A stretch of DNA of 64,000 bases from Bolinopsis microptera (Eukaryota; Ctenophora; Tentaculata; Lobata; Bolinopsidae), in contig NC_087079.1 in the NCBI RefSeq assembly GCF_026151205.1, forward strand, positions 17,044,945 to 17,108,944. The letters are read 5' to 3'. The notes under the pieces are model-generated. The model saw only the letters and a list, made by a program, of their open reading frames with translations, searched no databases and was not told where the DNA came from. Position 1 is the stretch's first letter. Each line of letters opens with the position of its first letter. Positions 1 to 64,000 of the stretch are shown here, piece after piece. The translations under genes and the position numbers were made by a program.

Positions 1-215
1 GAAGAGGAGGACTGAGGAGGATGGCTGAGGAGGTTGACTGAGGAGGAGGACTGACAGCGACCAAAAAGCGACCTAGAAGCGACCAAAAAGCGACTAGAAG
101 CGACCAAAAAGCGACGAGAAGCGACCCAAAAGCGACCAAAAGCGACCAGAAGCGACCAAAAAGCGACCAAAAAAGCGACCAAAAAAGCGACCAGAAGCGA
201 CCAAAAAGCGGCCTC
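1..215. repeat. Purine-rich minisatellite (GAGGA and AAAAGCGACC units)
   Basis: The first 55 bases are a GAGGA-type purine tract. They run into about 15 imperfect copies of a 10-12 base unit, AAAAGCGACC or AGAAGCGACC. The array lies about 250 bases upstream of the acceptor of the exon at 473, so it is probably intronic. No open frame of note crosses it. Confidence 0.7.
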
Positions 216-472
216 AACGTGAAAAAAGTGACCAAAAGTCGACGTTGTTAAAAAAAAGTGACCCAAAAGGGCCACTTTTCTGCCAGAAGTGTCATCAAAA
301 GTGACGGTCACTTTTACACAAGAAGGGGGGCCCACTTACCGCAATTTCTTACTTACCCAACAATTTCAATTGATCTTTGTCAAATTCTGACATCATCAAC
401 ACGAATATTATAAAAACAATAAGAGTATGTAAAACATTGCGGTCGGTTCCCTCTAAATTACTATATTTCCAG

Positions 473-933
473 GACCGACCGGGAAAAGGGACGTGTTACG
501 GGTTGGGCACAATCTGGGGGGCAGAAAGGAGCTGATGTCTTTCACCAGCTTGTTGAAATCATCGGCTCCGAAGGGCAAGGAAAAGGCAAAGCCGAAGATG
601 GGATCGTTGCAGGGGGCCTCGCCACTCACAGCCCCACAAACTACATCGGCATCCTTTTCTCCACCTGGCCGATCAGCCTCACTTCCTCGCTCTCCAGCCG
701 CTATCCATGGTCAAGAGAGGAGCAAGAGAGGTTTGGGGACCCCAACTAAGAACTATCCTGTACCAAAGTATAGGAACCCCCTTCAGTTGTTCAGGTCCCC
801 AAAGAAGGTAGAGCCCTCTCCTAACAAAAACTCAAGTCTGGACACACCAGCATTCCGACTTGATGACGAGATTGACATGACAGTCAAGATCGTCAACAAG
901 AACATGAAGAAACCAGGTTTCACCCCGTTCTGA
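473..933 (+). CDS. Last exon of an unrecognised gene (partial)
   Basis: An open frame follows a good acceptor (ctatatttccag, AG at 471-472) and ends at TGA 931-933. It has no plausible initiator at its upstream end, so I read it as a terminal exon whose gene starts to the left of the window. The 153 or so residues are basic and rich in Ser, Pro and Lys (for example TPTKNYPVPKYRNPLQLF and RSPKKVEPSPNKN). They end in a short acidic then basic tail, LDDEIDMTVKIVNKNMKKP. SP/TP dipeptides suggest a disordered, possibly kinase-regulated nuclear protein tail, but that is inference. I do not recognise the family. An AATAAA lies at 1336-1341, rather far downstream. Confidence 0.5.
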
Positions 934-1738
934 TGAAGATGATATGTGATATTAGACACTGATCATGTACACATATTTTAACATTTTTACTGCTTACCGA
1001 CTGCTTTTCTTGCTTACTGTATGAAAAATAGATTTTAAAATCATTATTTGGGAAAATGGTTTTCGTCATCTGAACTCGAGATCTTTCCTTCACGAGCCCG
1101 ATAATAAGCTGAGAACTAGTGGCGAGAGAGACTGGTGCCACTCGATAAGCCGGTATAATAGCATCTATGACATTCAAGTACATTTTAAAGCAATTTGCCC
1201 TTGAGTATGATAATTATAACCAGTTTAATCTTGTTCAGCGTACTCGAAAACATAGGGTTACAAGGTTTTCGCTTCGATTTTCATCCATAAAAAGTCCTTA
1301 TATTTTCGATTCTCTGCCGGCCAGCTGTGTTTAATAATAAATTAGATGTCCCTTACACGCACCTAGCGTACACACCTTACACAACTTACATAGCACCCTA
1401 TTGGCTCTGTACAGTCACGTGTGCAGTGACGTGGGCTAATCAGACAGACGCACTCTAAACGTGATCTCTCCTGCGATAACCAAAACAAATCTCCTTCATA
1501 ACGTCCATTGGACGCGCACAGTCACGTGCGGGCAGTCACGTGCAGCGTGACTGCCAATCAGATTTTGTTCTATTTTGAGCTGTGCTCGTATTATGATCTA
1601 TTTTAATCTGTTCTCGGGTCCTTATTTTACTTCCTACTTGTGTGGCCAATTTTTGTGATTTCTTTAGGTTTTTCAGATTCGAAGTTAGTTGGAATGTTAT
1701 CTTTAACTGCATTTTCAACCACCCCTCTGATACAATAC
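934..1738. other. 3' flank with several CACGTG motifs
   Basis: No supported gene. It probably contains the 3' UTR of the preceding exon. Three CACGTG palindromes occur between about 1415 and 1545 in a mildly GC-rich patch. The short open frames here look like chance. Confidence 0.4.
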
Positions 1739-1789
1739 AAGGTGTAAGGACCTCAAGGTGTAAGGACCTCAAGGTGTAAGGACCTCAAG
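1739..1789. repeat. 16-bp x3 direct repeat
   Basis: Three perfect head-to-tail copies of AAGGTGTAAGGACCTC, with a partial fourth start (AAG). No coding significance is visible. Confidence 0.9.
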
Positions 1790-1897
1790 TTCCTGCCTAA
1801 TAACATTCCGTAGTGTTTTTGTTTCTTCGTTATCAGGGTTTGAGGTCTGAGTCCTGTTGCTTTTGATGTAAGGTGATATGAAACAATTTTGACAACG

Positions 1898-2135
1898 TCA
1901 GTTAGACAGACGGTCGCCTTCTTCTTGTGTCAGACCTGTCAGTCCAACACAGCAATAATGCCAGTACATATCACAGGATGCACAAGCTAATGAAAACTCC
2001 TCTTCAATATACCTTCTGCATTCATTCATAACTACGATTTTCTTCATCTTCAGTTACATCCTTTTCTTCTGTAGCACCAGTTTTCTCTGGACTTTTCTTG
2101 ACATTTCGTGTTCGTTTCGTCTCTCCTCGTGTCAT
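1898..2135 (-). pseudogene. PHD-finger-like fragment, frameshifted
   Basis: On the minus strand a 37-codon basic/acidic frame (2135-2022, starting MTRGETKRTRNVKKSPEK) overlaps a second frame (2047-1898) that reads NECRRYIEEEFSLACASC then DMYWHYCCVGL. The spacing Cx11Cx2C, then WH and HxxC, then a GL...QEEGD stretch is that of the middle of a C4HC3 PHD zinc finger. The first Cys and the last CxxC are absent, and the two halves are in different frames. Small PHD proteins of this sort often accompany invertebrate transposable elements, so this may be a transposon remnant. An alternative is two exons with an unseen short intron. Confidence 0.35.
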
Positions 2136-3240
2136 ACCTCAAATTATTTTTTATATAGTAGTGTTGAAAGTATAAATATCACAAGACATGTGAGAATGTA
2201 CTTAATACAACTTTAACTTGGAGATTGGGTATTATATAGAATTATACTTATAGCCCGAGAATGATTGTATGTTGTATGTTAACGGGTGATACTGGTGGAT
2301 TTTACTAATTCGCTCGCCCAAAAATTATCAATTGACTTAGGTTTTGCAGCCGAACAAAAACGATTTAACATAAACCCTAATCTCAAACCTATCCATAACT
2401 CTAATATAACCACAACCCTATTGTACAGTTGTACGGTAGGATCCGACATAAACTATTGTCCGAATAACCTATTTTCTGAGTCGGACAGATGTCGCCCAAT
2501 CGTTCGATCATGATCATTTTACTTTTTTGAACAGTTGTTATTATATTGGCATTCCGTTGAGGTTAACTCATTTTGACCAACTATATTCCACTTTAAATTG
2601 TAACAACAAACAATACAAAGTAACTTTACCTTTCAGGTGACGATGTATAGTACAATGATTTCGCTCCCTTGTAGTGCGAATAATTGCGATTATGGATTAT
2701 GATAATCGCACTAACCAGTAAAACCAGTAAAACTAGTCCGTTTGAAAATGGGCACCGAAAATGGGTAACGTACGTCGTACTTCACCATGATTTTGTAGTT
2801 TGTACTGAACCATCTTTACTTCATCCTTTCCGTTCACATCTGTATTGCAAATTAAAATCGAGTTTACTGAAATATAATTTCAAAACTTATATAGTATAAT
2901 ATCGCACTTTACGATCAAGAAACCTTACCTTATAATTATATGTTTCAAACAAGCACTGTAAAGACTACACGACATCTGAACAACAAATAAACCAAGGAAT
3001 GAACATGATAATATGCAGCCCAGTTATCCGGTTTGGAGATTGTGCCAGCTGAGTAAGGTTTGCCGTGCCACCTTGTTCGATTGTAGATAACATTAATATT
3101 TTCCGGTTTAGTGCAAGATCGCGGTTAAAGTATTTACTCCAACTCCAGAAAGTCTCCATCTTCTAATTTTGTGTATTTAGACAAGGCACTGTAGCACATT
3201 AATCAGTAAAAGTGTTATTCCTGACATTCACTCCGCCAAT
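2136..3240. other. AT-rich intergenic, no gene seen; contains upstream region of the 3241 gene
   Basis: Only short chance frames are present. The stretch just before 3241 should hold the promoter and 5' UTR of the pentraxin-like gene, but I see no convincing TATA box or initiator. Confidence 0.4.
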
Positions 3241-5031
3241 ATGTTGCCCCTCTTAGTTGTGCTGATTTTAGTAGCGTCCGTCCAGTCCGATGATGCTGAA
3301 GGAGGGTATAATGCCTTGCAGTTTGGAACTAGCACTAATGATTATGTGTCGTTTAGTTTTGATATGTCCCCTTTCCGAGAGTCCCTTTCAATCTGCACAT
3401 GGATAAAGCATATGCACACCTCCCCCAGCAGACCTACATTGTTTAACTACCATTCAAGCTCTGATAGCTGGGAGATCATTATGACGTCTAATGGGCTTTA
3501 CACGTGTGTAGTATCAGATATATATAATAGTCTGAGTGGCTCAACACGTCGTAAGTTTACCAAGCCCACAGGTAAGTGGTTCAGTATCTGCCTGACATGG
3601 TCTCTGTCGTCAAGGACAAGTAAGGTGTATTTTGATGGTGAACTCCTGGGAACACACCAGACAGCAGCAGGGAGGTCACTTGTCATGGGCGGACAGTTGT
3701 GGTTTGGAAGTTACCAAGGCAGTTCTAGTTATGTGTTTGGGGGTCAGTTGTTTCAATTCAACATGTTTGCTGATGTCCTGAGTGCTGCTGACATAAAGAA
3801 GATAGCGTATGGTGGATTGTGTTTCGACTTGGATGAGCTATCTGAGACGAGAGTGTTACGTTGGGAGGATATTGTGAAGAAATCGAGGAGCGGGTCGGTG
3901 ACGGATATTGACACAGGTTGTGAACAGGTTGTGAAGAATACTCGTGAGTCCCAAGCAAGTCTGAATGAAACAGAGCTAGAGGTAGAGCTTAAGAGTGTGA
4001 AGAAGGAACTTGAAAGTCTTACTGGAGAGTTTGAAAGTCTGACTGGACAGTTGAATAGGACCGAGGACAAACTTGAGACTGAAACTAGTCGTTTTAATGC
4101 GTCACAAGCCGAACTAGCCACCATCAGAAGTCAACTGGGAGCTGAAACTGGTCGTTTTAATGCGTCACAAGCCGACCTAGCCACCATCAGAAGTCGTTTT
4201 AATGCGTCACAAGCCGAACTAGCCACCATCAGAAGTCAACTTGGAGCAGAAACTACAGAGCATAACCGGACACTGGAGGAGTTGGAAACCTGCGCTGCTA
4301 ACATGACAAAGATAAAGTCCCTGCTGGAAGGAGCTAGAAAGTACGAAGATATCACCCGTTGGGACGTGTTATTTACCGCTCCATACCACAATGTGGTGTT
4401 CTCTGATGATCTGTATGAGCAGCTCACTACAAGCTGGGGCTTGCTACGTCAGTACTTATTTATATTTATTTCCATGTTAATTAGTTTAATTAATTAATTA
4501 TTTAATTTATTAGTTAATTAATTAGTTAATTGATTAGTTAATCGGTTATAAAGAAGTGTTTATGTTATTGACGAATTACACTCGTAAGTGGTATGCATAT
4601 TTACAGAGAATGGCACTTGAAAATGAAATCGGTATCTTCTCCTACTCCTAATTAACTGATTAAAACATTCAGGTAAATTTGTTGGCACGAACATCACAGA
4701 CGGGATCATCAGTCATTTTAGGCACTATCACGACGAAAATGAATGCGAGGTTTACAAACTTTCCTCCAAGATGCTGAGTGAGTAACCGATATCCATTTAA
4801 TCCGATTGCCATCTACTGAGTATAATACCCACCGAATAGATAATTTGCTGATGCAACAGTAAACTTCACCTACATATAATAATAATTTTGTTCAACTCGA
4901 ATGGTTGAATGAATCTAAACATGAAGTTATTTTCAGAACAGTTCGTTGGGGTAGAATTGACAGACGACATGATAGATCATTTCCGAATTAGCCACGAAGA
5001 ATCACCCTGTGAAAACAACACAGAGAGTTAA
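3241..5031 (+). CDS. Secreted pentraxin/LamG-like protein with sequon-rich coiled coil (three exons)
   Basis: Exons join(3241-4447, 4673-4777, 4937-5031) splice at gtcagt/ttcag and gtgagt/ttttcag with matching phases and give about 468 residues ending at TAA 5029-5031. Residues 1-16 are a signal peptide (MLPLLVVLILVASVQS). Residues about 20-215 look like a concanavalin-fold pentraxin/LamG domain: SLSICTWIKH, GKWFSICLTW, KVYFDGELLGTH, GGQLWFGSYQG, GGQLFQFNMF. A coiled coil follows (about 235-380) with near-repeats of RFNASQAELATIR and seven or so N-x-S/T sequons. The end carries three related modules, DVLFTAPYHNVVFSDDLYEQL, FVGTNITDGIISHFRHYH and FVGVELTDDMIDHFRISHE. It is probably an extracellular or cell-surface oligomeric lectin-like protein (inference). 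Relatives are encoded in the 52.7-64 kb satellite. Confidence 0.75.
4087..4245 (+). repeat. Degenerate coding repeat in the coiled coil (RFNASQAELATIR module)
   Basis: Three close copies of a 39-63 base coding segment for xRFNASQA(E/D)LATIRS lie in the first exon of the pentraxin-like gene. The spacing alternates with and without QLGAET. Each copy contains an NAS sequon, so slippage here would change both stalk length and glycan number. Confidence 0.8.
4501..4555. repeat. TTAATTAG/TTAATTGA low-complexity tract in intron 1
   Basis: Runs of TTAATTA just downstream of the first donor of the pentraxin-like gene. Confidence 0.7.
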
Positions 5032-5144
5032 CAATAACATACTCAAAACTGATACTGGAATGTTGACCAAAGGCTGATCATATTATGTAGACCTCTATTT
5101 TATGGACTTCCTTTTACACCTTGCATGATTTTAGAGGCCTGATT

Positions 5145-5262
5145 TGACGGATGTTACTCGTCTAAATTTCTTCGAAGTAGCGCGCGCCGCTTTCTTCTCG
5201 AAATGTCGATGGCAAGTGCTACGAAGTAGCGCGCGCCGGGCCAGACCATTAACAATGGTCAA
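5145..5262 (+). repeat. Short interspersed repeat, inverted copy at 41.86-42.0 kb
   Basis: Contains two copies of GAAGTAGCGCGCGCCG flanking TTTCTTCTCGAAATG, preceded by GACGGATGTTACTCGTC and followed by CCATTAACAATGG. A closely similar copy in reverse orientation lies at about 41,862-41,995. It is a non-autonomous element of unknown class. It sits in the 3' UTR of the pentraxin-like gene, ahead of AATAAA at 5273-5278. Confidence 0.75.
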
Positions 5263-5272
5263 AGGCCTAATG

Positions 5273-5278
5273 AATAAA
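5273..5278 (+). terminator. Candidate polyadenylation signal AATAAA
   Basis: It lies 242 bases after the stop codon of the pentraxin-like gene and is the first canonical hexamer downstream on the + strand. Confidence 0.45.
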
Positions 5279-5281
5279 TGT

Positions 5282-6839
5282 TTCTTGTTTAAGATTTGAA
5301 ATTTGAAAGGACCAGACCACGTTTTAGCTTAGTTCAGATCACTGCTCAGTTACTTTTTTATTTAATTTCAATGTTCCACTTCTTTCCATGCCTTAGTTCA
5401 GATTATTAAAGCCTGAATAGGTTGTGTCGTGACCTCTACCTATGTTTTTGCATATTTTAAGCAGTATTCCTCGAATATTTTTGAACAAGTACAAGATGTT
5501 TGTTCAATATCATTTTCATGGGGTTAATTACTTCAAGTCAGTTATGAATTATGATAGATTAACTTAAATGTGATTATAACTATACAGTATTATACACAGT
5601 ATTATCAAAGTTTCCTGGTAAAAAGCTCTATTTTATTTCGAGTAAAAATATTTTGTTTTATAATTTAGCATAAAAAGATAAAAATTAGTAAATCCGATTT
5701 CGATTTATTCATCCTCTTCACAAGTGGAATTGATTATTTATTATAATTGACGCAGGTAAGATCACTAAAAGTATAACTTTTCAGGTGCTCACTCGTTTCT
5801 AATATCGGAGATCACATGACCTGTAACTGATAACTCCCTCCTCTGCCACTTAGCGGTGTGACCATAGTGACGTCACTGACAGATACTCACTTCGGAGTTC
5901 GGTATGTTCAGAATTTAAACTCGCATAATTTTATTAGATCTTAAGTTTTTGATTTCACTCTCATGCAGCTTTATTAAACATTTGTATTGTTTTCCCATAA
6001 TACTCATAATTGGTGAGAAACGTGATTCTGCATAATAATTAGTCCCCATGGATACTTCTTCTCATATCTAATTTTAATTTCCAGATTAAACTTTGTTGGG
6101 CTGATGCACTTTGACGATTGATCAATGTTACTATAATTTTACATTCCTCAACAAATAATTGAAAGGTGCACTTGTTATGACGTTACTTTAATGATAATTT
6201 TGTATTTTATGCTTACAGATAATTTAATTCAGGGTAGAGAATTGACGTTAGTTGCAGCAAGACAGAATTCAATCCCCACCAACAAAGCTGCAAGCCCTTG
6301 CTTCACTTACCTAGCTTGCTAGTCTATTGCTTGCTTCTCTCACTGTTCGGAAAGCTTAAAAGGAGCGTCGCACACAGGGATTGGCGTGCCAGGTAATTAC
6401 TTCACAAAAATTCCACCTACCAAATGAAAATCGATTTGACGTTCGTTATCTCCCGTTATTTTTTTTTATTAAATACTTTTCAAATTTTACAGAGTACAGC
6501 AATAGATGAATATAAAATAGAATCGTTCAAAATATCGCCCCAATCTGTAAAATATGATGGGCACCCAAACACGGTAAACACATAGTGGACTATGTCCGCA
6601 GTAACTTGGATCGACCCATTACATCGAATTAATCTAAATCCAAAAATTTATGAAAAACTATTTAATAACAAACAAATCCATGGTGAATAACTGTGGATAT
6701 AAAGTCAAAATTGGTATTTCAATACGTCAAATTCCAGATACATTAGATACAGGTCTGATATGGTCATTAATGTGTGAGAATGTGTGCGGGTGAAGTGTGA
6801 TATGATGTTGAAAGTATAGGAAGGTAGATAAAAAATTAA
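5282..6839. other. AT-rich intergenic, nothing recognised
   Basis: No frame, RNA gene or clear repeat was supported here. There is a small GC-richer patch with TGACGTCA at about 5868-5876. Confidence 0.4.
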
Positions 6840-6881
6840 TAAAACAAAAATAATAATAATATGGGGAGCAAAGAGACTAGA

Positions 6882-9740
6882 CTAGACAGTTGTTTCACTA
6901 TCCAATAAACATTTCCATAGATGTTTAGTGACATCGACTCCAAGATCTTTTTCTAACTCTACATACACAAGAGGAGAGCCATCAAGATTATATGCGAATG
7001 GAGGAGATAAAGATGGTTTTCCTGAAACAATAAGCACTTTACATTTTGCTGGATGAAATCGCATTTTGTTTCTAAGTGCCCAGTCAGAGAGATAGTCTAT
7101 ATCCATTTGTAAATTAGTATTATCAGAGGATGAATGTATTTTACGCCAGATTTTTGTATCATCGGCATACAAAACAATATCAGTATTATCCGAAAGGCCA
7201 AGAGGAATATCATTGATAAACAATACAAAAAGTAAGGGACCAAGGATAGAGCCCTGGGGGACACCAGAATTAACTGAGAGGGTAGATGACATCTCATTAC
7301 CAATAACCACTCTTTGGTAACGGCCTTGAAGGTAATTGGTAAGAAATTTGAGAAGTGTACCATCAATGTTATATAAGGTCTTTAGCTTATGTAGAAGGAT
7401 ATCATGATTTACAGAATCAAATGCCTTAGCAAAATCAAAATACACAATATGATTGATAATGTTTTCGTTAAGAGACAATGCCAGGCTATCACAAAAGTCA
7501 ACCATATTGGTTGTGCATGACTTGTGCTCTAGAAAACCATGCTGCCTGGGATCAAGAAGGGTACTTGTCAAAGAAAGCAGTTTACGTTTAACAATGCGCT
7601 CAAAAACTTTCATGACTAAACAAGTAAGGGATATTGGTCTATAGTTTTCAACCTCACTTTTCTTACCTTTCTTAAATATTGGGACAACATTTGCAAGTTT
7701 CCATTCTTGTGGAATGTAGCCGCTGTTGTAGGATCCACGAAAAATGCATGTTAGAGGATAAGCTAAACCTACGGAACAATTTTTTAGAATTTTACCGTGT
7801 ATGCCATCTGGTCCCTGGGCTTTATTTGAATTAATATTTGAAAGAAGCTTACGAACATCCCGATGATCGAAGTCAATATCAAAATCAACATCATTGACAT
7901 AGGAGATGTCAGTGTCATAAAGTGAAGGATCCGAAAACTGGTAATAAAAGAAAGAATTGAAAAGTTCAGCTTGATCTTTGGGTTTGAACCGAAGCTGTCC
8001 AGAATAACTAACACAATTAGGAATACGGCAGGAGTTAGATTTATACTTAACATGTGACCAAAACTTCTTAGTTATAAGCGCTGGATCATCACTATTGAAA
8101 AGATTATCTCTTATTTTGGCTGATGAGAGCCTCTTAAAATCTTTACGGCTAGTAACAAACTTTAACTCATCAGAAATAGAACCAAAAATTTTAAATTTAG
8201 CTCTGAGTCTATCTTTTTTACGGCATGAAGAAAAAAGTTCACTATCGAACCACGGGGGTTGGAACTCTGATTTAATAGTTACTTTAGGAATATGTATATC
8301 AACTAAATTCATAATGCAGTCTTTAACTAACTTCCAAGACGAATCAGGATCTAGGCATTCTAGGACTTGCCAATTAATCGAGCATAATTCACGATTAATC
8401 ATGTCCCAGTTTGCTTTCTTAAAATTATAGATTTTACGTTTAGGAGTTTTCTAACGGGAAAAGGAGCTTTTAATTGAAAAAGTGACAGGAAAATGATCAG
8501 ATTTGCACACGGAATGAGGATCACAGACATTCAAGTTATCGATTGTGTTATCATAATTACTGAGAAGAATGTCTAATGTATTACCACTTTTATGGGTGGG
8601 TGATGTGATCAACTGGGAGAGAGAAAGATCACTGAAAGAATCTATGAAGGATTGCTCAATAGGTACGGTACTGGATGAAGATAGCCAGTCTGTATGGGGG
8701 AGATTAAAATCACCAATAACATAGATTTTAGGGGGATTCTTTTTGGAAACTAGCTTGCGAATAAAGCTAACTATGACATCATGATTAGGTAACCCAATAG
8801 TTCCTACTCTATAACAAGTACAGATTACAATACTCTCTTTGTTAGGAAAAGCAATTTTAACGGCAAGCATTTCTGCACCTAGGCTAACTGGTAGTCGGGT
8901 TGTAGTGGCATCGAGATCAGACCGAACAGCCAAAAGAACACCACCTCCATTTTCCCTAAACTTTTTAGGGTTATTAGGATCTTGAGGATGAGTCTTTCTC
9001 GTGCGGTCATTGCGGAAGATTTCATATTGAGAAGAAGGAAAGATTTCGTTGCTAGAAATAGACTTTTTGAGCCAAGTCTCATTTAGGGCAATTATGTCAG
9101 GCTGCTCTATGTTAGCAAAGGATTGAAGTTCGGAAATCTTATTACCATCAAGAAGGGGATGGGAGGAGCTTAGGTTACTGAAAGGAATAAGACCTTGTAC
9201 ATTTTGGTAGAGTACAGATAGGGAGTTGGGACCTGGATTAAGCATAGAAGGATTAACAAGAGTTATCAAAAGAAAGTTGAGAGAGAAAACCCAAAGAATG
9301 AATAAAGAGACTAGACGCCTGAGGCGGCTGGAATACTTGACTCTATTCATCTTACCAGGGAGAAGAACATTTCTTATAAACCATGAGGAGATAATTACAA
9401 AGAAAAGTTTGATGTGGGAGCAAGCAAGAAATGGTATAAGATAACGTGGGCTGTCAAGGAGTAGAGAGGAATGAATATTAGAATCTAGGGGGAGTACGGT
9501 GTTCATGGACCTAGTCGTGGAGAGAAGAATTGGGAGAAAGTAAGTCATGATGAGAGAATAGAAGAGAAACATATGATTATGACAATTGTAGTTGATGTGT
9601 GGGGTGTATGGAGAATTAAATGTGTAAATTTTGTTAGGTATAAACGTGTTGATATGTATATGTGAATTTCTTGACTGTGTATGAGGCCTTTTGCATGCAA
9701 AAAGACCTATTCTAAGTCTAAACGATTCATTGTCTAACAT
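6882..9740 (-). pseudogene. LINE ORF2: AP endonuclease + reverse transcriptase, one in-frame stop
   Basis: Endonuclease half 9740-8451: QNVQGL, DIIALNETWL, GDFNLPHTDW and SDHFPV mark the apurinic-endonuclease-type catalytic blocks, preceded by a hydrophobic Ser/Leu-rich N-terminus of about 170 residues. RT half 8402-6882: DGIHGKILK, NYRPISLTC, FDFAKAFDSVNHD, SGVPQGSILGPLLF and the catalytic YADDTKIW. The two halves are in the same frame and are separated only by a TAG (8453-8451), so the element died by, or was assembled with, a single nonsense change. The product would nick target DNA and prime reverse transcription of its own RNA. The C-terminus after the RT is cut short compared with other CR1 proteins. 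Confidence 0.85.
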
Positions 9741-9882
9741 ATGGGAAAATGGTCAGTGACCGAATGTACCTGAAATAGGAGGCATAAAATTTAGAAAAAG
9801 ATTAAATCAGAGATTTGTTTGAGTTTTAATTTTAGGCGCAACGTCTTAATCAAAATATTAAATGAAAGAAAAGATCAAAGAT

Positions 9883-10694
9883 TTAAATTCCCAGAAGATT
9901 ATTAACAACCCTGTCAAAACTGTGTTGGTTTACAACAAACTTAAGCCAAGTGGACAGTAAACCTACTCCTCTCATGTTGAGATGAAGCCAATCATGGTAT
10001 AGAAGTTCATTACATGATCTAAAGTCTCGAGTTAAAAAGTCTGAGAAACAGTCTAAGAACACGCAATTATTATTTAGGCATAAGTCTTTAAGTAGATTAT
10101 TAAAATCTAGAACATTCTTTGCTATGTAGGAATATAAACACTTAATAGGAAGACAACATTGGATAATTATAATTGCAGCGGGAAATAACTGCTTAGTGGT
10201 GTCAATTAAGTCATTAAGATACTTCCTAAGGAACTGAACCCCATACTTAGAATGTTTTATGTCATTTGTACCAACACTCAATATAATTTTTTCAATATCG
10301 TCAGCTTCTGCAGCTGCATGAGTTTTATGAAAATGCTGAATGTTTTCAGTGATGTCTCTAATTTTTGCACCACTTTGGAACACATTGATTACTTTCCTTC
10401 CCGGAATCCCAACTTATTTGTCCGTACGAATTTTGTCATTGACGTACCAAACAGGACAGTGGTTTTCCTGCTCTTCGGTTTTCTTGGAGCATTTCGGTAG
10501 TAAAGGGTTGGTGTTGAGGTGGTGGTGGGCGGCATAGGAATAATTGTAGGGAGGACAATCTGCTCCCTGACTACATTTGTATCTGTCTTCGGTATCTGGC
10601 AGCGAAAAGATAAGCTATACCGAGTCTCCTTAGCTGATCTCTCTGCACGAACCTTGTGAAGACAATAATGAACGGGGAAATTATATTTTGCCAC
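9883..10694 (-). pseudogene. LINE ORF1 with SGNH/GDSL-type esterase domain, frameshifted
   Basis: Two frames overlap at about 10385. The upstream one (10694-10389) is Pro/Thr-rich and ends with VLFGTSMTKFV, a block-I-like GTS motif. The downstream one (10383-9883) carries VGTNDIKHS (block III, GTND) and DWLHLNMRG (block V, D-x-x-H). These are the hallmarks of SGNH hydrolases, which are known in ORF1 of CR1-type LINEs. No ATG opens the upstream frame, so the 5' end is truncated or altered. Role: probably lipid or ester hydrolysis or RNP function of ORF1p (known of the family, not shown here). Confidence 0.7.
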
Positions 10695-10967
10695 GTGGCT
10701 TTCGACATCAGATTATGAAATTTAAAATGAAATTAGGTAGCAGAGGTGCCACTTTGTCGATTATTAAAACTAGGTTAAAACTGGTTATGAAATCTAAAAC
10801 TGTGCCACGTTGATTACGGTCATACAGATAAGATTATCTGATTGGTCTTTAAATTCACCTAATTTGTGACCTAGAAGAATTTAACATCACGTCACAGTGT
10901 TATTAGAGCTTTAGAGTATATAAGTATAACAAGGTCGTGGTGGCAGAGCATGTTGGAGTGGAACTAA

Positions 10968-11105
10968 GTTGCTCTAATCAGGGCCCTCTGTAGCTAAGCT
11001 GCTCTAACAGAGCCCTCTGTAGCTAAGCTGCTCTAACCAGAGCCCTCTGTAGCTAAGCTGCTCTAACCAGAGCCCTCTGTAGCTAAGTTGCTCAAACTAG
11101 AGTCG
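10968..11105. repeat. 30-bp x4 tandem repeat (GCTCTAACCAGAGCCCTCTG)
   Basis: Four or so copies of a 30-base unit. Each contains the near-palindrome GCTCTAACCAGAGC followed by CCTCTGTAGCTAA. Related sequence occurs at 40,950-40,985 and 41,697-41,715, linking it to the GC-rich fold-back family at 41 kb. Confidence 0.8.
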
Positions 11106-11440
11106 TGTTCCATATCTCACATCCATAGGTCAGAATGGTAAGAACAGCTGCGATGTAGACTCACACTTTGTTGTCAAAGCTACAGCTTATGTTCTTATTC
11201 TTCCAAATGTCATTGAGTTGGTTACAAGCTCCGGTTGCCTTGCCAGTCGTGATACTTATTCCTTTATCAATCTTGCCATCCGATGTAATTTTAAAACTTT
11301 TTATGACAATATGTCAATCTGTGTCGAATTTGTGCACACCAAGTTTCAAGTTTATATCACTACAAGTCCCTATTATATTACCAACTTGTTTTCTCACAAA
11401 TTGCTGTTCTGTTATGGTGATACTTCAGGAACTTAAGCTT
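11090..11440 (-). pseudogene. LINE reverse-transcriptase C-terminal scrap
   Basis: The minus strand reads ITSDGKIDKGISITTGKATG, then LNDIWKNKNISCSFDNKV, a stop, and VYIAAVLTILTYGCEIWNTT. This matches the thumb/post-RT region of LINEs (pattern 'TSDGKxxxEIxxRIGKA...YGCETW'). It has one stop and decays upstream. The open frames on the + strand here are shadows. Confidence 0.6.
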
Positions 11441-11469
11441 GCTAATTAATCTTGCTGTAATTAAGGGAG

Positions 11470-11975
11470 GTGTCTCGTGAAACTTTTGTTCAAAATCGAC
11501 TTTTTAGATGTTCCTGATAGAGAAAAGTTATTTCCATCAGTTGCTTTTGGCTCTATCAAAAAATATTGTTCACAGCCAAAGTTATAAACGCTGGTCAAAG
11601 GTCAGCGCTAATATAAATGATAAAGTAATTGTATTGCGCGAGCGATTTTCTATCGGCATCGCACGTAGTAAAAATGGAGTTTATCTCGCGAAGTGAAAAT
11701 CGAGTCTAAAAACCCTTTTCCTCCAACAGTTTTTGATTGATCACCCTGAAATTTCAGAATATGTTCTAGTGATAATTTAAAAGAGAAATTGTTCAAACAA
11801 AATTTTGAGATAGGCCTTAAAAAGGTTTTTATAAGAATTTGTTGGAGGACTTCGCCGCTTCGACGCGCCGCGCGAACTAGCATTCTTGCTTCGCATCGTC
11901 GTCGATCGTTGCTCTGCTTCGCAAAGCAACCAGCAACGATCTCGACGGATTGACATCGTCAATCAAAAGAATTTG
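11470..11975. repeat. Two interspersed repeat modules shared with 36.6 kb and 41.5 kb
   Basis: 11480-11735 resembles 36576-36775: shared blocks include TTGTATTGCGCGAGCGATTTTC and GAAAATCGAGTCTAAAAA. 11840-11975 shares GGAGGACTTCGCCGCTTCGA and a GATTGACATCGTCAATCA-type end with 41541-41605. They are non-coding and probably parts of a non-autonomous transposon. Confidence 0.65.
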
Positions 11976-12059
11976 AAAATCTTGGACCTCGGCCATAAAT
12001 AATGTCGATAGCAGTCTACAATACGTAATTTTTGAGAAGAGTTGTTTTTTAACAGGCAC

Positions 12060-12714
12060 TTCATTATAGTCATAATTATCAATTCGATCATATTTCCGAC
12101 AAAATTTAGTTACAAATAACCATGAATTTTGATAATGTCAAAATTTATAGAAGAGGAAAAAAGACACAGTTTATGCGGTACACCCTGTATTAGTATATAG
12201 TAAAATTGTAAACTGACAAAAGCTTGATCCAGGATCCTCATTAGTTATTAATGTTATATTAGTAAGGATCTTTAAAAGTTTAAAATATTTTCTTCAGGTG
12301 CAGGGGTCCTTTCCTTAGCTTGCTAGCTTAACAGCTTTATTTTCCGACAGGTGGCTCATTTGTGGACAGCAAGGGGTGGGAAAATAGTCGTTCTAAATAG
12401 AAGTACTCCTTCGGATGCGAGAAAGGATGTTGTGCAAGTCAATGCAACGGTAAGTAAAAGGATTACCGCGATAATATTTGCAACACACGAAACAAGGCCG
12501 GTGCTAAACGAAATTATGTATTCGCCCAATGCAAAATAAATTGGTTATATAAGTTATAAACGTAGATACATTTTATAAATAAATTTTACTTAATTCACAC
12601 AACCCTTAATTCGAATTTTCAGTCGTCAACAAACTTATCGACGGGTGTACGGACGGGTGTACAGACCATGTTACTAACAACTTAATGATGGTGCCGGTGG
12701 TACTGCAAGACAGA
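12060..12714. other. No supported feature
   Basis: AT-rich. A 63-codon frame at 12351-12539 lies between an AG and a GTAAGT but matches nothing I know (see rejected items). Confidence 0.35.
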
Positions 12715-12950
12715 TACCGCCTGCAGGGGTCCGGACTCTAGGGCGTAAGACTCTAGGGCGTAAGACTCTAGGGTCTTAGGGTTAGGGTTAGGGTTAGGGT
12801 TAGGGTTTGGGTTTGGGTTAGGGTTAGGGTTAGGGTTAGGATAAGGGTTAGGGTTAGGGTTAGGGTGATGGTTAGGGATAGGGCGCCGCCCTAAAGTCTC
12901 ACGCCCTAGAGTCTTACGCCCTAGAGTCCCGGACCCCGCCTGCAGTACAG
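12715..12950. repeat. Fold-back element enclosing interstitial telomeric TTAGGG array
   Basis: About 95 bases of (TTAGGG)n with a few variants (TTTGGG, ATAAGGG, TGATGG) at about 12775-12870 are bracketed by inverted arms. The left arm is CTGCAGGGGTCCGGACTCTA followed by two GGGCGTAAGACTCTA units. The right arm is the complement, ACGCCCTAGAGTCTTACGCC through GGACCCCGCCTGCAG. The G strand of the array is on +. Confidence 0.85.
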
Positions 12951-13174
12951 TCTCGGATTGAAGAGTACACTGGAACGCGCCAGCTTGATACAATTGGTGT
13001 AAGGTTCATAATGATTAATAAAAATAATTATCTTTTCGAGTGGATGGATTGGTCTCAACTCGAAATCAAACAGGACATTAGTACGGCTTCTATAGTCTAT
13101 ACTCCTAATCTTACTTTAGTTGGTTTAACTTGTAGTTTTTCTTTCTTTCCCGCTGTTTTCTTATCTGCCCTAAC

Positions 13175-13270
13175 TTACTTAGTACAATTACTTAGTACAA
13201 TTACTTAGTACAATTACGTAGTACAATTACTTAGTACAATTACTTAGTACAATTACTTAGTACAATTACT
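13175..13270. repeat. 13-bp tandem repeat (ACTTAGTACAATT)
   Basis: Seven or so copies, one with ACGTAG instead of ACTTAG. Non-coding. Confidence 0.9.
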
Positions 13271-13349
13271 GCTCTGACTGTGGGAACTATTGATTCTTGA
13301 CAATTACTGCTCTGGCGAATGTAAAAACTTTTAGTGACCCTTGGCCTCA

Positions 13350-13925
13350 TTACTTTGATGAAGCTCATTGAAGAGCATTTCTTACATTGGGCCTAAGTTA
13401 TATAACAAAACAGTCAACATTATTAACAAGGACATAAAATACGTCACCACTTGCCTACAAGACAAATTCCTAAATTCATTTAAGTCTACAGTCAGCAAGC
13501 ATGTGCTTACTGCACAAGCACTTAACCCGGATGACAAGGACTGGAACAACTCAAATTTCGTACTTTAAATAATTTGGTACAACATACGTTGATCATAATA
13601 ACGAGCAACAAAACTTTAACCTCATAACAAAATATGACTATCTTCGAGCATTTTTTACAATGCTATCGATACCGCGCAATTTCACTGTCATTTACAACTT
13701 TTAAAAGATAAAAATATCACCGCGCATTCTTCAGACCCTGTGTCGCTGTTCTAAATTTATGTCAAGAGATAAGAGTTATTTGAATTGCTTAATAGTACTA
13801 TTTAAATTTGCTAATAGCATAATCATATTTAATACATTATTAATATTTTATACATTGTGTGCATATATTTATATTTGATTGTAATTAAAGATTTTAAGGC
13901 GTTAGTGCCGAGTAATGCCTTCGGG
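13350..13925 (+). mobile_element. 5'-truncated LINE 3' end
   Basis: The frame 13368-13568 reads SISYIGPKLYNKTVNIINKD and continues to KFLNSFKSTVSKHVL before stopping. This is the usual C-terminal 'GPKLWN...FKxxLKxHLL' end of LINE ORF2 proteins. The 3' UTR ends with GGCGTTAGTGCCGAGTAATG, a compact hairpin-like tail, near 13,925. Strongly 5' truncated. Confidence 0.55.
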
Positions 13926-14139
13926 TAGTGCTCCTCAATCAATCATGTTCCAATCTTTATTCTATCAGTTCTAATTCTTGCCACTAATACTAAGAGCTCC
14001 ACTCTCCAGCGATGGAATAAGGCCCGGCTTGATAAGAGCTGATAATGTACTGTGAATTAACTGCTTTTCCGTTTGTTACTTTTGGATTTCAGTTGTTCAT
14101 TTGGGAGTAAGGGTCGTTGACATATAACGTAATCAGATG

Positions 14140-14275
14140 AGGGGAGGGGGGTTTCCGAATGATTACGCTAGTGTAATATTGACACAATAGCTATGTGTAA
14201 AACTGATTAGGGGGGGGGGGGGTAAAAATGTTCCAAAAAATGATTACGTAATATGTGATTACGTAATATAAAGAT
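14140..14275. repeat. Poly-G tract and TTACGTAATA palindromes
   Basis: GAGGGGAGGGGGG and a run of 14 or so G at about 14,207-14,222 are followed by two copies of GATTACGTAATAT. No gene. Confidence 0.7.
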
Positions 14276-14499
14276 CAGGTTATTGTTTTATTGTAAAAGT
14301 TCTAATTTAGTTATAGTATGTTTTTTCAAAAATTTTAGAAAAACGTTGAGTTTCATTCTAAACGATCTTTTATTGTTGTATAAACTCAAAAATATGTGGT
14401 TTTCTAACAGTCGGTCTTCAACCTGATATTTTTGAACAGATTTAGATTCACAGTTCACAATTTCTTTTGACACTCTTACAATTTTTGTTTCCAGACCGT

Positions 14500-14562
14500 C
14501 TATGGTCTAGTCGACGAGTCCAACTCAGCGCGCGTCTTGGTAGGTTATAGTTATACAATATA
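14500..14562. repeat. Short conserved motif shared with 42.31 kb (hammerhead-like in part)
   Basis: Contains GTCGACGAGTCCAACTC, then GCGCGCGTC and TGGTAGGTT. The same string, with three or four differences, occurs at 42,310-42,352. GACGAGTCC and GTC followed by CTGG/TTGG recall the core of metazoan hammerhead ribozymes of retrozymes and Penelope elements, but the essential GAAA is replaced by GCGC. At best it is a decayed relative. Confidence 0.35.
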
Positions 14563-15354
14563 CACCTAAAATTACAAACTGTATGACTATGATGCATAAT
14601 AAGACAATCTTTAAGTTTAATTTTAATGAAAGAAAAATATCACATATTCAATATTACATCTATATCCAATAATTTACAAAGTACACTTTAAAATTTTGTT
14701 GATATATTGACAAATCTATTAACAATTAATCTAGTTAATCTGCAGTAGTATAATAGTTAGTAATAGTTAATCTATAGTGCACACTGAAGTTAGATTTTGT
14801 AATGACCGGTAGGGCGGTAGCAGGTAGGACAACTTTAAATTAATATTATGCGTATTTAAAAATTACCGTTTTCAAGTTTCAACTGAATATTCTTGAACAC
14901 AGTTAGTCGAAGTGATACCGTCATGATAAAATTTACTTATCACATCAGAATGGCAAGCACAGAAGAAAACATAAATTGCGCCTCCTAAATGAAAAACTCA
15001 TGATGAAATAATATACAAGCTTGAAGCTACACAATGTCTTTTAAAACAATAAATTTACACCTAGAATTGACAGTCATTTTGACCCCTTCAAACAACAGCA
15101 CTTGCTGATTTAGTCTTTTTGACTTTGATTGAGGCTCTGAAGTTTTTGTAAGATCTTGATAGAGGTGGAAGTGGGGGGAGAGAGTTTGATTTGTTGCTAA
15201 GAAACGGTCGAGGACGCACAAATTTTACCGGCGTCTCCCTGTGAGAGAAAAAAGTTAAGGCGAGTATTTGACCAGGATCTTGGAAGCAATCAACAAACAT
15301 CATAACATGACACTTTGACCATCCTAATTGTCGTTTTTTTTTACGCGAGATTTG
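14563..15354. other. AT-rich intergenic, nothing recognised
   Basis: Only chance frames, including a 64-71 codon minus-strand pair at 15.0-15.3 kb without family resemblance. Confidence 0.4.
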
Positions 15355-15805
15355 AAGTAGTTCAAAGCACTATACATGCTATAGTGCTATACCATGCTGA
15401 TAAGCCTATACATGCTATAGTGCTATAAATGCAATAGTGCTATTCAGCTATACATTCTAAGTGCTATCATGCTATAGTGCTATACATGCTAAAGCACTAT
15501 ACATGCTATAGTGCTATAAGCATGCTATAGACCCTATCAGGCTATAGTGCTATATTATGCATAGTGCTATACATGCTATAGCCCTATAATGCTAAAAGTG
15601 CAGATACATGCGATACCCTATACATGCTAAGTGACTATACAGTATACACTGATACATGCCTATAGTGCTAAAAATGCTATCGTGCTATACATGCATCATG
15701 CTATACATGCATCGTGCTATACATGCTATAGTTCTATACAATATTCATGCAATAGTGCTCTACAAGCTAAACATACTATACCATGATATACTGCTATAAC
15801 ATGCT
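15355..15805. repeat. Degenerate tandem repeat (CATGCTATAGTGCTATA)
   Basis: About 25-30 imperfect copies of a roughly 17-base unit with many indels. The array resumes at 16,310-16,395, so the fold-back at 15,880-16,300 appears to have inserted into it. Confidence 0.8.
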
Positions 15806-15879
15806 ATAGACGACAAGCTAAAGTCTCAAATAACGAGTAGTTCGCTGTTTATTAGTCTCATGATTGTAAATATACTGAA

Positions 15880-16300
15880 TAGTCTGGAAATTATTCCGGT
15901 TGGAAGAGACAAGGCCAAGTGAAACAAGGAAGTTAGGAGAAAGGCACATTTCGTCCCGGCGTCACGCCATCTTCAGGCTTTAAAATTGTTATATATGAAA
16001 GTATATAATGAATGCTTCTATACTAGTTTAAAATGCCAAATTGAAATTACATCACACTGAAATACCGGTACAAAACCTTACTGTAACCTGTAATTTCAGT
16101 GTTGTGTAAATTTCAATTTAGCATTTTAAACTGAGAATAGGACGCATATCATTTATAAACTAACATTATATAACAATTTTATAGCCTGAAGAATGGCGTT
16201 GACGCCGAAAATTTTGCCCTACACCCTAACTTCCCTTTGTATCAACTAGTCCTTTGTCTCTTCCAACCGGATAATATCCAGATATCAGTACACATTAGTC
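15880..16300. mobile_element. Penelope-like terminal repeat pair in inverted orientation
   Basis: The left arm starts CCGGTTGGAAGAGACAAGG and runs through GTGAAACAAGGAAGTTAG, GGCGTCACGCCATCTTCAGG and a TTCTATACTAG end. The right arm is the reverse complement with CCTGAAGAATGGCGTTGACG and CTCTTCCAACCGG. The arms are imperfect and meet near ACTGAAATACCGG (about 16,070). The CTGAAGATGGC...GCCGAAA motif is typical of Penelope-like element terminal repeats. Single copies of the same sequence occur at 54.84 and 59.54 kb. Confidence 0.65.
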
Positions 16301-16309
16301 AAATACATG

Positions 16310-16395
16310 TTATAGTGCTATACATAGAGCTATACATGCTATACTGTTATAACATGCAATAGTACTATCGTGCATACATGCTATAGTGCTACTCA
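16310..16395. repeat. Second part of the CATGCTATAGTGCTATA array
   Basis: Same unit as 15,355-15,805, separated by the fold-back. Confidence 0.75.
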
Positions 16396-16929
16396 TAATA
16401 TTTGTTTATTAAGTTGTGAGGTAGTTGATTTTTCTATTTGTTATTCCATTTCTTGTGGCTCCTAATGGGTTGAAAAATTACGACAACGGTTTTCAATAAT
16501 ATTATGTACATTAATACGTACGTTTAATCGAAATTCAAATGTGATTTTCAAACTTCAATTATAATTTTATGTATCCTTTTGTTCTTTTAAAAACACGTTT
16601 GTCATTCGAATAAGTAAAATCTTAATTGGGACTATCAGTCACATTTTTGCCGATCATAGTTTAGGCATAACGGAGCCTACATAGCCTTTCTGTCGATATG
16701 ATAATACATTAAATCAAATAATATATATAACAGATTTTATGAACTAAATATTAGTTATTGCTTAGTTTTTGGAATTTTGAAAATATTAAAGCGATAAAAA
16801 ATAATTAATAAAGGAAATTTTATCATATCCGTAAAATTCATTTTATTTTCCCGATCCATGACTGAGAAGTGCTGAAGGCACTACATATTCAAGTACAAGG
16901 TTAGCGAACGAGGTTTTTTTTTTGGTATC

Positions 16930-17190
16930 TGTAGCTTGCGACCGTACGGTTGCCCTTCCGCCCCCAGTATCGCCCCCACGTTTCTGGGCCTGCGCAAAGG
17001 TTATTTTGCGCGATAAATCTGAATTAAACAATTGTTGGCGCGCGGTGCGTGAACTGTTTTCCAAGTAAATTGTTATTTCACCATGTAACGCATCCCGCAA
17101 GGGACGTAACTGATAGCATAATAATTATTATGTTGAGTTAGTATTACAATTTTTGCCCGAGATCCGTTATCTGGTTTCCTATCTGTTAGT
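16930..17190. promoter_or_regulatory. CpG-rich probable promoter upstream of AMT
   Basis: This is an isolated CpG-rich patch (16,930-17,110) in AT-rich surroundings, with TGCGCAAAGG and TTTTGCGCGA (NRF1-like TGCGCA) and GGCGCGCGGTGCG. It lies just upstream of a presequence-like reading frame (+) and also contains an 85-codon minus-strand frame (17100-16843, MRDALHGEITIYLENSSRTA...). The latter could be the first exon of a divergent gene or chance. I see no TATA box. Inference from composition and position only. Confidence 0.3.
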
Positions 17191-17192
17191 CA

Positions 17193-17275
17193 ATGTTTGG
17201 GTTACTGAGGCCGAAAATTCTCTGAGAAGCAGTCGACATATTCTCCTGAGAAGAAACTTTTCATCCATCGAAGAG
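17193..17275 (+). CDS. AMT: Candidate AMT exon 1: mitochondrial presequence (frame uncertain)
   Basis: An ATG at 17193 starts MFGLLRPKIL and stops. The overlapping frame continues SLRSSRHILLRRNFSSIEE up to a strong donor (GAG|GTAAGT, end 17275). Arg/Ser/Leu-rich with no acids before the last two residues, this is what a mitochondrial targeting peptide looks like. A single base difference would join the ATG to it. It sits upstream of the T-protein exons, after a CpG-rich patch. No N-terminal T-protein residues are encoded here, so the assignment rests on composition and position. Confidence 0.3.
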
Positions 17276-17280
17276 GTAAG

Positions 17281-19600
17281 TTCAGTGGTCAACATTATAT
17301 TGGAAGTGGGTGGGGGGTATCGCAACAATAAACTATGCCAATTTTAATCAATTAAACTGAATTAAAAGTTGATGCAGAACTATATTGAATCAAATCAGAT
17401 AATTAAACCTAAAACATCATAACACGTATTATCGTAAACCATTTCTTTCTTACAAAAATTGATAAATTAAAACATGAAATGGAAATAATGTGCTAGTATA
17501 GCCGCCCATATGGTTAGCAACTGACACAATCGTCAGTACTAACCCTGACAGGATGCGGATTCTAAAGGGTGATGTGAAAAAATATCCAGCAACAAACACC
17601 TCTAAATCATCTCAAAACAAATCTATTCAGAAAAAATTAAAACTTTGAATTATATCAATATAGTAATCAAGGATAATGATAATTACCACACACGATTAAC
17701 AATCAACCACCAGAAAAGCACTACAAAAGAATCCCATATCGGATCATGGTAAGGTTTATTGAGATATTACACACTTGCACTAATAAATAAAGATCGATTA
17801 TAAGCTAAGGTACAAATACCTAGCAAAATGTTGACTAATTATCAAATTATGCTCCCATCACTTCATATTATAACATAAAAAACCGGTTTTATTTTTTTTA
17901 GCGACATGAAGCTTATAATAAATTATGCGTTACTTTGTTTGTTTGTTTTATAGAACCCGTCCCCAAACTCGAAGTTTCGACACATTGGGCATTACAACCC
18001 TTCATTCAATTTCCGAAATACTTGGGATTACGTGTGACAAAATTGTCATTGCCCCCAAAGTTGTTAGAGGTGTAGTTTCACTCTTCTAATAGTCGAACCC
18101 TGCGTATATAGAAAGTGAAATTGATTTTATAGTTTATTCTTCGAGCAATAAGTCTAGCTGATCCTGTAAACAATGCTGTTTGGGGGGCTGTATCAATATG
18201 TTACTACATACTAGAGGACTCAAGCTTTTTCGAACTACTTCTTAAAAATCGATAGGGGAACAGATTTCAAATGGTTATTGGACATCTTGGCATTTCACGT
18301 AAATGTTAATCTTTTTAAACATTATATCAATTTTTTTTCATTCTGAGATATGCATTTTTATAAGAACATGACCGTCCCAGTGCAAGTTTGCTGCCAAAAA
18401 GATGTCCCCGATGCTGTACAATCAATATCCGACCATCATTTCAAAAACACCTATACCTGGTGTATTATTGGGTCGTCTTAACTTTATAAGAGACAGTTCT
18501 GGCCACAGTAAAGTTTTTGTTTTCATTAGGGACATTTCCATGAACAAGCGGGAATTTTCTTGGAAAAAAGTAGAAACCTGGAGAAGATACCCTAGTGATC
18601 ATAAGAAATTATCATGTATAAACAGTATTCTCAGAGAACATTAAATAGGGGCCCTAACATCACTAAGGTAGTCATCACTAATCCACGATTCCAGGGGATT
18701 ACGGAGTTGATGAATCCGAAGAACAACACTGGAACATGGGAACAAAAAGTGGAATTTATGTTCGCCCTAATAAGCCATGAATGGTGCCCACAATAATTGT
18801 AACTGATAGATAACCAATCTAGGTATATGGGGCAAAAACATCGCAATCGCACAAAAATGACCCCGTTTTCATGGAATGAACGGAAAATGAACGCAAATTA
18901 ATATTTGGTTCAAAATTGGTCGGAAAAGAAGTTAATATTTGGTTCCTTGGACCAATCAACCAAGTTTGGGAATAATGGCCTGTCTAGAACCGGTGTAAGG
19001 GGTGGTCCAATTTTTTTCTCAAAAATCTCCTGAGTCATCTAGATTTTTGGGAAACCAATTAACCATTCTGAGCAACTTTTAGGAGATTGGTTTTATTTTC
19101 GTTCAATTATCCGTTCCTTCCATGAACCCGTCAAACGTGCTGTGGTAATTTTAAGCGACTTCCTGATGGCTCATTAAGGCCTACTTATAACTAAATCCAT
19201 CATAGGAAAACCGAATTGAGGCTTCCCAGCACTCAAATAATTAATACAGCCAAACTTCGATGTGCCCATGGTCAAAAATATGGATTCATCTACAGCATCT
19301 ACCGGGATTACTGGTTTTTTTTGAAACTTTGTCGGGTATTGCACTATTTTTCCCACGCTACGCGCGCGTTTTTAGTGTCCCACGCGCGCAGCAAAACAGG
19401 TCGTGACATGCTAGCAGTGGGTCCTTCCTACGGACTATAAAAATAGTCTCGTCATATGGAAAAAGAAAAAGTCTCGCTTTTATTGAGACAACAAACAAAT
19501 TCAACACAACCCAGCCGGGGCTTGAATTATTCTCTTTTCGTGCCCTCCATAAGAGTTCAAAACGGTAATAAACATAACAAATCCACACAGCGACTTCACG
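17281..19600. other. Presumed first AMT intron or intergenic; no exon seen
   Basis: AT-rich. It includes an 80-codon frame (18402-18644) and smaller ones without recognisable similarity. Confidence 0.35.
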
Positions 19601-19621
19601 GAGCATTAAAGATTGTTTCAG

Positions 19622-19735
19622 CTGACGAAGACATCCTGATGAATTCCACCAGAAAAAGGTGGAAAATGGTGGACTTTGCTTGATGGGCACTTCCGGTTTC
19701 CACCCGGACTTATCTCAATGTGAGTCAACATCTCC
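19622..19735 (+). pseudogene. AMT: Possible decayed AMT exon 2 (GGKMV.FAGW.LPV region)
   Basis: After an acceptor-like TTGTTTCAG the + strand reads WKMVDFA, a TGA, WALPVSTR, then NVSQHLHTRR. T-proteins have GGKMV(x)FAGW(x)(M/L)PVQY and, about 20 residues on, SHLHTR directly before the FDVSHM exon, with nearly the same spacing. One base (TGA for GGA) and one missing A in GGTGGAAAATGG separate it from an open frame. No donor GT follows HTR. Either a broken or mis-sequenced exon, a decayed duplicate, or coincidence. Confidence 0.3.
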
Positions 19736-20514
19736 ATACAAGACGGAATTTAATCTATTTTCTTAAATTTAATCTGTGTCAGTGTCTTTCAATACGCAGA
19801 AAAATTTTAATAGAATTACGTCCGTTTTCTCGACATTCCGCTTTCATGCTCTGATCAGTACAACTTTAAAACAAAATATTTTTTGTCAAAATCTTTAATT
19901 TAACACTTTATTTTTAAGTTATATTAAAAAGATAAATTCAAATCTTATGATATTGGTTATTAATCTTAACAGCTACTAATTGTAAGATTAATATTTTACA
20001 TTTGTATTCCTTGTATTCCCCTGTATTCCATGAATTCCTTTATTCATGATATGTGGAACGCTTGAGATAAAGTTCATTGTTACAGAATATTAACTAGACT
20101 TTTATCTGTGTAGGATATTGAAAGCAAAAAATACCTATACTCATGTCTTCTACACGCATAGTACAATATTCAAAGCTAAAATGTGACATTTTCAATGAAA
20201 CGTAATGCTTTTTGAATCTGCTGCGGGCAAATGACGTACGCATGGGCCAAATTTCTTATTCATTCAAGAATCCAGGCTTAAGAAGATCACAACGGATATA
20301 AAATTAAATAACACTTTGGTAAAATGGAAAACCGCACATAATGTATAAATATAATGAGTATGAAATATTTGCCGAATTTAAACGGTATTATACTATTTAC
20401 TAATTCATCAAACCAGTAAACCTTACAGCCACAAGTATAATTACCAGCACATGCCATAAAGGGCTAAGAGTTTTTTGGTAGTTTTTGAGATAAACGTAAA
20501 AAAACTACCCATTC

Positions 20515-20600
20515 TCATTTTTTTTTGGTCAACGTTAGCTTACCTATCGGGGGGGCCGGGCGGGGGGTAGTGGGGGGGGGGGAGATGGTTTCTATGAAGC
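20515..20600 (+). repeat. Poly-G / G-quadruplex-prone tract
   Basis: GGGGGGGCCGGGCGGGGGG followed by a run of 11 G. At least four G runs on the + strand. Confidence 0.75.
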
Positions 20601-21061
20601 GGTGGGGTAGGTGGCCAAGTTACGTAGACAAATCAGTCTATTGGAAATAAGTTGGGTCCCAGGTAACCTGCCCCTAATCAACCCTGCTTTTAAAAAGGGA
20701 GTGAAGACCAAAAATAGTGTAATAACTTGTTTTGGGCAAGTTAGCTAGCCATTCTTGACCTGCATATCTTAGTGGAAGTCCGAGATCCATGTTATATAGC
20801 CCTTTTATTGCATATTTTTAGAAACTGGGTCAATGCTTAAATGGCCTCCAAATCAGCATGAAAAAAAAAAAAATTAGGCCAAGAAATAGGAGTTTTAGAG
20901 CCCAAAAACGCGAATTAAATAGGTACTAATTATCTATAGTCTCTTGAGTCTTGACACCATTTTAGGGGTTATAACCCGGTTCCTTCAAGTTATGTATAAT
21001 GTACGAGAAACCCGCCGGGCCGCCCAACGTGCAAATTAGGTAAAAAGCAAAAGGTGCATAA

Positions 21062-21302
21062 GTAACCATGGTAAACGAGGTTGTTACACAGCGCACGTGC
21101 ACTGCAAGATTGTTAGAACGGCATTTTTTATCGGTTTTGCTGATTAAATACGTCGTTTACTGTTATCAGAGTGCGAGCAATATTTATAATCAGGTTAATA
21201 GCTGTATCTATTGGGTTCTGGTCAATGGATATTTTTTTAAGCCGTTAAAACTTGCTATCAAAGATGACTATTAGCTCCTACCTGTGACCACGGGTGTTTC
21301 TA
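21062..21302 (+). repeat. Interspersed repeat, inverted copy at 33.29-33.51 kb
   Basis: Begins near CCATGGTAAACGAGG and ends CCTGTGACCACGGGTG. The copy at about 33,285-33,512 is the reverse complement, with ACCCGTGGTCACAGGG and CGTTACCATGG at its ends and AACGGCATTTTTATCGGTTT-like blocks between. A small non-autonomous element of unknown class. Confidence 0.65.
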
Positions 21303-21499
21303 TTACAATTTAAACAAACGATCCGTTTTCATGATAATATGAGACAACAATACCAATACCGAATACCAACAATACAATATTGTTTTCTACATATTATCAT
21401 GTAACCCCCGATCTTGCAAGATCAGTGCTGGTGGGCGACCTTAAACACTAACTTCTACTTTGAAGAATATGGACTCTAAGCACTGAACCTTGATGAAAT

Positions 21500-21685
21500 C
21501 CCCTCCATCCCAACCAAAAACTAAGCGGCCATCGGGAAGTTAAGCAAGGATCAAGTACTTAACCCCAGGGTACCCTATAGTCAGCTTAACCTGCGACTAA
21601 CGCCGGCGAAAGGTAATACACTGGGAGACATCTTTGGGAATTTACCTCTTTCAACTACAATAGGTGCCAGCGTATTTGACTATAT
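21500..21685 (+). pseudogene. 5S rRNA-like sequence, split and degenerate
   Basis: CGGGAAGTTAAGCAAGG then TC and AGTACTT match the 5S rRNA interior around the A/C-box promoter (GGAAGCTAAGCAGGGTC...TTAGTACTT). About 60 bases later come GGGAGAC, TTTGGGAATTTACC and GGTGCCA, matching GGGAGACCGCCTGGGAATACCGGGTGCTG. An insertion of roughly 60-70 bases and several substitutions make it a pseudogene or a 5S-derived SINE head. Confidence 0.45.
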
Positions 21686-21732
21686 GGCATAGTCACGCCT
21701 GAATTGAGATAGAATCAGTGCTGTCAGTCAAG

Positions 21733-22035
21733 GGGGGGGGGGGGGGCCATTCCAAGTGCAGAATTTAAAAAAATTTTCTCTGACCACAAGCCGTGCCACG
21801 AAAACTTGTATCGGCGAGGAAACTTGTTTAACGTTTCTGGATGTGGGGCCTGATAGTAAACCATCCAACGGTGCAAAGACACTAAAACAGCTACGAGATG
21901 AAAGGGCCAAGATGCCCGGGCCCGTGAAGCCAGGGGGGGGGCCGGGGCAGGGGGGGGGGGGGGGGGGGGCGGGCAGGGGCAGGGTGGGGGGCGGGGCAGG
22001 GCAAGGGGGGGGGCTGGGGCTGGGCTGTGGGCTTT
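21733..22035 (+). repeat. Long G-rich low-complexity region
   Basis: A run of 14 or so G at 21,733, then from about 21,930 a stretch of roughly 100 bases of G runs interrupted by single C, A or T (GGGGCAGGGG type). Strong G-quadruplex potential on the + strand. A 94-codon frame crosses it (21756-22037), starting at a non-ATG codon and ending in Gly repeats. I do not consider it a gene. Confidence 0.75.
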
Positions 22036-22641
22036 AACATTTTTTTGCTCTCATCTGTAAGTTTAAACTTATCCAAGGGTACAAATAGGCGTCCAACGTC
22101 AACAAAACTTTATAGTAATGCTCTTTATATTTGAACAAAAAAATTTACACATTTTCTTTAAATCCAGTCTATTTTGGGCTCTACCTGAAAACACCTTAAA
22201 ATCTATCTCTCTACTAGACTTTCAATCTGTAAAATTTTGCTTCTTACTCTGTTTATGATTTTAATTCGAAAAATAGTCGAAAATATCATGACACGCACTT
22301 GTTGTTAACCTCATATCTCAGCTTAGGAGCAAAATATCAAAAATCGCCTCATATTTCTGTTGGACAAGACCTTGACAAACACTTTTGCTAAGTTACAAGG
22401 TGTAAACTGTAAAAGAAGAATGATTTCTGCCAAAACCTTATTTAAAGTAGAATTACAGGTAAACCTCAAAATTTTACGTGTAATATTTACAGATGGGAAA
22501 CTTTTTTTCGTTGAGGACAAAACCATTTGAAAATTTAGATCGAGCTCTACAACATAACTCAAAATCTCAAAAATGACCTCGACCCCCTGTGGCCTTAACC
22601 CTTAAGGCTTAAGGTGTCGTCACATAATCACCCAATCAATT

Positions 22642-23487
22642 TTGTTAACGAGATACACAAAACGCTTGTTAACTTTGTCATTTCATATCCGTTTTGCCTC
22701 ATTTTTTCAGATCAGGAGCAAGAGGATAAAGAATTGGATGTCACAGTACTACCTGCAACTGAATGATTCTAAAACACAACTCATAGTCTTTGGACCTAGT
22801 AAAGTGCTCAGTGAGATAGAACTTCATGGCGTTGATATAGCTCCTAACACTTTGGTAATGTTTGTGTGTACTGTTAAGAACCTTGGATTAGTAATGGACA
22901 ATCAGCTGGTATTTGATAAACAGATCGTAAATCTCAAGAAGAAATGTTTTCATACGTTATGTAATATCAGAAAAATCAGATTTCTACTGAGTCCCAAACA
23001 GATTAAGATCATCGTTAACAGTCTAGTAGTGTCATGTCTAGATTACTGTAACGGTCTGTACTTTGGTATTGGCGAGAAGCTGCTGCATCAGCTCCAGTTA
23101 CTTCAGAATGCTGCTGCAAAAGCTGTCACTGGTAAATATAAACATGACCATCTTGATGATGACCTGATAAAGCTTCACTGGTTAGATGTAAAAAAAAGGA
23201 TTGTCTTCAAAATCTTATTACTATCTCACAAGTCACTGTTAGGATTGGCACCAATTTATCTGCAGGACATGTTCAAGTATGCTCATCATGGTCACTCATT
23301 GAAGCTTATTGGTCCTTCTTGTAATTCAAAGTTTGGTGAGCGTAGCTTCTCTGTAGTGGCTCCAAAGATCTACAATCGTCTGCCTGTTACCATCACCTCT
23401 GCTCAATCTTTGGAATTTTTTAAAGCTTTTCTAAAAACTTACCTTTTCAAAATGTCTCCAGATGAACTTGAACAACTTTATCGATAA
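22642..23487 (+). pseudogene. LINE RT C-terminal part (CR1/Rex-like), 5' truncated
   Basis: A 281-codon open frame without a credible start. It contains NDSKTQLIVFG, VKNLGLVMDNQL, LSPKQIKIIVNSLVVSCLDY, LQNAAAKAVTGKYKHDH and FGERSFSVVAPKIYNRLP, then FFKAFLKTYLF. These are the post-catalytic RT, thumb and C-terminal blocks of CR1-like LINEs. The catalytic YADD block is not present, so this is a 5'-truncated insertion, still open. It lies upstream of the first clear AMT exon and in the same direction. Confidence 0.8.
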
Positions 23488-24030
23488 CTATTGTGGTCAT
23501 ATTTGGAATTCGATGTTTGCATAATATATTTAAGTACCATTTTCGGGCTTTAGTATTGACGATATATTTCAAGTATATGTTATTTTTTAGCTCAGTATTC
23601 ATGATATTTTCTGGGATGACTAGTTCAAACACTGCTGAGTATAACTATAAGATTTATCTTAAAAGCGGTGTTATTAAATTTCAATTTATTATTATTATTA
23701 ATTTATTATCTACAGACATTTCAGAAAATTGGGTGTCTAGCATGTTCGGAAAGAACATAATAGGTAATTTAATAATATATGGGCGTGGTTTAAAATATTC
23801 GAATTATGGCGACGGAATCCTCGAATTAGTAATTACAGCATACCATCCGCAAATTTACAGGTCCCAAATATGAAACTAGGGGTTGATATAATGCTTAACA
23901 AGTTAAAACAAATTGTTTATGTCGTGCATCCTGGGTTTGGACAGGATAAAATACTTCCATCGCGTTACATTACATAATTCTCGATAAATGTAATAGATTT
24001 GTAGTGTTGTAATTAATTTAAAACGTTACT
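23488..24030. other. AT-rich, LINE 3' flank and AMT intron
   Basis: No coding evidence. A 126-codon frame at 23,493-23,873 has no family resemblance and probably lies in the LINE 3' region. Confidence 0.35.
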
Positions 24031-24038
24031 TTTGGCCC

Positions 24039-24142
24039 ACACTGTACTCTCTCTCAGGGTGTTAGCATATTCACACTGTACATCTCTCTCAGGGTGTTAG
24101 CATATTCACACTGTACATCTCTCTCAGGGTGTTAGCATATTC
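24039..24142 (+). repeat. 35-bp x3 tandem repeat spanning an AMT acceptor
   Basis: Units of 34, 35 and 35 bases. Each contains ACACTGTACATCTCTCTCAG (the intron end, with AG) and then GGTGTTAGCATATTC (the first 15 exon bases). Only the last copy continues into GATGTCAGCCACATG. A 35-base step is not a multiple of three, so upstream AGs would shift the frame. Confidence 0.92.
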
Positions 24143-27100
24143 GATGTCAGCCACATGCTACAGCTTCACATCCACGGAAAAGATAGGATAAAGTTTATTG
24201 AATCCATTCTTGGTAAATAACATGTTTTCTCTGATTTGTAGCTAGCCGGCTATTATATCGTTTGTAGCTAGCCGGCTATTATATGGTTTGTAGCTAGCCG
24301 GCTATTATATGGTTTGTAGCTAGCCGGCTATTATATCGTTTGTAGCTAGCCGGCTATTATATCGTTTGTAGCTAGCCGGCTATTATATCGTTTGTAGCTA
24401 GCCGGCTATTATATCGTTTGTAGCTAGCCGGCTATTATATCGTTTGTAGCTAGCCGGCTATTATATCGTTTGTAGCTAGCCGGCTATTATATCGTTTGTA
24501 GCTAGCCGGCTATTATATCGTTTGTAGCTAGCCGGCTATTATATCGTTTGTAGCTAGCCGGCTATTATATCGTTTGTAGCTAGCCGGCTATTATATCGTT
24601 TGTAGCTAGCCGGCTATTATATCGTTTGTAGCTAGCCGGCTATTATATCGTTTGTAGCTAGCCGGCTATTATTATATGATTTGTGCAAAGATTTGGGAAT
24701 TTTTAATAATGACAGTAACTCCCCACATTTAGAATTGTATTTCAGTGGCTGATGTGGAGTCACTGGCATTAGACACCGGCACACTCTCTCTGATGACTAA
24801 CTATTGTATTTCAGTGGCTGATGTGGAGTCACTGGCATTAGATACCGGCACACTCTCTCTGATGACTAACAATTGTATTTCAGTGGCTGATGTGGAGTCA
24901 CTGGCATTAGATACCGGCACACTCTCTCTGATGACTAACAATTGTATTTCAGTGGCTGATGTGGAGTCACTGGCATTAGACACCGGCACACTCTCTCTGA
25001 TGACTAACTATTGTATTTCAGTGGCTGATGTGGAGTCACTGGCATTAGATACCGGCACACTCTCTCTGATGACTAACAATTGTATTTCAGTGGCTGATGT
25101 GGAGTCACTGGCATTAGACACCGGCACACTCTCTCTGATGACTAACTATTGTATTTCAGTGGCTGATGTGGAGTCACTGGCATTAGATACCGGCACACTC
25201 TCTCTGATGACTAACTATTGTATTTCAGTGGCTGATGTGGAGTCACTGGCATTAGATACCGGCACACTCTCTCTGATGACTAACAATTGTATTTCAGTGG
25301 CTGATGTGGAGTCACTGGCATTAGACACCGGCACACTCTCTCTGATGACTAACTATTGTATTTCAGTGGCTGATGTGGAGTCACTGGCATTAGATACCGG
25401 CACACTCTCTCTGATGACTAACAATTGTATTTCAGTGGCTGATGTGGAGTCACTGGCATTAGACACCGGCACACTCTCTCTGATGACTAACTATTGTATT
25501 TCAGTGGCTGATGTGGAGTCACTGGCATTAGATACCGGCACACTCTCTCTGATGACTAACTATTGTATTTCAGTGGCTGATGTGGAGTCACTGGCATTAG
25601 ATACCGGCACACTCTCTCTGATGACTAACAATTGTATTTCAGTGGCTGATGTGGAGTCACTGGCATTAGACACCGGCACACTCTCTCTGATGACTAACTA
25701 TTGTATTTCAGTGGCTGATGTGGAGTCACTGGCATTAGATACCGGCACACTCTCTCTGATGACTAACAATTGTATTTCAGTGGCTGATGTGGAGTCACTG
25801 GCATTAGATACCGGCACACTCTCTCTGATGACTAACAATTGTATTTCAGTGGCTGATGTGGAGTCACTGGCATTAGATACCGGCACACTCTCTCTGATGA
25901 CTAACAATTGTATTTCAGTGGCTGATGTGGAGTCACTGGCATTAGATACCGGCACACTCTCTCTGATGACTAACAATTGTATTTCAGTGGCTGATGTGGA
26001 GTCACTGGCATTAGATACCGGCACACTCTCTCTGATGACTAACGAGGAAGGTGGTATTATTGACGACTGTATTGTTCACAAATCTTCTGCTGGTTTTCTT
26101 AACCTAGTCTGTAATGCTGGCTGCGCTGAGAAAGACTTCGCTCATATCAGTGTAAGTAATTAAGTATAGATAAAATAGCTGAATGTATTTTTCACCAAAA
26201 CCCAAAATTGGGGGGGGGGGGGGGGGTGGGGCAACCATATTAAAGTATATTAAAGTATATCCCCGGGTCAAAATCGGAAAAAACCTACATTTTAATGTAC
26301 TTTAATATACCTACAATTAGTAGTTTTATATTCTTCGTTCAGATTTACAAGATAAGCCAGTTGTTACTCCCCTGAACTCATACATGAATTTACATCCAGT
26401 TTGGACAAAAATGGCCGTGTTATGAGCCAAAAACTATATGCCTATATTTGGAAACACAAACAAAATGTGATAGCTGTTGGCCCCTTAAATGAGTAAATTT
26501 CAATATTTTTTATGAGACTTTAACTTTAGGTCATAGACTAGAATACCGACAGCATGACCATGTCACAACTTAACCATGTCACAACTTAACCATGTCACAA
26601 CTTAACCATGTCACAACTTAACCATGTCTTAACCATGTCACAACTTAACCATGTCATAACTTAACCATGTCACAACTTAACCATGTCACAACTTAACCAT
26701 GTCACAACTTAACCATGTCACAACTTAACCATGTCACAACTTAACCATGTCACAACTTAACCATGTCATAACCATGTCATAACTTAACCATGTCACAACT
26801 TAACCATGTCATAACTTAACCATGTCACAACTTAACCATGTCACAACTTAACCATGTCATAACTTAACCATGTCACAACTTAACCATGTCACAACTTAAC
26901 CATGTCATAACTTAACCATGTCACAACTTAACCATGTCACAACTTAACCATGTCACAACTTAACCATGTCACAACTTAACCATGTCACAACTTAACCATG
27001 TCACAACTTAACCATGTCATAACCATGTCACAACTTAACCATGTCACAACTTAACCATGTCACAACTTAACCATGTCACAACTTAACCATGTCACAACTT

Positions 27101-30100
27101 AACCATGTCACAACTTAACCATGTCACAACTTAACCATGTCACAACTTAACCATGTCATAACCATGTCATAACTTAACCATGTCACAACTTAACCATGTC
27201 ACAACTTAACCATGTCACAACTTAACCATGTCACAACTTAACCATGTCACAACTTAACCATGTCACAACTTAACCATGTCACAACTTAACCATGTCACAA
27301 CTTAACCATGTCACAACTTAACCATGTCACAACTTAACCATGTCACAACCTAACCATGTCATAACTTAACCATGTCATAACTTAACCATGTCATAACCAT
27401 GTCATAACATGGTCATGTTAGAAAAGCTTTGTGTCTCTCTGCTTTCTCTTTTCCCACTGGGAAGCCAACAAATTATATATTTTTCGAGAAATTGTTTTTT
27501 GCGTACCTACTTTTGAAAGGTAATGTTGTTCAGGAGCGAAGAGAAGCAGCGGTCAGGTCGGGGCTGGATATCACAGTGGAGGTGAAACCACAGCATAGCC
27601 TCATTGCAGTACAGGGTGAGGCTATACAATTAAATTAGTTATTCCATGCATTCTGTTGAACTATTTGGAAATGTTCATTTGAAGTTGAGGTTATGGGTAT
27701 TTAACACAAATGAAATAATAGCTTTTTTGGCATTAGTGGCAAAATTTAACCTAGCATGTTCAAAAGTTCTGAACATTAGCCACGTGACCCATACTTACAT
27801 ATGTGCAGTACTGCCCAGGAGGAAAATGTATTGTTGTTAGGCACTATACCCGCACTATAATCGATAATGTTAACTATAAATGCGCCCGTTTTCTCGATTC
27901 AACTATTATACATTTTTATTCTTTAGTCATTGCTTATACTATTTGGTATTACTGATTAGTTGTGGAAAATTCATAATTTTATAAAGTTTTTTCATTAAGT
28001 TGTAAAATTATACTGCAAGTGCAGCGGGAGTGCAGCCTTATTTGAAGATTTCGCGGCAAAAGAAATGTTTCACTTTTCAGCTGTGCTAATACCACGTTAA
28101 TTATTCAGCGTTAATAGTACTAACTTTGGATTCGTATTACGTATATTGCTATACTGGGTCAACGAACGGGTGGGGGGGGGGGGGGGGGATCAGGTACTAA
28201 GTTCTGTACGTGACGTCGACTATAAAGTGTAATTTTGGAATTTTGTCAAAAGACCCACCCACCTCTTTCGCGGTACTAACTGTTTTTTCGGATAATAATT
28301 AAGACACCCACCCATTTTTCCGGCTTTTGTGGTACAACCTGTTGAGAAATCACGGTACTAACTGTTTCTTGGTATATAAAATATAATACCCGCCCATAAA
28401 TTGCTTTAAACAGGTCATTAAACAATAAACATTGGGAAATGGGCAAATTGTATCCACTATTTAGTAGGGGTTTTGTTTTCAATGTAGTCGAATTAGATAA
28501 AAAGTTACAAAAACCCAAAAAATCCATTCCCAAAATTAAAGTTAAAAAGGTAAAATGGGGTTTTTTTGGGGTTGGACACCCCCTTTGGAAGTTGGAACCA
28601 CGTACTAGAACTGTTTTTCTGGGAAATGTCCCATTTACTAACTGTGTTTTTGAAGAAAATATGACCCCCCCCCCCCCCCCCAACGTCACGTACGGTACTA
28701 AGTGTATGACCCCCCTCCCGCAACGAATAGTTCGACTGCCCTTGCAGCATCGCCGCTGGTTTATTCATACTTCAGCAACGAATTTTCATTAGGGCAGCTG
28801 TAATTTCTAACAAATGGGTTATCTGGAAACGGTTTAAGAAATGCTGATAGCTTTGCTTTGAACAGCTGTGTGTTTTCAATGAGGTAAAGATCTGATGGAA
28901 TGGTGTTCCATAAACGTGGCCCCATTACTGCAAATGAACCATCATACAATGACTGTTGACGTTGAGTACTGCTCTTGTTAAGACTTGGAATGGTGGCCTT
29001 GATTCCGTGTCTTGATTGAGTATAAAAATGAATCCTCAGGTCATTTGGGCAGCGTTGGTGCAAGATTTTCCCCATGTGGATGATAACATGACTTTCCACT
29101 GGGGTGGTCTATAAACCACGACGTAACACGTTTTGATGGTCTATAAACCACGACGTAACACGTTTTGATGTCAAAACGACAGAAAATTCACATTACCCCT
29201 GCACATTTCTTACAGCTATACCAGAAATGATTGACGATAGGGACCCAAAGAGATTTTTACAGCATGTAATTGTAATTAATCGAAACTTATTAAAATTCGT
29301 AACCTGTGAATGAATGGTGACACTTACAGTAATGTTTCGAACTAAAAATAAACCTGCTGAACGACTTTCAATGAGCCTTAATGCCTGAAAAAACAGTAAA
29401 GGGGGTATAATAGTATGGGAGGTATAAGGGCAACGGTCATGCTTGGCAGCACTGTGATTACGGATCGGGAAATTGAGCGGCCATCCACAAAAGACTAAAA
29501 GAAAAGCGACCGCATTTCTGTTTGAGATTTGAATAACATTACTGTAACTGTCACCAATGCAACACTGTAACACTGTTGACTGCACACTGTAACACTTCAC
29601 TCTACAGGTCTATATATACGCTGCACATCTGTTGAAATGTTCAAATGTTGCTAACATTTGATTGTCAGGGTGCCCTAATTCTAAACATTGCTCATATATT
29701 CTCTTGAAGGTGTGACGGAATAAACCATGATTCTGACGATATATCAAAGTGGGTATCTAATATGCCCTTATATTAGAATGGTACTCTATTAACAGTTTTT
29801 AACTGATTTAAATGTCATGCACATCAGATTGAAGCGTCTTTAAATTGTTTACTATTTATATTATATTGCTATGTAAATTTGATTCTAATTCTAATTCTCT
29901 ATCAAAAACGTTTAGTGGTCTATATTGCGAAGGAGCAGACTTTTGTCATCAACGTAGCGCCGTCGGGCCACCTCATTTATCCAAACCCGATTACTTATTC
30001 CCTACGATCTTTTTGCCCTCAGCAAGAGTAAGGAAAAAAAGTGGCCAAACGGGTCTTATATCTTATCACCTGATTAAGATATCGATGACGATATGTGACA

Positions 30101-33100
30101 AAGTTTGCCTAGAGGACGAGACGATTATCGTAGCCAACAAGAGTTTATATAATCTCTTAGTTTGACAAAATTAACTACACCGTACCTTTCAACAGGGGTA
30201 CTAATATTTACCTCAACTCCAAATGAACATGTCCATTTAGATTGTCCAGTCAGTTTGTAATCTGTCAACTGAGGGCCCCCCCCCCCCCAACTGAATTCTA
30301 ATGAAGAATCATACAGGACCGAAGGTGGCGTCATTTTTACAACAAGGAATAAAAGAAGATTTGTCTGAGCTGTATTTTAACCATACAGCGTTAGTTGACG
30401 TGTGGGGAATACCTTGCCGGGTTACCCGGTGCGGGTATACCGGCGAGGACGGCGTAGAGGTAAGTAAGTGTAGTAGTGCTGCTGTTTCGTGATTGTGAGA
30501 AACAAAGTGTAGCAGCTACACTGTAGCTACACTGTAGCTACACTGTTATAGCTAGGCCATGACGCTAAGTAACCTTGTCTCTCACCTTCTTTTCCAGATC
30601 TCAGTGCCAGATGACGCTGCAGTGGAGTTGGTGGAGAGACTAACCTTCATTCTTTCCCAGATCTCAGTGCCAGATGACGCTGCAGTGGAGTTGGTGGAGA
30701 GACTAACCTTCATTCTTTTCCAGATATCAGTGCCAGATGACGCTGCAGTGGAGTTGGTGGAGAGACTAACCTTCATTCTTTTCCAGATATCAGTGCCAGA
30801 TGACGCTGCAGTGGAGTTGGTGGAGAGACTAACCTTCATTCTTTTCCAGATATCAGTGCCAGATGACGCTGCAGTGGAGTTGGTGGAGAGACTAACCTTC
30901 ATTCTTTTCCAGATATCAGTGCCAGATGACGCTGCAGTGGAGTTGGTGGAGAGACTAACCTTCATTCTTTTCCAGATATCAGTGCCAGATGACGCTGCAG
31001 TGGAGTTGGTGGAGAGACTAACCTTCATTCTTTCCCAGATCTCAGTGCCAGATGACGCTGCAGTGGAGTTGGTGGAGAGACTAACCTTCATTCTTTTGCA
31101 GATCTCAGTGCCAGATGACGCTGCAGTGGAGTTGGTTGAGAGACTGATGAGTGTAAGTGACGAGGTGAAACTAGCTGGTCTTGGTGCTAGAGACAGCTTG
31201 AGACTGGAGGCAGGTCTCTGTCTTTATGGTAACGATATTAATGAGACCACTACACCTGTGGAGGGAGCTCTCATGTGGACGATCAGTGAGTAAATTTTAC
31301 TGGCAATGGCGGGCTGAGTGCTGACCATATTAAAGTATATTAAAGTATATTCCCGCCCTCAAATCGGGAAAAAACCTACATTTTAATATACTTTGATATA
31401 CCCAAAATTATTCGAGCTGTATTCTTCGTTTAGATTTGCAAGATAAGCCTGTTTTTGGAGTAGTACATGAATTTACATCCAGTTTGGTCAAAAAGTGGCT
31501 GATTTATGAGCTTAAAACCATATGCCCATATTTGGGCATACACACCAAATTTGAAAGCTTTTGCCCAAAAATCGATCAAATTTCAATATTTTTGAATGAG
31601 ACTAACTTTATGTGAAAGATATCTATATACCTTCGTCCTTCAATCATCATGAACAAAATTGCACATATCTCGGTTTGGGATATTAGCCTAAATTACTTCA
31701 TTAAAATTAAAATAAATCCATCAGTTTTCAATATTTTTGCATGAAATTTTCGGAATCGATTAAGAATTGCATTTCAAGCTTATTGTGGGCATCGATTTTT
31801 ATTTAGGCCTCCAAAAAGATACGGATATAGGTATCTTAAATTATATTAAAGTATATTCATTAGCAGGCTCTTTTTGCTACAGCAGGCCCGCACAGCCCGC
31901 TAGTAAAAGGGCCCGGAATTTTTCAGCCCGCTGATGATACAGCCCGCGAGCGAATGACATGTTTCAGCCCGCTGGGCTATATGAATAATATAGCCCGCGA
32001 GGACGAGACACAAAACGTAAACAATCTGGTAACGTGAACAATGCTATAGCTAAGTGCAGTATCTTACCCCTGTTCGGGTGTGTCCGAATTTTCAAAACCA
32101 CATTTAAGTACTTAAGTAGCCATCCAATCGAATAAGTTTTAAAGCAGTAGGAGAATATGCGAGTTGTGTCTCGGCTCTCATGAGCTGCTCTGGGAATCGC
32201 CTTCTCGTTCAAAATACAAGGATCTAAACTTACAGAGTAATTAGTGTCAATAATAATAATAATAATTCTATACAGTTACATAGTTGAAACAATTATGGCC
32301 CCTTATTGTGGGCAGAGTATGTGTCTTTGTTGAAGTGTCCTGGTATAATCTTATCTGAGTGACTGCATTAAAATAATTTAAGGAGAGTTCTCTTAAAACT
32401 TTAAAACAATTAGTGTCAAAGAGTTGAAATAAATGGGACTTTTTCGTTAATTCTGCCAAAATATTCAGAAACCCCACCCCCCCCCCCCCCCCCCCCCCCT
32501 CCTGTCCGGATTTGTCCGAAATTCCAAAACCATAGATTGCTTTTTTGACATGCCTTATTGGATAAAGATGTAAGATTTCCTACCACAGGTAAAAGACGCC
32601 GAGCGGCAAGGGACTTCCCTGGTGCTGAAAAGATCATGGGACAGTTCATTGCGAAGCCTAAAACGGGAAAAAGAAGAGTAGGTCTGGTGGTAGAAAGAGC
32701 ACCTGCTCGGCCCGGCTATCCTGTTCTCAACTTGGAGGGAGAGACTATCGGTTTGTCTAATGATTAGAAATTCATGATCGATTACACTAGACCGCCAAGA
32801 ATCAAAATTTAGAATAATACATAAAGCAACATATATTTGCTAACCGGTGCGGTGCAATTCTTGTTGGGCTGAAAGGTACGTTAAAGGAACCTTTTGGCGA
32901 CATTCTCAAATTAGACAATAGCATGTTTGACGAGCCTTGCAGCAAAAGATACGAAATTTCATGACCTATGTTCAAGTTTGTAAAATATCCGAATCTGAAC
33001 TGGTTTTTAACAAAATCTTAACCGATTAGCAAAAAAAATTGTGGAAAATATAGTGGACAGTTCCTTCATACAAATTATTATAGACATTTAAAACTGTTTC

Positions 33101-36100
33101 AATGTATCGTGATCACCCTGTAATAGGCGGGAATATACTTTTGCATTTCAACTGCGATTGCAAAGTCCCGGCCGTAGGCACGGGTTACACTAGTCTTAAT
33201 ATAAAGATATATAAATGTATTTATAATAAACGCCATGGTAGATAAGTCTTGAGGACTGACTCGTATGAAGAACAAAATTTTATTTTATGTATATACTAGA
33301 AAACCCGTGGTCACAGGGAGGAAGCTAATAGTATTTTTTGTTAGTAAGTTTAGATCGCGTCAAAAAATATCCTACACAACCGAAGATACAGCCGATTAAA
33401 ATGTTGCTCGCACTAAACACAACGTAATATCAACAAAACCGATAAAAATGCCGTTTTAACAATCTTTGCACGTGCACGTGCGTCTAACAATCCTCGTTAC
33501 CATGGTAACTACGCAACTTCCTATTTCTCGTCTGATTTTCACGTGGGCGGTCGTACAAACATTGTACAAAGATTGTACAAAGGGAATTCTCTGAATTATA
33601 AGTAAGATATATTTTTTTTGGTTTTTTTTGGTTTTTAAATTTTAAAATTGTATATATATATTTGACCAAAACCCATAATTATGGGTAGAGTGGAGCGCTG
33701 TCAGTGTCTCTCTTTCCCAAACAAAAGGCAATGATATCAATTTGAATGACCGTTATCAAATACAAAATGAAACCGAGAATGAAATCGGACGCTCGTTTTC
33801 CCACTCATTCATGGCTTACGAATTGTAATAAGTTTCGATTTATAACATGTAATCTATTTCAATTGTAAATGAATGGGGAAAACGAGCGTCCGATTTCATT
33901 CTCGGTTTCATTTTGTATTTGATAACGGTCATTCAAATTGATATCATTGCCTTTTGTTTGGGAAAGAGAGACACTGACAGCGCTCCACTCTACCCATAAT
34001 TATGGGTTTTGGTCAAATATCATCTCTTTTTGATTATAAATATAATGTAAGGGTACTTTACAAAGCCGAAATGTAAACTCATAACTTCATTAATATTATT
34101 AAAGAGGTGATTTCAACGATTTCGGAATTTAACCTTTGAAAACATTTCCTTGTGTTTAGGTAGGCATATCTGTTGATAACTGACTGAATATGACACTTTT
34201 TACTCAATCAAGTCGGTATTAAATTCATATATATAATGCCATTTAAATGTCGTGGGAAAGAATTTATTCGAAATAAGAAATGAGAAAAATTCTCACCTTT
34301 CGCACGTGCAAACTTTGAGCGAACGTTGCGTGCGCATCCAATATCAAATCACCGTAAAATTTTATTATCTTCGTATTTTATATCTAGTTTAATAAGTGTG
34401 GAAAGTTTCAGAATATTTCAGGAAGAACTCTCATCACAACGGGACTCCAAAGCTGATAAAAATCGTGAAAATACCAATTTTCAGTGATTTTAGCAATTTT
34501 CTATCATTTTGGGCGTGTCCTCACGTGTGCAACTTTTTTATTTTCAACTTTAAAACTAGCCTATGACACAATTTAGACCATTAGAAAGCAAAATTGAGCT
34601 TCACAACTCAAGGGATGGCTCAACACCAGAGAATACTAGAACGTAAAATTAGCGTTTTTATAAAATTATTCTTTAAAAAAGCATAAACTTCAATAGCGAA
34701 TATCTTTATGAAGGAGCAAGCTAGAAAAACTTTCCGGTAGATTTTCAGAATGCTTAAACAATTATCTAACTTCAATAGGTCCTCAAATTTTGAATAAAAT
34801 TACTCCTTATTGGCGTAAAATCGATTTTAAAAGTGATTACTTTGTCAAAAATAAAGTTTTTTAAATGGTTAACTTGATGACGTCATCAAGTGGTGATGAT
34901 GATGTTAAATTACTTTTTAATGTAATGTAAACTAAATTCTAAACAATTATCTTCAAGACCTGTGGTCCGAGATGGCTGTATCTTTAAAGCTTCTGAATCT
35001 ACGGACACCTAAATATAGCCTATAATTGACTGGCAAAGCGTCTATCCCTGAATATATATATGTATGTATCCCGACAATCTGTCGTAAAACAGGGGTTCTA
35101 GAAAACTCATTTCCCGATGCTCCTGAAACTTGAAACTTTTTTTGCAGTCGATTTGGTCAACGTCTAGACGCCTTGCAAAGTTTCAGATCTTTAACTCAAT
35201 TTTAACGTGGTTTTTAAGGCACCTGAATATGGCGATTTCGGGTTTTTTACCGAATTTCGTATAACAGTGCTGGCGCGTATTTTATGCAAATTTCTTAAAA
35301 ATCTCCACATAACTATTTCTTATTTCTGTCATCTTTGACATCAAATTAGAATGTTTTGAACTAAAAATAAATCTGCAAAACGACTTCCGATGAGTCTTAA
35401 TGCCTGAAAAACTCCTGCCGGAGGCGGCGGCCTTTGGCCGCCGCCTCCGGCCGGAGTGCACGCTTCGCGTGCACGAAGGAGGCTTCCAACGTGTACCAAA
35501 GGGGGTGTAATAGTAAAGGAGTTATAATAGTAAAGGGGGTATAATAGTAAAGGGGGTACATAGTATACCCCCAATAAAGACAACGCTCGTGCTTGCCAGC
35601 ACTGTGATGTATTTTTCCCTACTCTTGCCGATGGCAAAAAGATCGTAGGGAATAAGTAATCGGGTTTGGATATATGAGGTGGCCCGACGGTCCTACGGTG
35701 ACGACAAAAGTCTGCTCCTTCGCAATATAGACCACTCCCCTATAATTACGTGTATAACTATAAAAGAAGTCTATTTTACGCGCGCGACGCCAGTTATGTG
35801 TTAATTAATTACAGGCATAGCAACCAGTTTTTGGTGCTTGACGACTGTTACATAGGTTTCCATCGGGTTACAATTTATTCTAATTCATCAATATAGCATA
35901 TTAGTCATCTGAGCGAATCAATCATCAATATAAGTGTTATTTTGGTGACACAAGCTTAATAAATTACCGAGTGATAAAATTCAGCAAGTCAAAACAAATT
36001 AAATTATGATATCAGCTGATAAACTCGTGGCTGATTATTTAACAGTCGATCGACACTGAATGGTCGAATAAGCATGAAAATTTATTAGTTTATGTTAGAT

Positions 36101-38969
36101 ACAAATAATAACTAAGAAGTAAGATGAGACAGAATATTTTATTACAGTCAATAAAGTTGGCATACGATGCAATAATATGACGTGACATGATACGCATCGT
36201 TAACATGAAACAAAACCGCGCAAAATATAAAATGATCTACAACCAAACCAGGCCACATACAGATGCGCGCGACACCTCAGATGCGCGCAGAATTTTTCAA
36301 GTTCTGCACGCCTAATATAATATACACGATTATCACGTGCGCCAAACACCACTCTGGGATACAATAAAGTAGAACAATTACATGCAGTAGGGAAATTTGA
36401 TCGTGCGTGGTGTTACCCGTACCGCGGCGAAATTCTTGTTTTTTCCTTGTTTTTTTAAATTAAAAAAAAAAAAACATATGTTATTATTATTATAATATAT
36501 TTTTTCATGGAAGATAAGTGTTCTAACAGTTAACCCCCTTCACGAGAGTCTTTAAGGGGGCCGGGGGGGGGCGTCTTCATCGAAATTGATTTTATAGTTG
36601 TTTCTGGTAGAGGGGAGTGATATTTTATAGTTGTTTTTGGTCCCATGGAAAAAATATTGTTCCTAGCCGAAATTATCGCCGGTTAAAGGTCAGCGATTAT
36701 GAGTAATTGTATTGCGCGAGCGATTTTCAATCACGCGTCTTGAAAATCGAGTCTAAAAATCTACCTTCTCCTACATTATTGAAAGTGGTCACGTGACTAT
36801 AACCTTATACAGGTCACGTGACTGTAACCTTATACAGGTCACGTGACTGTAACCTTATACAGGTCACGTGACTGTAACCTTATACAGGTCACGTGACTGT
36901 AACCTTATACAGGTCACGTGACTATAACCTTATACAGGTCACGTGACTGTAACCTTATACAGGTCACGTGACTGTAACCTTATACAGGTCACGTGACTGT
37001 AACCTTATACAGGTCACGTGACTGTAACCTTATACAGGTCACGTGACTGTAACCTTATACAGGTCACGTGACTGTAACCTTATACAGGTCACGTGACTGT
37101 AACCTTATACAGGTGAAGTGACTGTAACCTTATACAGGTCACGTGACTGTAACCTTATACAGGTCACGTGACTGTAACTTTATACAGGTCACGTGACTGT
37201 AACCTTATACAGGTCACGTGACTGTAACCTTATACAGGTCACGTGACTGTAACATTATACAGGTCACGTGACTGTAACCTTATACAGGTCACGTGACTAT
37301 AACCTTATACAGGTCACGTGACTATAACCTTATACAGGTCACGTGACTGTAACCTTATACAGGTCACGTGACTGTAACCTTATACAGGTCACGTGACTGT
37401 AACCTTATACAGGTCACGTGACTGTAACCTTATACAGGTCACGTGACTGTAACCTTATACAGGTCACGTGACTGTAACCTTATACAGATGAAGTGACTGT
37501 AACCTTATACAGGTCACGTGACTGTAACCTTATACAGATGAAGTGACTGTAACCTTATACAGGTCACGTGACTGTAACCTTATACAGGTCACGTGACTGT
37601 AACCTTATACAGGTCACGTGACTGTAACCTTATACAGGTCACGTGACTGTAACCTTATACAGGTCACGTGACTGTAACCTTATACAGGTCACGTGACTGT
37701 AACCTTATACAGGTCACGTGACTGTAACCTTATACAGGTCACGTGACTGTAACCTTATACAGGTCACGTGACTGTAACCTTATACAGGTCACGTGACTGT
37801 AACTTTATACAGGTCACGTGACTGTAACCTTATACAGGTCACGTGACTGTAACCTTATACAGGTCACGTGACTGTAACCTTATACAGGTCACGTGACTGT
37901 AACCTTATACAGGTCACGTGACTGTAACCTTATACAGGTCACGTGACTGTAACCTTATACAGGTCACGTGACTGTAACCTTATACAGGTCACGTGACTGT
38001 AACCTTATACAGGTCACGTGACTGTAACCTTATACAGGTCACGTGACTGTAACCTTATACAGGTCACGTGACTGTAACCTTATACAGGTCACGTGACTGT
38101 AACCTTATACAGGTCACGTGACTGTAACCTTATACAGGTCACGTGACTGTAACCTTATACAGGTCACGTGACTGTAACCTTATACAGGTCACGTGACTGT
38201 AACCTTATACAGGTCACGTGACTGTAACCTTATACAGGTCACGTGACTGTAACTTTATACAGGTCACGTGACTGTAACCTTATACAGGTCACGTGACTGT
38301 AACCTTATACAGGTCACGTGACTGTAACCTTATACAGGTCACGTGACTGTAACCTTATACAGGTCACGTGACTGTAACCTTATACAGGTCACGTGACTGT
38401 AACCTTATACAGGTCACGTGACTGTAACCTTATACAGGTCACGTGACTGTAACCTTATACAGGTGAAGTGACTGTAACCTTATACAGGTCACGTGACTGT
38501 AACCTTATACAGGTCACGTGACTGTAACCTTATACAGGTCACGTGACTGTAACCTTATACAGGTCACGTGACTGTAACCTTATACAGGTCACGTGACTGT
38601 AACCTTATACAGGTCACGTGACTGTAACCTTATACAGGTCACGAGACTGTAACCTTATACAGGTCACGTGACTGTAACCTTATACAGGTCACGTGACTGT
38701 AACCTTATACAGGTCACGTGACTGTAACCTTATACAGGTCACGTGACTGTAACCTTATACAGGTCACGTGACTGTAACCTTATACAGGTGAAGTGACGAG
38801 TGGATCCCCCTCGCCGTGTAGTGGACTGAACATCGCAATGGCTTACGTGGACAGCAAGTACATAAAGAACGGCACCCCCTTACTTGTTCAAGTTAGGAAG
38901 AGGGTGTTTCCCGCCACTAAAGTAACCATGCCCTTCGTACCTACTCAATACTACAATCCGCCTAAATGA
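24128..38969 (+). CDS. AMT: Glycine cleavage system T-protein (aminomethyltransferase), seven 3' exons
   Basis: Exons 24128-24212, 25988-26151, 27534-27615, 30317-30459, 31102-31285, 32589-32750 and 38788-38969 splice in phase to about 333 residues. Landmarks in order: [143 protein letters not shown] and MPFVPTQYY. This is the folate-binding GCV_T domain plus C-terminal barrel. The mitochondrial enzyme moves the methylene unit of aminomethyl-lipoyl H-protein to tetrahydrofolate and releases ammonia. N-terminal residues before FDVSHM are not securely found. Four acceptors are tandemly multiplied (see repeats), so exons 2 and 5 could start at any of 19 or 9 AGs. AATAAA lies at 39014-39019. Confidence 0.93.
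24235..24682 (+). repeat. 26-bp x17 intronic satellite with palindromic core
   Basis: Seventeen units with the core GTAGCTAGCCGGCTATTATA and the link TCGTTT (two early units have TGGTTT). TAGCCGGCTA is a perfect 10-base palindrome. Each unit also has TTTGTAG, which resembles an acceptor. It begins 22 bases after the donor of the AMT exon ending 24212. Confidence 0.92.
24732..26043 (+). repeat. 69-bp x19 tandem repeat spanning an AMT acceptor, open and in frame
   Basis: Each unit is about 12 intron bases (AATTGTATTTCAG) plus 57 exon bases (TGGCTGATGTGG to ATGACTAAC). All 19 copies encode [19 protein letters not shown], and the intronic part reads (N/Y)CIS without stops. The last copy runs on into the EEGGIIDD part of the exon. 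Two linked variants, GACACC/GATACC and CTATT/CAATT, reveal a 5-unit block (copies 6-10) repeated as copies 11-15. Confidence 0.95.
26215..26420 (+). repeat. Interspersed repeat in AMT intron (copy also at 31.33 kb)
   Basis: ACCATATTAAAGTATATTAA near the start and CTTTAATATACC further on form inverted ends. The sequence continues to a TTACATCCAGTTTGG block. A second copy in the same orientation is at about 31,325-31,510 in a later intron of the same gene. A poly-G run of about 17 precedes it. Confidence 0.75.
26557..27418 (+). repeat. 16-bp x about 50 intronic satellite (ACAACTTAACCATGTC)
   Basis: Roughly 50 copies, with ATAACTTAACCATGTC variants and several short 11-base units (ATAACCATGTC). 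It fills most of the AMT intron between the exons ending 26151 and starting 27534. Confidence 0.92.
27640..28780. other. AMT intron with poly-G/poly-C tracts
   Basis: No gene. A run of about 18 G lies at 28,171-28,188 and a run of about 18 C at 28,664-28,682. Between them GGTACTAACTG-like and CACCCACC blocks recur on both strands, suggesting the arms of a degenerate inverted repeat. Confidence 0.5.
28781..29110 (-). pseudogene. LINE RT C-terminal fragment
   Basis: An open minus frame, 29099-28761, reads [20 protein letters not shown], then [18 protein letters not shown] and [13 protein letters not shown]. This is the C-terminal domain of CR1-type ORF2 proteins. It lies inside an AMT intron, antisense to the gene. 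Confidence 0.7.
29105..29175. repeat. 32-bp x2 direct repeat
   Basis: Two copies of a unit holding GGTCTATAAACCACGACGTA followed by ACACGTTTTGAT. Confidence 0.9.
29330..29470. repeat. Interspersed repeat shared with 35.35-35.62 kb
   Basis: Shared blocks: GAACTAAAAATAAACCTGC, GAGCCTTAATGCCTGAAAA, GGGGTATAATAGTA and GCAGCACTGTGAT. Both copies have the same orientation and lie in AMT introns. A partner block at 29,925-30,035 occurs inverted at 35,615-35,740 (see the next such entry). Confidence 0.7.
29790..29902 (+). mobile_element. LINE 3' tail (same family as the 45-48.8 kb element)
   Basis: TAACAGTTTTTAACTGATTT through CAGATTGAAGCGTCTT to a (TTCTAA)n-like tail matches the 3' end at 48,720-48,832 closely. 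A very short 5'-truncated insertion in an AMT intron, + orientation. Confidence 0.7.
29925..30040 (+). repeat. Repeat block, inverted copy at 35.6 kb
   Basis: GTCTATATTGCGAAGGAGCA, CGTCGGGCCACCTCATTTAT and TTATTCCCTACGATC recur as the reverse complement at 35,615-35,740. Confidence 0.7.
30270..30290 (+). repeat. Poly-C run close to an AMT acceptor
   Basis: GGGCCCCCCCCCCCC sits about 27-40 bases before the AG at 30315-30316, within the polypyrimidine region of the intron. Confidence 0.7.
30580..31164 (+). repeat. 63-bp x9 tandem repeat spanning an AMT acceptor, open and in frame
   Basis: Each unit has 18 intron bases (ACCTTCATTCTTTTCCAG) and 45 exon bases (ATCTCAGTGCCAGATG to GAGAGACT). Nine acceptors: TTTTCCAG in most, TTTCCCAG in two, and TTTTGCAG before the final copy at 31102. 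Read through, each unit adds [15 protein letters not shown] plus TFIL(F/S/L)Q without a stop. Six interior copies share the ATATCAG variant and are nearly identical, while edge copies have ATCTCAG. This is the order expected if the array grew from its centre. Confidence 0.95.
31325..31510 (+). repeat. Second copy of the 26.2-kb interspersed repeat
   Basis: See 26,215-26,420. Same orientation, shared ATTAAAGTATATTAAAGTAT and GATTTGCAAGATAAGCC blocks. Confidence 0.75.
31860..32000. repeat. Clustered CAGCCCGC motifs
   Basis: Six or so copies of (A/T)CAGCCCGC(T/G) at irregular spacing, some inverted as GCGGGCT. Looks like the remains of small palindromic units. Confidence 0.55.
32476..32508. repeat. 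Poly-C run in AMT intron
   Basis: About 30 nearly uninterrupted C, starting 80 or so bases before the acceptor at 32587-32588. Its length is likely unreliable. Confidence 0.8.
32770..33284. other. AMT last intron, unremarkable part
   Basis: AT-rich with no exon or repeat that I can support. Confidence 0.4.
33285..33512 (-). repeat. Inverted copy of the 21.06-kb interspersed repeat
   Basis: See 21,062-21,302. Confidence 0.65.
33656..34020. mobile_element. Fold-back element with ~155-bp nearly perfect arms
   Basis: The left arm (33,656-33,812) begins TATTTGACCAAAACCC and passes ATTATGGGTAGAGTGGAGCG. The right arm (33,869-34,020) is its reverse complement with almost no mismatch. The loop is about 56 bases. 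No coding capacity. Resembles a MITE or fold-back transposon. High arm identity points to a recent origin. Confidence 0.85.
34021..35340. other. AMT last intron, unremarkable part
   Basis: AT-rich. Includes TTGATGACGTCATCAA (34,872-34,887, palindromic). No coding or repeat evidence otherwise. Confidence 0.4.
35345..35740. repeat. Composite repeat with GC-rich hairpins, related to 29.3-30.0 kb
   Basis: The start matches 29,330-29,470 and the end matches 29,925-30,035 in inverted orientation. Between lie two strong hairpins: GGCGGCGGCCTTTGGCCGCCGCC-type arms at about 35,421-35,445, and GTGCACGCTTCGCGTGCAC at 35,456-35,474. Three GGGGGTATAATAGTAAA repeats follow. Confidence 0.7.
36540..36787. 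repeat. Copy of the 11.48-kb repeat module just before the 25-bp array
   Basis: GCGCGAGCGATTTTCAATC and GAAAATCGAGTCTAAAAATC match 11,635-11,720. A G-rich run (GGGGGCCGGGGGGGGGCG) lies at about 36,556. Confidence 0.65.
36788..38787 (+). repeat. 25-bp x80 satellite abutting the last AMT exon
   Basis: Exactly 2,000 bases with no length variants that I can see. The unit is GTCACGTGAC (a perfect palindrome with CACGTG) followed by TGTAACCTTATACAG. The last TATACAG is the acceptor of the final exon, which itself starts GTGAAGTGAC. Four interior units carry the exon-like GTGAAGTGAC or ATGAAGTGAC in place of GTCACGTGAC (near 37,114, 37,488, 37,538 and 38,463). Five or so units have ACTATAACC, and single units have AACTTT, AACATT or ACGAGAC. 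Confidence 0.96.
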
Positions 38970-39013
38970 CGTGTTTTACAGTAAACTAATTGGATATTAG
39001 CCTTCTTGCAATT

Positions 39014-39019
39014 AATAAA
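39014..39019 (+). terminator. AMT: Candidate AMT polyadenylation signal AATAAA
   Basis: First AATAAA, 45 bases downstream of the AMT stop codon. Confidence 0.6.
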
Positions 39020-40330
39020 GTTGTATTTAGGGTATTTGTTTTACATAAATTTTGAAGCATTTGGATTATTTCGTTACATTAGATTTTGCGTAACTTTAGT
39101 GAGATTAACTCTATGAGAGACTCTCCAAATTTATCTCATTCATATTCCAGAGTTATGAGACTCATTCTTCTTTCATTGCCCTTTTGAAAGCCTAACCATT
39201 CTTGTCAATATTTGTGTTATTCCACGCTAACTACTCAATGATGAGTTTCGATGTCAGGTTATTCCGTTGCAGCGTAGCCAACTTACTGCAACAGTTGGAA
39301 ATTAAAGATATCGTTTGAATGATAAATTTCAAGTTGAAATTGAGATATTATATACTCGTGGTGTTGATACTTAACTCATAAGTTGTTTCTTGTTTATGCA
39401 CTCATAATTAATACCATCAGAACTATTTTCGAATTTTAAAATGATTCTAAGGTTTTTTTACACATTTTTAAGATTACAGATGTTTCAGTTTACTATAAGT
39501 ATACCACAATATTTTTGTCGTGTCTAGCTTTTTGTTAGGAAGTCAGCAAAATTGTTGTTCATTCTATGTGAAATAGGTAAATGATAGCAATGCCAATAAC
39601 AGCAACAAGAGACTTAGATATTGAAATACCTAGTGGTCATATAACGGCAAGACTGAAATTTCAAATTGCATCAATAGAATAAATCAACATAATACATTAT
39701 TGGTTGCAAGCTCTGATCATTTCATGATATCATGCTTAATAATAATATCCGCGAAACCACAATTAATTCCCATCAAATTAAGCAGGGCCGTAATTTGTAA
39801 TTCCGAAGCGAGGCTGGCTCCGGTTTGCCCCAGCGGGGTCTTGGGCGGAGTCCCGGTTACTGGGCGGCGCTCTGCCAGTCATTCTATGTAATAAGCGCCA
39901 TGAGTTGGTAAAGAATTTTTTGTCTCTGATTTTGATAAATTTGATACCAAAAGTTGCCTCTAACTGTGAATAATGAAAATTCACCGTGTAGCAAGATAAC
40001 AGATAACAAGATAACAGATAACGTCGAGCTGTATAGTATGTGGGCCTCCTGTACGTGTATTGCAAGAATGTACAAAGGTCGAAAAATGGGTAATTTATTG
40101 CTTAAAATGCCTATAACTCCTAAAATATTGAATATTTTGAAATAATTCTTACAGGATCGTAATAAGCTTAGTCAGATGCAACTTCTGGTACCAAAGTTAT
40201 AGTATTTGAAGGACCAAATTTTTCAACATTTTTTCAAAACTTCATACAAGGTCCTTCCTTGTGTTCAGATTAACAATTTTTGAAAACAATTTTCCTTTAA
40301 ATCTTAAAATATAAGTACTAAAAGTTATAA
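39020..40330. other. Intergenic, nothing recognised
   Basis: AT-rich apart from a GC-richer patch at 39,785-39,880. A small AAGATAACAGATAAC duplication lies near 39,992-40,022. Confidence 0.4.
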
Positions 40331-40334
40331 ATTG

Positions 40335-40585
40335 ACATGTCAATTCATTGCAGCTCGGCGATGCACAGTAGCGCATCTCGCCGATCTAGCGAGTACAGTA
40401 GCCTCATTCAGCTTAAACGCATCGCGCTACAATTATATAAATAAAAGTTTCGTCTCGATTTAATTGACGATGTCAATTCATGGCAGCTCGGCGCGGCACA
40501 GTAGCGCATCTCGCCGATCTGTCGCTGTGAGAAGCCTTATTGAGTGCGCGGCGCGGCACAGTAACGCATCGCGCTACAAGTCTCG
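40335..40585. repeat. Imperfect ~128-bp duplication, GC-rich
   Basis: TGTCAATTCATGGCAGCTCGG and CACAGTAGCGCATCTCGCC occur at about 40,338 and again at about 40,468. A third partial copy, GCGGCGCGGCACAGTAACGC, is at 40,548. Confidence 0.75.
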
Positions 40586-40881
40586 ATGAGCTGATTACGA
40601 TGCCATAAATAATTATGTGATAACAACTAAATAGGTGAAAGTTATAGGCCAAAAACTAAAGTTTGCGCGAAAAAATCACGCGCGGCGAACAAGCGTCGTG
40701 TACAGTGTAGCATTTTTAGCGAAAATTGCTACACGGTGGATTTGTTTTATTAACATTTTTAGACAACTTTTGGTACCAAATTTATCGAAATCGGAGAAAA
40801 AAGTTCCGTGCTCACGCTCAGCACTTATTACACTGACTACTAAATCTAATCTCTATTCGGCTCGATGATTATGAATTCACA

Positions 40882-41056
40882 TAACCATGTGCTTTCGCGC
40901 CGCTGCGGTCGCGCTTGTTTCACAAGTGAGGCGGGCGCGCGATACTGCAAGCGCAAGGGTTGCTCTATCCAGAGCCCTTGCGCTTGCAGTAGCGCGCGCC
41001 CGCCTCACGACTTGTGAAACAAGCGCGCCCGAAGTGGCGCGAAAGCACATGGTTAG
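40882..41056. repeat. GC-rich fold-back (hairpin) of ~80-bp arms
   Basis: AACCATGTGCTTTCGCGCC, CGCGCTTGTTTCACAAGT, GAGGCGGGCGCGCG and CTGCAAGCGCAAGGG on the left are mirrored on the right, ending GCGCGAAAGCACATGGTT. The short loop is around TTGCTCTATCCAGAGC. Related to the 10.97-kb repeat and to 41,697-41,745. Confidence 0.85.
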
Positions 41057-41360
41057 GTGAAGCGCAAGGGCTCTGGGTAGAGCAAGATTATGAACATAAA
41101 TATAATAGCCTAAGATCCCCAGGTAAAGTCTCGGTCACTGTCAGCGCTCCTACTAAATCGCTCGCCCAAATTTTAAGAAAATTCTTGTGAAAAGGCCGGC
41201 CCTTTGGGCATGAAAGTGATCTGGATCGGTCGCGGTGTATTTTGGACGCTGATTCCGAATCACCCCCATGACGTAGGGTTAAAATGCTTCCCTGGAGAGT
41301 TATGGGCAAAAAACCGTTTTGGTCACGTGACAGGCAAGTAAAATACGAATTCGATTGTTT

Positions 41361-41440
41361 AGGGCCCGGGTTAGGGTTAAGGTTGTGGTAAGGGTTATGG
41401 TTAGCTTCGGGGTTATGGTTAGGGTTGGGATTAGGGTTTA
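41361..41440 (+). repeat. Degenerate telomere-like GGTTAGGG tract
   Basis: GGGTTAGGGTTAAGGTTGTGG and later GGTTATGGTTAGGGTTGGG are irregular and diverged from TTAGGG. Confidence 0.6.
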
Positions 41441-41540
41441 TGTAAAACCGTTTTGTACGGCTGCAAAACCATAAAAACCAAAGTCACGAGAAATTTTTGG
41501 GCGAGCAAATTAGTAAAAGCCCACTGTCAGGGGTCGAGGT

Positions 41541-41605
41541 TGGAGGACTTCGCCGCTTCGACGCGCCGCGCAACGATCTCAATGGGTTGACACCGTCAAT
41601 CAAGG
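41541..41605. repeat. Copy of the 11.84-kb repeat module
   Basis: GGAGGACTTCGCCGCTTCGA and GGGTTGACACCGTCAATCA. Confidence 0.65.
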
Positions 41606-41861
41606 GTACGGTCGAGGAGGCGAAGCACCCGGAAAACTTTTCCATAGACCTTTTTTTCAAAAAATTAAGGATGGTTAGAAGGATGATGATTCATTTGCTC
41701 TAACCAGAGCCCTCTTGCTTGCAGTACGCGTATACACATGGCTATGTGAAATGATTCATCACTCTACACTCGACTGTAAAGTGATTTTACCTGGGACCCC
41801 AGATTATTATGTCCATAAACATAATAAAGATTCAGCGGAATGACAGGCTGAGCGTTGACCA

Positions 41862-41995
41862 TTGTTAATGATTTGGCCCGGCGCGCGCTACTTCATACTT
41901 CGTAGCTCGTACCATCGGGCCATTTCGAGAAGAAAGCGGCGCGCGCTACTTCGAATAAATTTAGACGAGTAACATCCGTCAAGCTGAGCGTCGCC
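41862..41995 (-). repeat. Inverted copy of the 5.15-kb short interspersed repeat
   Basis: See 5,145-5,262. Confidence 0.75.
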
Positions 41996-42121
41996 CAGTA
42001 AAATTGATTTAGCACGCTTGTGGTTAGAACTTAGAAGTGGTGGGAATTTAGGATTTGTGGAGTAGGTACTCCAGGTGCGAGAAATACAAGTTATAACTTC
42101 ATTCGTTCATTACTGTCACCA

Positions 42122-42188
42122 AAATGTAATTAGATCGAACGCAGAAATTAGATCGAACGCGTTCGATCTAAGAATTAGATCGAACACC
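42122..42188. repeat. ATTAGATCGAACGC repeats with a 24-bp palindrome
   Basis: Three copies of ATTAGATCGAAC and one inverted copy. 42,148-42,171 is a perfect palindrome centred on AACGCGTT. Confidence 0.85.
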
Positions 42189-42304
42189 GGCGCGGCTTTA
42201 AATGTATTTATAAATGGAAGACAGAGGGGCAAGAAAGAACTTTGTCAATATAGACAGTTTAGATTTGATTAATGGGTGATACTCGTAAAATATCTGTTCC
42301 ATAT

Positions 42305-42362
42305 ACAGGACCGTCGACGAGTCCAACTCGGCGCGCGTCCTGGTAGGTTGTAAACCTACAAA
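42305..42362. repeat. Second copy of the 14.5-kb hammerhead-like motif
   Basis: CAGGAC at the left pairs with GTCCTG at the right, and GAGT pairs with ACTC inside. This gives a possible nested stem-loop. See 14,500-14,562. Confidence 0.35.
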
Positions 42363-43019
42363 GATTTGAACTTGGAGCCGCAACGCCAAGGGTGATTTTC
42401 AAAATGATGAGTTTTTTTGAAGGGTTTATATATTTATTTTTATATAAAGGGTCATTGTGACATTATGTGTATACTGTTTGAAAAGTTTCTACTTCAATTA
42501 TTCCATTATTGTTACAGTATGCAAAACAATTTCGAAAACAGTTATCATTTGAACATTGAAATTACGAAACCAAAATTAATGGACCTAAAATTTGGATCTT
42601 TTATCAACGTGCAATTGCACAATGTCCATGATAAACATGTCTATGGTCGCAACCAAATCCAAGTTCAACATGAATTATAGGAAAGAAAATTTTTTTAAGG
42701 AAAGAAAAATTTTTATTTACCACAAAACAATCAATACATAATGTTATATTCATAAAAAATTCAAATTTCAATTTCAACCACATATACAGTACACCGCACA
42801 CACAGCCACAATTTTCAATTGTTCAGAAATTCGTAGGTCAGCTGTAGGCGCCGCGCACAAGATCTATTTAATTGTTATCTTACAATTACATGTCGCATTT
42901 CTTAATTACTAGAGCCAACATTTCAGAAGCAAAATAATTTACAAAATATTTCTGTCGTTCACGCAGTACAGGCCGTGAGCACTGCGATCTAATTAATATA
43001 ATAATGGAGAATAATTCTA

Positions 43020-43098
43020 ATCAGCTACTTCCTAGACTAGGTGACACTAGGATTCGAACCCTGGACCTGCTGCACTAACCACCTGGCACCTAGCCTAT
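43020..43098 (-). mobile_element. tRNA-derived SINE head
   Basis: Read on the minus strand: GGTGCCAGGTGGTTAGTGCA (A-box-like TGGTTAGTGCAG) and, 14 bases on, GGGTTCGAATCCTAGTGTC with a perfect B box GGTTCGAATCC. This spacing is that of a tRNA or tRNA-derived SINE promoter. The acceptor stem does not pair well, so I favour a SINE over a functional tRNA. Confidence 0.6.
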
Positions 43099-43109
43099 TT
43101 CATCATTCA

Positions 43110-43702
43110 TACTAAGGGAATTTGTCACCGGTGGACGTTCATTCAGAGGACCATCCCGGGTATAAGTCACTTGTTTCAACCATTGGAGGATTGCATCAGA
43201 ACAGATTTTATTCCAGCAATCTTGGGTAAGAACGTATCAGACTTGGACCGCTCCATATTTGCATTGCCAGTCAGACATGGTGGCCTAGGTATCTCCAACC
43301 CAGTTGAAAACTGCAATAGAGAATTCACAGCCTCAGTCACCATCACAAAAGACCTCACAGACCTGATTATCAACCAGCAAAACACCCTTGAACATTACAA
43401 CATGTCAATTCAAAATGACACTATAAAAAGGCAATCAAGGAGAAACACTTATTTACGGTTAGTAAATCAATAGAGGACAGTGTAAGAGATCCCAACCTAA
43501 AGAGATCTCTCCAGTTCATCAAAGAGAAAGGTTCAGGATGTTGGCTTACTGCACTTCCATTGAAGAGATTTGGCTAGTCCCTGAACAAGATTGAGTTCCG
43601 TGATGCTCTGTACTTGCGTTATGGTTGGGAGATCCCTAACACCCCATTTCACTGTGCTTGTGGAGAGAGAAATAATGTGAATCACACACTTATAATGTAC
43701 GT
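43110..43702 (+). pseudogene. Retroelement RT/endonuclease protein, first part (interrupted)
   Basis: HRWTFIQRTIPGISHLFQPL leads into the open frame 43171-43473 (DLDRSIFALPVRHGGLGISNP). After frame changes come SLQFIKEKGSGCWLTALPLK, FRDALYLRYGWEIPNTPF and CACGERNNVNHTLI at 43,700. This is the region between RT and nuclease in a retroelement protein family that is very common in cnidarian and other invertebrate genomes. The next residues are found 6 kb away at 49,766, so other elements inserted here. It carries at least one frameshift and a stop. Confidence 0.65.
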
Positions 43703-44055
43703 CTTGATAATGAATATTTTTACCTTAGTTTTTCGCCCTCTTCTAACTATGTAAACACAGAGAAGCTTTTAGTCACTGTGCAGTTAAAGTATTTAATTCC
43801 TTGCCATACGACATAAGATCAGCTGAGTCAGTTACATCTTTCAAGACCAAACTTAAAACATACTTCTTTTCTCTAGCATTTGATTGATTTTGCATTTACA
43901 TAGGTAAAATGAACTTTTCATGTCTAATTTTCAATTAAACTAAGCTCAGTTAATGTAAGAGCCGCTTTAGAAAGCACTGGAGTTTATCTCCAGGATTAAA
44001 TTATATCGAGTTATATGATTTAGCTATAAGGCGGTTTATAAATGTTGTATTTATT
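43703..44055 (+). mobile_element. LINE 3' end fragment (CR1/L2-like)
   Basis: AVKVFNSLPYDIRSAESVTS and FKTKLKTYFFSLAFD end at a TGA near 43,888, followed by a short 3' UTR. The UTR has GAGCCGCTTTAGAAAGC and GGCGGTTTATAAATG, typical of CR1/L2-like 3' ends. Confidence 0.6.
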
Positions 44056-45421
44056 ATTACCAACCCTTTGTAAAAAAGCTAGAGTAACTCCCATCCATAA
44101 GGCAGGAATGAAAGATGATCCTAATAATTACAGGCCAATATCCATCCTTCCACTTATAGGAAAACTTATAGAATACTTTGTCGGCAAGCAACTCACTGAT
44201 TACATGGAAGAGAACAAACTTTTCATCCGGCATCAATATGGCTTTCGGAAAAATCACTCCACAACTTATTTGATGTACGATCTGATGGACTAAATATATA
44301 ATATGAGTAAATCTAAGTCTTATAAACCAGGAATCATCTTTCTTGATCTTAAGAAGGCCTTTGACACAGTGAATCATGAAATATTGCTTCAAAAATTGGC
44401 ATATTATGGAATTGGTGGCATTGCTTTAACCTGGTTTAAGAACTTCTTATCTTGTAGATATCAATGCACAAGGATCAATGGCAAAATAAGCTCATTTTTA
44501 GAAGTTCTGAGTGGTGTACCACAAGGAAGCATCATTGGGCCTATATTATTTAGTATCTTCATAAATGACATCATTTATGCCTGTAACCTATCTAAGCCCT
44601 TTCTATTTGCAGATGATGGTGCACTATTCTTTGATCAAACCTGCAGAAGCACATTTATAAACATGAAAATAGAACTTATGACAATCTTTAAATGGCTCAG
44701 TGTTAATAAATTATCACTCAATGAAAAGAAGACTGAATTCCTATTGTTTGATTCTGTTGATCAACATGATGAATTAACCATTGAATGTAATGAGGTAACT
44801 TTCACAATCAAGGAGTGCAAAGAGACAAAATATCTTGGCCTCATTCTAGATAGTAAATTAAACTTCAAAAGCCATGTAGATTATATTATTAGGAAGGTCA
44901 TGAAGAGAATTGGTGCCATGTATAGAAGCAAAGCACTGCTACCCATTAAATATAGGAAAATGTTTGCCAATGCACTCATGTTGCCACAATTCGATTATTT
45001 AGACACGCTCTATTGTAGAGCTGGCAAGACAAAACTTGCTGAACTTGACACTCTGTACAAAAAGGTAGCCAAAATAGCTCTCAACGTTCCACAAACAGAG
45101 AGCAGCCTTAATGTTTATAGAGACATGAAATGGTTACCACTCCATCTTAGACGACAACTCCATCTGTCAAATTATATGTTTAGAATCATCCATGACAATT
45201 GTCCTACAAACTTTATGAACAAATTTAGTTACATATCAGGAGGTAGTAGGAGCGGCGAAAGCTGCAACCTATATGTTAATAGATCAACATCACATAAAAA
45301 CTTTCAATACTTGGGGGCAAAATGTTGGAATAATGTTCCAACAGATCTACGAAATCTGCCCGATGTTAAAAGCTTAAGTGATTCGTATAAGAAACAGCTA
45401 CTCTACCTCAATAAACGATAA
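44056..45421 (+). pseudogene. LINE reverse transcriptase, 5' truncated, one in-frame stop
   Basis: Reads VTPIHKAGMKDDPNNYRPI, IRHQYGFRKNHSTTYLM, then a TAA at 44,291-44,293, and in the same frame GIIFLDLKKAFDTVNHE, LSGVPQGSIIGPILFSIFIN, the catalytic FADDGALFF, YLGLILDSKLNFKSHV and MKWLPLHLRRQLHLSNYMF. It is homologous along its length to the RT of the next element, and the last 40 bases of its frame overlap the start of the next endonuclease frame. Confidence 0.85.
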
Positions 45422-48400
45422 TCTCTCTCTTGGTCTATGTAATATACAGGGTGGCCTGACTAATCTGGCAAAAACTCTTGAACTACAGGAGCTAATATTT
45501 CGCGAAAAGCTTGACATAATTGGAATTAATGAGACAAACCTTAAATCTGATATAGACACTAGTACACTTAACTTCCCCTTAAACTTTGATTTTATAAGGT
45601 GTGATAGACCTAACGATAGAGGAAGAGGAGGGTGTGGTATATTGATCAACCAAAATGTAAACCACAAATTACTCAATTTAGATATAACTTACTCTGATAT
45701 TTCTAAAATCGAAGCTATATGGATACAACTCAAGGATGCCAATCTTTACATTTGCTGCTTCTACAGATCACAAAACTTTTGTCACCTAGATACTTTCCTT
45801 GATTATATGACTGAATGTATGATGAAACTTCAAGGTAAGAAAGTAATATGGATTGGCGATGTTAATGTTAACCAAAACTCTTTATCTGATCTAGATTATA
45901 AAAAGTTAGATATAACAATGAAGCTCTTTGGAATGATACAGACTGTTACAGGAATTACTAGAGTTGCAAACTTAGATGGTAGGATAACGCAGAGCACAAT
46001 AGATGTTGTCATGACTAACTGTTACTCTAATTTCATAGAGTGTAAAGTACTTGATGATAGAATAGGAGATCACCAAGCTCTCAAATGTGTTCTCGACTTT
46101 AAAGTAAGTAAAGCTAGTAAATTCCAGAAGGTTCTTATCAGAGACCACTCCTTAAACAATCTGAAAGCCTTAAGCTATTTTCTGGGATCCTGCAGCAACT
46201 ACAGTAATATTCTAAGCTGTACTAATGTAGACCATGCCCTAGATGGACTTAATCATCACATCCAGGAATCGTATGATAATTACTGTCCACCTAAACAGAT
46301 AAAATGTAATAGTAACTTTCTCTGTAATCCCTCTAAAGAACTGTTGGCAGAAATACGGAAGAAGAAGATGCTTTTCAGAAAGTATAAAAAGTGTTTAGGA
46401 CAATTAAACAAATTCAAGTGTAATTGTATTAATGGAATATGTAAATGCAGAAAAAGTGAACTACATAAGAAATGCTCTACTTCGTGGGATAACTATCGTC
46501 CCCAAAGAAACTATGTGACAAAATTATCCAAAGAAAACAGACGTACAAATATTGTTCAGGACCTTACTGTGAAAAGTGCAAAAAACGATTTAAAAGGCAT
46601 TTGGAAAACTATCAAACATGCTTCAAACTTATCTGGAAAAATAAGTAGCTCTTCCCCAAGCAACTTAAATGTTAACGGAGTTAACCTGCATTTTGCCACA
46701 GTTGGTACAATAATACAAGAATCGATTAAGGAAAAGGATTCAGACGACTTCCTAGAATATATGCCGCCTCCAACAGAGTGTAAACTCTCTGTATTCGAAG
46801 AGGTGACTGTTGAACAAGTAAAAGAATATATACTCAGTATACCATCAGATAAATCGATTAACGATATCATGCCCATTAAAATATATAAGTATATTATTCC
46901 CCAAATCATCGATCCAGTAGCTCATATTATAAACCTTAGTATGAAAAGTGGAACAATGCCGTTGGCATGTAAAATTGCATCAGTCACTCCAATTCTTAAA
47001 ACTGGTGACCCTAATGATCCAAATAACTACCGGCCAATATCCATACTCCCCCTACTTGGAAAATGCATAGAATATTTTGTTAACCAACAGCTTACAGAGT
47101 ATGTTGAAACAAATAAACTGCTTACCAACCATCAGTATGGTTTTAGAAAAGATCATTCCACCACTTTTCTAATGCTTAATCTATTTGATAAAATATTTAC
47201 GTCTAAGGAATCACAGAAGAAACCTGCAATTGTATTCTTAGATATCAAAAAGGCCTTTGACACAGTAAGCCATAATATTTTATTAAAAAAACTTAAGTAT
47301 TATGGAGTTGATGGCTTTGTCATAAAGTGGTTCAAAAGCTACCTGGGGGACAGAAAGCAACACACCAAAATACGTGGTAATGTAAGCACATCACTCCCTG
47401 TTAAAACAGGTGTGCCACAGGGTAGCATATTAGGACCAATTCTATTTAGTTTATTCATAAATGATCTCAGTAGAAATTGCACACAATCTACTGCTTACTT
47501 ATTTGCAGATGACAGTGCACTATATTTTGATAACATTTCCCGAGGCATATATGAGAATGTAATTAAGGATATGAAAATTGTGTATGAATGGCTTAGAATC
47601 AACAAGCTGAGACTAAATGCTGCAAAATCTTCATTCATTGTATTTGATAGATCACCTAATCTGGACACGTTGTCAATCCCTCTGGATTTGGAAAAAGAAT
47701 GCCTATTTATAGAAGAAACTAAATCTCAAAAATATTTAGGTCTCATGATAGACAATTTATTGAACTTTCATGACCATATTGATTATGTGAAATCAAAAAT
47801 TGCTAAAAGAATAGGGGCATTATACAGGTCAAAAAATCTTCTTCCGCTGAAATATAGAAAAATGTTTGTAAATGCTCTTATGCTCCCCCAATTTGACTAC
47901 CTGGATATAATATGGTGCAGGGCTGCCAAAACCAAACTTAATTCTCTTGATATATTATACAAGAAAGTAGCAAAAATTGCTCTGGATGTTCATTGGCAGG
48001 AACCATCAGTAAATGTATATCGAAATATGAAGTGGTTACCCTTACACTTAAGAAGACAACTCCATCTGTCAACGTATATGTATAAAATTCTTAATGAGGC
48101 TGCACCATCATCATTCACAGATAAATTTTCTTATGTATCCGGAGGATCACGTGATGCTGAGAGGTGCAACCTTTATATTCACAAATCCAGAACACACAAA
48201 ACCTTTACATATTTAGGTGCAAAATGTTGGAATACAATTCCAGAGAACATAAGGACTATAGAATGTAGTGTAAAATTCTCACAATGTATGAAATCTAAAT
48301 TTATGTCAGATGTAATTCAAGGAGTCTCATCCTATGAAATAAACAATAGTTTCGACTATTTCTACACTCTAGCTATGTGACAACTGAAACAAATTTTATG

Positions 48401-48832
48401 GGGCTGGAGTTTTTGTCGGGTGGAAAGGCCCCCTGCGTTATATATGACCTAGGTATTTCCAGAAGTATAGAACTTTAAACATCTCCTTTATTCGTTCCCA
48501 TTTTTTATCATTGCCAATCTATTATTGTTCTATACTTCTCTGTATATAACTGTAAATAACATTACTAACGTAATCCCAAAGTGGGCATCTATGTAATCTT
48601 AATTGTTACCTTCGTGCCCACAGTTCACTGTTAAATCATATCTTATTTTATCACTCATTATTTTATTACTCATTATGTTTACATACTATATCCTTATGTC
48701 CCTAGAAGGGTGTTCTGCTAACAGTTTTCGACTGACTTGAATGTCCTGCACAGCAGATTGAAGCTTCTTAAATTATTTTTATTCTTATTGTATTGCTGTG
48801 TAAATTTGATTCTAATTCTAATTCTAATCTAT
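45400..48832 (+). mobile_element. LINE with intact 1000-codon ORF2, 3' UTR and TTCTAA tail
   Basis: The coding part is described separately. The 3' UTR runs from 48,381 to a (TTCTAA)n tail at about 48,812-48,832, and its end recurs at 29.8 kb. No 5' UTR or ORF1 precedes it. The element begins directly at the end of the upstream RT copy. Confidence 0.8.
45402..48380 (+). CDS. LINE ORF2 protein: AP endonuclease + reverse transcriptase, uninterrupted
   Basis: The frame is open from the junction (no clear ATG at its upstream end) to TGA at 48,378-48,380. Endonuclease: LGLCNIQGGLTNL, LDIIGINETNL, RGGCGILINQ, VIWIGDVNVNQ, GDHQALKCVLD. Linker (about residues 300-400) with Cys-rich KCNCINGICKCRKSELHKKC. 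RT: NNYRPISILPLLGK, NHQYGFRKDHSTT, VFLDIKKAFDTVSHN, GVPQGSILGPILFSLFIN, FADDSALYF, KYLGLMIDNLLNFHDH. C-terminal: FVNALMLPQFDYLDIIWCRA and MKWLPLHLRRQLHLSTYMYK. The lack of any stop in about 1000 codons implies recent activity. Clade uncertain (CR1/Jockey-like group). Confidence 0.85.
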   Translation, partial: STSINDNLSLGLCNIQGGLTNLAKTLELQELIFREKLDIIGINETNLKSDIDTSTLNFPLNFDFIRCDRPNDRGRGGCGILINQNVNHKLLNLDITYSDISKIEAIWIQLKDANLYICCFYRSQNFCHLDTFLDYMTECMMKLQGKKVIWIGDVNVNQNSLSDLDYKKLDITMKLFGMIQTVTGITRVANLDGRITQSTIDVVMTNCYSNFIECKVLDDRIGDHQALKCVLDFKVSKASKFQKVLIRDHSLNNLKALSYFLGSCSNYSNILSCTNVDHALDGLNHHIQESYDNYCPPKQIKCNSNFLCNPSKELLAEIRKKKMLFRKYKKCLGQLNKFKCNCINGICKCRKSELHKKCSTSWDNYRPQRNYVTKLSKENRRTNIVQDLTVKSAKNDLKGIWKTIKHASNLSGKISSSSPSNLNVNGVNLHFATVGTIIQESIKEKDSDDFLEYMPPPTECKLSVFEEVTVEQVKEYILSIPSDKSINDIMPIKIYKYIIPQIIDPVAHIINLSMKSGTMPLACKIASVTPILKTGDPNDPNNYRPISILPLLGKCIEYFVNQQLTEYVETNKLLTNHQYGFRKDHSTTFLMLNLFDKIFTSKESQKKPAIVFLDIKKAFDTVSHNILLKKLKYYGVDGFVIKWFKSYLGDRKQHTKIRGNVSTSLPVKTGVPQGSILGPILFSLFINDLSRNCTQSTAYLFADDSALYFDNISRGIYENVIKDMKIVYEWLRINKLRLNAAKSSFIVFDRSPNLDTLSIPLDLEKECLFIEETKSQKYLGLMIDNLLNFHDHIDYVKSKIAKRIGALYRSKNLLPLKYRKMFVNALMLPQFDYLDIIWCRAAKTKLNSLDILYKKVAKIALDVHWQEPSVNVYRNMKWLPLHLRRQLHLSTYMYKILNEAAPSSFTDKFSYVSGGSRDAERCNLYIHKSRTHKTFTYLGAKCWNTIPENIRTIECSVKFSQCMKSKFMSDVIQGVSSYEINNSFDYFYTLAM

Positions 48833-49732
48833 AACAACAGACCCTAATTACACCGTCGACAATTCATATGACAAATTTTACACTGCAATCATAGTCGACG
48901 ATAACTAAGTATTCCCTTTTTGACCACCTTACCATTCTGATTGATTTTGCACATGACTGACATGTTTTAACTGGAGAAGGGATTCGCACAGTGGTAGTTT
49001 TATAAACCACTTTTAATTTATTGACCTATTATACCTAGTGGTAGTTTTATAGACCACATTTAATTTATTACCTTATCATACTTAGTATTTATTTTTGGTG
49101 ACTGTATCACCCAGTTTTAACATTTGATAATTGTACAGTTTATTGACGACACATTGACTGAATGTTATTTTGTATTCTAATTTATATTCTAGATATTTTA
49201 TTTATTTTTCAACAGACGACAACTTCCTGTTTTTTCTTCTATATTAGTTACTCATATCTCTTGTACAGACTGTTTTACAAGGACATTGACAGATGATACT
49301 CACATTAGGCATTCATTATTGCATCTAAATTATTTCACTTGCATTAGGTTTAGAAATTTATTATCTGGTTAACAGATTTCAAATGTTTAATCAATTTGTA
49401 GTATGACAGTAAGGTATATAAGAAGTTATTTAATTTTGCTTGGGCTATTATATTGACTATTGAGGTTTAATGATGATATGGAATTTGAATTCTATATAAA
49501 TTTACACTATGTGGTTGGGGCATTTTGCATCTAGTAAATATGGTTACTACTCCTATATATCATATTATTTGATTGGTATTCGATTTCTGATTATTTCTTA
49601 GGAATATGATTATTATATCTCAATTTGGCTTTAGGTAGGGTGCCCCGCTAAAAGAACTGGATTCTTCCAGGAAGCATCCCGTGCACAGACCTTGGTCTAC
49701 ATATAAATTAAATTATTAACCATTCATTCTGT
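48833..49732. other. AT-rich insertion remainder with a short direct duplication
   Basis: Contains two copies of GTGGTAGTTTTATA(A/G)ACCAC followed by TTTAATTTATT at about 48,990 and 49,040. Near 49,636 a GTAGGGTGCCCCGCTAAAAG block resembles a LINE 3' UTR. It separates the nested LINEs from the resumed host element. Confidence 0.4.
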
Positions 49733-49761
49733 ATGTGCACGAAAAAATTTATTTCAAAGAT

Positions 49762-50308
49762 TATTATTATATGCAAGAAAGGTGGCTATGTTTCTATGAG
49801 ACACAACAACATCCGCGATCTAAATGCAGAGCTGCAGCGTGAAGTATGCAGAGATGTAGTGACTGAGCCAGCATTGATACCCCTTGATAATGAAGAAATT
49901 GTTGGTACCAATGCTGATAGAGCTGCACCTGATGTATCCTCACAAGGTCTCTGGAGCACATTTGAACGAACATTCTTTGATGTCTGTGTTACCCACCCCA
50001 ACTCACCCACATATGACAAAAAAGATATGGAACAGATCTATAAAGCTCATGAAATGAGGAAAATGAAAAAGTACAACAACAGAATCATCCAGGTGGAAAA
50101 AGGCACCTTTACCCCACTTATATACTCAACAAATGGCGGATGGGGTCCACAAGCCACAAGATACCACAAGAGACTCGCTGAAAAACTATCCCAGAAGAGA
50201 GGAGAAGACTATGCGGCTATTCAGTGTTACATGCGCACCAGGATTAGATTCTCAATCCTCAGGAGCACCCTGATAGCGGTCAGGGGTGAGAGAGGGAGAC
50301 GGCAATAG
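49762..50308 (+). pseudogene. Retroelement RT/endonuclease protein, C-terminal part (resumed)
   Basis: The sequence resumes with ICKKGGYVSMRHNNIRDLNA directly where the 43,700 fragment stopped (VNHTLI). It continues through EPALIPLDNEEIVGTNAD, SQGLWSTFERTFFDVCV (a nuclease-like RxxFxDVxV motif), HPNSPTYDKKDMEQIYKAHE, VEKGTFTPLIYSTNGGWG and RIRFSILRSTLIAVRG, to a stop at 50,306-50,308. I read the D-x-V / E-K-G-x-F-T-P pattern as a restriction-endonuclease-like fold linked to an RT. Intact in itself but cut from its N-terminal half by the insertion. Confidence 0.65.
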
Positions 50309-50890
50309 TATACATTGCCAGTCAGTGTAACTTCGTTTAACTTGATACCTGCCACCATGGACTATGGATGTTTCTAGACACTATCCTTTTGATATTGAGA
50401 TATTGGTATCTCAGATCACGTGTACATCGTTCCTTTTTTATGACACAGAAATTTATTGACACTCACAGCTATAATTTTAATCATTGAATCAGTATTTTTA
50501 TCTGTGCTCTGCGTAATGCATCACATGAATCAGTTTTTAATCTATTAACTTATTACACATTTGTGCTCTGCTTTAGCATCACTTGACTATTTAAAAAAAT
50601 TGTTTGTTCAGGCCATGACCTTATAGTCAGCCAATTGGCCATAGCTGAAATTGAATGTAATTTATTCATTTACTATCATTCATACTCATTGAAAGTAGGT
50701 TTGGTGTGGCCAGTTAGGTTGCCATCTCTGTAATTGTAACCTGAGACTACTGTAATTGTAACCTGGGACTACTGCTCCTATTCACTAACCCCCAAACTAG
50801 TGAACACTCATTTTAATATCGCTTTGGAGTTTGGACATAGCTATTGTATGGAAAATCTGGAAAGTCTGGCTTGAGAGAGAAGAAAATGTT
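50309..50890. other. Element flank, nothing coding
   Basis: It holds a short duplication (CTGTAATTGTAACCTG twice, near 50,728 and 50,752) and AT-rich sequence. Confidence 0.4.
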
Positions 50891-50939
50891 TTATTATGTA
50901 TCTGGACATTTTCTGAGACATGTGATATGTGATTTTCAA

Positions 50940-51930
50940 TTCAATTTTTCATCTATTAGAAACTTCCATCTGTTAGTGTTATACGTTGAATGGTTACATC
51001 AGATATTAACTATAGTCCTGGTACATTGCATTTCTAAAGCAAATCGTATGATCTGCTGGATTGTAAGAAACTTAGTTATTAGAGAAAAGGTTGTAATGAT
51101 AGCTATTTATAAAGCTTTGATAAGACCTCATCTTGAGTATTGTGTCCAATTGTGGAATCCAGTTGCGGCTCATGGAAGTTGGGGGACTGTTTTGGAGCTG
51201 GAGAGCGTCCAGAGGCGGTTTACCCGTCTGATTGATGAGGTGGGTACTCTTCCATACAGCTGCAGACTGGATATCCTCAATTTGACAACGCTGGCAGAGC
51301 GGCGAATACGTGGGGACCTTATCGAAGCTTTTAAAGTAACTAGTGGTTTGACTGAATATGGATCGGGTTTGTTCAGAATGAGCAGATCTGGTCTTAATTT
51401 AGTTTCAACCAATAGGTGTAATAAGAGTGTAACTAAAGTTAAGAATCTCCAGTCTTCTTTTCTTCCGGAGCGAGTCATTCCTTACTGGAACAAACTCCCT
51501 TCAGATGTCAAGAACTGCTCGACAGTTTTAAGCTTTAAAGTTAGATTGGAAGGATTTAAGAAAGAAATGATTTCTAAAAACAGTGTAAATGATTTTTATT
51601 TTTGGAATGTTTCGAATGAAGTTTTAGGGAAAATTGAAGGACCCAGTTATTTAAGCAATAAGGAGACACATAATGAATATCTTTGGTTTCATCCTTTTGT
51701 GGCAAAGAAGCGTTTTATAAATCTTTATTCCACTGGGAAGTATTAATGAATTATTTATAGATAATGTATTAGATTTTATTAATTAATAAAATTGAATTTG
51801 ATAAACTATTAATGTTGATGGAAAAATATATTTATTTAAATTATTTTTTTATTTAGTGCAATGATATTTTGTAGACACTTGTGATGATGTTATGTCATAA
51901 TCTTTACTTACTTACTTACTTACTTACTTC
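50940..51930 (+). mobile_element. 5'-truncated LINE with open RT C-terminus and (TTAC)n tail
   Basis: The frame ending at 51,746 reads NRMICWIVRNLVIREKVVMI, IYKALIRPHLEYCVQLWNPV, LESVQRRFTRLIDEVG, LTTLAERRIRGDLIEAFKV and FLPERVIPYWNKLPSDVKN. This is the thumb and C-terminal domain of CR1/L2-type LINEs. The 3' UTR ends in (TTAC)7 at 51,902-51,930. Shorter copies of the same family sit in the satellite at 55.77 and 60.47 kb. Confidence 0.8.
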
Positions 51931-51939
51931 ACTCTTTAG

Positions 51940-52440
51940 TCATAAGTTTGATCTTCTCCCACTGTCTTTCTGCTGCAGACGTTGTTTGTTTCTTCTAGAC
52001 TGCCCCTCTGGGTGACGGGTGTCCCATTGAGCTTGAGGATCCTCTCGAGTATCCTCCTGAGTATCCTCCTGAGTATCCTCCTGAGTATCCTCCTGACTTC
52101 TTCTTCTCACATTCATGAGTACCTCGGCCCAGCTTACCACATGCCTTGCTCTTACGCTTAAAACATTGAGTGGCAATGTGACCTTGCCTGTCACATATAT
52201 ATAGCATCTTCTTGTGCTTCTTTGCCTGTTCTCTGTTCTGTAATACACCTCCTCAGTTTCATCCCATTCTCTTTCCTCTGTCCAGTTCAACTCATACTGA
52301 TCTGACAGGTAATGCTTAATGAAGTCCAATTCTCCTTTCAAGGCATCTAACTCTCCGGTGTAGTCTGTTGGACGTGGGTCTCTGATTCTCTTCAGAGTCT
52401 GCTGCGAAGACGAAACCGACGTCTTTAAAAAAAATCTCAC
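51940..52440 (-). pseudogene. Zinc-knuckle (Gag-like) reading frame, frame-shifted
   Basis: The 166-codon minus frame starts MRFFLKTSVSSSQQTLKRIR and has an acidic stretch (ELDFIKHYLSDQYELNWTEE). The adjacent frame (52207-51995) then gives LYICDRQGHIATQC and KACGKLGRGTHEC. These are two CCHC-type knuckles (the first lacking its first Cys), followed by a (SGGY)n tail from a 12-base repeat at about 52,035-52,090. The overlap suggests one protein broken by a frameshift, or two exons. Probably a Gag-like or nucleic-acid-binding retroelement protein. Confidence 0.45.
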
Positions 52441-52893
52441 ACTTATTTTACTTCAGAGTATTCCAACAGCCACATTATTACACAAGTGTAACCAGCCAAT
52501 TACAGGAGGCCGAAGGATTCATTTGGCCAGTGACGGTTAAGGTAGTGTGTACCACTAGTGTGTAAAACCCGAATATTTTGGTGGTTTTTAGAAAGACTTT
52601 CGGTCCGAGTCATTCTCGATACGTACCTCCCATATCAAGAGCTCTCGATTCCGAGCTCGTGTTGCAAAGGGTTTACGTCATATTATGTCAGTCAGTTTAA
52701 TACAGTCACATAGAATAATAATTGTTGATAGTTAATAGTTAACAGTGGATTACTGTATATTAGTAATGTTAATATTACAGCTAAATGTTGATTAACAGAT
52801 GATTACAGTCGATTACAGGGCCCAATGACAAAGGTTACAGTGTACATGCCACTTAAAATTAAAACTTCAATAGTAGATAACAGTAGTTGTTGA

Positions 52894-54595
52894 TCAGGTC
52901 CTCCTCGCAATTTGCCGTGGTTCCTCTTTTCCTCGTGGTGTTGGTTTGAAATGCTTCACCTAGTCCCACTGTAACGTTTCCCCAATGAAATCCTCTGAAA
53001 TGTTATAAGTTTGTCAGGTCAACAGTGGTATTGAGCTTTATCTTGGTCACGTTGTTAAATTACTGGATTAATATGTAACAATTTATGCATTATTACAAAC
53101 AATTATACATTTTCCTTGGATAATTTAAAAAACAGTAAGAAAGATTTACCCATCATAAACAGGTTGGTCAGTTGATTGTAGAGCTGCCGTGTAGAGAGCT
53201 TTTTAAGGTATGGGGGGCGTGAACAGAACGTCCATTCTACTAACAGGTTCCGACTTCTAGCCTACTACAAAAAAGTGTCATTAAGAGTTTCAGTCACTTC
53301 CGTAGTTTTCTGTTCGGTTCTGTTAAGCTGGTTTCTTTTTCATGGAAACACTTCTTTGAATTCCCTATTACTCTGCTTTGGTCCCCATTCAGTTCTGATA
53401 AAGGGTTCGTTAAGAGTTTCATGTCACCTTCTGTAGTTTCCCGTTCGGTTCTGTTAAGCTTGGTTTTCTTTTTCCTGGAGACAAATCTTTGATTTCCCTA
53501 CACTCTGCTTTGGTCCCATTTAGTTCTGTGTTAGTTCCTGTTAGTTCGGGATTGAGTGTCGTTAGAGTTGTAGTCCTTTCCTGTTAGTTTCCGATTAGGA
53601 GTTTGTTTTAGAGTTTCAGTTACTTTCTGTAGGTTTTCTGTTCGGGTTCTGTTAGTTGGTTTTCTTTTCCTGGTGCACAATCATTGATTCCCTACACTCT
53701 GCCTTGGTCCCATTCAGTTCTGTTAGAGTGTCGTTTAGAGTTTCAGTTACTTTCTGTAGTTTCTGTTCGGTTCTATTAAGCTTGGTTTCTTTTTTCTGGA
53801 GCACAATCTTTGATTCCCTACACTCTGCCTTGGTCCCATTCAGTTCTGTTAGAGTGTCGTTTAGTGGTTTCAGTTCACTTCCTGTAGTTTATGTTCGGTT
53901 TCTATTAAGCTTGGTTTCTTTTTCCTGGAAGCACAATCTTGGATTCCCTACACTCTGCTTTGGTCCCATTCAGTTGTGTTAGAGTGTCGTTAAGAGTTTC
54001 AGTCACTTCCTGTAGGTTTCCGTATAGGTTCTATTTTGCTTGGTTTCTTTTTCCTGGAGCACTATCTTTGTTCCCTACACTCTGTTTTGGTTCCCCATTT
54101 AGTTCTGTGTTTCAGTCTGTTAGTTCGGGTAGAGTGTACGTTAAGAGTTGTAGTCCTCCTGTAGTTCGATAGGTGTTTCGTTTAGAGTTTCAGCACTTCC
54201 TGTTGTTTCCGTTCGGTTCTATTAAGCTTGTTCATTTTTCTTGGAGCACAATATTTGTTTCCCCTACACTCTGCTTTTGGTGCCATTCAGTTCTGTTAAA
54301 AGTGTCGTTTAGTGTTTCAGTCACTTGCTGTTAGTTTCCGTTCGGTTCTATTATGCTTGGTTTTTTTTCCTGGGCACATTCTTTGATTTCTACACTCTGC
54401 CTTGGTCACATTCAGTTTCTTTAGAGTGTCGTTTAGAGTTTCTAGTCACTTCCTGTAGTTTCAGTACGGTTTCTTAAGCTTGGTTTCTTTTTCCTGAGCA
54501 CAATCTTTGATTTCCCTACACTCTGCCTAGGTCCCATATGGCCAGTATCGGAGATAGCCCGATCCGGTCCGCGGGACCACGTTCCGCGGTCACAT
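52894..54595 (-). pseudogene. Satellite unit A: 3' half of a pentraxin-like/coiled-coil gene paralogue
   Basis: On the minus strand a long coiled-coil exon (about 54,595-53,150) made of 42-residue repeats ends in a DVLFT-like segment (here WTFCSRPPYLKKLSTRQLYN) at a GTAAAT donor. An exon at 52,994-52,894 follows (acceptor ACATTTCAG) reading DFIGETLQ and ending near a CEED-type stop. Order and motifs match the end of the 3241 gene (DVLFTAPY..., FVG...). Frameshifts break it. Whether they are real or consensus errors cannot be told here. No signal peptide or LamG exon is seen within the unit. Confidence 0.6.
53270..54540 (-). repeat. 126-bp VNTR encoding a 42-residue sequon-rich coiled coil (unit A)
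   Basis: Ten or so copies. The minus-strand consensus reads KLQEVTETLNDTLTELNGTK then AECRESKIVLQEKETKLNRTE. Each repeat has three N-x-T sequons (NDT, NGT, NRT) and a heptad-like spacing of Leu/Val. Some copies lack the Lys/Cys part, giving a longer-range order that is kept in units B and C. Confidence 0.75.
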
Positions 54596-54842
54596 GTATC
54601 TAAAAGTTCATATTACTTATTAATAACAGTATCCCTGAATCAAGCAAACAGGTGAATAGTTGATTGGTTACACAGATCATATGAATAGTATGTTTGGTAT
54701 CCTTGGTTGCAATTAGTTTACGACTAGCATAAGTTAATATTGTAGCGTAGTAAATTACTGGATTCAAACTATTGATTAAGATTCAAATTGTGGTACTTCG
54801 GTTATAATTAGTTACGTATAATATTATTTACTGATATTTGGA

Positions 54843-55720
54843 TATTATTCAGGTTGGAAGAGACCAAGGACAAGTGAAACAAGGAAGTTAGGAGTAAAGG
54901 GCAAATTTTTCTGGCGTCAAAGCTTCTTCAGGCTAAAAATTAGTTTATAAATTTGTTAGGTTTATAATAAATGCTTCTATACTAGTTAAAATGCTAAATT
55001 AAAATTACCACCACATGGACAAAAAATTTATTTTGGCTAAAGGTAATACATCAAATGGTTATTGTACATTACATTGAAAATAGTGAGTTTACACACGTTT
55101 TTACACTCTGTCCAAGTACATAATTTCTACTGAACAGCAGGTTCGTGTGCTATTTGTTAAATTTGTCTTTGATATGTTGTATAAGAAATCCCTTTAGCTT
55201 CTTCGCACTTTATTTGTTATTGTTACTGGTTTTAAATAATTTAATGATAGTAAGCTTCTGTCACTCTTTACGTTTAATGGTGCTATTTTAAGTAATTTCT
55301 AAAATATCGATATTGGGAAATATCTGGTTCTATGTTATCGTGAAACTATGAATAATGAGCAGCCACTCGCCCCATTATCAGGACTAGGATTAAAGGACTG
55401 TTGACTGCTCTTCGATGCTCTGATAATTCTATAGTGTGCTTGTTCTACTCGTTTCCACTATATTTAATCTTGATTAATTACACGTAACTTTGTATATGAC
55501 ACATTTTGGTTTGCAGTCGTGATTTGATGTTGATGACGTGGACATATGTTACAGTTTGGTATGGTGCAGTGTGGTTTGTCGTGTGGGTCGTGATGAAACA
55601 TAGATCTTTGAGAAGTTTCTTACCTGGTTGTGAATATGAATTTGTTGCCAATAATGGAGTAGAATTGTTTGAAAAAACGTTTGTATGTACTATCACACAA
55701 TTACGTTCATACACATGTTC
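54843..55720 (-). mobile_element. Degenerate Penelope-like element with GIY-YIG remnant (unit A)
   Basis: 54,843-55,060 is the terminal repeat seen at 15.88 kb. Reading minus from 55,720: PGKKLLKDL, then HTTNHTAPYQT-like and KCVIYKVTC, and after frame changes EHRRAVNSP. The related unit B copy reads DKPHCTIPNCIICA. The basic linker with CxxxxCxxC, 'VIYKVTC' and 'EHRRAV' are the landmarks of the connector and GIY-YIG endonuclease of Penelope-like elements. Too broken to be active. Confidence 0.55.
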
Positions 55721-55769
55721 ATATAATAAAAATCACGATACCTATTTTATACCTAACTTTACCCACCTC

Positions 55770-56580
55770 CTTATTGTGGAATCCAGATGGGTCATGGAGG
55801 GTTGGGGACTGTTTTGGAGTTGGAGAGCGTCCAGAGGCGGTTTACCCGTCTTATTGATGAGGTGGGTACTCTTCATACAGCTTGCAGTACTGGAATATCC
55901 TCAATCTGACAACGCTGGCAGAGCGGCGAATACATGGGTACTTATTGAGCTTTAAAGGTAACTAGGTGCGTTTGACTGGAATATGGATCGGGTTTGTTCA
56001 GATGAGCAGATTACTGGAGTCTTAATCTTGTTTCAACCAATAGGTATTAATAAGAGTGTAACTAAAAGTTAAGAAATCTCCGCAGTCTTCTTTTCTTCCG
56101 GAGCGAGTTCATTCCTTACTGGAACAAACTCCCTTCAGTGTCAAGAACTTGCTCGAACTGTTTTATGCTTTAAAGTTAGATTGGAAGGATTTAAGGAAAG
56201 AAATGTTTTCTAAAAACAGTGGAATTGTTTTTTATTTTGGAATTGTTTCGAATGAAGTTTTAGGTGAAAATTGAAAGGTCCCCAGTTATTTAGGCAATAT
56301 GGAGACAAATAATAGAATATCTTTGTTTCATCTTTTGTGGCAATGAAGCGTTTTCATAATCTTTATTACATCTGGGAAGTATTAATGAATTATATTATTT
56401 TATTGATAATGTATTATGATTTTTCTTTAATTATAAAATTTTAATTTGATAAATTATTAATGTATTGATGGAAAAATTTATTTATTTAAATTATTTTTTT
56501 AATTAGTGCAAATGATATTTTCGTAGACACTTGTGTTTGATGTTATGTCATTATCTTTACTTACTTACTTACTTCTACTA
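55770..56580 (+). pseudogene. LINE end inside satellite unit A
   Basis: Starts abruptly at TTGTGGAATCCAG. It is homologous to 51,148-51,930 with many indels and ends in (TTAC)n at about 56,560. 5' truncated at the same point as the unit B copy. Confidence 0.8.
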
Positions 56581-57559
56581 TGATAGTTAGGTAAGTAATG
56601 AATTCCTAATAGCATTATATTTACCTAATAAAATGCATAGCGTCAGGTGTAGCGATATGGTGTATTTTAGGAAGGAGACATTTTCTTTACGTACATCTTT
56701 ACACTTCCTAACATACCATGTAGACAGGATCATTGATACTCAGTAGGTAATATCCACTAGGACGTACAAGCCCGGTTAGATGTAAGTGTGACCTAGTAAA
56801 AAGCGATAGAAATCATCAAAAAGCATCCAGTATGTACTCTTCTTCGCATTTTTTCTTCTATTGTGTTGGTTGTTTTGATTTAATACACGTTATTTTTGGA
56901 CTTATTTCAGAGGTTTGTTTGCTTAAAAGTATGAAGGGACCTGCTACTGATTTTTTTTATAAGGTATTATAATTATATTGATGAGGCACCGAAATATTGT
57001 TCCTAAAGTCGTTTCTTTCCAGTTACTTAGTAATTATTTGGACGGGTCGCTAACTTACTAGATCAAAAGAGCGGTTCAGTTTGGTTTATCTGGTACAATT
57101 GTTGTGTACCGCTTCAGTTCGCTCTAATGTTAATGTTGGTAGGGTTTATGACCTCTTAAAGTCATTAAAAGAACCAGCTGAACAGGATGATTAGTTGGAG
57201 TTTTTATAATAAGTGTTGATTTCGCTCAAATGTTAATGTTAACAGTTGGAACACAGCTTTAAAAATCAAAGATTTTAGTATTTATATGTAAATCGTAATT
57301 ATCATTAATAAATGGTCTTACGGTAATATTAAAGTCAGTTAAGTTTAATACAGGCACATGAAGAAATATTAGTTGATAGTTTAATAGTTAACAGCTGATT
57401 AACAGTTTTATTAGTAATGTTATATTACAGCCTAAATGTTGATTACAGAATTGATTACCAGACGATTACAGGGGCCCATATGACAAAGGGTTTACAGTGT
57501 ACCATGCACTATTTAATACTCAATAGTAGATACAGTAGTTGTTGTTTGTCCTCCTCGCA

Positions 57560-59270
57560 ATTTTCGTGGTCCTCTTGTTCCTCGTTGTGTTGTTGAAATG
57601 CTTCAACAGCCACTGTAACGTTCACCCAATGAAATCCTCTGAAATGTTAATAAGTTTGTCAGGTTCAACAGTTGGTATGAGCTTTATCTGGTCACACGTT
57701 GTTAATAATGAATAATATGAAACTATTATGCAATCTATACCAAAACAAATTATACCATTTCCTGGAAAATGTTAAAAAAGTAGGAAAGTTTTACCCATAT
57801 TAAACCAGTTGGTCAGTTGATGGTAGAGCTGCCGTTATGTTAAAGAGCTTATTCCAGGGTAAGGGGGAAAGTGAACCAGGAAATATCGTTACACATCTAC
57901 TTAACAGTTTCAGACTTCTAGCCTCCTCAAAAAGGTGTCATAAGAGTTTCTGTAACTTCTGTGTTTCTCGTGACGGTTCTTGTTTAAGCTTGGTTTCTTT
58001 TTCCTGGAACACAATCTTTGTTCCCTATATCTGCTTTTGGTCCCATTCAGTTCTTGTTAAAGAAGTGTCGTTATGAGTTTCTGTTCACTTCCTGTTAGTT
58101 TCCGTTCGGTTCTATTAAGCTTGGTTTCTTTTTCCTGGAGCACAAATCTTTGATTCCTACACTCTGCTTTGGTCCATTTAGTTCCTGTGTTAGATTACTG
58201 TTAGTTAGGATAGTGTGTCGTTTAAGAGTTGTCAGTCCTTTCCTGTAGTTTCCGATCTAGAGTTTTCGTTTGAGTTTCAGTTACTTTCTGTTAGTTTCTG
58301 TTCGGATTCTTGTTAGCTTGGTTTCTTTTTCCTGGAGCTCAATTCCTTGATTCCCTACACTATGCCTTGGTCCCATTCAGTTCAGTTAGAGTGTCGGTTA
58401 GAGTTTCTGTTTAACTTTCTGTAGTTTCTGTGCGGTTCTATTAAGCTTGGTTTCTTTTTTCTGGAAACAATATTTGTTTCCCTACACTCTGCTTCTTGGG
58501 TCCATTCAGTTCTGTTAGAGGGTCGTTTAGAGTTTCAGAGTCACTTCCTTGTAGTTTCTGTTCGGTTCTATTAAGCTTGGTTTTCTTTTTCCTGGTGCAC
58601 CCTTCTTTGATTCCCTACACTCTTGCTTCTGTCCCATTCAGGTTTGTTAGAGTGTTCGTTAAGAGTCTGTACTTCCTGTAGTTTCGTTTCGGTTCTATTA
58701 AGCTTGGTTTCTTTTTCCTGGAAGCTCAATCTATGATTCACTACACTCTAGTTTGGTCACATTTAGTTCTGTGTTAGTTTCCTTGTTCGTTAGGTATAGT
58801 GTGACGTGTTAAGAGTTGTAGTCCTTTCATGTTTAGTTCGATAGAGTTTCGTTTAGTGTTTCAGTCACTTTCCTGTAGTTTCGTTTCGGTTTTATTAAGC
58901 TTGGTTCATTTTTCTTGGAGCACTTTCTTTTGATTCCTTACACTCTTGCTTTTTTTTCCCATTCTGTTCTGTTTTTAAAGTGTTGCGTTTAGAGTTTCAG
59001 GTCACTTCCTGTAGTTTTCCGTCGGTTCTATTAAGCTTGGTTTCTTATTCCTGGAGCACTATCTTTTGATTTCCTACACTCGCCTTGGTCCCATTCAGTT
59101 CTGTTAGGTGTCGTTTAGAGTTTCCAAGTCACTTCCTGTAGTTTACCGTTCGGTCGATTAAGCTTGGTTTCTTTTTTCCTGGAGCACAATCTTTGTTTCC
59201 TACACTCTGCTTGGTCCATTGGCAGTTATCGAGATAGCCGATCACGGTCGCGGACACGGTCCGGGACCAC
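57560..59270 (-). pseudogene. Satellite unit B: coiled-coil gene paralogue, 3' half
   Basis: Same structure as unit A. The 126-bp repeats occupy about 57,930-59,215, the terminal coiled-coil exon reaches about 57,795, and the last exon is near 57,640-57,550. Frames are broken by many small indels. Confidence 0.55.
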
Positions 59271-59426
59271 TGTCTACCAGGGATCATATTCTGTATAATA
59301 ATAGTATCCCTGAATCAGCTAAAGTGAATAGTTTGATTGGTTACCTAGTTATATGAATTAGTTGTTTTGGTATTTGGATGCAATTAGTTTTCGTCTAGGC
59401 TTTAATTTATTGTAGCCGTAGTAATT

Positions 59427-59450
59427 TACTCCCCCCAAACCCCCTCCCCG
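59427..59450. repeat. C-rich insertion in unit B
   Basis: CCCCCCAAACCCCCTCCCC is absent at the matching place in unit A. Like the G run at 60,054, it may be a consensus artefact. Confidence 0.5.
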
Positions 59451-59534
59451 GAATCAAACTATTGATTACGATTCAAATTGTGGTCTACTCGGATATAATT
59501 AGTTTCGTAATATTTGATTTAACTGTTATTCTGG

Positions 59535-60420
59535 GATCATTCATCCGGTTGGAAGAGACAAGGGACAAGTGAAACAAGCGAAGTTAGGTGTAAGGCAAAA
59601 TTTTCGGCGTCAACGCCATCTTCGGGCAAAATTTGTTATAATTTGTTTTAGGGGTATATAATAATTTGCTTCTATACTAGTTTAAATGGCTAAATTTAAA
59701 AATTACACACACTGAATACAGGTTACATCAAAATGGTATTGTACATTACATTGTAAAATAGTGAATTTGGTTCAACGTTTTTACACTCAGTCCAAGTCTT
59801 AATATTAAGAAAACCAGCAGGTTCGTGTGCTATTTGTTTAAATTGGTATTTGAATTTGTTGTAAAGAAATCCTTTAAGCTTTCTAGCTCTCTTCTTTGTA
59901 TTGTTACTAGGTTAATAATATTTATGTAGGTATCTTCTGTCCTTTACGTTTAATGGTGCTATATACAGTTAATTTCTAAAATACTTCGTAGAAATATCTG
60001 GTTCTATGTTATCGTGGAACTCTGAATAATGAGCAGCCAACGGGATTATTTCAGGGGGGGGTGGGGGGGGAATAGGTTAAAGGCTGTATTGACTGCTCTT
60101 CCGTGCTTGAAAAGTCTATGTGTTGCTGGTTTCTTTCCTTGTTTTTCACCTATTTATAGCTCTTGACATAATTTCACGTACTTTGTATTATGACACATTT
60201 TGGTTTGCGTCGTGTTTTGTTTTTGTGATGAGTGGCACATATGATACAGTTTGGTATGGTGCAGTGTGGTTTGTCGTGTGGTCGTGATGGGAACATATGA
60301 TCTCTGTGGAGTTTCTTACCTGGTCTGAATATGAATTGTTGAATTAATGGAGTGAATTGTTGAAAACGTTTTGTATGTACTATCACACAATTACGTTTCA
60401 TACACATTTCAATTTAAAAC
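59535..60420 (-). mobile_element. Degenerate Penelope-like element (unit B)
   Basis: The terminal repeat is at 59,535-59,720 (CCGGTTGGAAGAGACAAGGG, GGCGTCAACGCCATCTTC). The minus frame 60407-60174 contains PHDKPHCTIPNCIICATHHK, a connector motif of Penelope-like proteins. A poly-G tract interrupts near 60,054-60,070. Confidence 0.55.
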
Positions 60421-60469
60421 TAATAAACTCTCGCATACCCTATTTTATACTAACATCTTACACCACCTA

Positions 60470-61275
60470 TTGTGGAATCCAGTTGCGGCTCATGGAAGTT
60501 GGGGGGACTGTTTTGGAGCTGGAGATGCGGTCAGAGGCGGTTTACCCGTCTTATTGATGAAGGTGGGTCTTCTTCTTACAGCTGCAGATGGATATCCTCA
60601 ATTTGACAACGCTGGCTGAGCGGCGAATACATGGGGAACCTTATTGAAGCTTTTAAAAGATAACTAGTGGTGTTGACCTGAATTTGGATCGGGTTTGGTT
60701 TCAGAATGAGCAGATCTGGTCTTAATATAGTTTTCATCATTTAGGTGTAATAAGAGTCGTAAAACTTAATGTTAAGATATCTCCAGGTCTTCTTTTCTTC
60801 CGGAGCGAGGTCATTCTTTCTGGGGAACAAACTCCCTTCAGATTGTACAAGAAATGCTCGACAGTTTTAAGCTTTAAAGTTAGATTGGAAGGTTTTAAGA
60901 AGAAATGATTTCTAAAAACGTTGTAAATGATTTTTATTTTGGAAATGTTTCGAATGAAAGTTTTAGGGAATAATTGAAAGGTCCCAGTTATTAAGCAATA
61001 AGGAGACAACATAATTGAATATCTTTGGTTTCATCCTTTTGTGGCAAAGAAGCGTTTCATAAATCTTTATTCCCACTGGGAAGTTATTAATGAATTAATT
61101 ATGTATAGATAATTGTATTGATTTTATTAACTTAATAAATTTTTTTTCGATAAATTATTAATGTTGATGGAAAAAATATATTTATTTAAATTATTTTTTT
61201 ATTTAGTGCAATGATATTTTGTAGACCAATTGTGTTGATGTTATCGTCATAATCTTTACTTACTTACTTACTTAC
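60470..61275 (+). pseudogene. LINE end inside satellite unit B
   Basis: Homologous to 51,148-51,930 and 55,770-56,580, with its own set of indels. (TTAC)n tail at 61,256-61,276. Confidence 0.8.
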
Positions 61276-62214
61276 CTACTAATGTTAGTAGGTATAGTAT
61301 ATGATCCTCATTGAATTATATTTACCTATATATAATGCTTAGCGTAGGTGTAGCGATTGGTGATATTTTTAGAAGGAAGACATTTTACTCTACGTACATC
61401 TTTTACACCTCCTTAACCTTACCATTGTTGAAAGTATATTGATACTCAGTAGGTAATATCCACTAGGACGTACAAGCGGTTGATGTAAGATGACTAGTAA
61501 AAAGCGATTAGAAATCATCATAAAGCATCCATTATGTTCTCTTTCGCATTATTTCTCCATATTGTCGTTGGTTGTTGATTAACACGTTAATTTTGGACTT
61601 TATTCCAGCGGTTTTTTAGCTAAAAAAAGTATGGAAGGACACTGCTAATGATATTTTTTTTTTTCAGGTTTTATAATATATTTGATGAGGCACCGAAAAT
61701 ATTGATCCTAAAGTCGTCCTTTTTCCAGTTATTAGTAAACTTATTAGGACGGGTCGCTAACTTCAAGATCATAAGAGCAGTCAGTTGTTTATTATGCTAC
61801 AATTGTTGTCGTACCGCATTCAGTTTTCGCTTCTAAAGTAATGTTGGTAGGGTTCTATGACCTCATAAAGTTCATAAGAAAAGCTGACAGATGATTAGTT
61901 GGAGTTTTTTTATTAAAGTGTCTGATTTCGTCAAATGTTAATGTTAACAGTTGAACACAGCTTTTAAATCAAGATTTAGTATTATATGTAATTCGTAATT
62001 ATCATAATAAATGTTTAAGTCATATGTAAGTCAGTACAGTTTTAATACTTCACATAGAATATTATTAGTTGTAGTTAATAGTTAACTGCTGATAAAAGTA
62101 TACTAGTAATGTTAATATTACAGCTAAATGTTGATTACAGATGATTTAAGACGATTACAGGCCAATGACAAAGGTTACTGTGTTACCATGCACTTAATTA
62201 AAACTTCAATAGTA

Positions 62215-63920
62215 CATAACAAGTTGTTGTTCAGTCCTCCTCGCAATTTTCGTGGTCCTCTTGTTCCTCGTGGTGTTTGTTTGATGCTTCACCAGTCCCA
62301 CCTGTATCGTTTTACCCCAATGAATTCTCTGAAATGTTATAAGTTTGTCAGGTCAACAGTGGTATGAGCTTTATCTGGTTCACGTTGTAAATAATGATAA
62401 TATGAAACAATTATGCAATTTATACAAAACAATTATATTTCCTGGGAAATTTAAAAAAGTAGAAAGATTTACCTCATAACCCAGTTGGTTCAGTTGATTG
62501 TAGAGCGTGCCGTTTGTAAAGAGCTTATTCAGGTAAGGGGGAGTGAACAGAACGTCCCTTCTACTTTCAGTTTCCAGACTTCTAGCCTCATCCTAAAAAA
62601 AGTGTCATTAAGAGTTTCAGTCACTTCTGTAGTTTCTGTTCGGTTCTGTTAAGCTTGGTTTCTTTTTTCTGAACACAATCTTTGATTTCCTATACTCTGC
62701 TTTGGTCCAATTCAGTTCTCGTTAAAGTGTCGTTAAGAGTTTCAGTCACTTACTGTAGAATTTTCCGTTCGGTTCTATTAAGCTTGGTTTCTTTTTTCCT
62801 GGAGCACAATCTTTGATTCCCTACACTCTGCTTTGGTCCCAATTTAGTTCTGTGTTAGTTCCGTTTGTTCGGATAGAGTGTCGTTAAAGTTGTAGTCCTT
62901 TCCTGTAGTTCCGATAGAGTTTCGTTTAGAGTTTCAGTAATTTAGTAGTTTCGGTTCGGTTTTCTGTTAAGCTTGGTTTCTTTTTCCTGGAGCACAATCC
63001 TTGATTCCCTACACTCTGCCTGGTCCCATTCCAGTTCTGTTAGTGTGTCGTTTTGAGTTTCAGTTACTTTTGTTATTTCTGTTTCGGTTCTATTAAGCTT
63101 GGTTTCTGTTTTTCTGGAGAACAATCTTTGATTCCCTACACTCTGCCTTGGTCCAATCAGTTCTGTTAGTAGAGTGTTCGTTTAGAGTTTCAGTCACTTC
63201 TGTAGTTTTCTGTTCGGTTTCTATTAAAGCTTGGTATCCTTTTTCCTGGAGCACATTCTTTGTTCCCTACACTTGCTTTGGTCCCTTCGTTCTGTTTAGG
63301 AGTGTCGTTAAGAGTTTCAGTCACTTCCTGTGTTTCCGAGTCGGTTTTCCATTTAGATTGGTTGTCTTTTTTCCTGGATGCTCATCTGTGAATTCCCTAC
63401 ACTCTGGTTTTGGTCCCATATAGTTCTGTGTTAGTTCCTGTTAGTTTCGGATTAGAGTGTCGTTAAGAGTTGTAGTCCTTTCCTGTAGTTCCGTTAGAGT
63501 TTCGTTTAGAGTAGTCACTTCCTGTAGTTTCCGTTCGGTTCTATTAAGCTTGGTTCATTTTTTCTTGGCAGCACTATCTTTTGATTCCCCTACACTCTGC
63601 TTTTGTCCCATTCAGTTCTGTTAAAGTGTCGTTTAGAGTTTCAGTCACTTCTGTAGTTTCCGTTCGGTTCATATTAAGCTTGGTTTCTTTTTCTGGAGCA
63701 CAATTCTTTTGATTTCCTACACTATGCCTTGTCCCATTCAGTTTGTTAGAGTGTCGTTTAGTGTTTCAGGTCACTTCCTGTAGTTTCCGTTCGGTTCTAT
63801 TAAGCTGGTTTCTTTTTCCTGGGAGCCAATCTTTGTTTCCATTACACTCTGCATTCGGTCCCGATTGGCAGTATCGAGATAGGCACGATCACGGTCCGCG
63901 GCCACGGGTCCGCGGCCTGT
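62215..63920 (-). pseudogene. Satellite unit C: coiled-coil gene paralogue, 3' half (best preserved end)
   Basis: At 62,590-62,475 the minus strand reads ARSLETESRRDVLFTPPYLN then KLFTNGTLYNQLNQLGYE before a GTAAAT donor. This is clearly related to WDVLFTAPYHNVVFSDDLYEQL of the 3241 gene. The last exon (about 62,325-62,235) begins EFIG and ends with HHEEQEDHENCEED and a stop, compared with HEESPCENNTES. The 126-bp repeats span about 62,600-63,865. A GTAACAG acceptor-like site precedes the first coding block near 63,915. Confidence 0.6.
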
Positions 63921-64000
63921 TACAGATCTATTACTGTATAATATCAGTATCCCCTGAATCAAGCACACAGGGTGAATAGGTTGATTGGTTACCAGATCTA

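Follow-up and report, generated by a model that had tools for sequence, protein, structure and literature searches.

Boundary-spanning minisatellites at four of seven acceptors of an AMT gene in Bolinopsis microptera

Tandem minisatellites that span intron–exon boundaries have been described as 'mirages' in the Adh3 and globin genes of amphioxus, with units of 10–72 bp in Adh3 and 150–160 bp in the globins and with variable copy number (PMC3087553). RT-PCR of the globin genes and the Adh3 data were taken by the authors of that report to suggest that splicing is undisturbed (PMC3087553). Arrays of 60 and 108 bp at splice sites of lancelet PGBD5 are likened to mirages by their authors, as is troponin C, which the same paper cites (PMC3902484). 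Human CBS 844ins68 is reported as a duplicated junction of intron 7 and exon 8 at which splicing chiefly uses the distal copy (PMC2630376); the source prints 'splice donor' for this junction, which we took as an acceptor, following the title of its Romano 2002 reference. Internal tandem repeats at exon–intron boundaries are also reported from human segmental-duplication genes, on average 30 bp in four copies (PMC2812944). A paper on amphioxus huntingtin was considered as a precedent and rejected, as its passages bring up tandem repeat elements solely where the assembly is discussed. The original prediction that no case like the present locus had been described was wrong, because amphioxus mirages and CBS 844ins68 are both in print.

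Our study concerns a window of 64,000 nucleotides, the whole stretch of DNA that was analysed, in which the gene for the T protein of the glycine-cleavage system (AMT) is encoded on the + strand, where seven exons can be recognised, separated by spliceosomal introns:

24128–24212, + strand: first of the AMT exons found, placed by homology and an in-frame stop at 24098
25988–26151, + strand: exon 2, placed by the 1wsr alignment; acceptor in array 2
27534–27615, + strand: exon 3; acceptor without an array
30317–30459, + strand: exon 4; acceptor without an array
31102–31285, + strand: exon 5, placed by the 1wsr alignment; acceptor in array 3
32589–32750, + strand: exon 6; acceptor without an array
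38788–38969, + strand: exon 7, the last, including the stop codon, placed by the 1wsr alignment; acceptor in array 4

The intervening introns measure, from exon 1 to exon 7, 1775, 1382, 2701, 642, 1303 and 6037 bp. Spliced at the last AG of each array, the seven exons give 333 aa and a stop codon, and this product matches the Pfam families PF01571 (1.1e-65) and PF08669 (1.9e-20). It also aligns over residues 3–330 with the aminomethyltransferase chain 1wsr (1.5e-106), which we take to be the structure of the human enzyme, and no gap falls in the alignment where exons 1 and 2, 4 and 5, or 6 and 7 meet. Positions 1–39 of the PF01571 (GCV_T) profile are uncovered by the product. A Pfam search of the three + frames of 6001–24002 found no exon for them upstream, and two loose motif scans for N-terminal exons gave six chance-like matches each, none resembling the N terminus of AMT; a short exon can escape either kind of search. 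As the N-terminal exon or exons were not found upstream, the first acceptor is assigned its phase from homology and from the stop in frame at 24098. The minus frames of 15001–24002 contained no protein family match, and searches for RNA families and tRNAs returned none.

Four of the seven acceptors lie in tandem arrays, which TRF delimits as follows:

24038–24142, + strand: array 1, 35 bp x 3.0, spanning the exon 1 acceptor, with AGs ending at 24057, 24092 and 24127
24733–26043, + strand: array 2, 69 bp x 19.0, spanning the exon 2 acceptor, with an open frame throughout
30587–31145, + strand: array 3, 63 bp x 8.9 (nine copies), spanning the exon 5 acceptor, with an open frame throughout
36787–38797, + strand: array 4, 25 bp x 80.4, spanning the exon 7 acceptor

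The recovery of all four arrays bears out the periods and copy numbers originally predicted at acceptors 24128, 25988, 31102 and 38788, and the further claim that units are unrelated in sequence between arrays is likewise supported. Copy-to-copy matches, as given by TRF, stand at 98 % in each array. The period is constant, each array ends inside an exon head, and an AG recurs at every period step (3/3, 19/19, 9/9 and 80/80, or 111 copies in all with constant spacing). Comparison with the flanks assigned 15 exon bases per unit to array 1, 56 to array 2, 44 to array 3 (with one mismatch against the neighbouring copy) and 10 to array 4 (with two mismatches), alongside about 20 (with one indel), 13, 11–19 and 15 intron bases, respectively. 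The proposal that every unit combines an intron end with an exon head is upheld by the flank comparison, with a correction for array 4, which is mostly composed of an intron-type unit; the exon part of its usual unit agrees with the start of the exon at only eight of ten bases.

Variation among the copies shows ordinary signs of minisatellite turnover. Twelve of the 18 upstream copies in array 2 are identical to the exon over the 56 bases and the other six differ at one base; this array holds three unit types, arranged over the first 17 upstream copies as BAABABCABABCABAAA, in which the five-unit block ABABC occurs twice consecutively, a sign of growth by blocks. The variant ATC is found at both edges of array 3 and ATA in five of its eight upstream copies, the middle ones, as expected of minisatellite turnover. 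Array 4 holds seven unit types. Its upstream copies read GTCAC in 75 of 79 cases where the exon reads GTGAA, so that at least two of the ten exon bases differ (one of these copies carries a further change); the exon-type form is present in the other 4/79, exactly so in two. Because the GTCAC form dominates the copies and also precedes the first AG, array 4 is mostly made of the intron-type unit, and looks like a 25-bp unit of intronic type that has undergone exchange with the head of the exon. A direct but imperfect repeat of 11 bp, GGTCACGTGAC in the intron and GGTGAAGTGAC across the acceptor, identical by eye at 9/11 bases and lying exactly one unit apart, may have seeded the duplication.

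The last member of each array had been put forward as the acceptor, and for arrays 1 and 4 stops and frame leave no alternative. The downstream frame is intact from only one of three AGs in array 1 and one of 80 in array 4, the last AG both times, with an in-frame stop 30 bases upstream of the array 1 acceptor and 13 upstream of that of array 4; if the gene works, these two arrays must use the last AG. All 19 AGs of array 2 and all nine of array 3 are in frame and open, so that sequence alone cannot decide AG choice there, although the gap-free alignment with 1wsr at both junctions favours the last. Judged by the intron part of its unit, the last AG has no visible advantage in strength over the first, as in array 3, where the last copy reads TTTTGCAG and the first TTTTCCAG. 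It would therefore have to be position that decides, most probably by way of the short exon running from the last AG to the donor. Upstream of the last AGs, CTAAC occurs at −15 in unit 2 and −18 in unit 3, and TTCAC at −20 in unit 1; a shared branch-point rule was dropped as a general feature, since unit 4 offers only CTTAT, at −31 and −6.

All four arrays contain the acceptor in their last copy, which makes four of the seven acceptors examined, against none of the six donors. The other three acceptors and all six donors lie outside every array of 60 bp or more, and self-comparison revealed no second copy spanning these nine remaining junctions; its extra matches were 15–22 bp stretches that are wholly intronic and a 26-bp array close to the 24212 donor. 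The position of the arrays was evaluated by permutation of the eight arrays of at least 60 bp between 24000 and 38969, a set that omits four TRF arrays below 60 bp (30514, 31327, 33553 and 33612) and short rows nested in a 16-bp array; the permutation was done after the arrays had been seen and concerns one gene. Random placement put four acceptors in a last unit in 1 of 200,000 trials (5e-6). When placements were made to spare exons (exon overlap of 60 bp or less), four were reached in 0 of 20,000 accepted placements (490,142 drawn) and three at 2e-4. Containment by itself, with at least four of the seven acceptors lying in any array, cannot be called rare, at about 8 %, and it is the last-unit position that is the rare part. 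Chance placement of the arrays was thus rejected, and within this gene the result agrees with the original prediction that four of seven acceptors are hard to credit to chance.

Further repeats were observed within the introns of AMT. The 26-bp array (24235–24672, 17 copies, 99 % matches) is wholly intronic, starting 23 bases after the exon 1 donor at 24212 and excluding it. The 16-bp array of 54 copies at 26557–27397 lies wholly within intron 2, and its consensus unit has no AG. Close downstream of the exon 2 and exon 5 donors lies related interspersed sequence (26234–26330 and 31327–31420; 22 bp identical, the rest related by eye), and intron 6 contains a perfect inverted repeat at 33658–34020, in all likelihood a foldback or MITE-like element, whose 145-nt arms are separated by a 73-nt spacer. 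Elsewhere in the window, 18 copies of TTAGGG (12776–12883) lie between inverted-repeat arms at 12715–12773 and 12889–12947 (59 nt, 85 % complementary). An uninterrupted open frame at 3181–4494 has a Laminin_G_3 match (PF13385, 2.6e-14; Pentaxin, 1e-05) followed by coiled-coil-like repeats, and no second copy of it was found within the window. Reverse transcriptase (PF00078) is encoded at 45378–48377 on the + strand, in an open frame of 1000 codons that also matches an endonuclease (PF03372), and at 6885–8450 on the minus strand. Together with the spliceosomal introns of AMT, the reverse transcriptases and the TTAGGG array point to DNA that is eukaryotic and, by inference, probably from an animal. 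Clusters of tandem repeats of about 129 bp occupy 53281–63852; read by eye, their minus strand gives coiled-coil-like repeats, each some 43 residues long and containing N-x-T motifs, within frames that stay open for only some 80 codons.

The arrays are probably minisatellites of the mirage type, spanning the boundary and tolerated because splicing uses the exon-proximal acceptor. At each of the four introns, a short piece from intron tail to exon head would have been duplicated in tandem, and the arrays would then have grown as their copies underwent unequal exchange or slippage. Splicing would most likely join the exon before each array to whichever AG lies closest to the body of the next exon, removing the other copies as intron. 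Exon definition is an established principle of splicing, and a short exon bounded by the last AG and its donor could allow it to pick that AG. If the upstream copies are spliced out in this way, mRNA and protein are unchanged, so the arrays could grow almost neutrally. The anatomy of the arrays, their non-random position and the intact frame from the last AGs are direct observations. Tolerance alone does not predict the bias towards acceptors, which is seen in four of seven acceptors against none of six donors and in the failure of all 20,000 exon-sparing placements to reach four. That the arrays lie at the 3′ end of introns, and that the predicted removal of these introns restores a conserved protein, tends to speak against intron gain inside a former exon.

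The acceptor bias is what a DNA- or RNA-level process aiming tandem duplication at 3′ splice junctions genome-wide, for instance template switching near the polypyrimidine tract, would account for, as four of seven acceptors and none of six donors in one gene is far above random placement and the 11-bp repeat of array 4, one unit apart, could have seeded a duplication. Such targeting is nevertheless unlikely in our view: the evidence comes from one gene only, and published mirages are also reported at 5′ boundaries, in BflGb9 and PGBD5 (PMC3087553, PMC3902484). Array 2 ends without microhomology (1311 = 19 x 69) and array 1 with about one base, so that no common break signature is apparent. 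Either a mechanism of this kind or selection at this locus had been suggested originally, and the single gene examined neither establishes nor dismisses them. We hold with similarly little confidence the wider proposal that in this organism duplication is aimed at 3′ junctions by a mechanism tied to the junction itself. Acceptor-spanning minisatellites would then be more frequent across the genome than arrays at donors or at random exon edges, and their copies would form a standing stock from which alternative acceptors or new introns could arise.

Somewhat less likely still is that arrays 2 and 3 are coding, with upstream AGs used at least sometimes and a protein carrying variable numbers of 23- and 21-residue repeats. 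Arrays 1 and 4 are not read in frame as a coding VNTR would be, whereas arrays 2 and 3 could be, as each has a unit length divisible by three and a frame that stays open from end to end; however, two such units among four are not unusual when each has a 1 in 3 chance. The copy differences, with codons assigned by eye, amount to six in total. Those derived from the exon (GAT/GAC, ATC/ATA and GTT/GTG) are all synonymous, as a coding array would favour, but this is also expected if copies exchange with the true exon, and those derived from the intron (AAT/TAT, TTC/TCC and TTC/TTG) are all non-synonymous. Moreover, 1wsr aligns without gaps at the junctions of both arrays, which lie inside the PF01571 match. 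The least probable explanation, which we judge very unlikely, is that the arrays are artefacts of assembly. The copies vary in patterned ways, with the seven unit types of array 4 and the three of array 2, and four unrelated arrays end at acceptors, sites that an assembler does not know. The authors of the work on lancelet PGBD5 report that comparable repeats at its boundaries held up when reads were re-examined and new ones added (PMC3902484).

Taken as minisatellites spanning the boundary, the four independent arrays make AMT an extreme and clean case. If the gene works, two of them force splicing to choose the last of three or of 80 near-identical acceptors, providing a natural test of acceptor choice among such copies. 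They also test whether tandem duplication, a proposed route of intron gain, favours splice junctions or is simply tolerated at them. The bias of acceptors over donors, and its reach across the genome, is a question of wide interest.

In summary, the AMT arrays are real, their placement is not random, and they are an unusually rich instance of a kind of structure that was already known. The units cross the exon–intron boundary at four of seven acceptors and none of six donors, and their lengths of 35, 69, 63 and 25 bp fall within the 10–160 bp of mirages. Amphioxus mirages, as described, resemble the AMT arrays in unit length, in combining an intron end with an exon end and in carrying AG or GT signals in many units; they are also reported to leave a regular gene product, the counterpart of which would be the intact 333-aa frame predicted from the last AGs. 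AMT differs from them in having four affected acceptors in one gene, up to 80 copies and acceptors only, whereas the globin and PGBD5 mirages are reported with 2–7 copies and include 5′ boundaries (PMC3087553, PMC3902484). The repeats of human segmental-duplication genes are likewise minisatellites that can sit at boundaries, where they are said to be able to alter the splicing pattern; they are described from recent paralogues and as often retained in exons, in contrast to a housekeeping gene with a conserved product (PMC2812944). CBS 844ins68 shares with the AMT arrays the tandem duplication of an intron–exon junction, although it is described as polymorphic, with two copies only and at one junction; there the distal copy is reported to be strongly favoured and normal mRNA to be made (PMC2630376).
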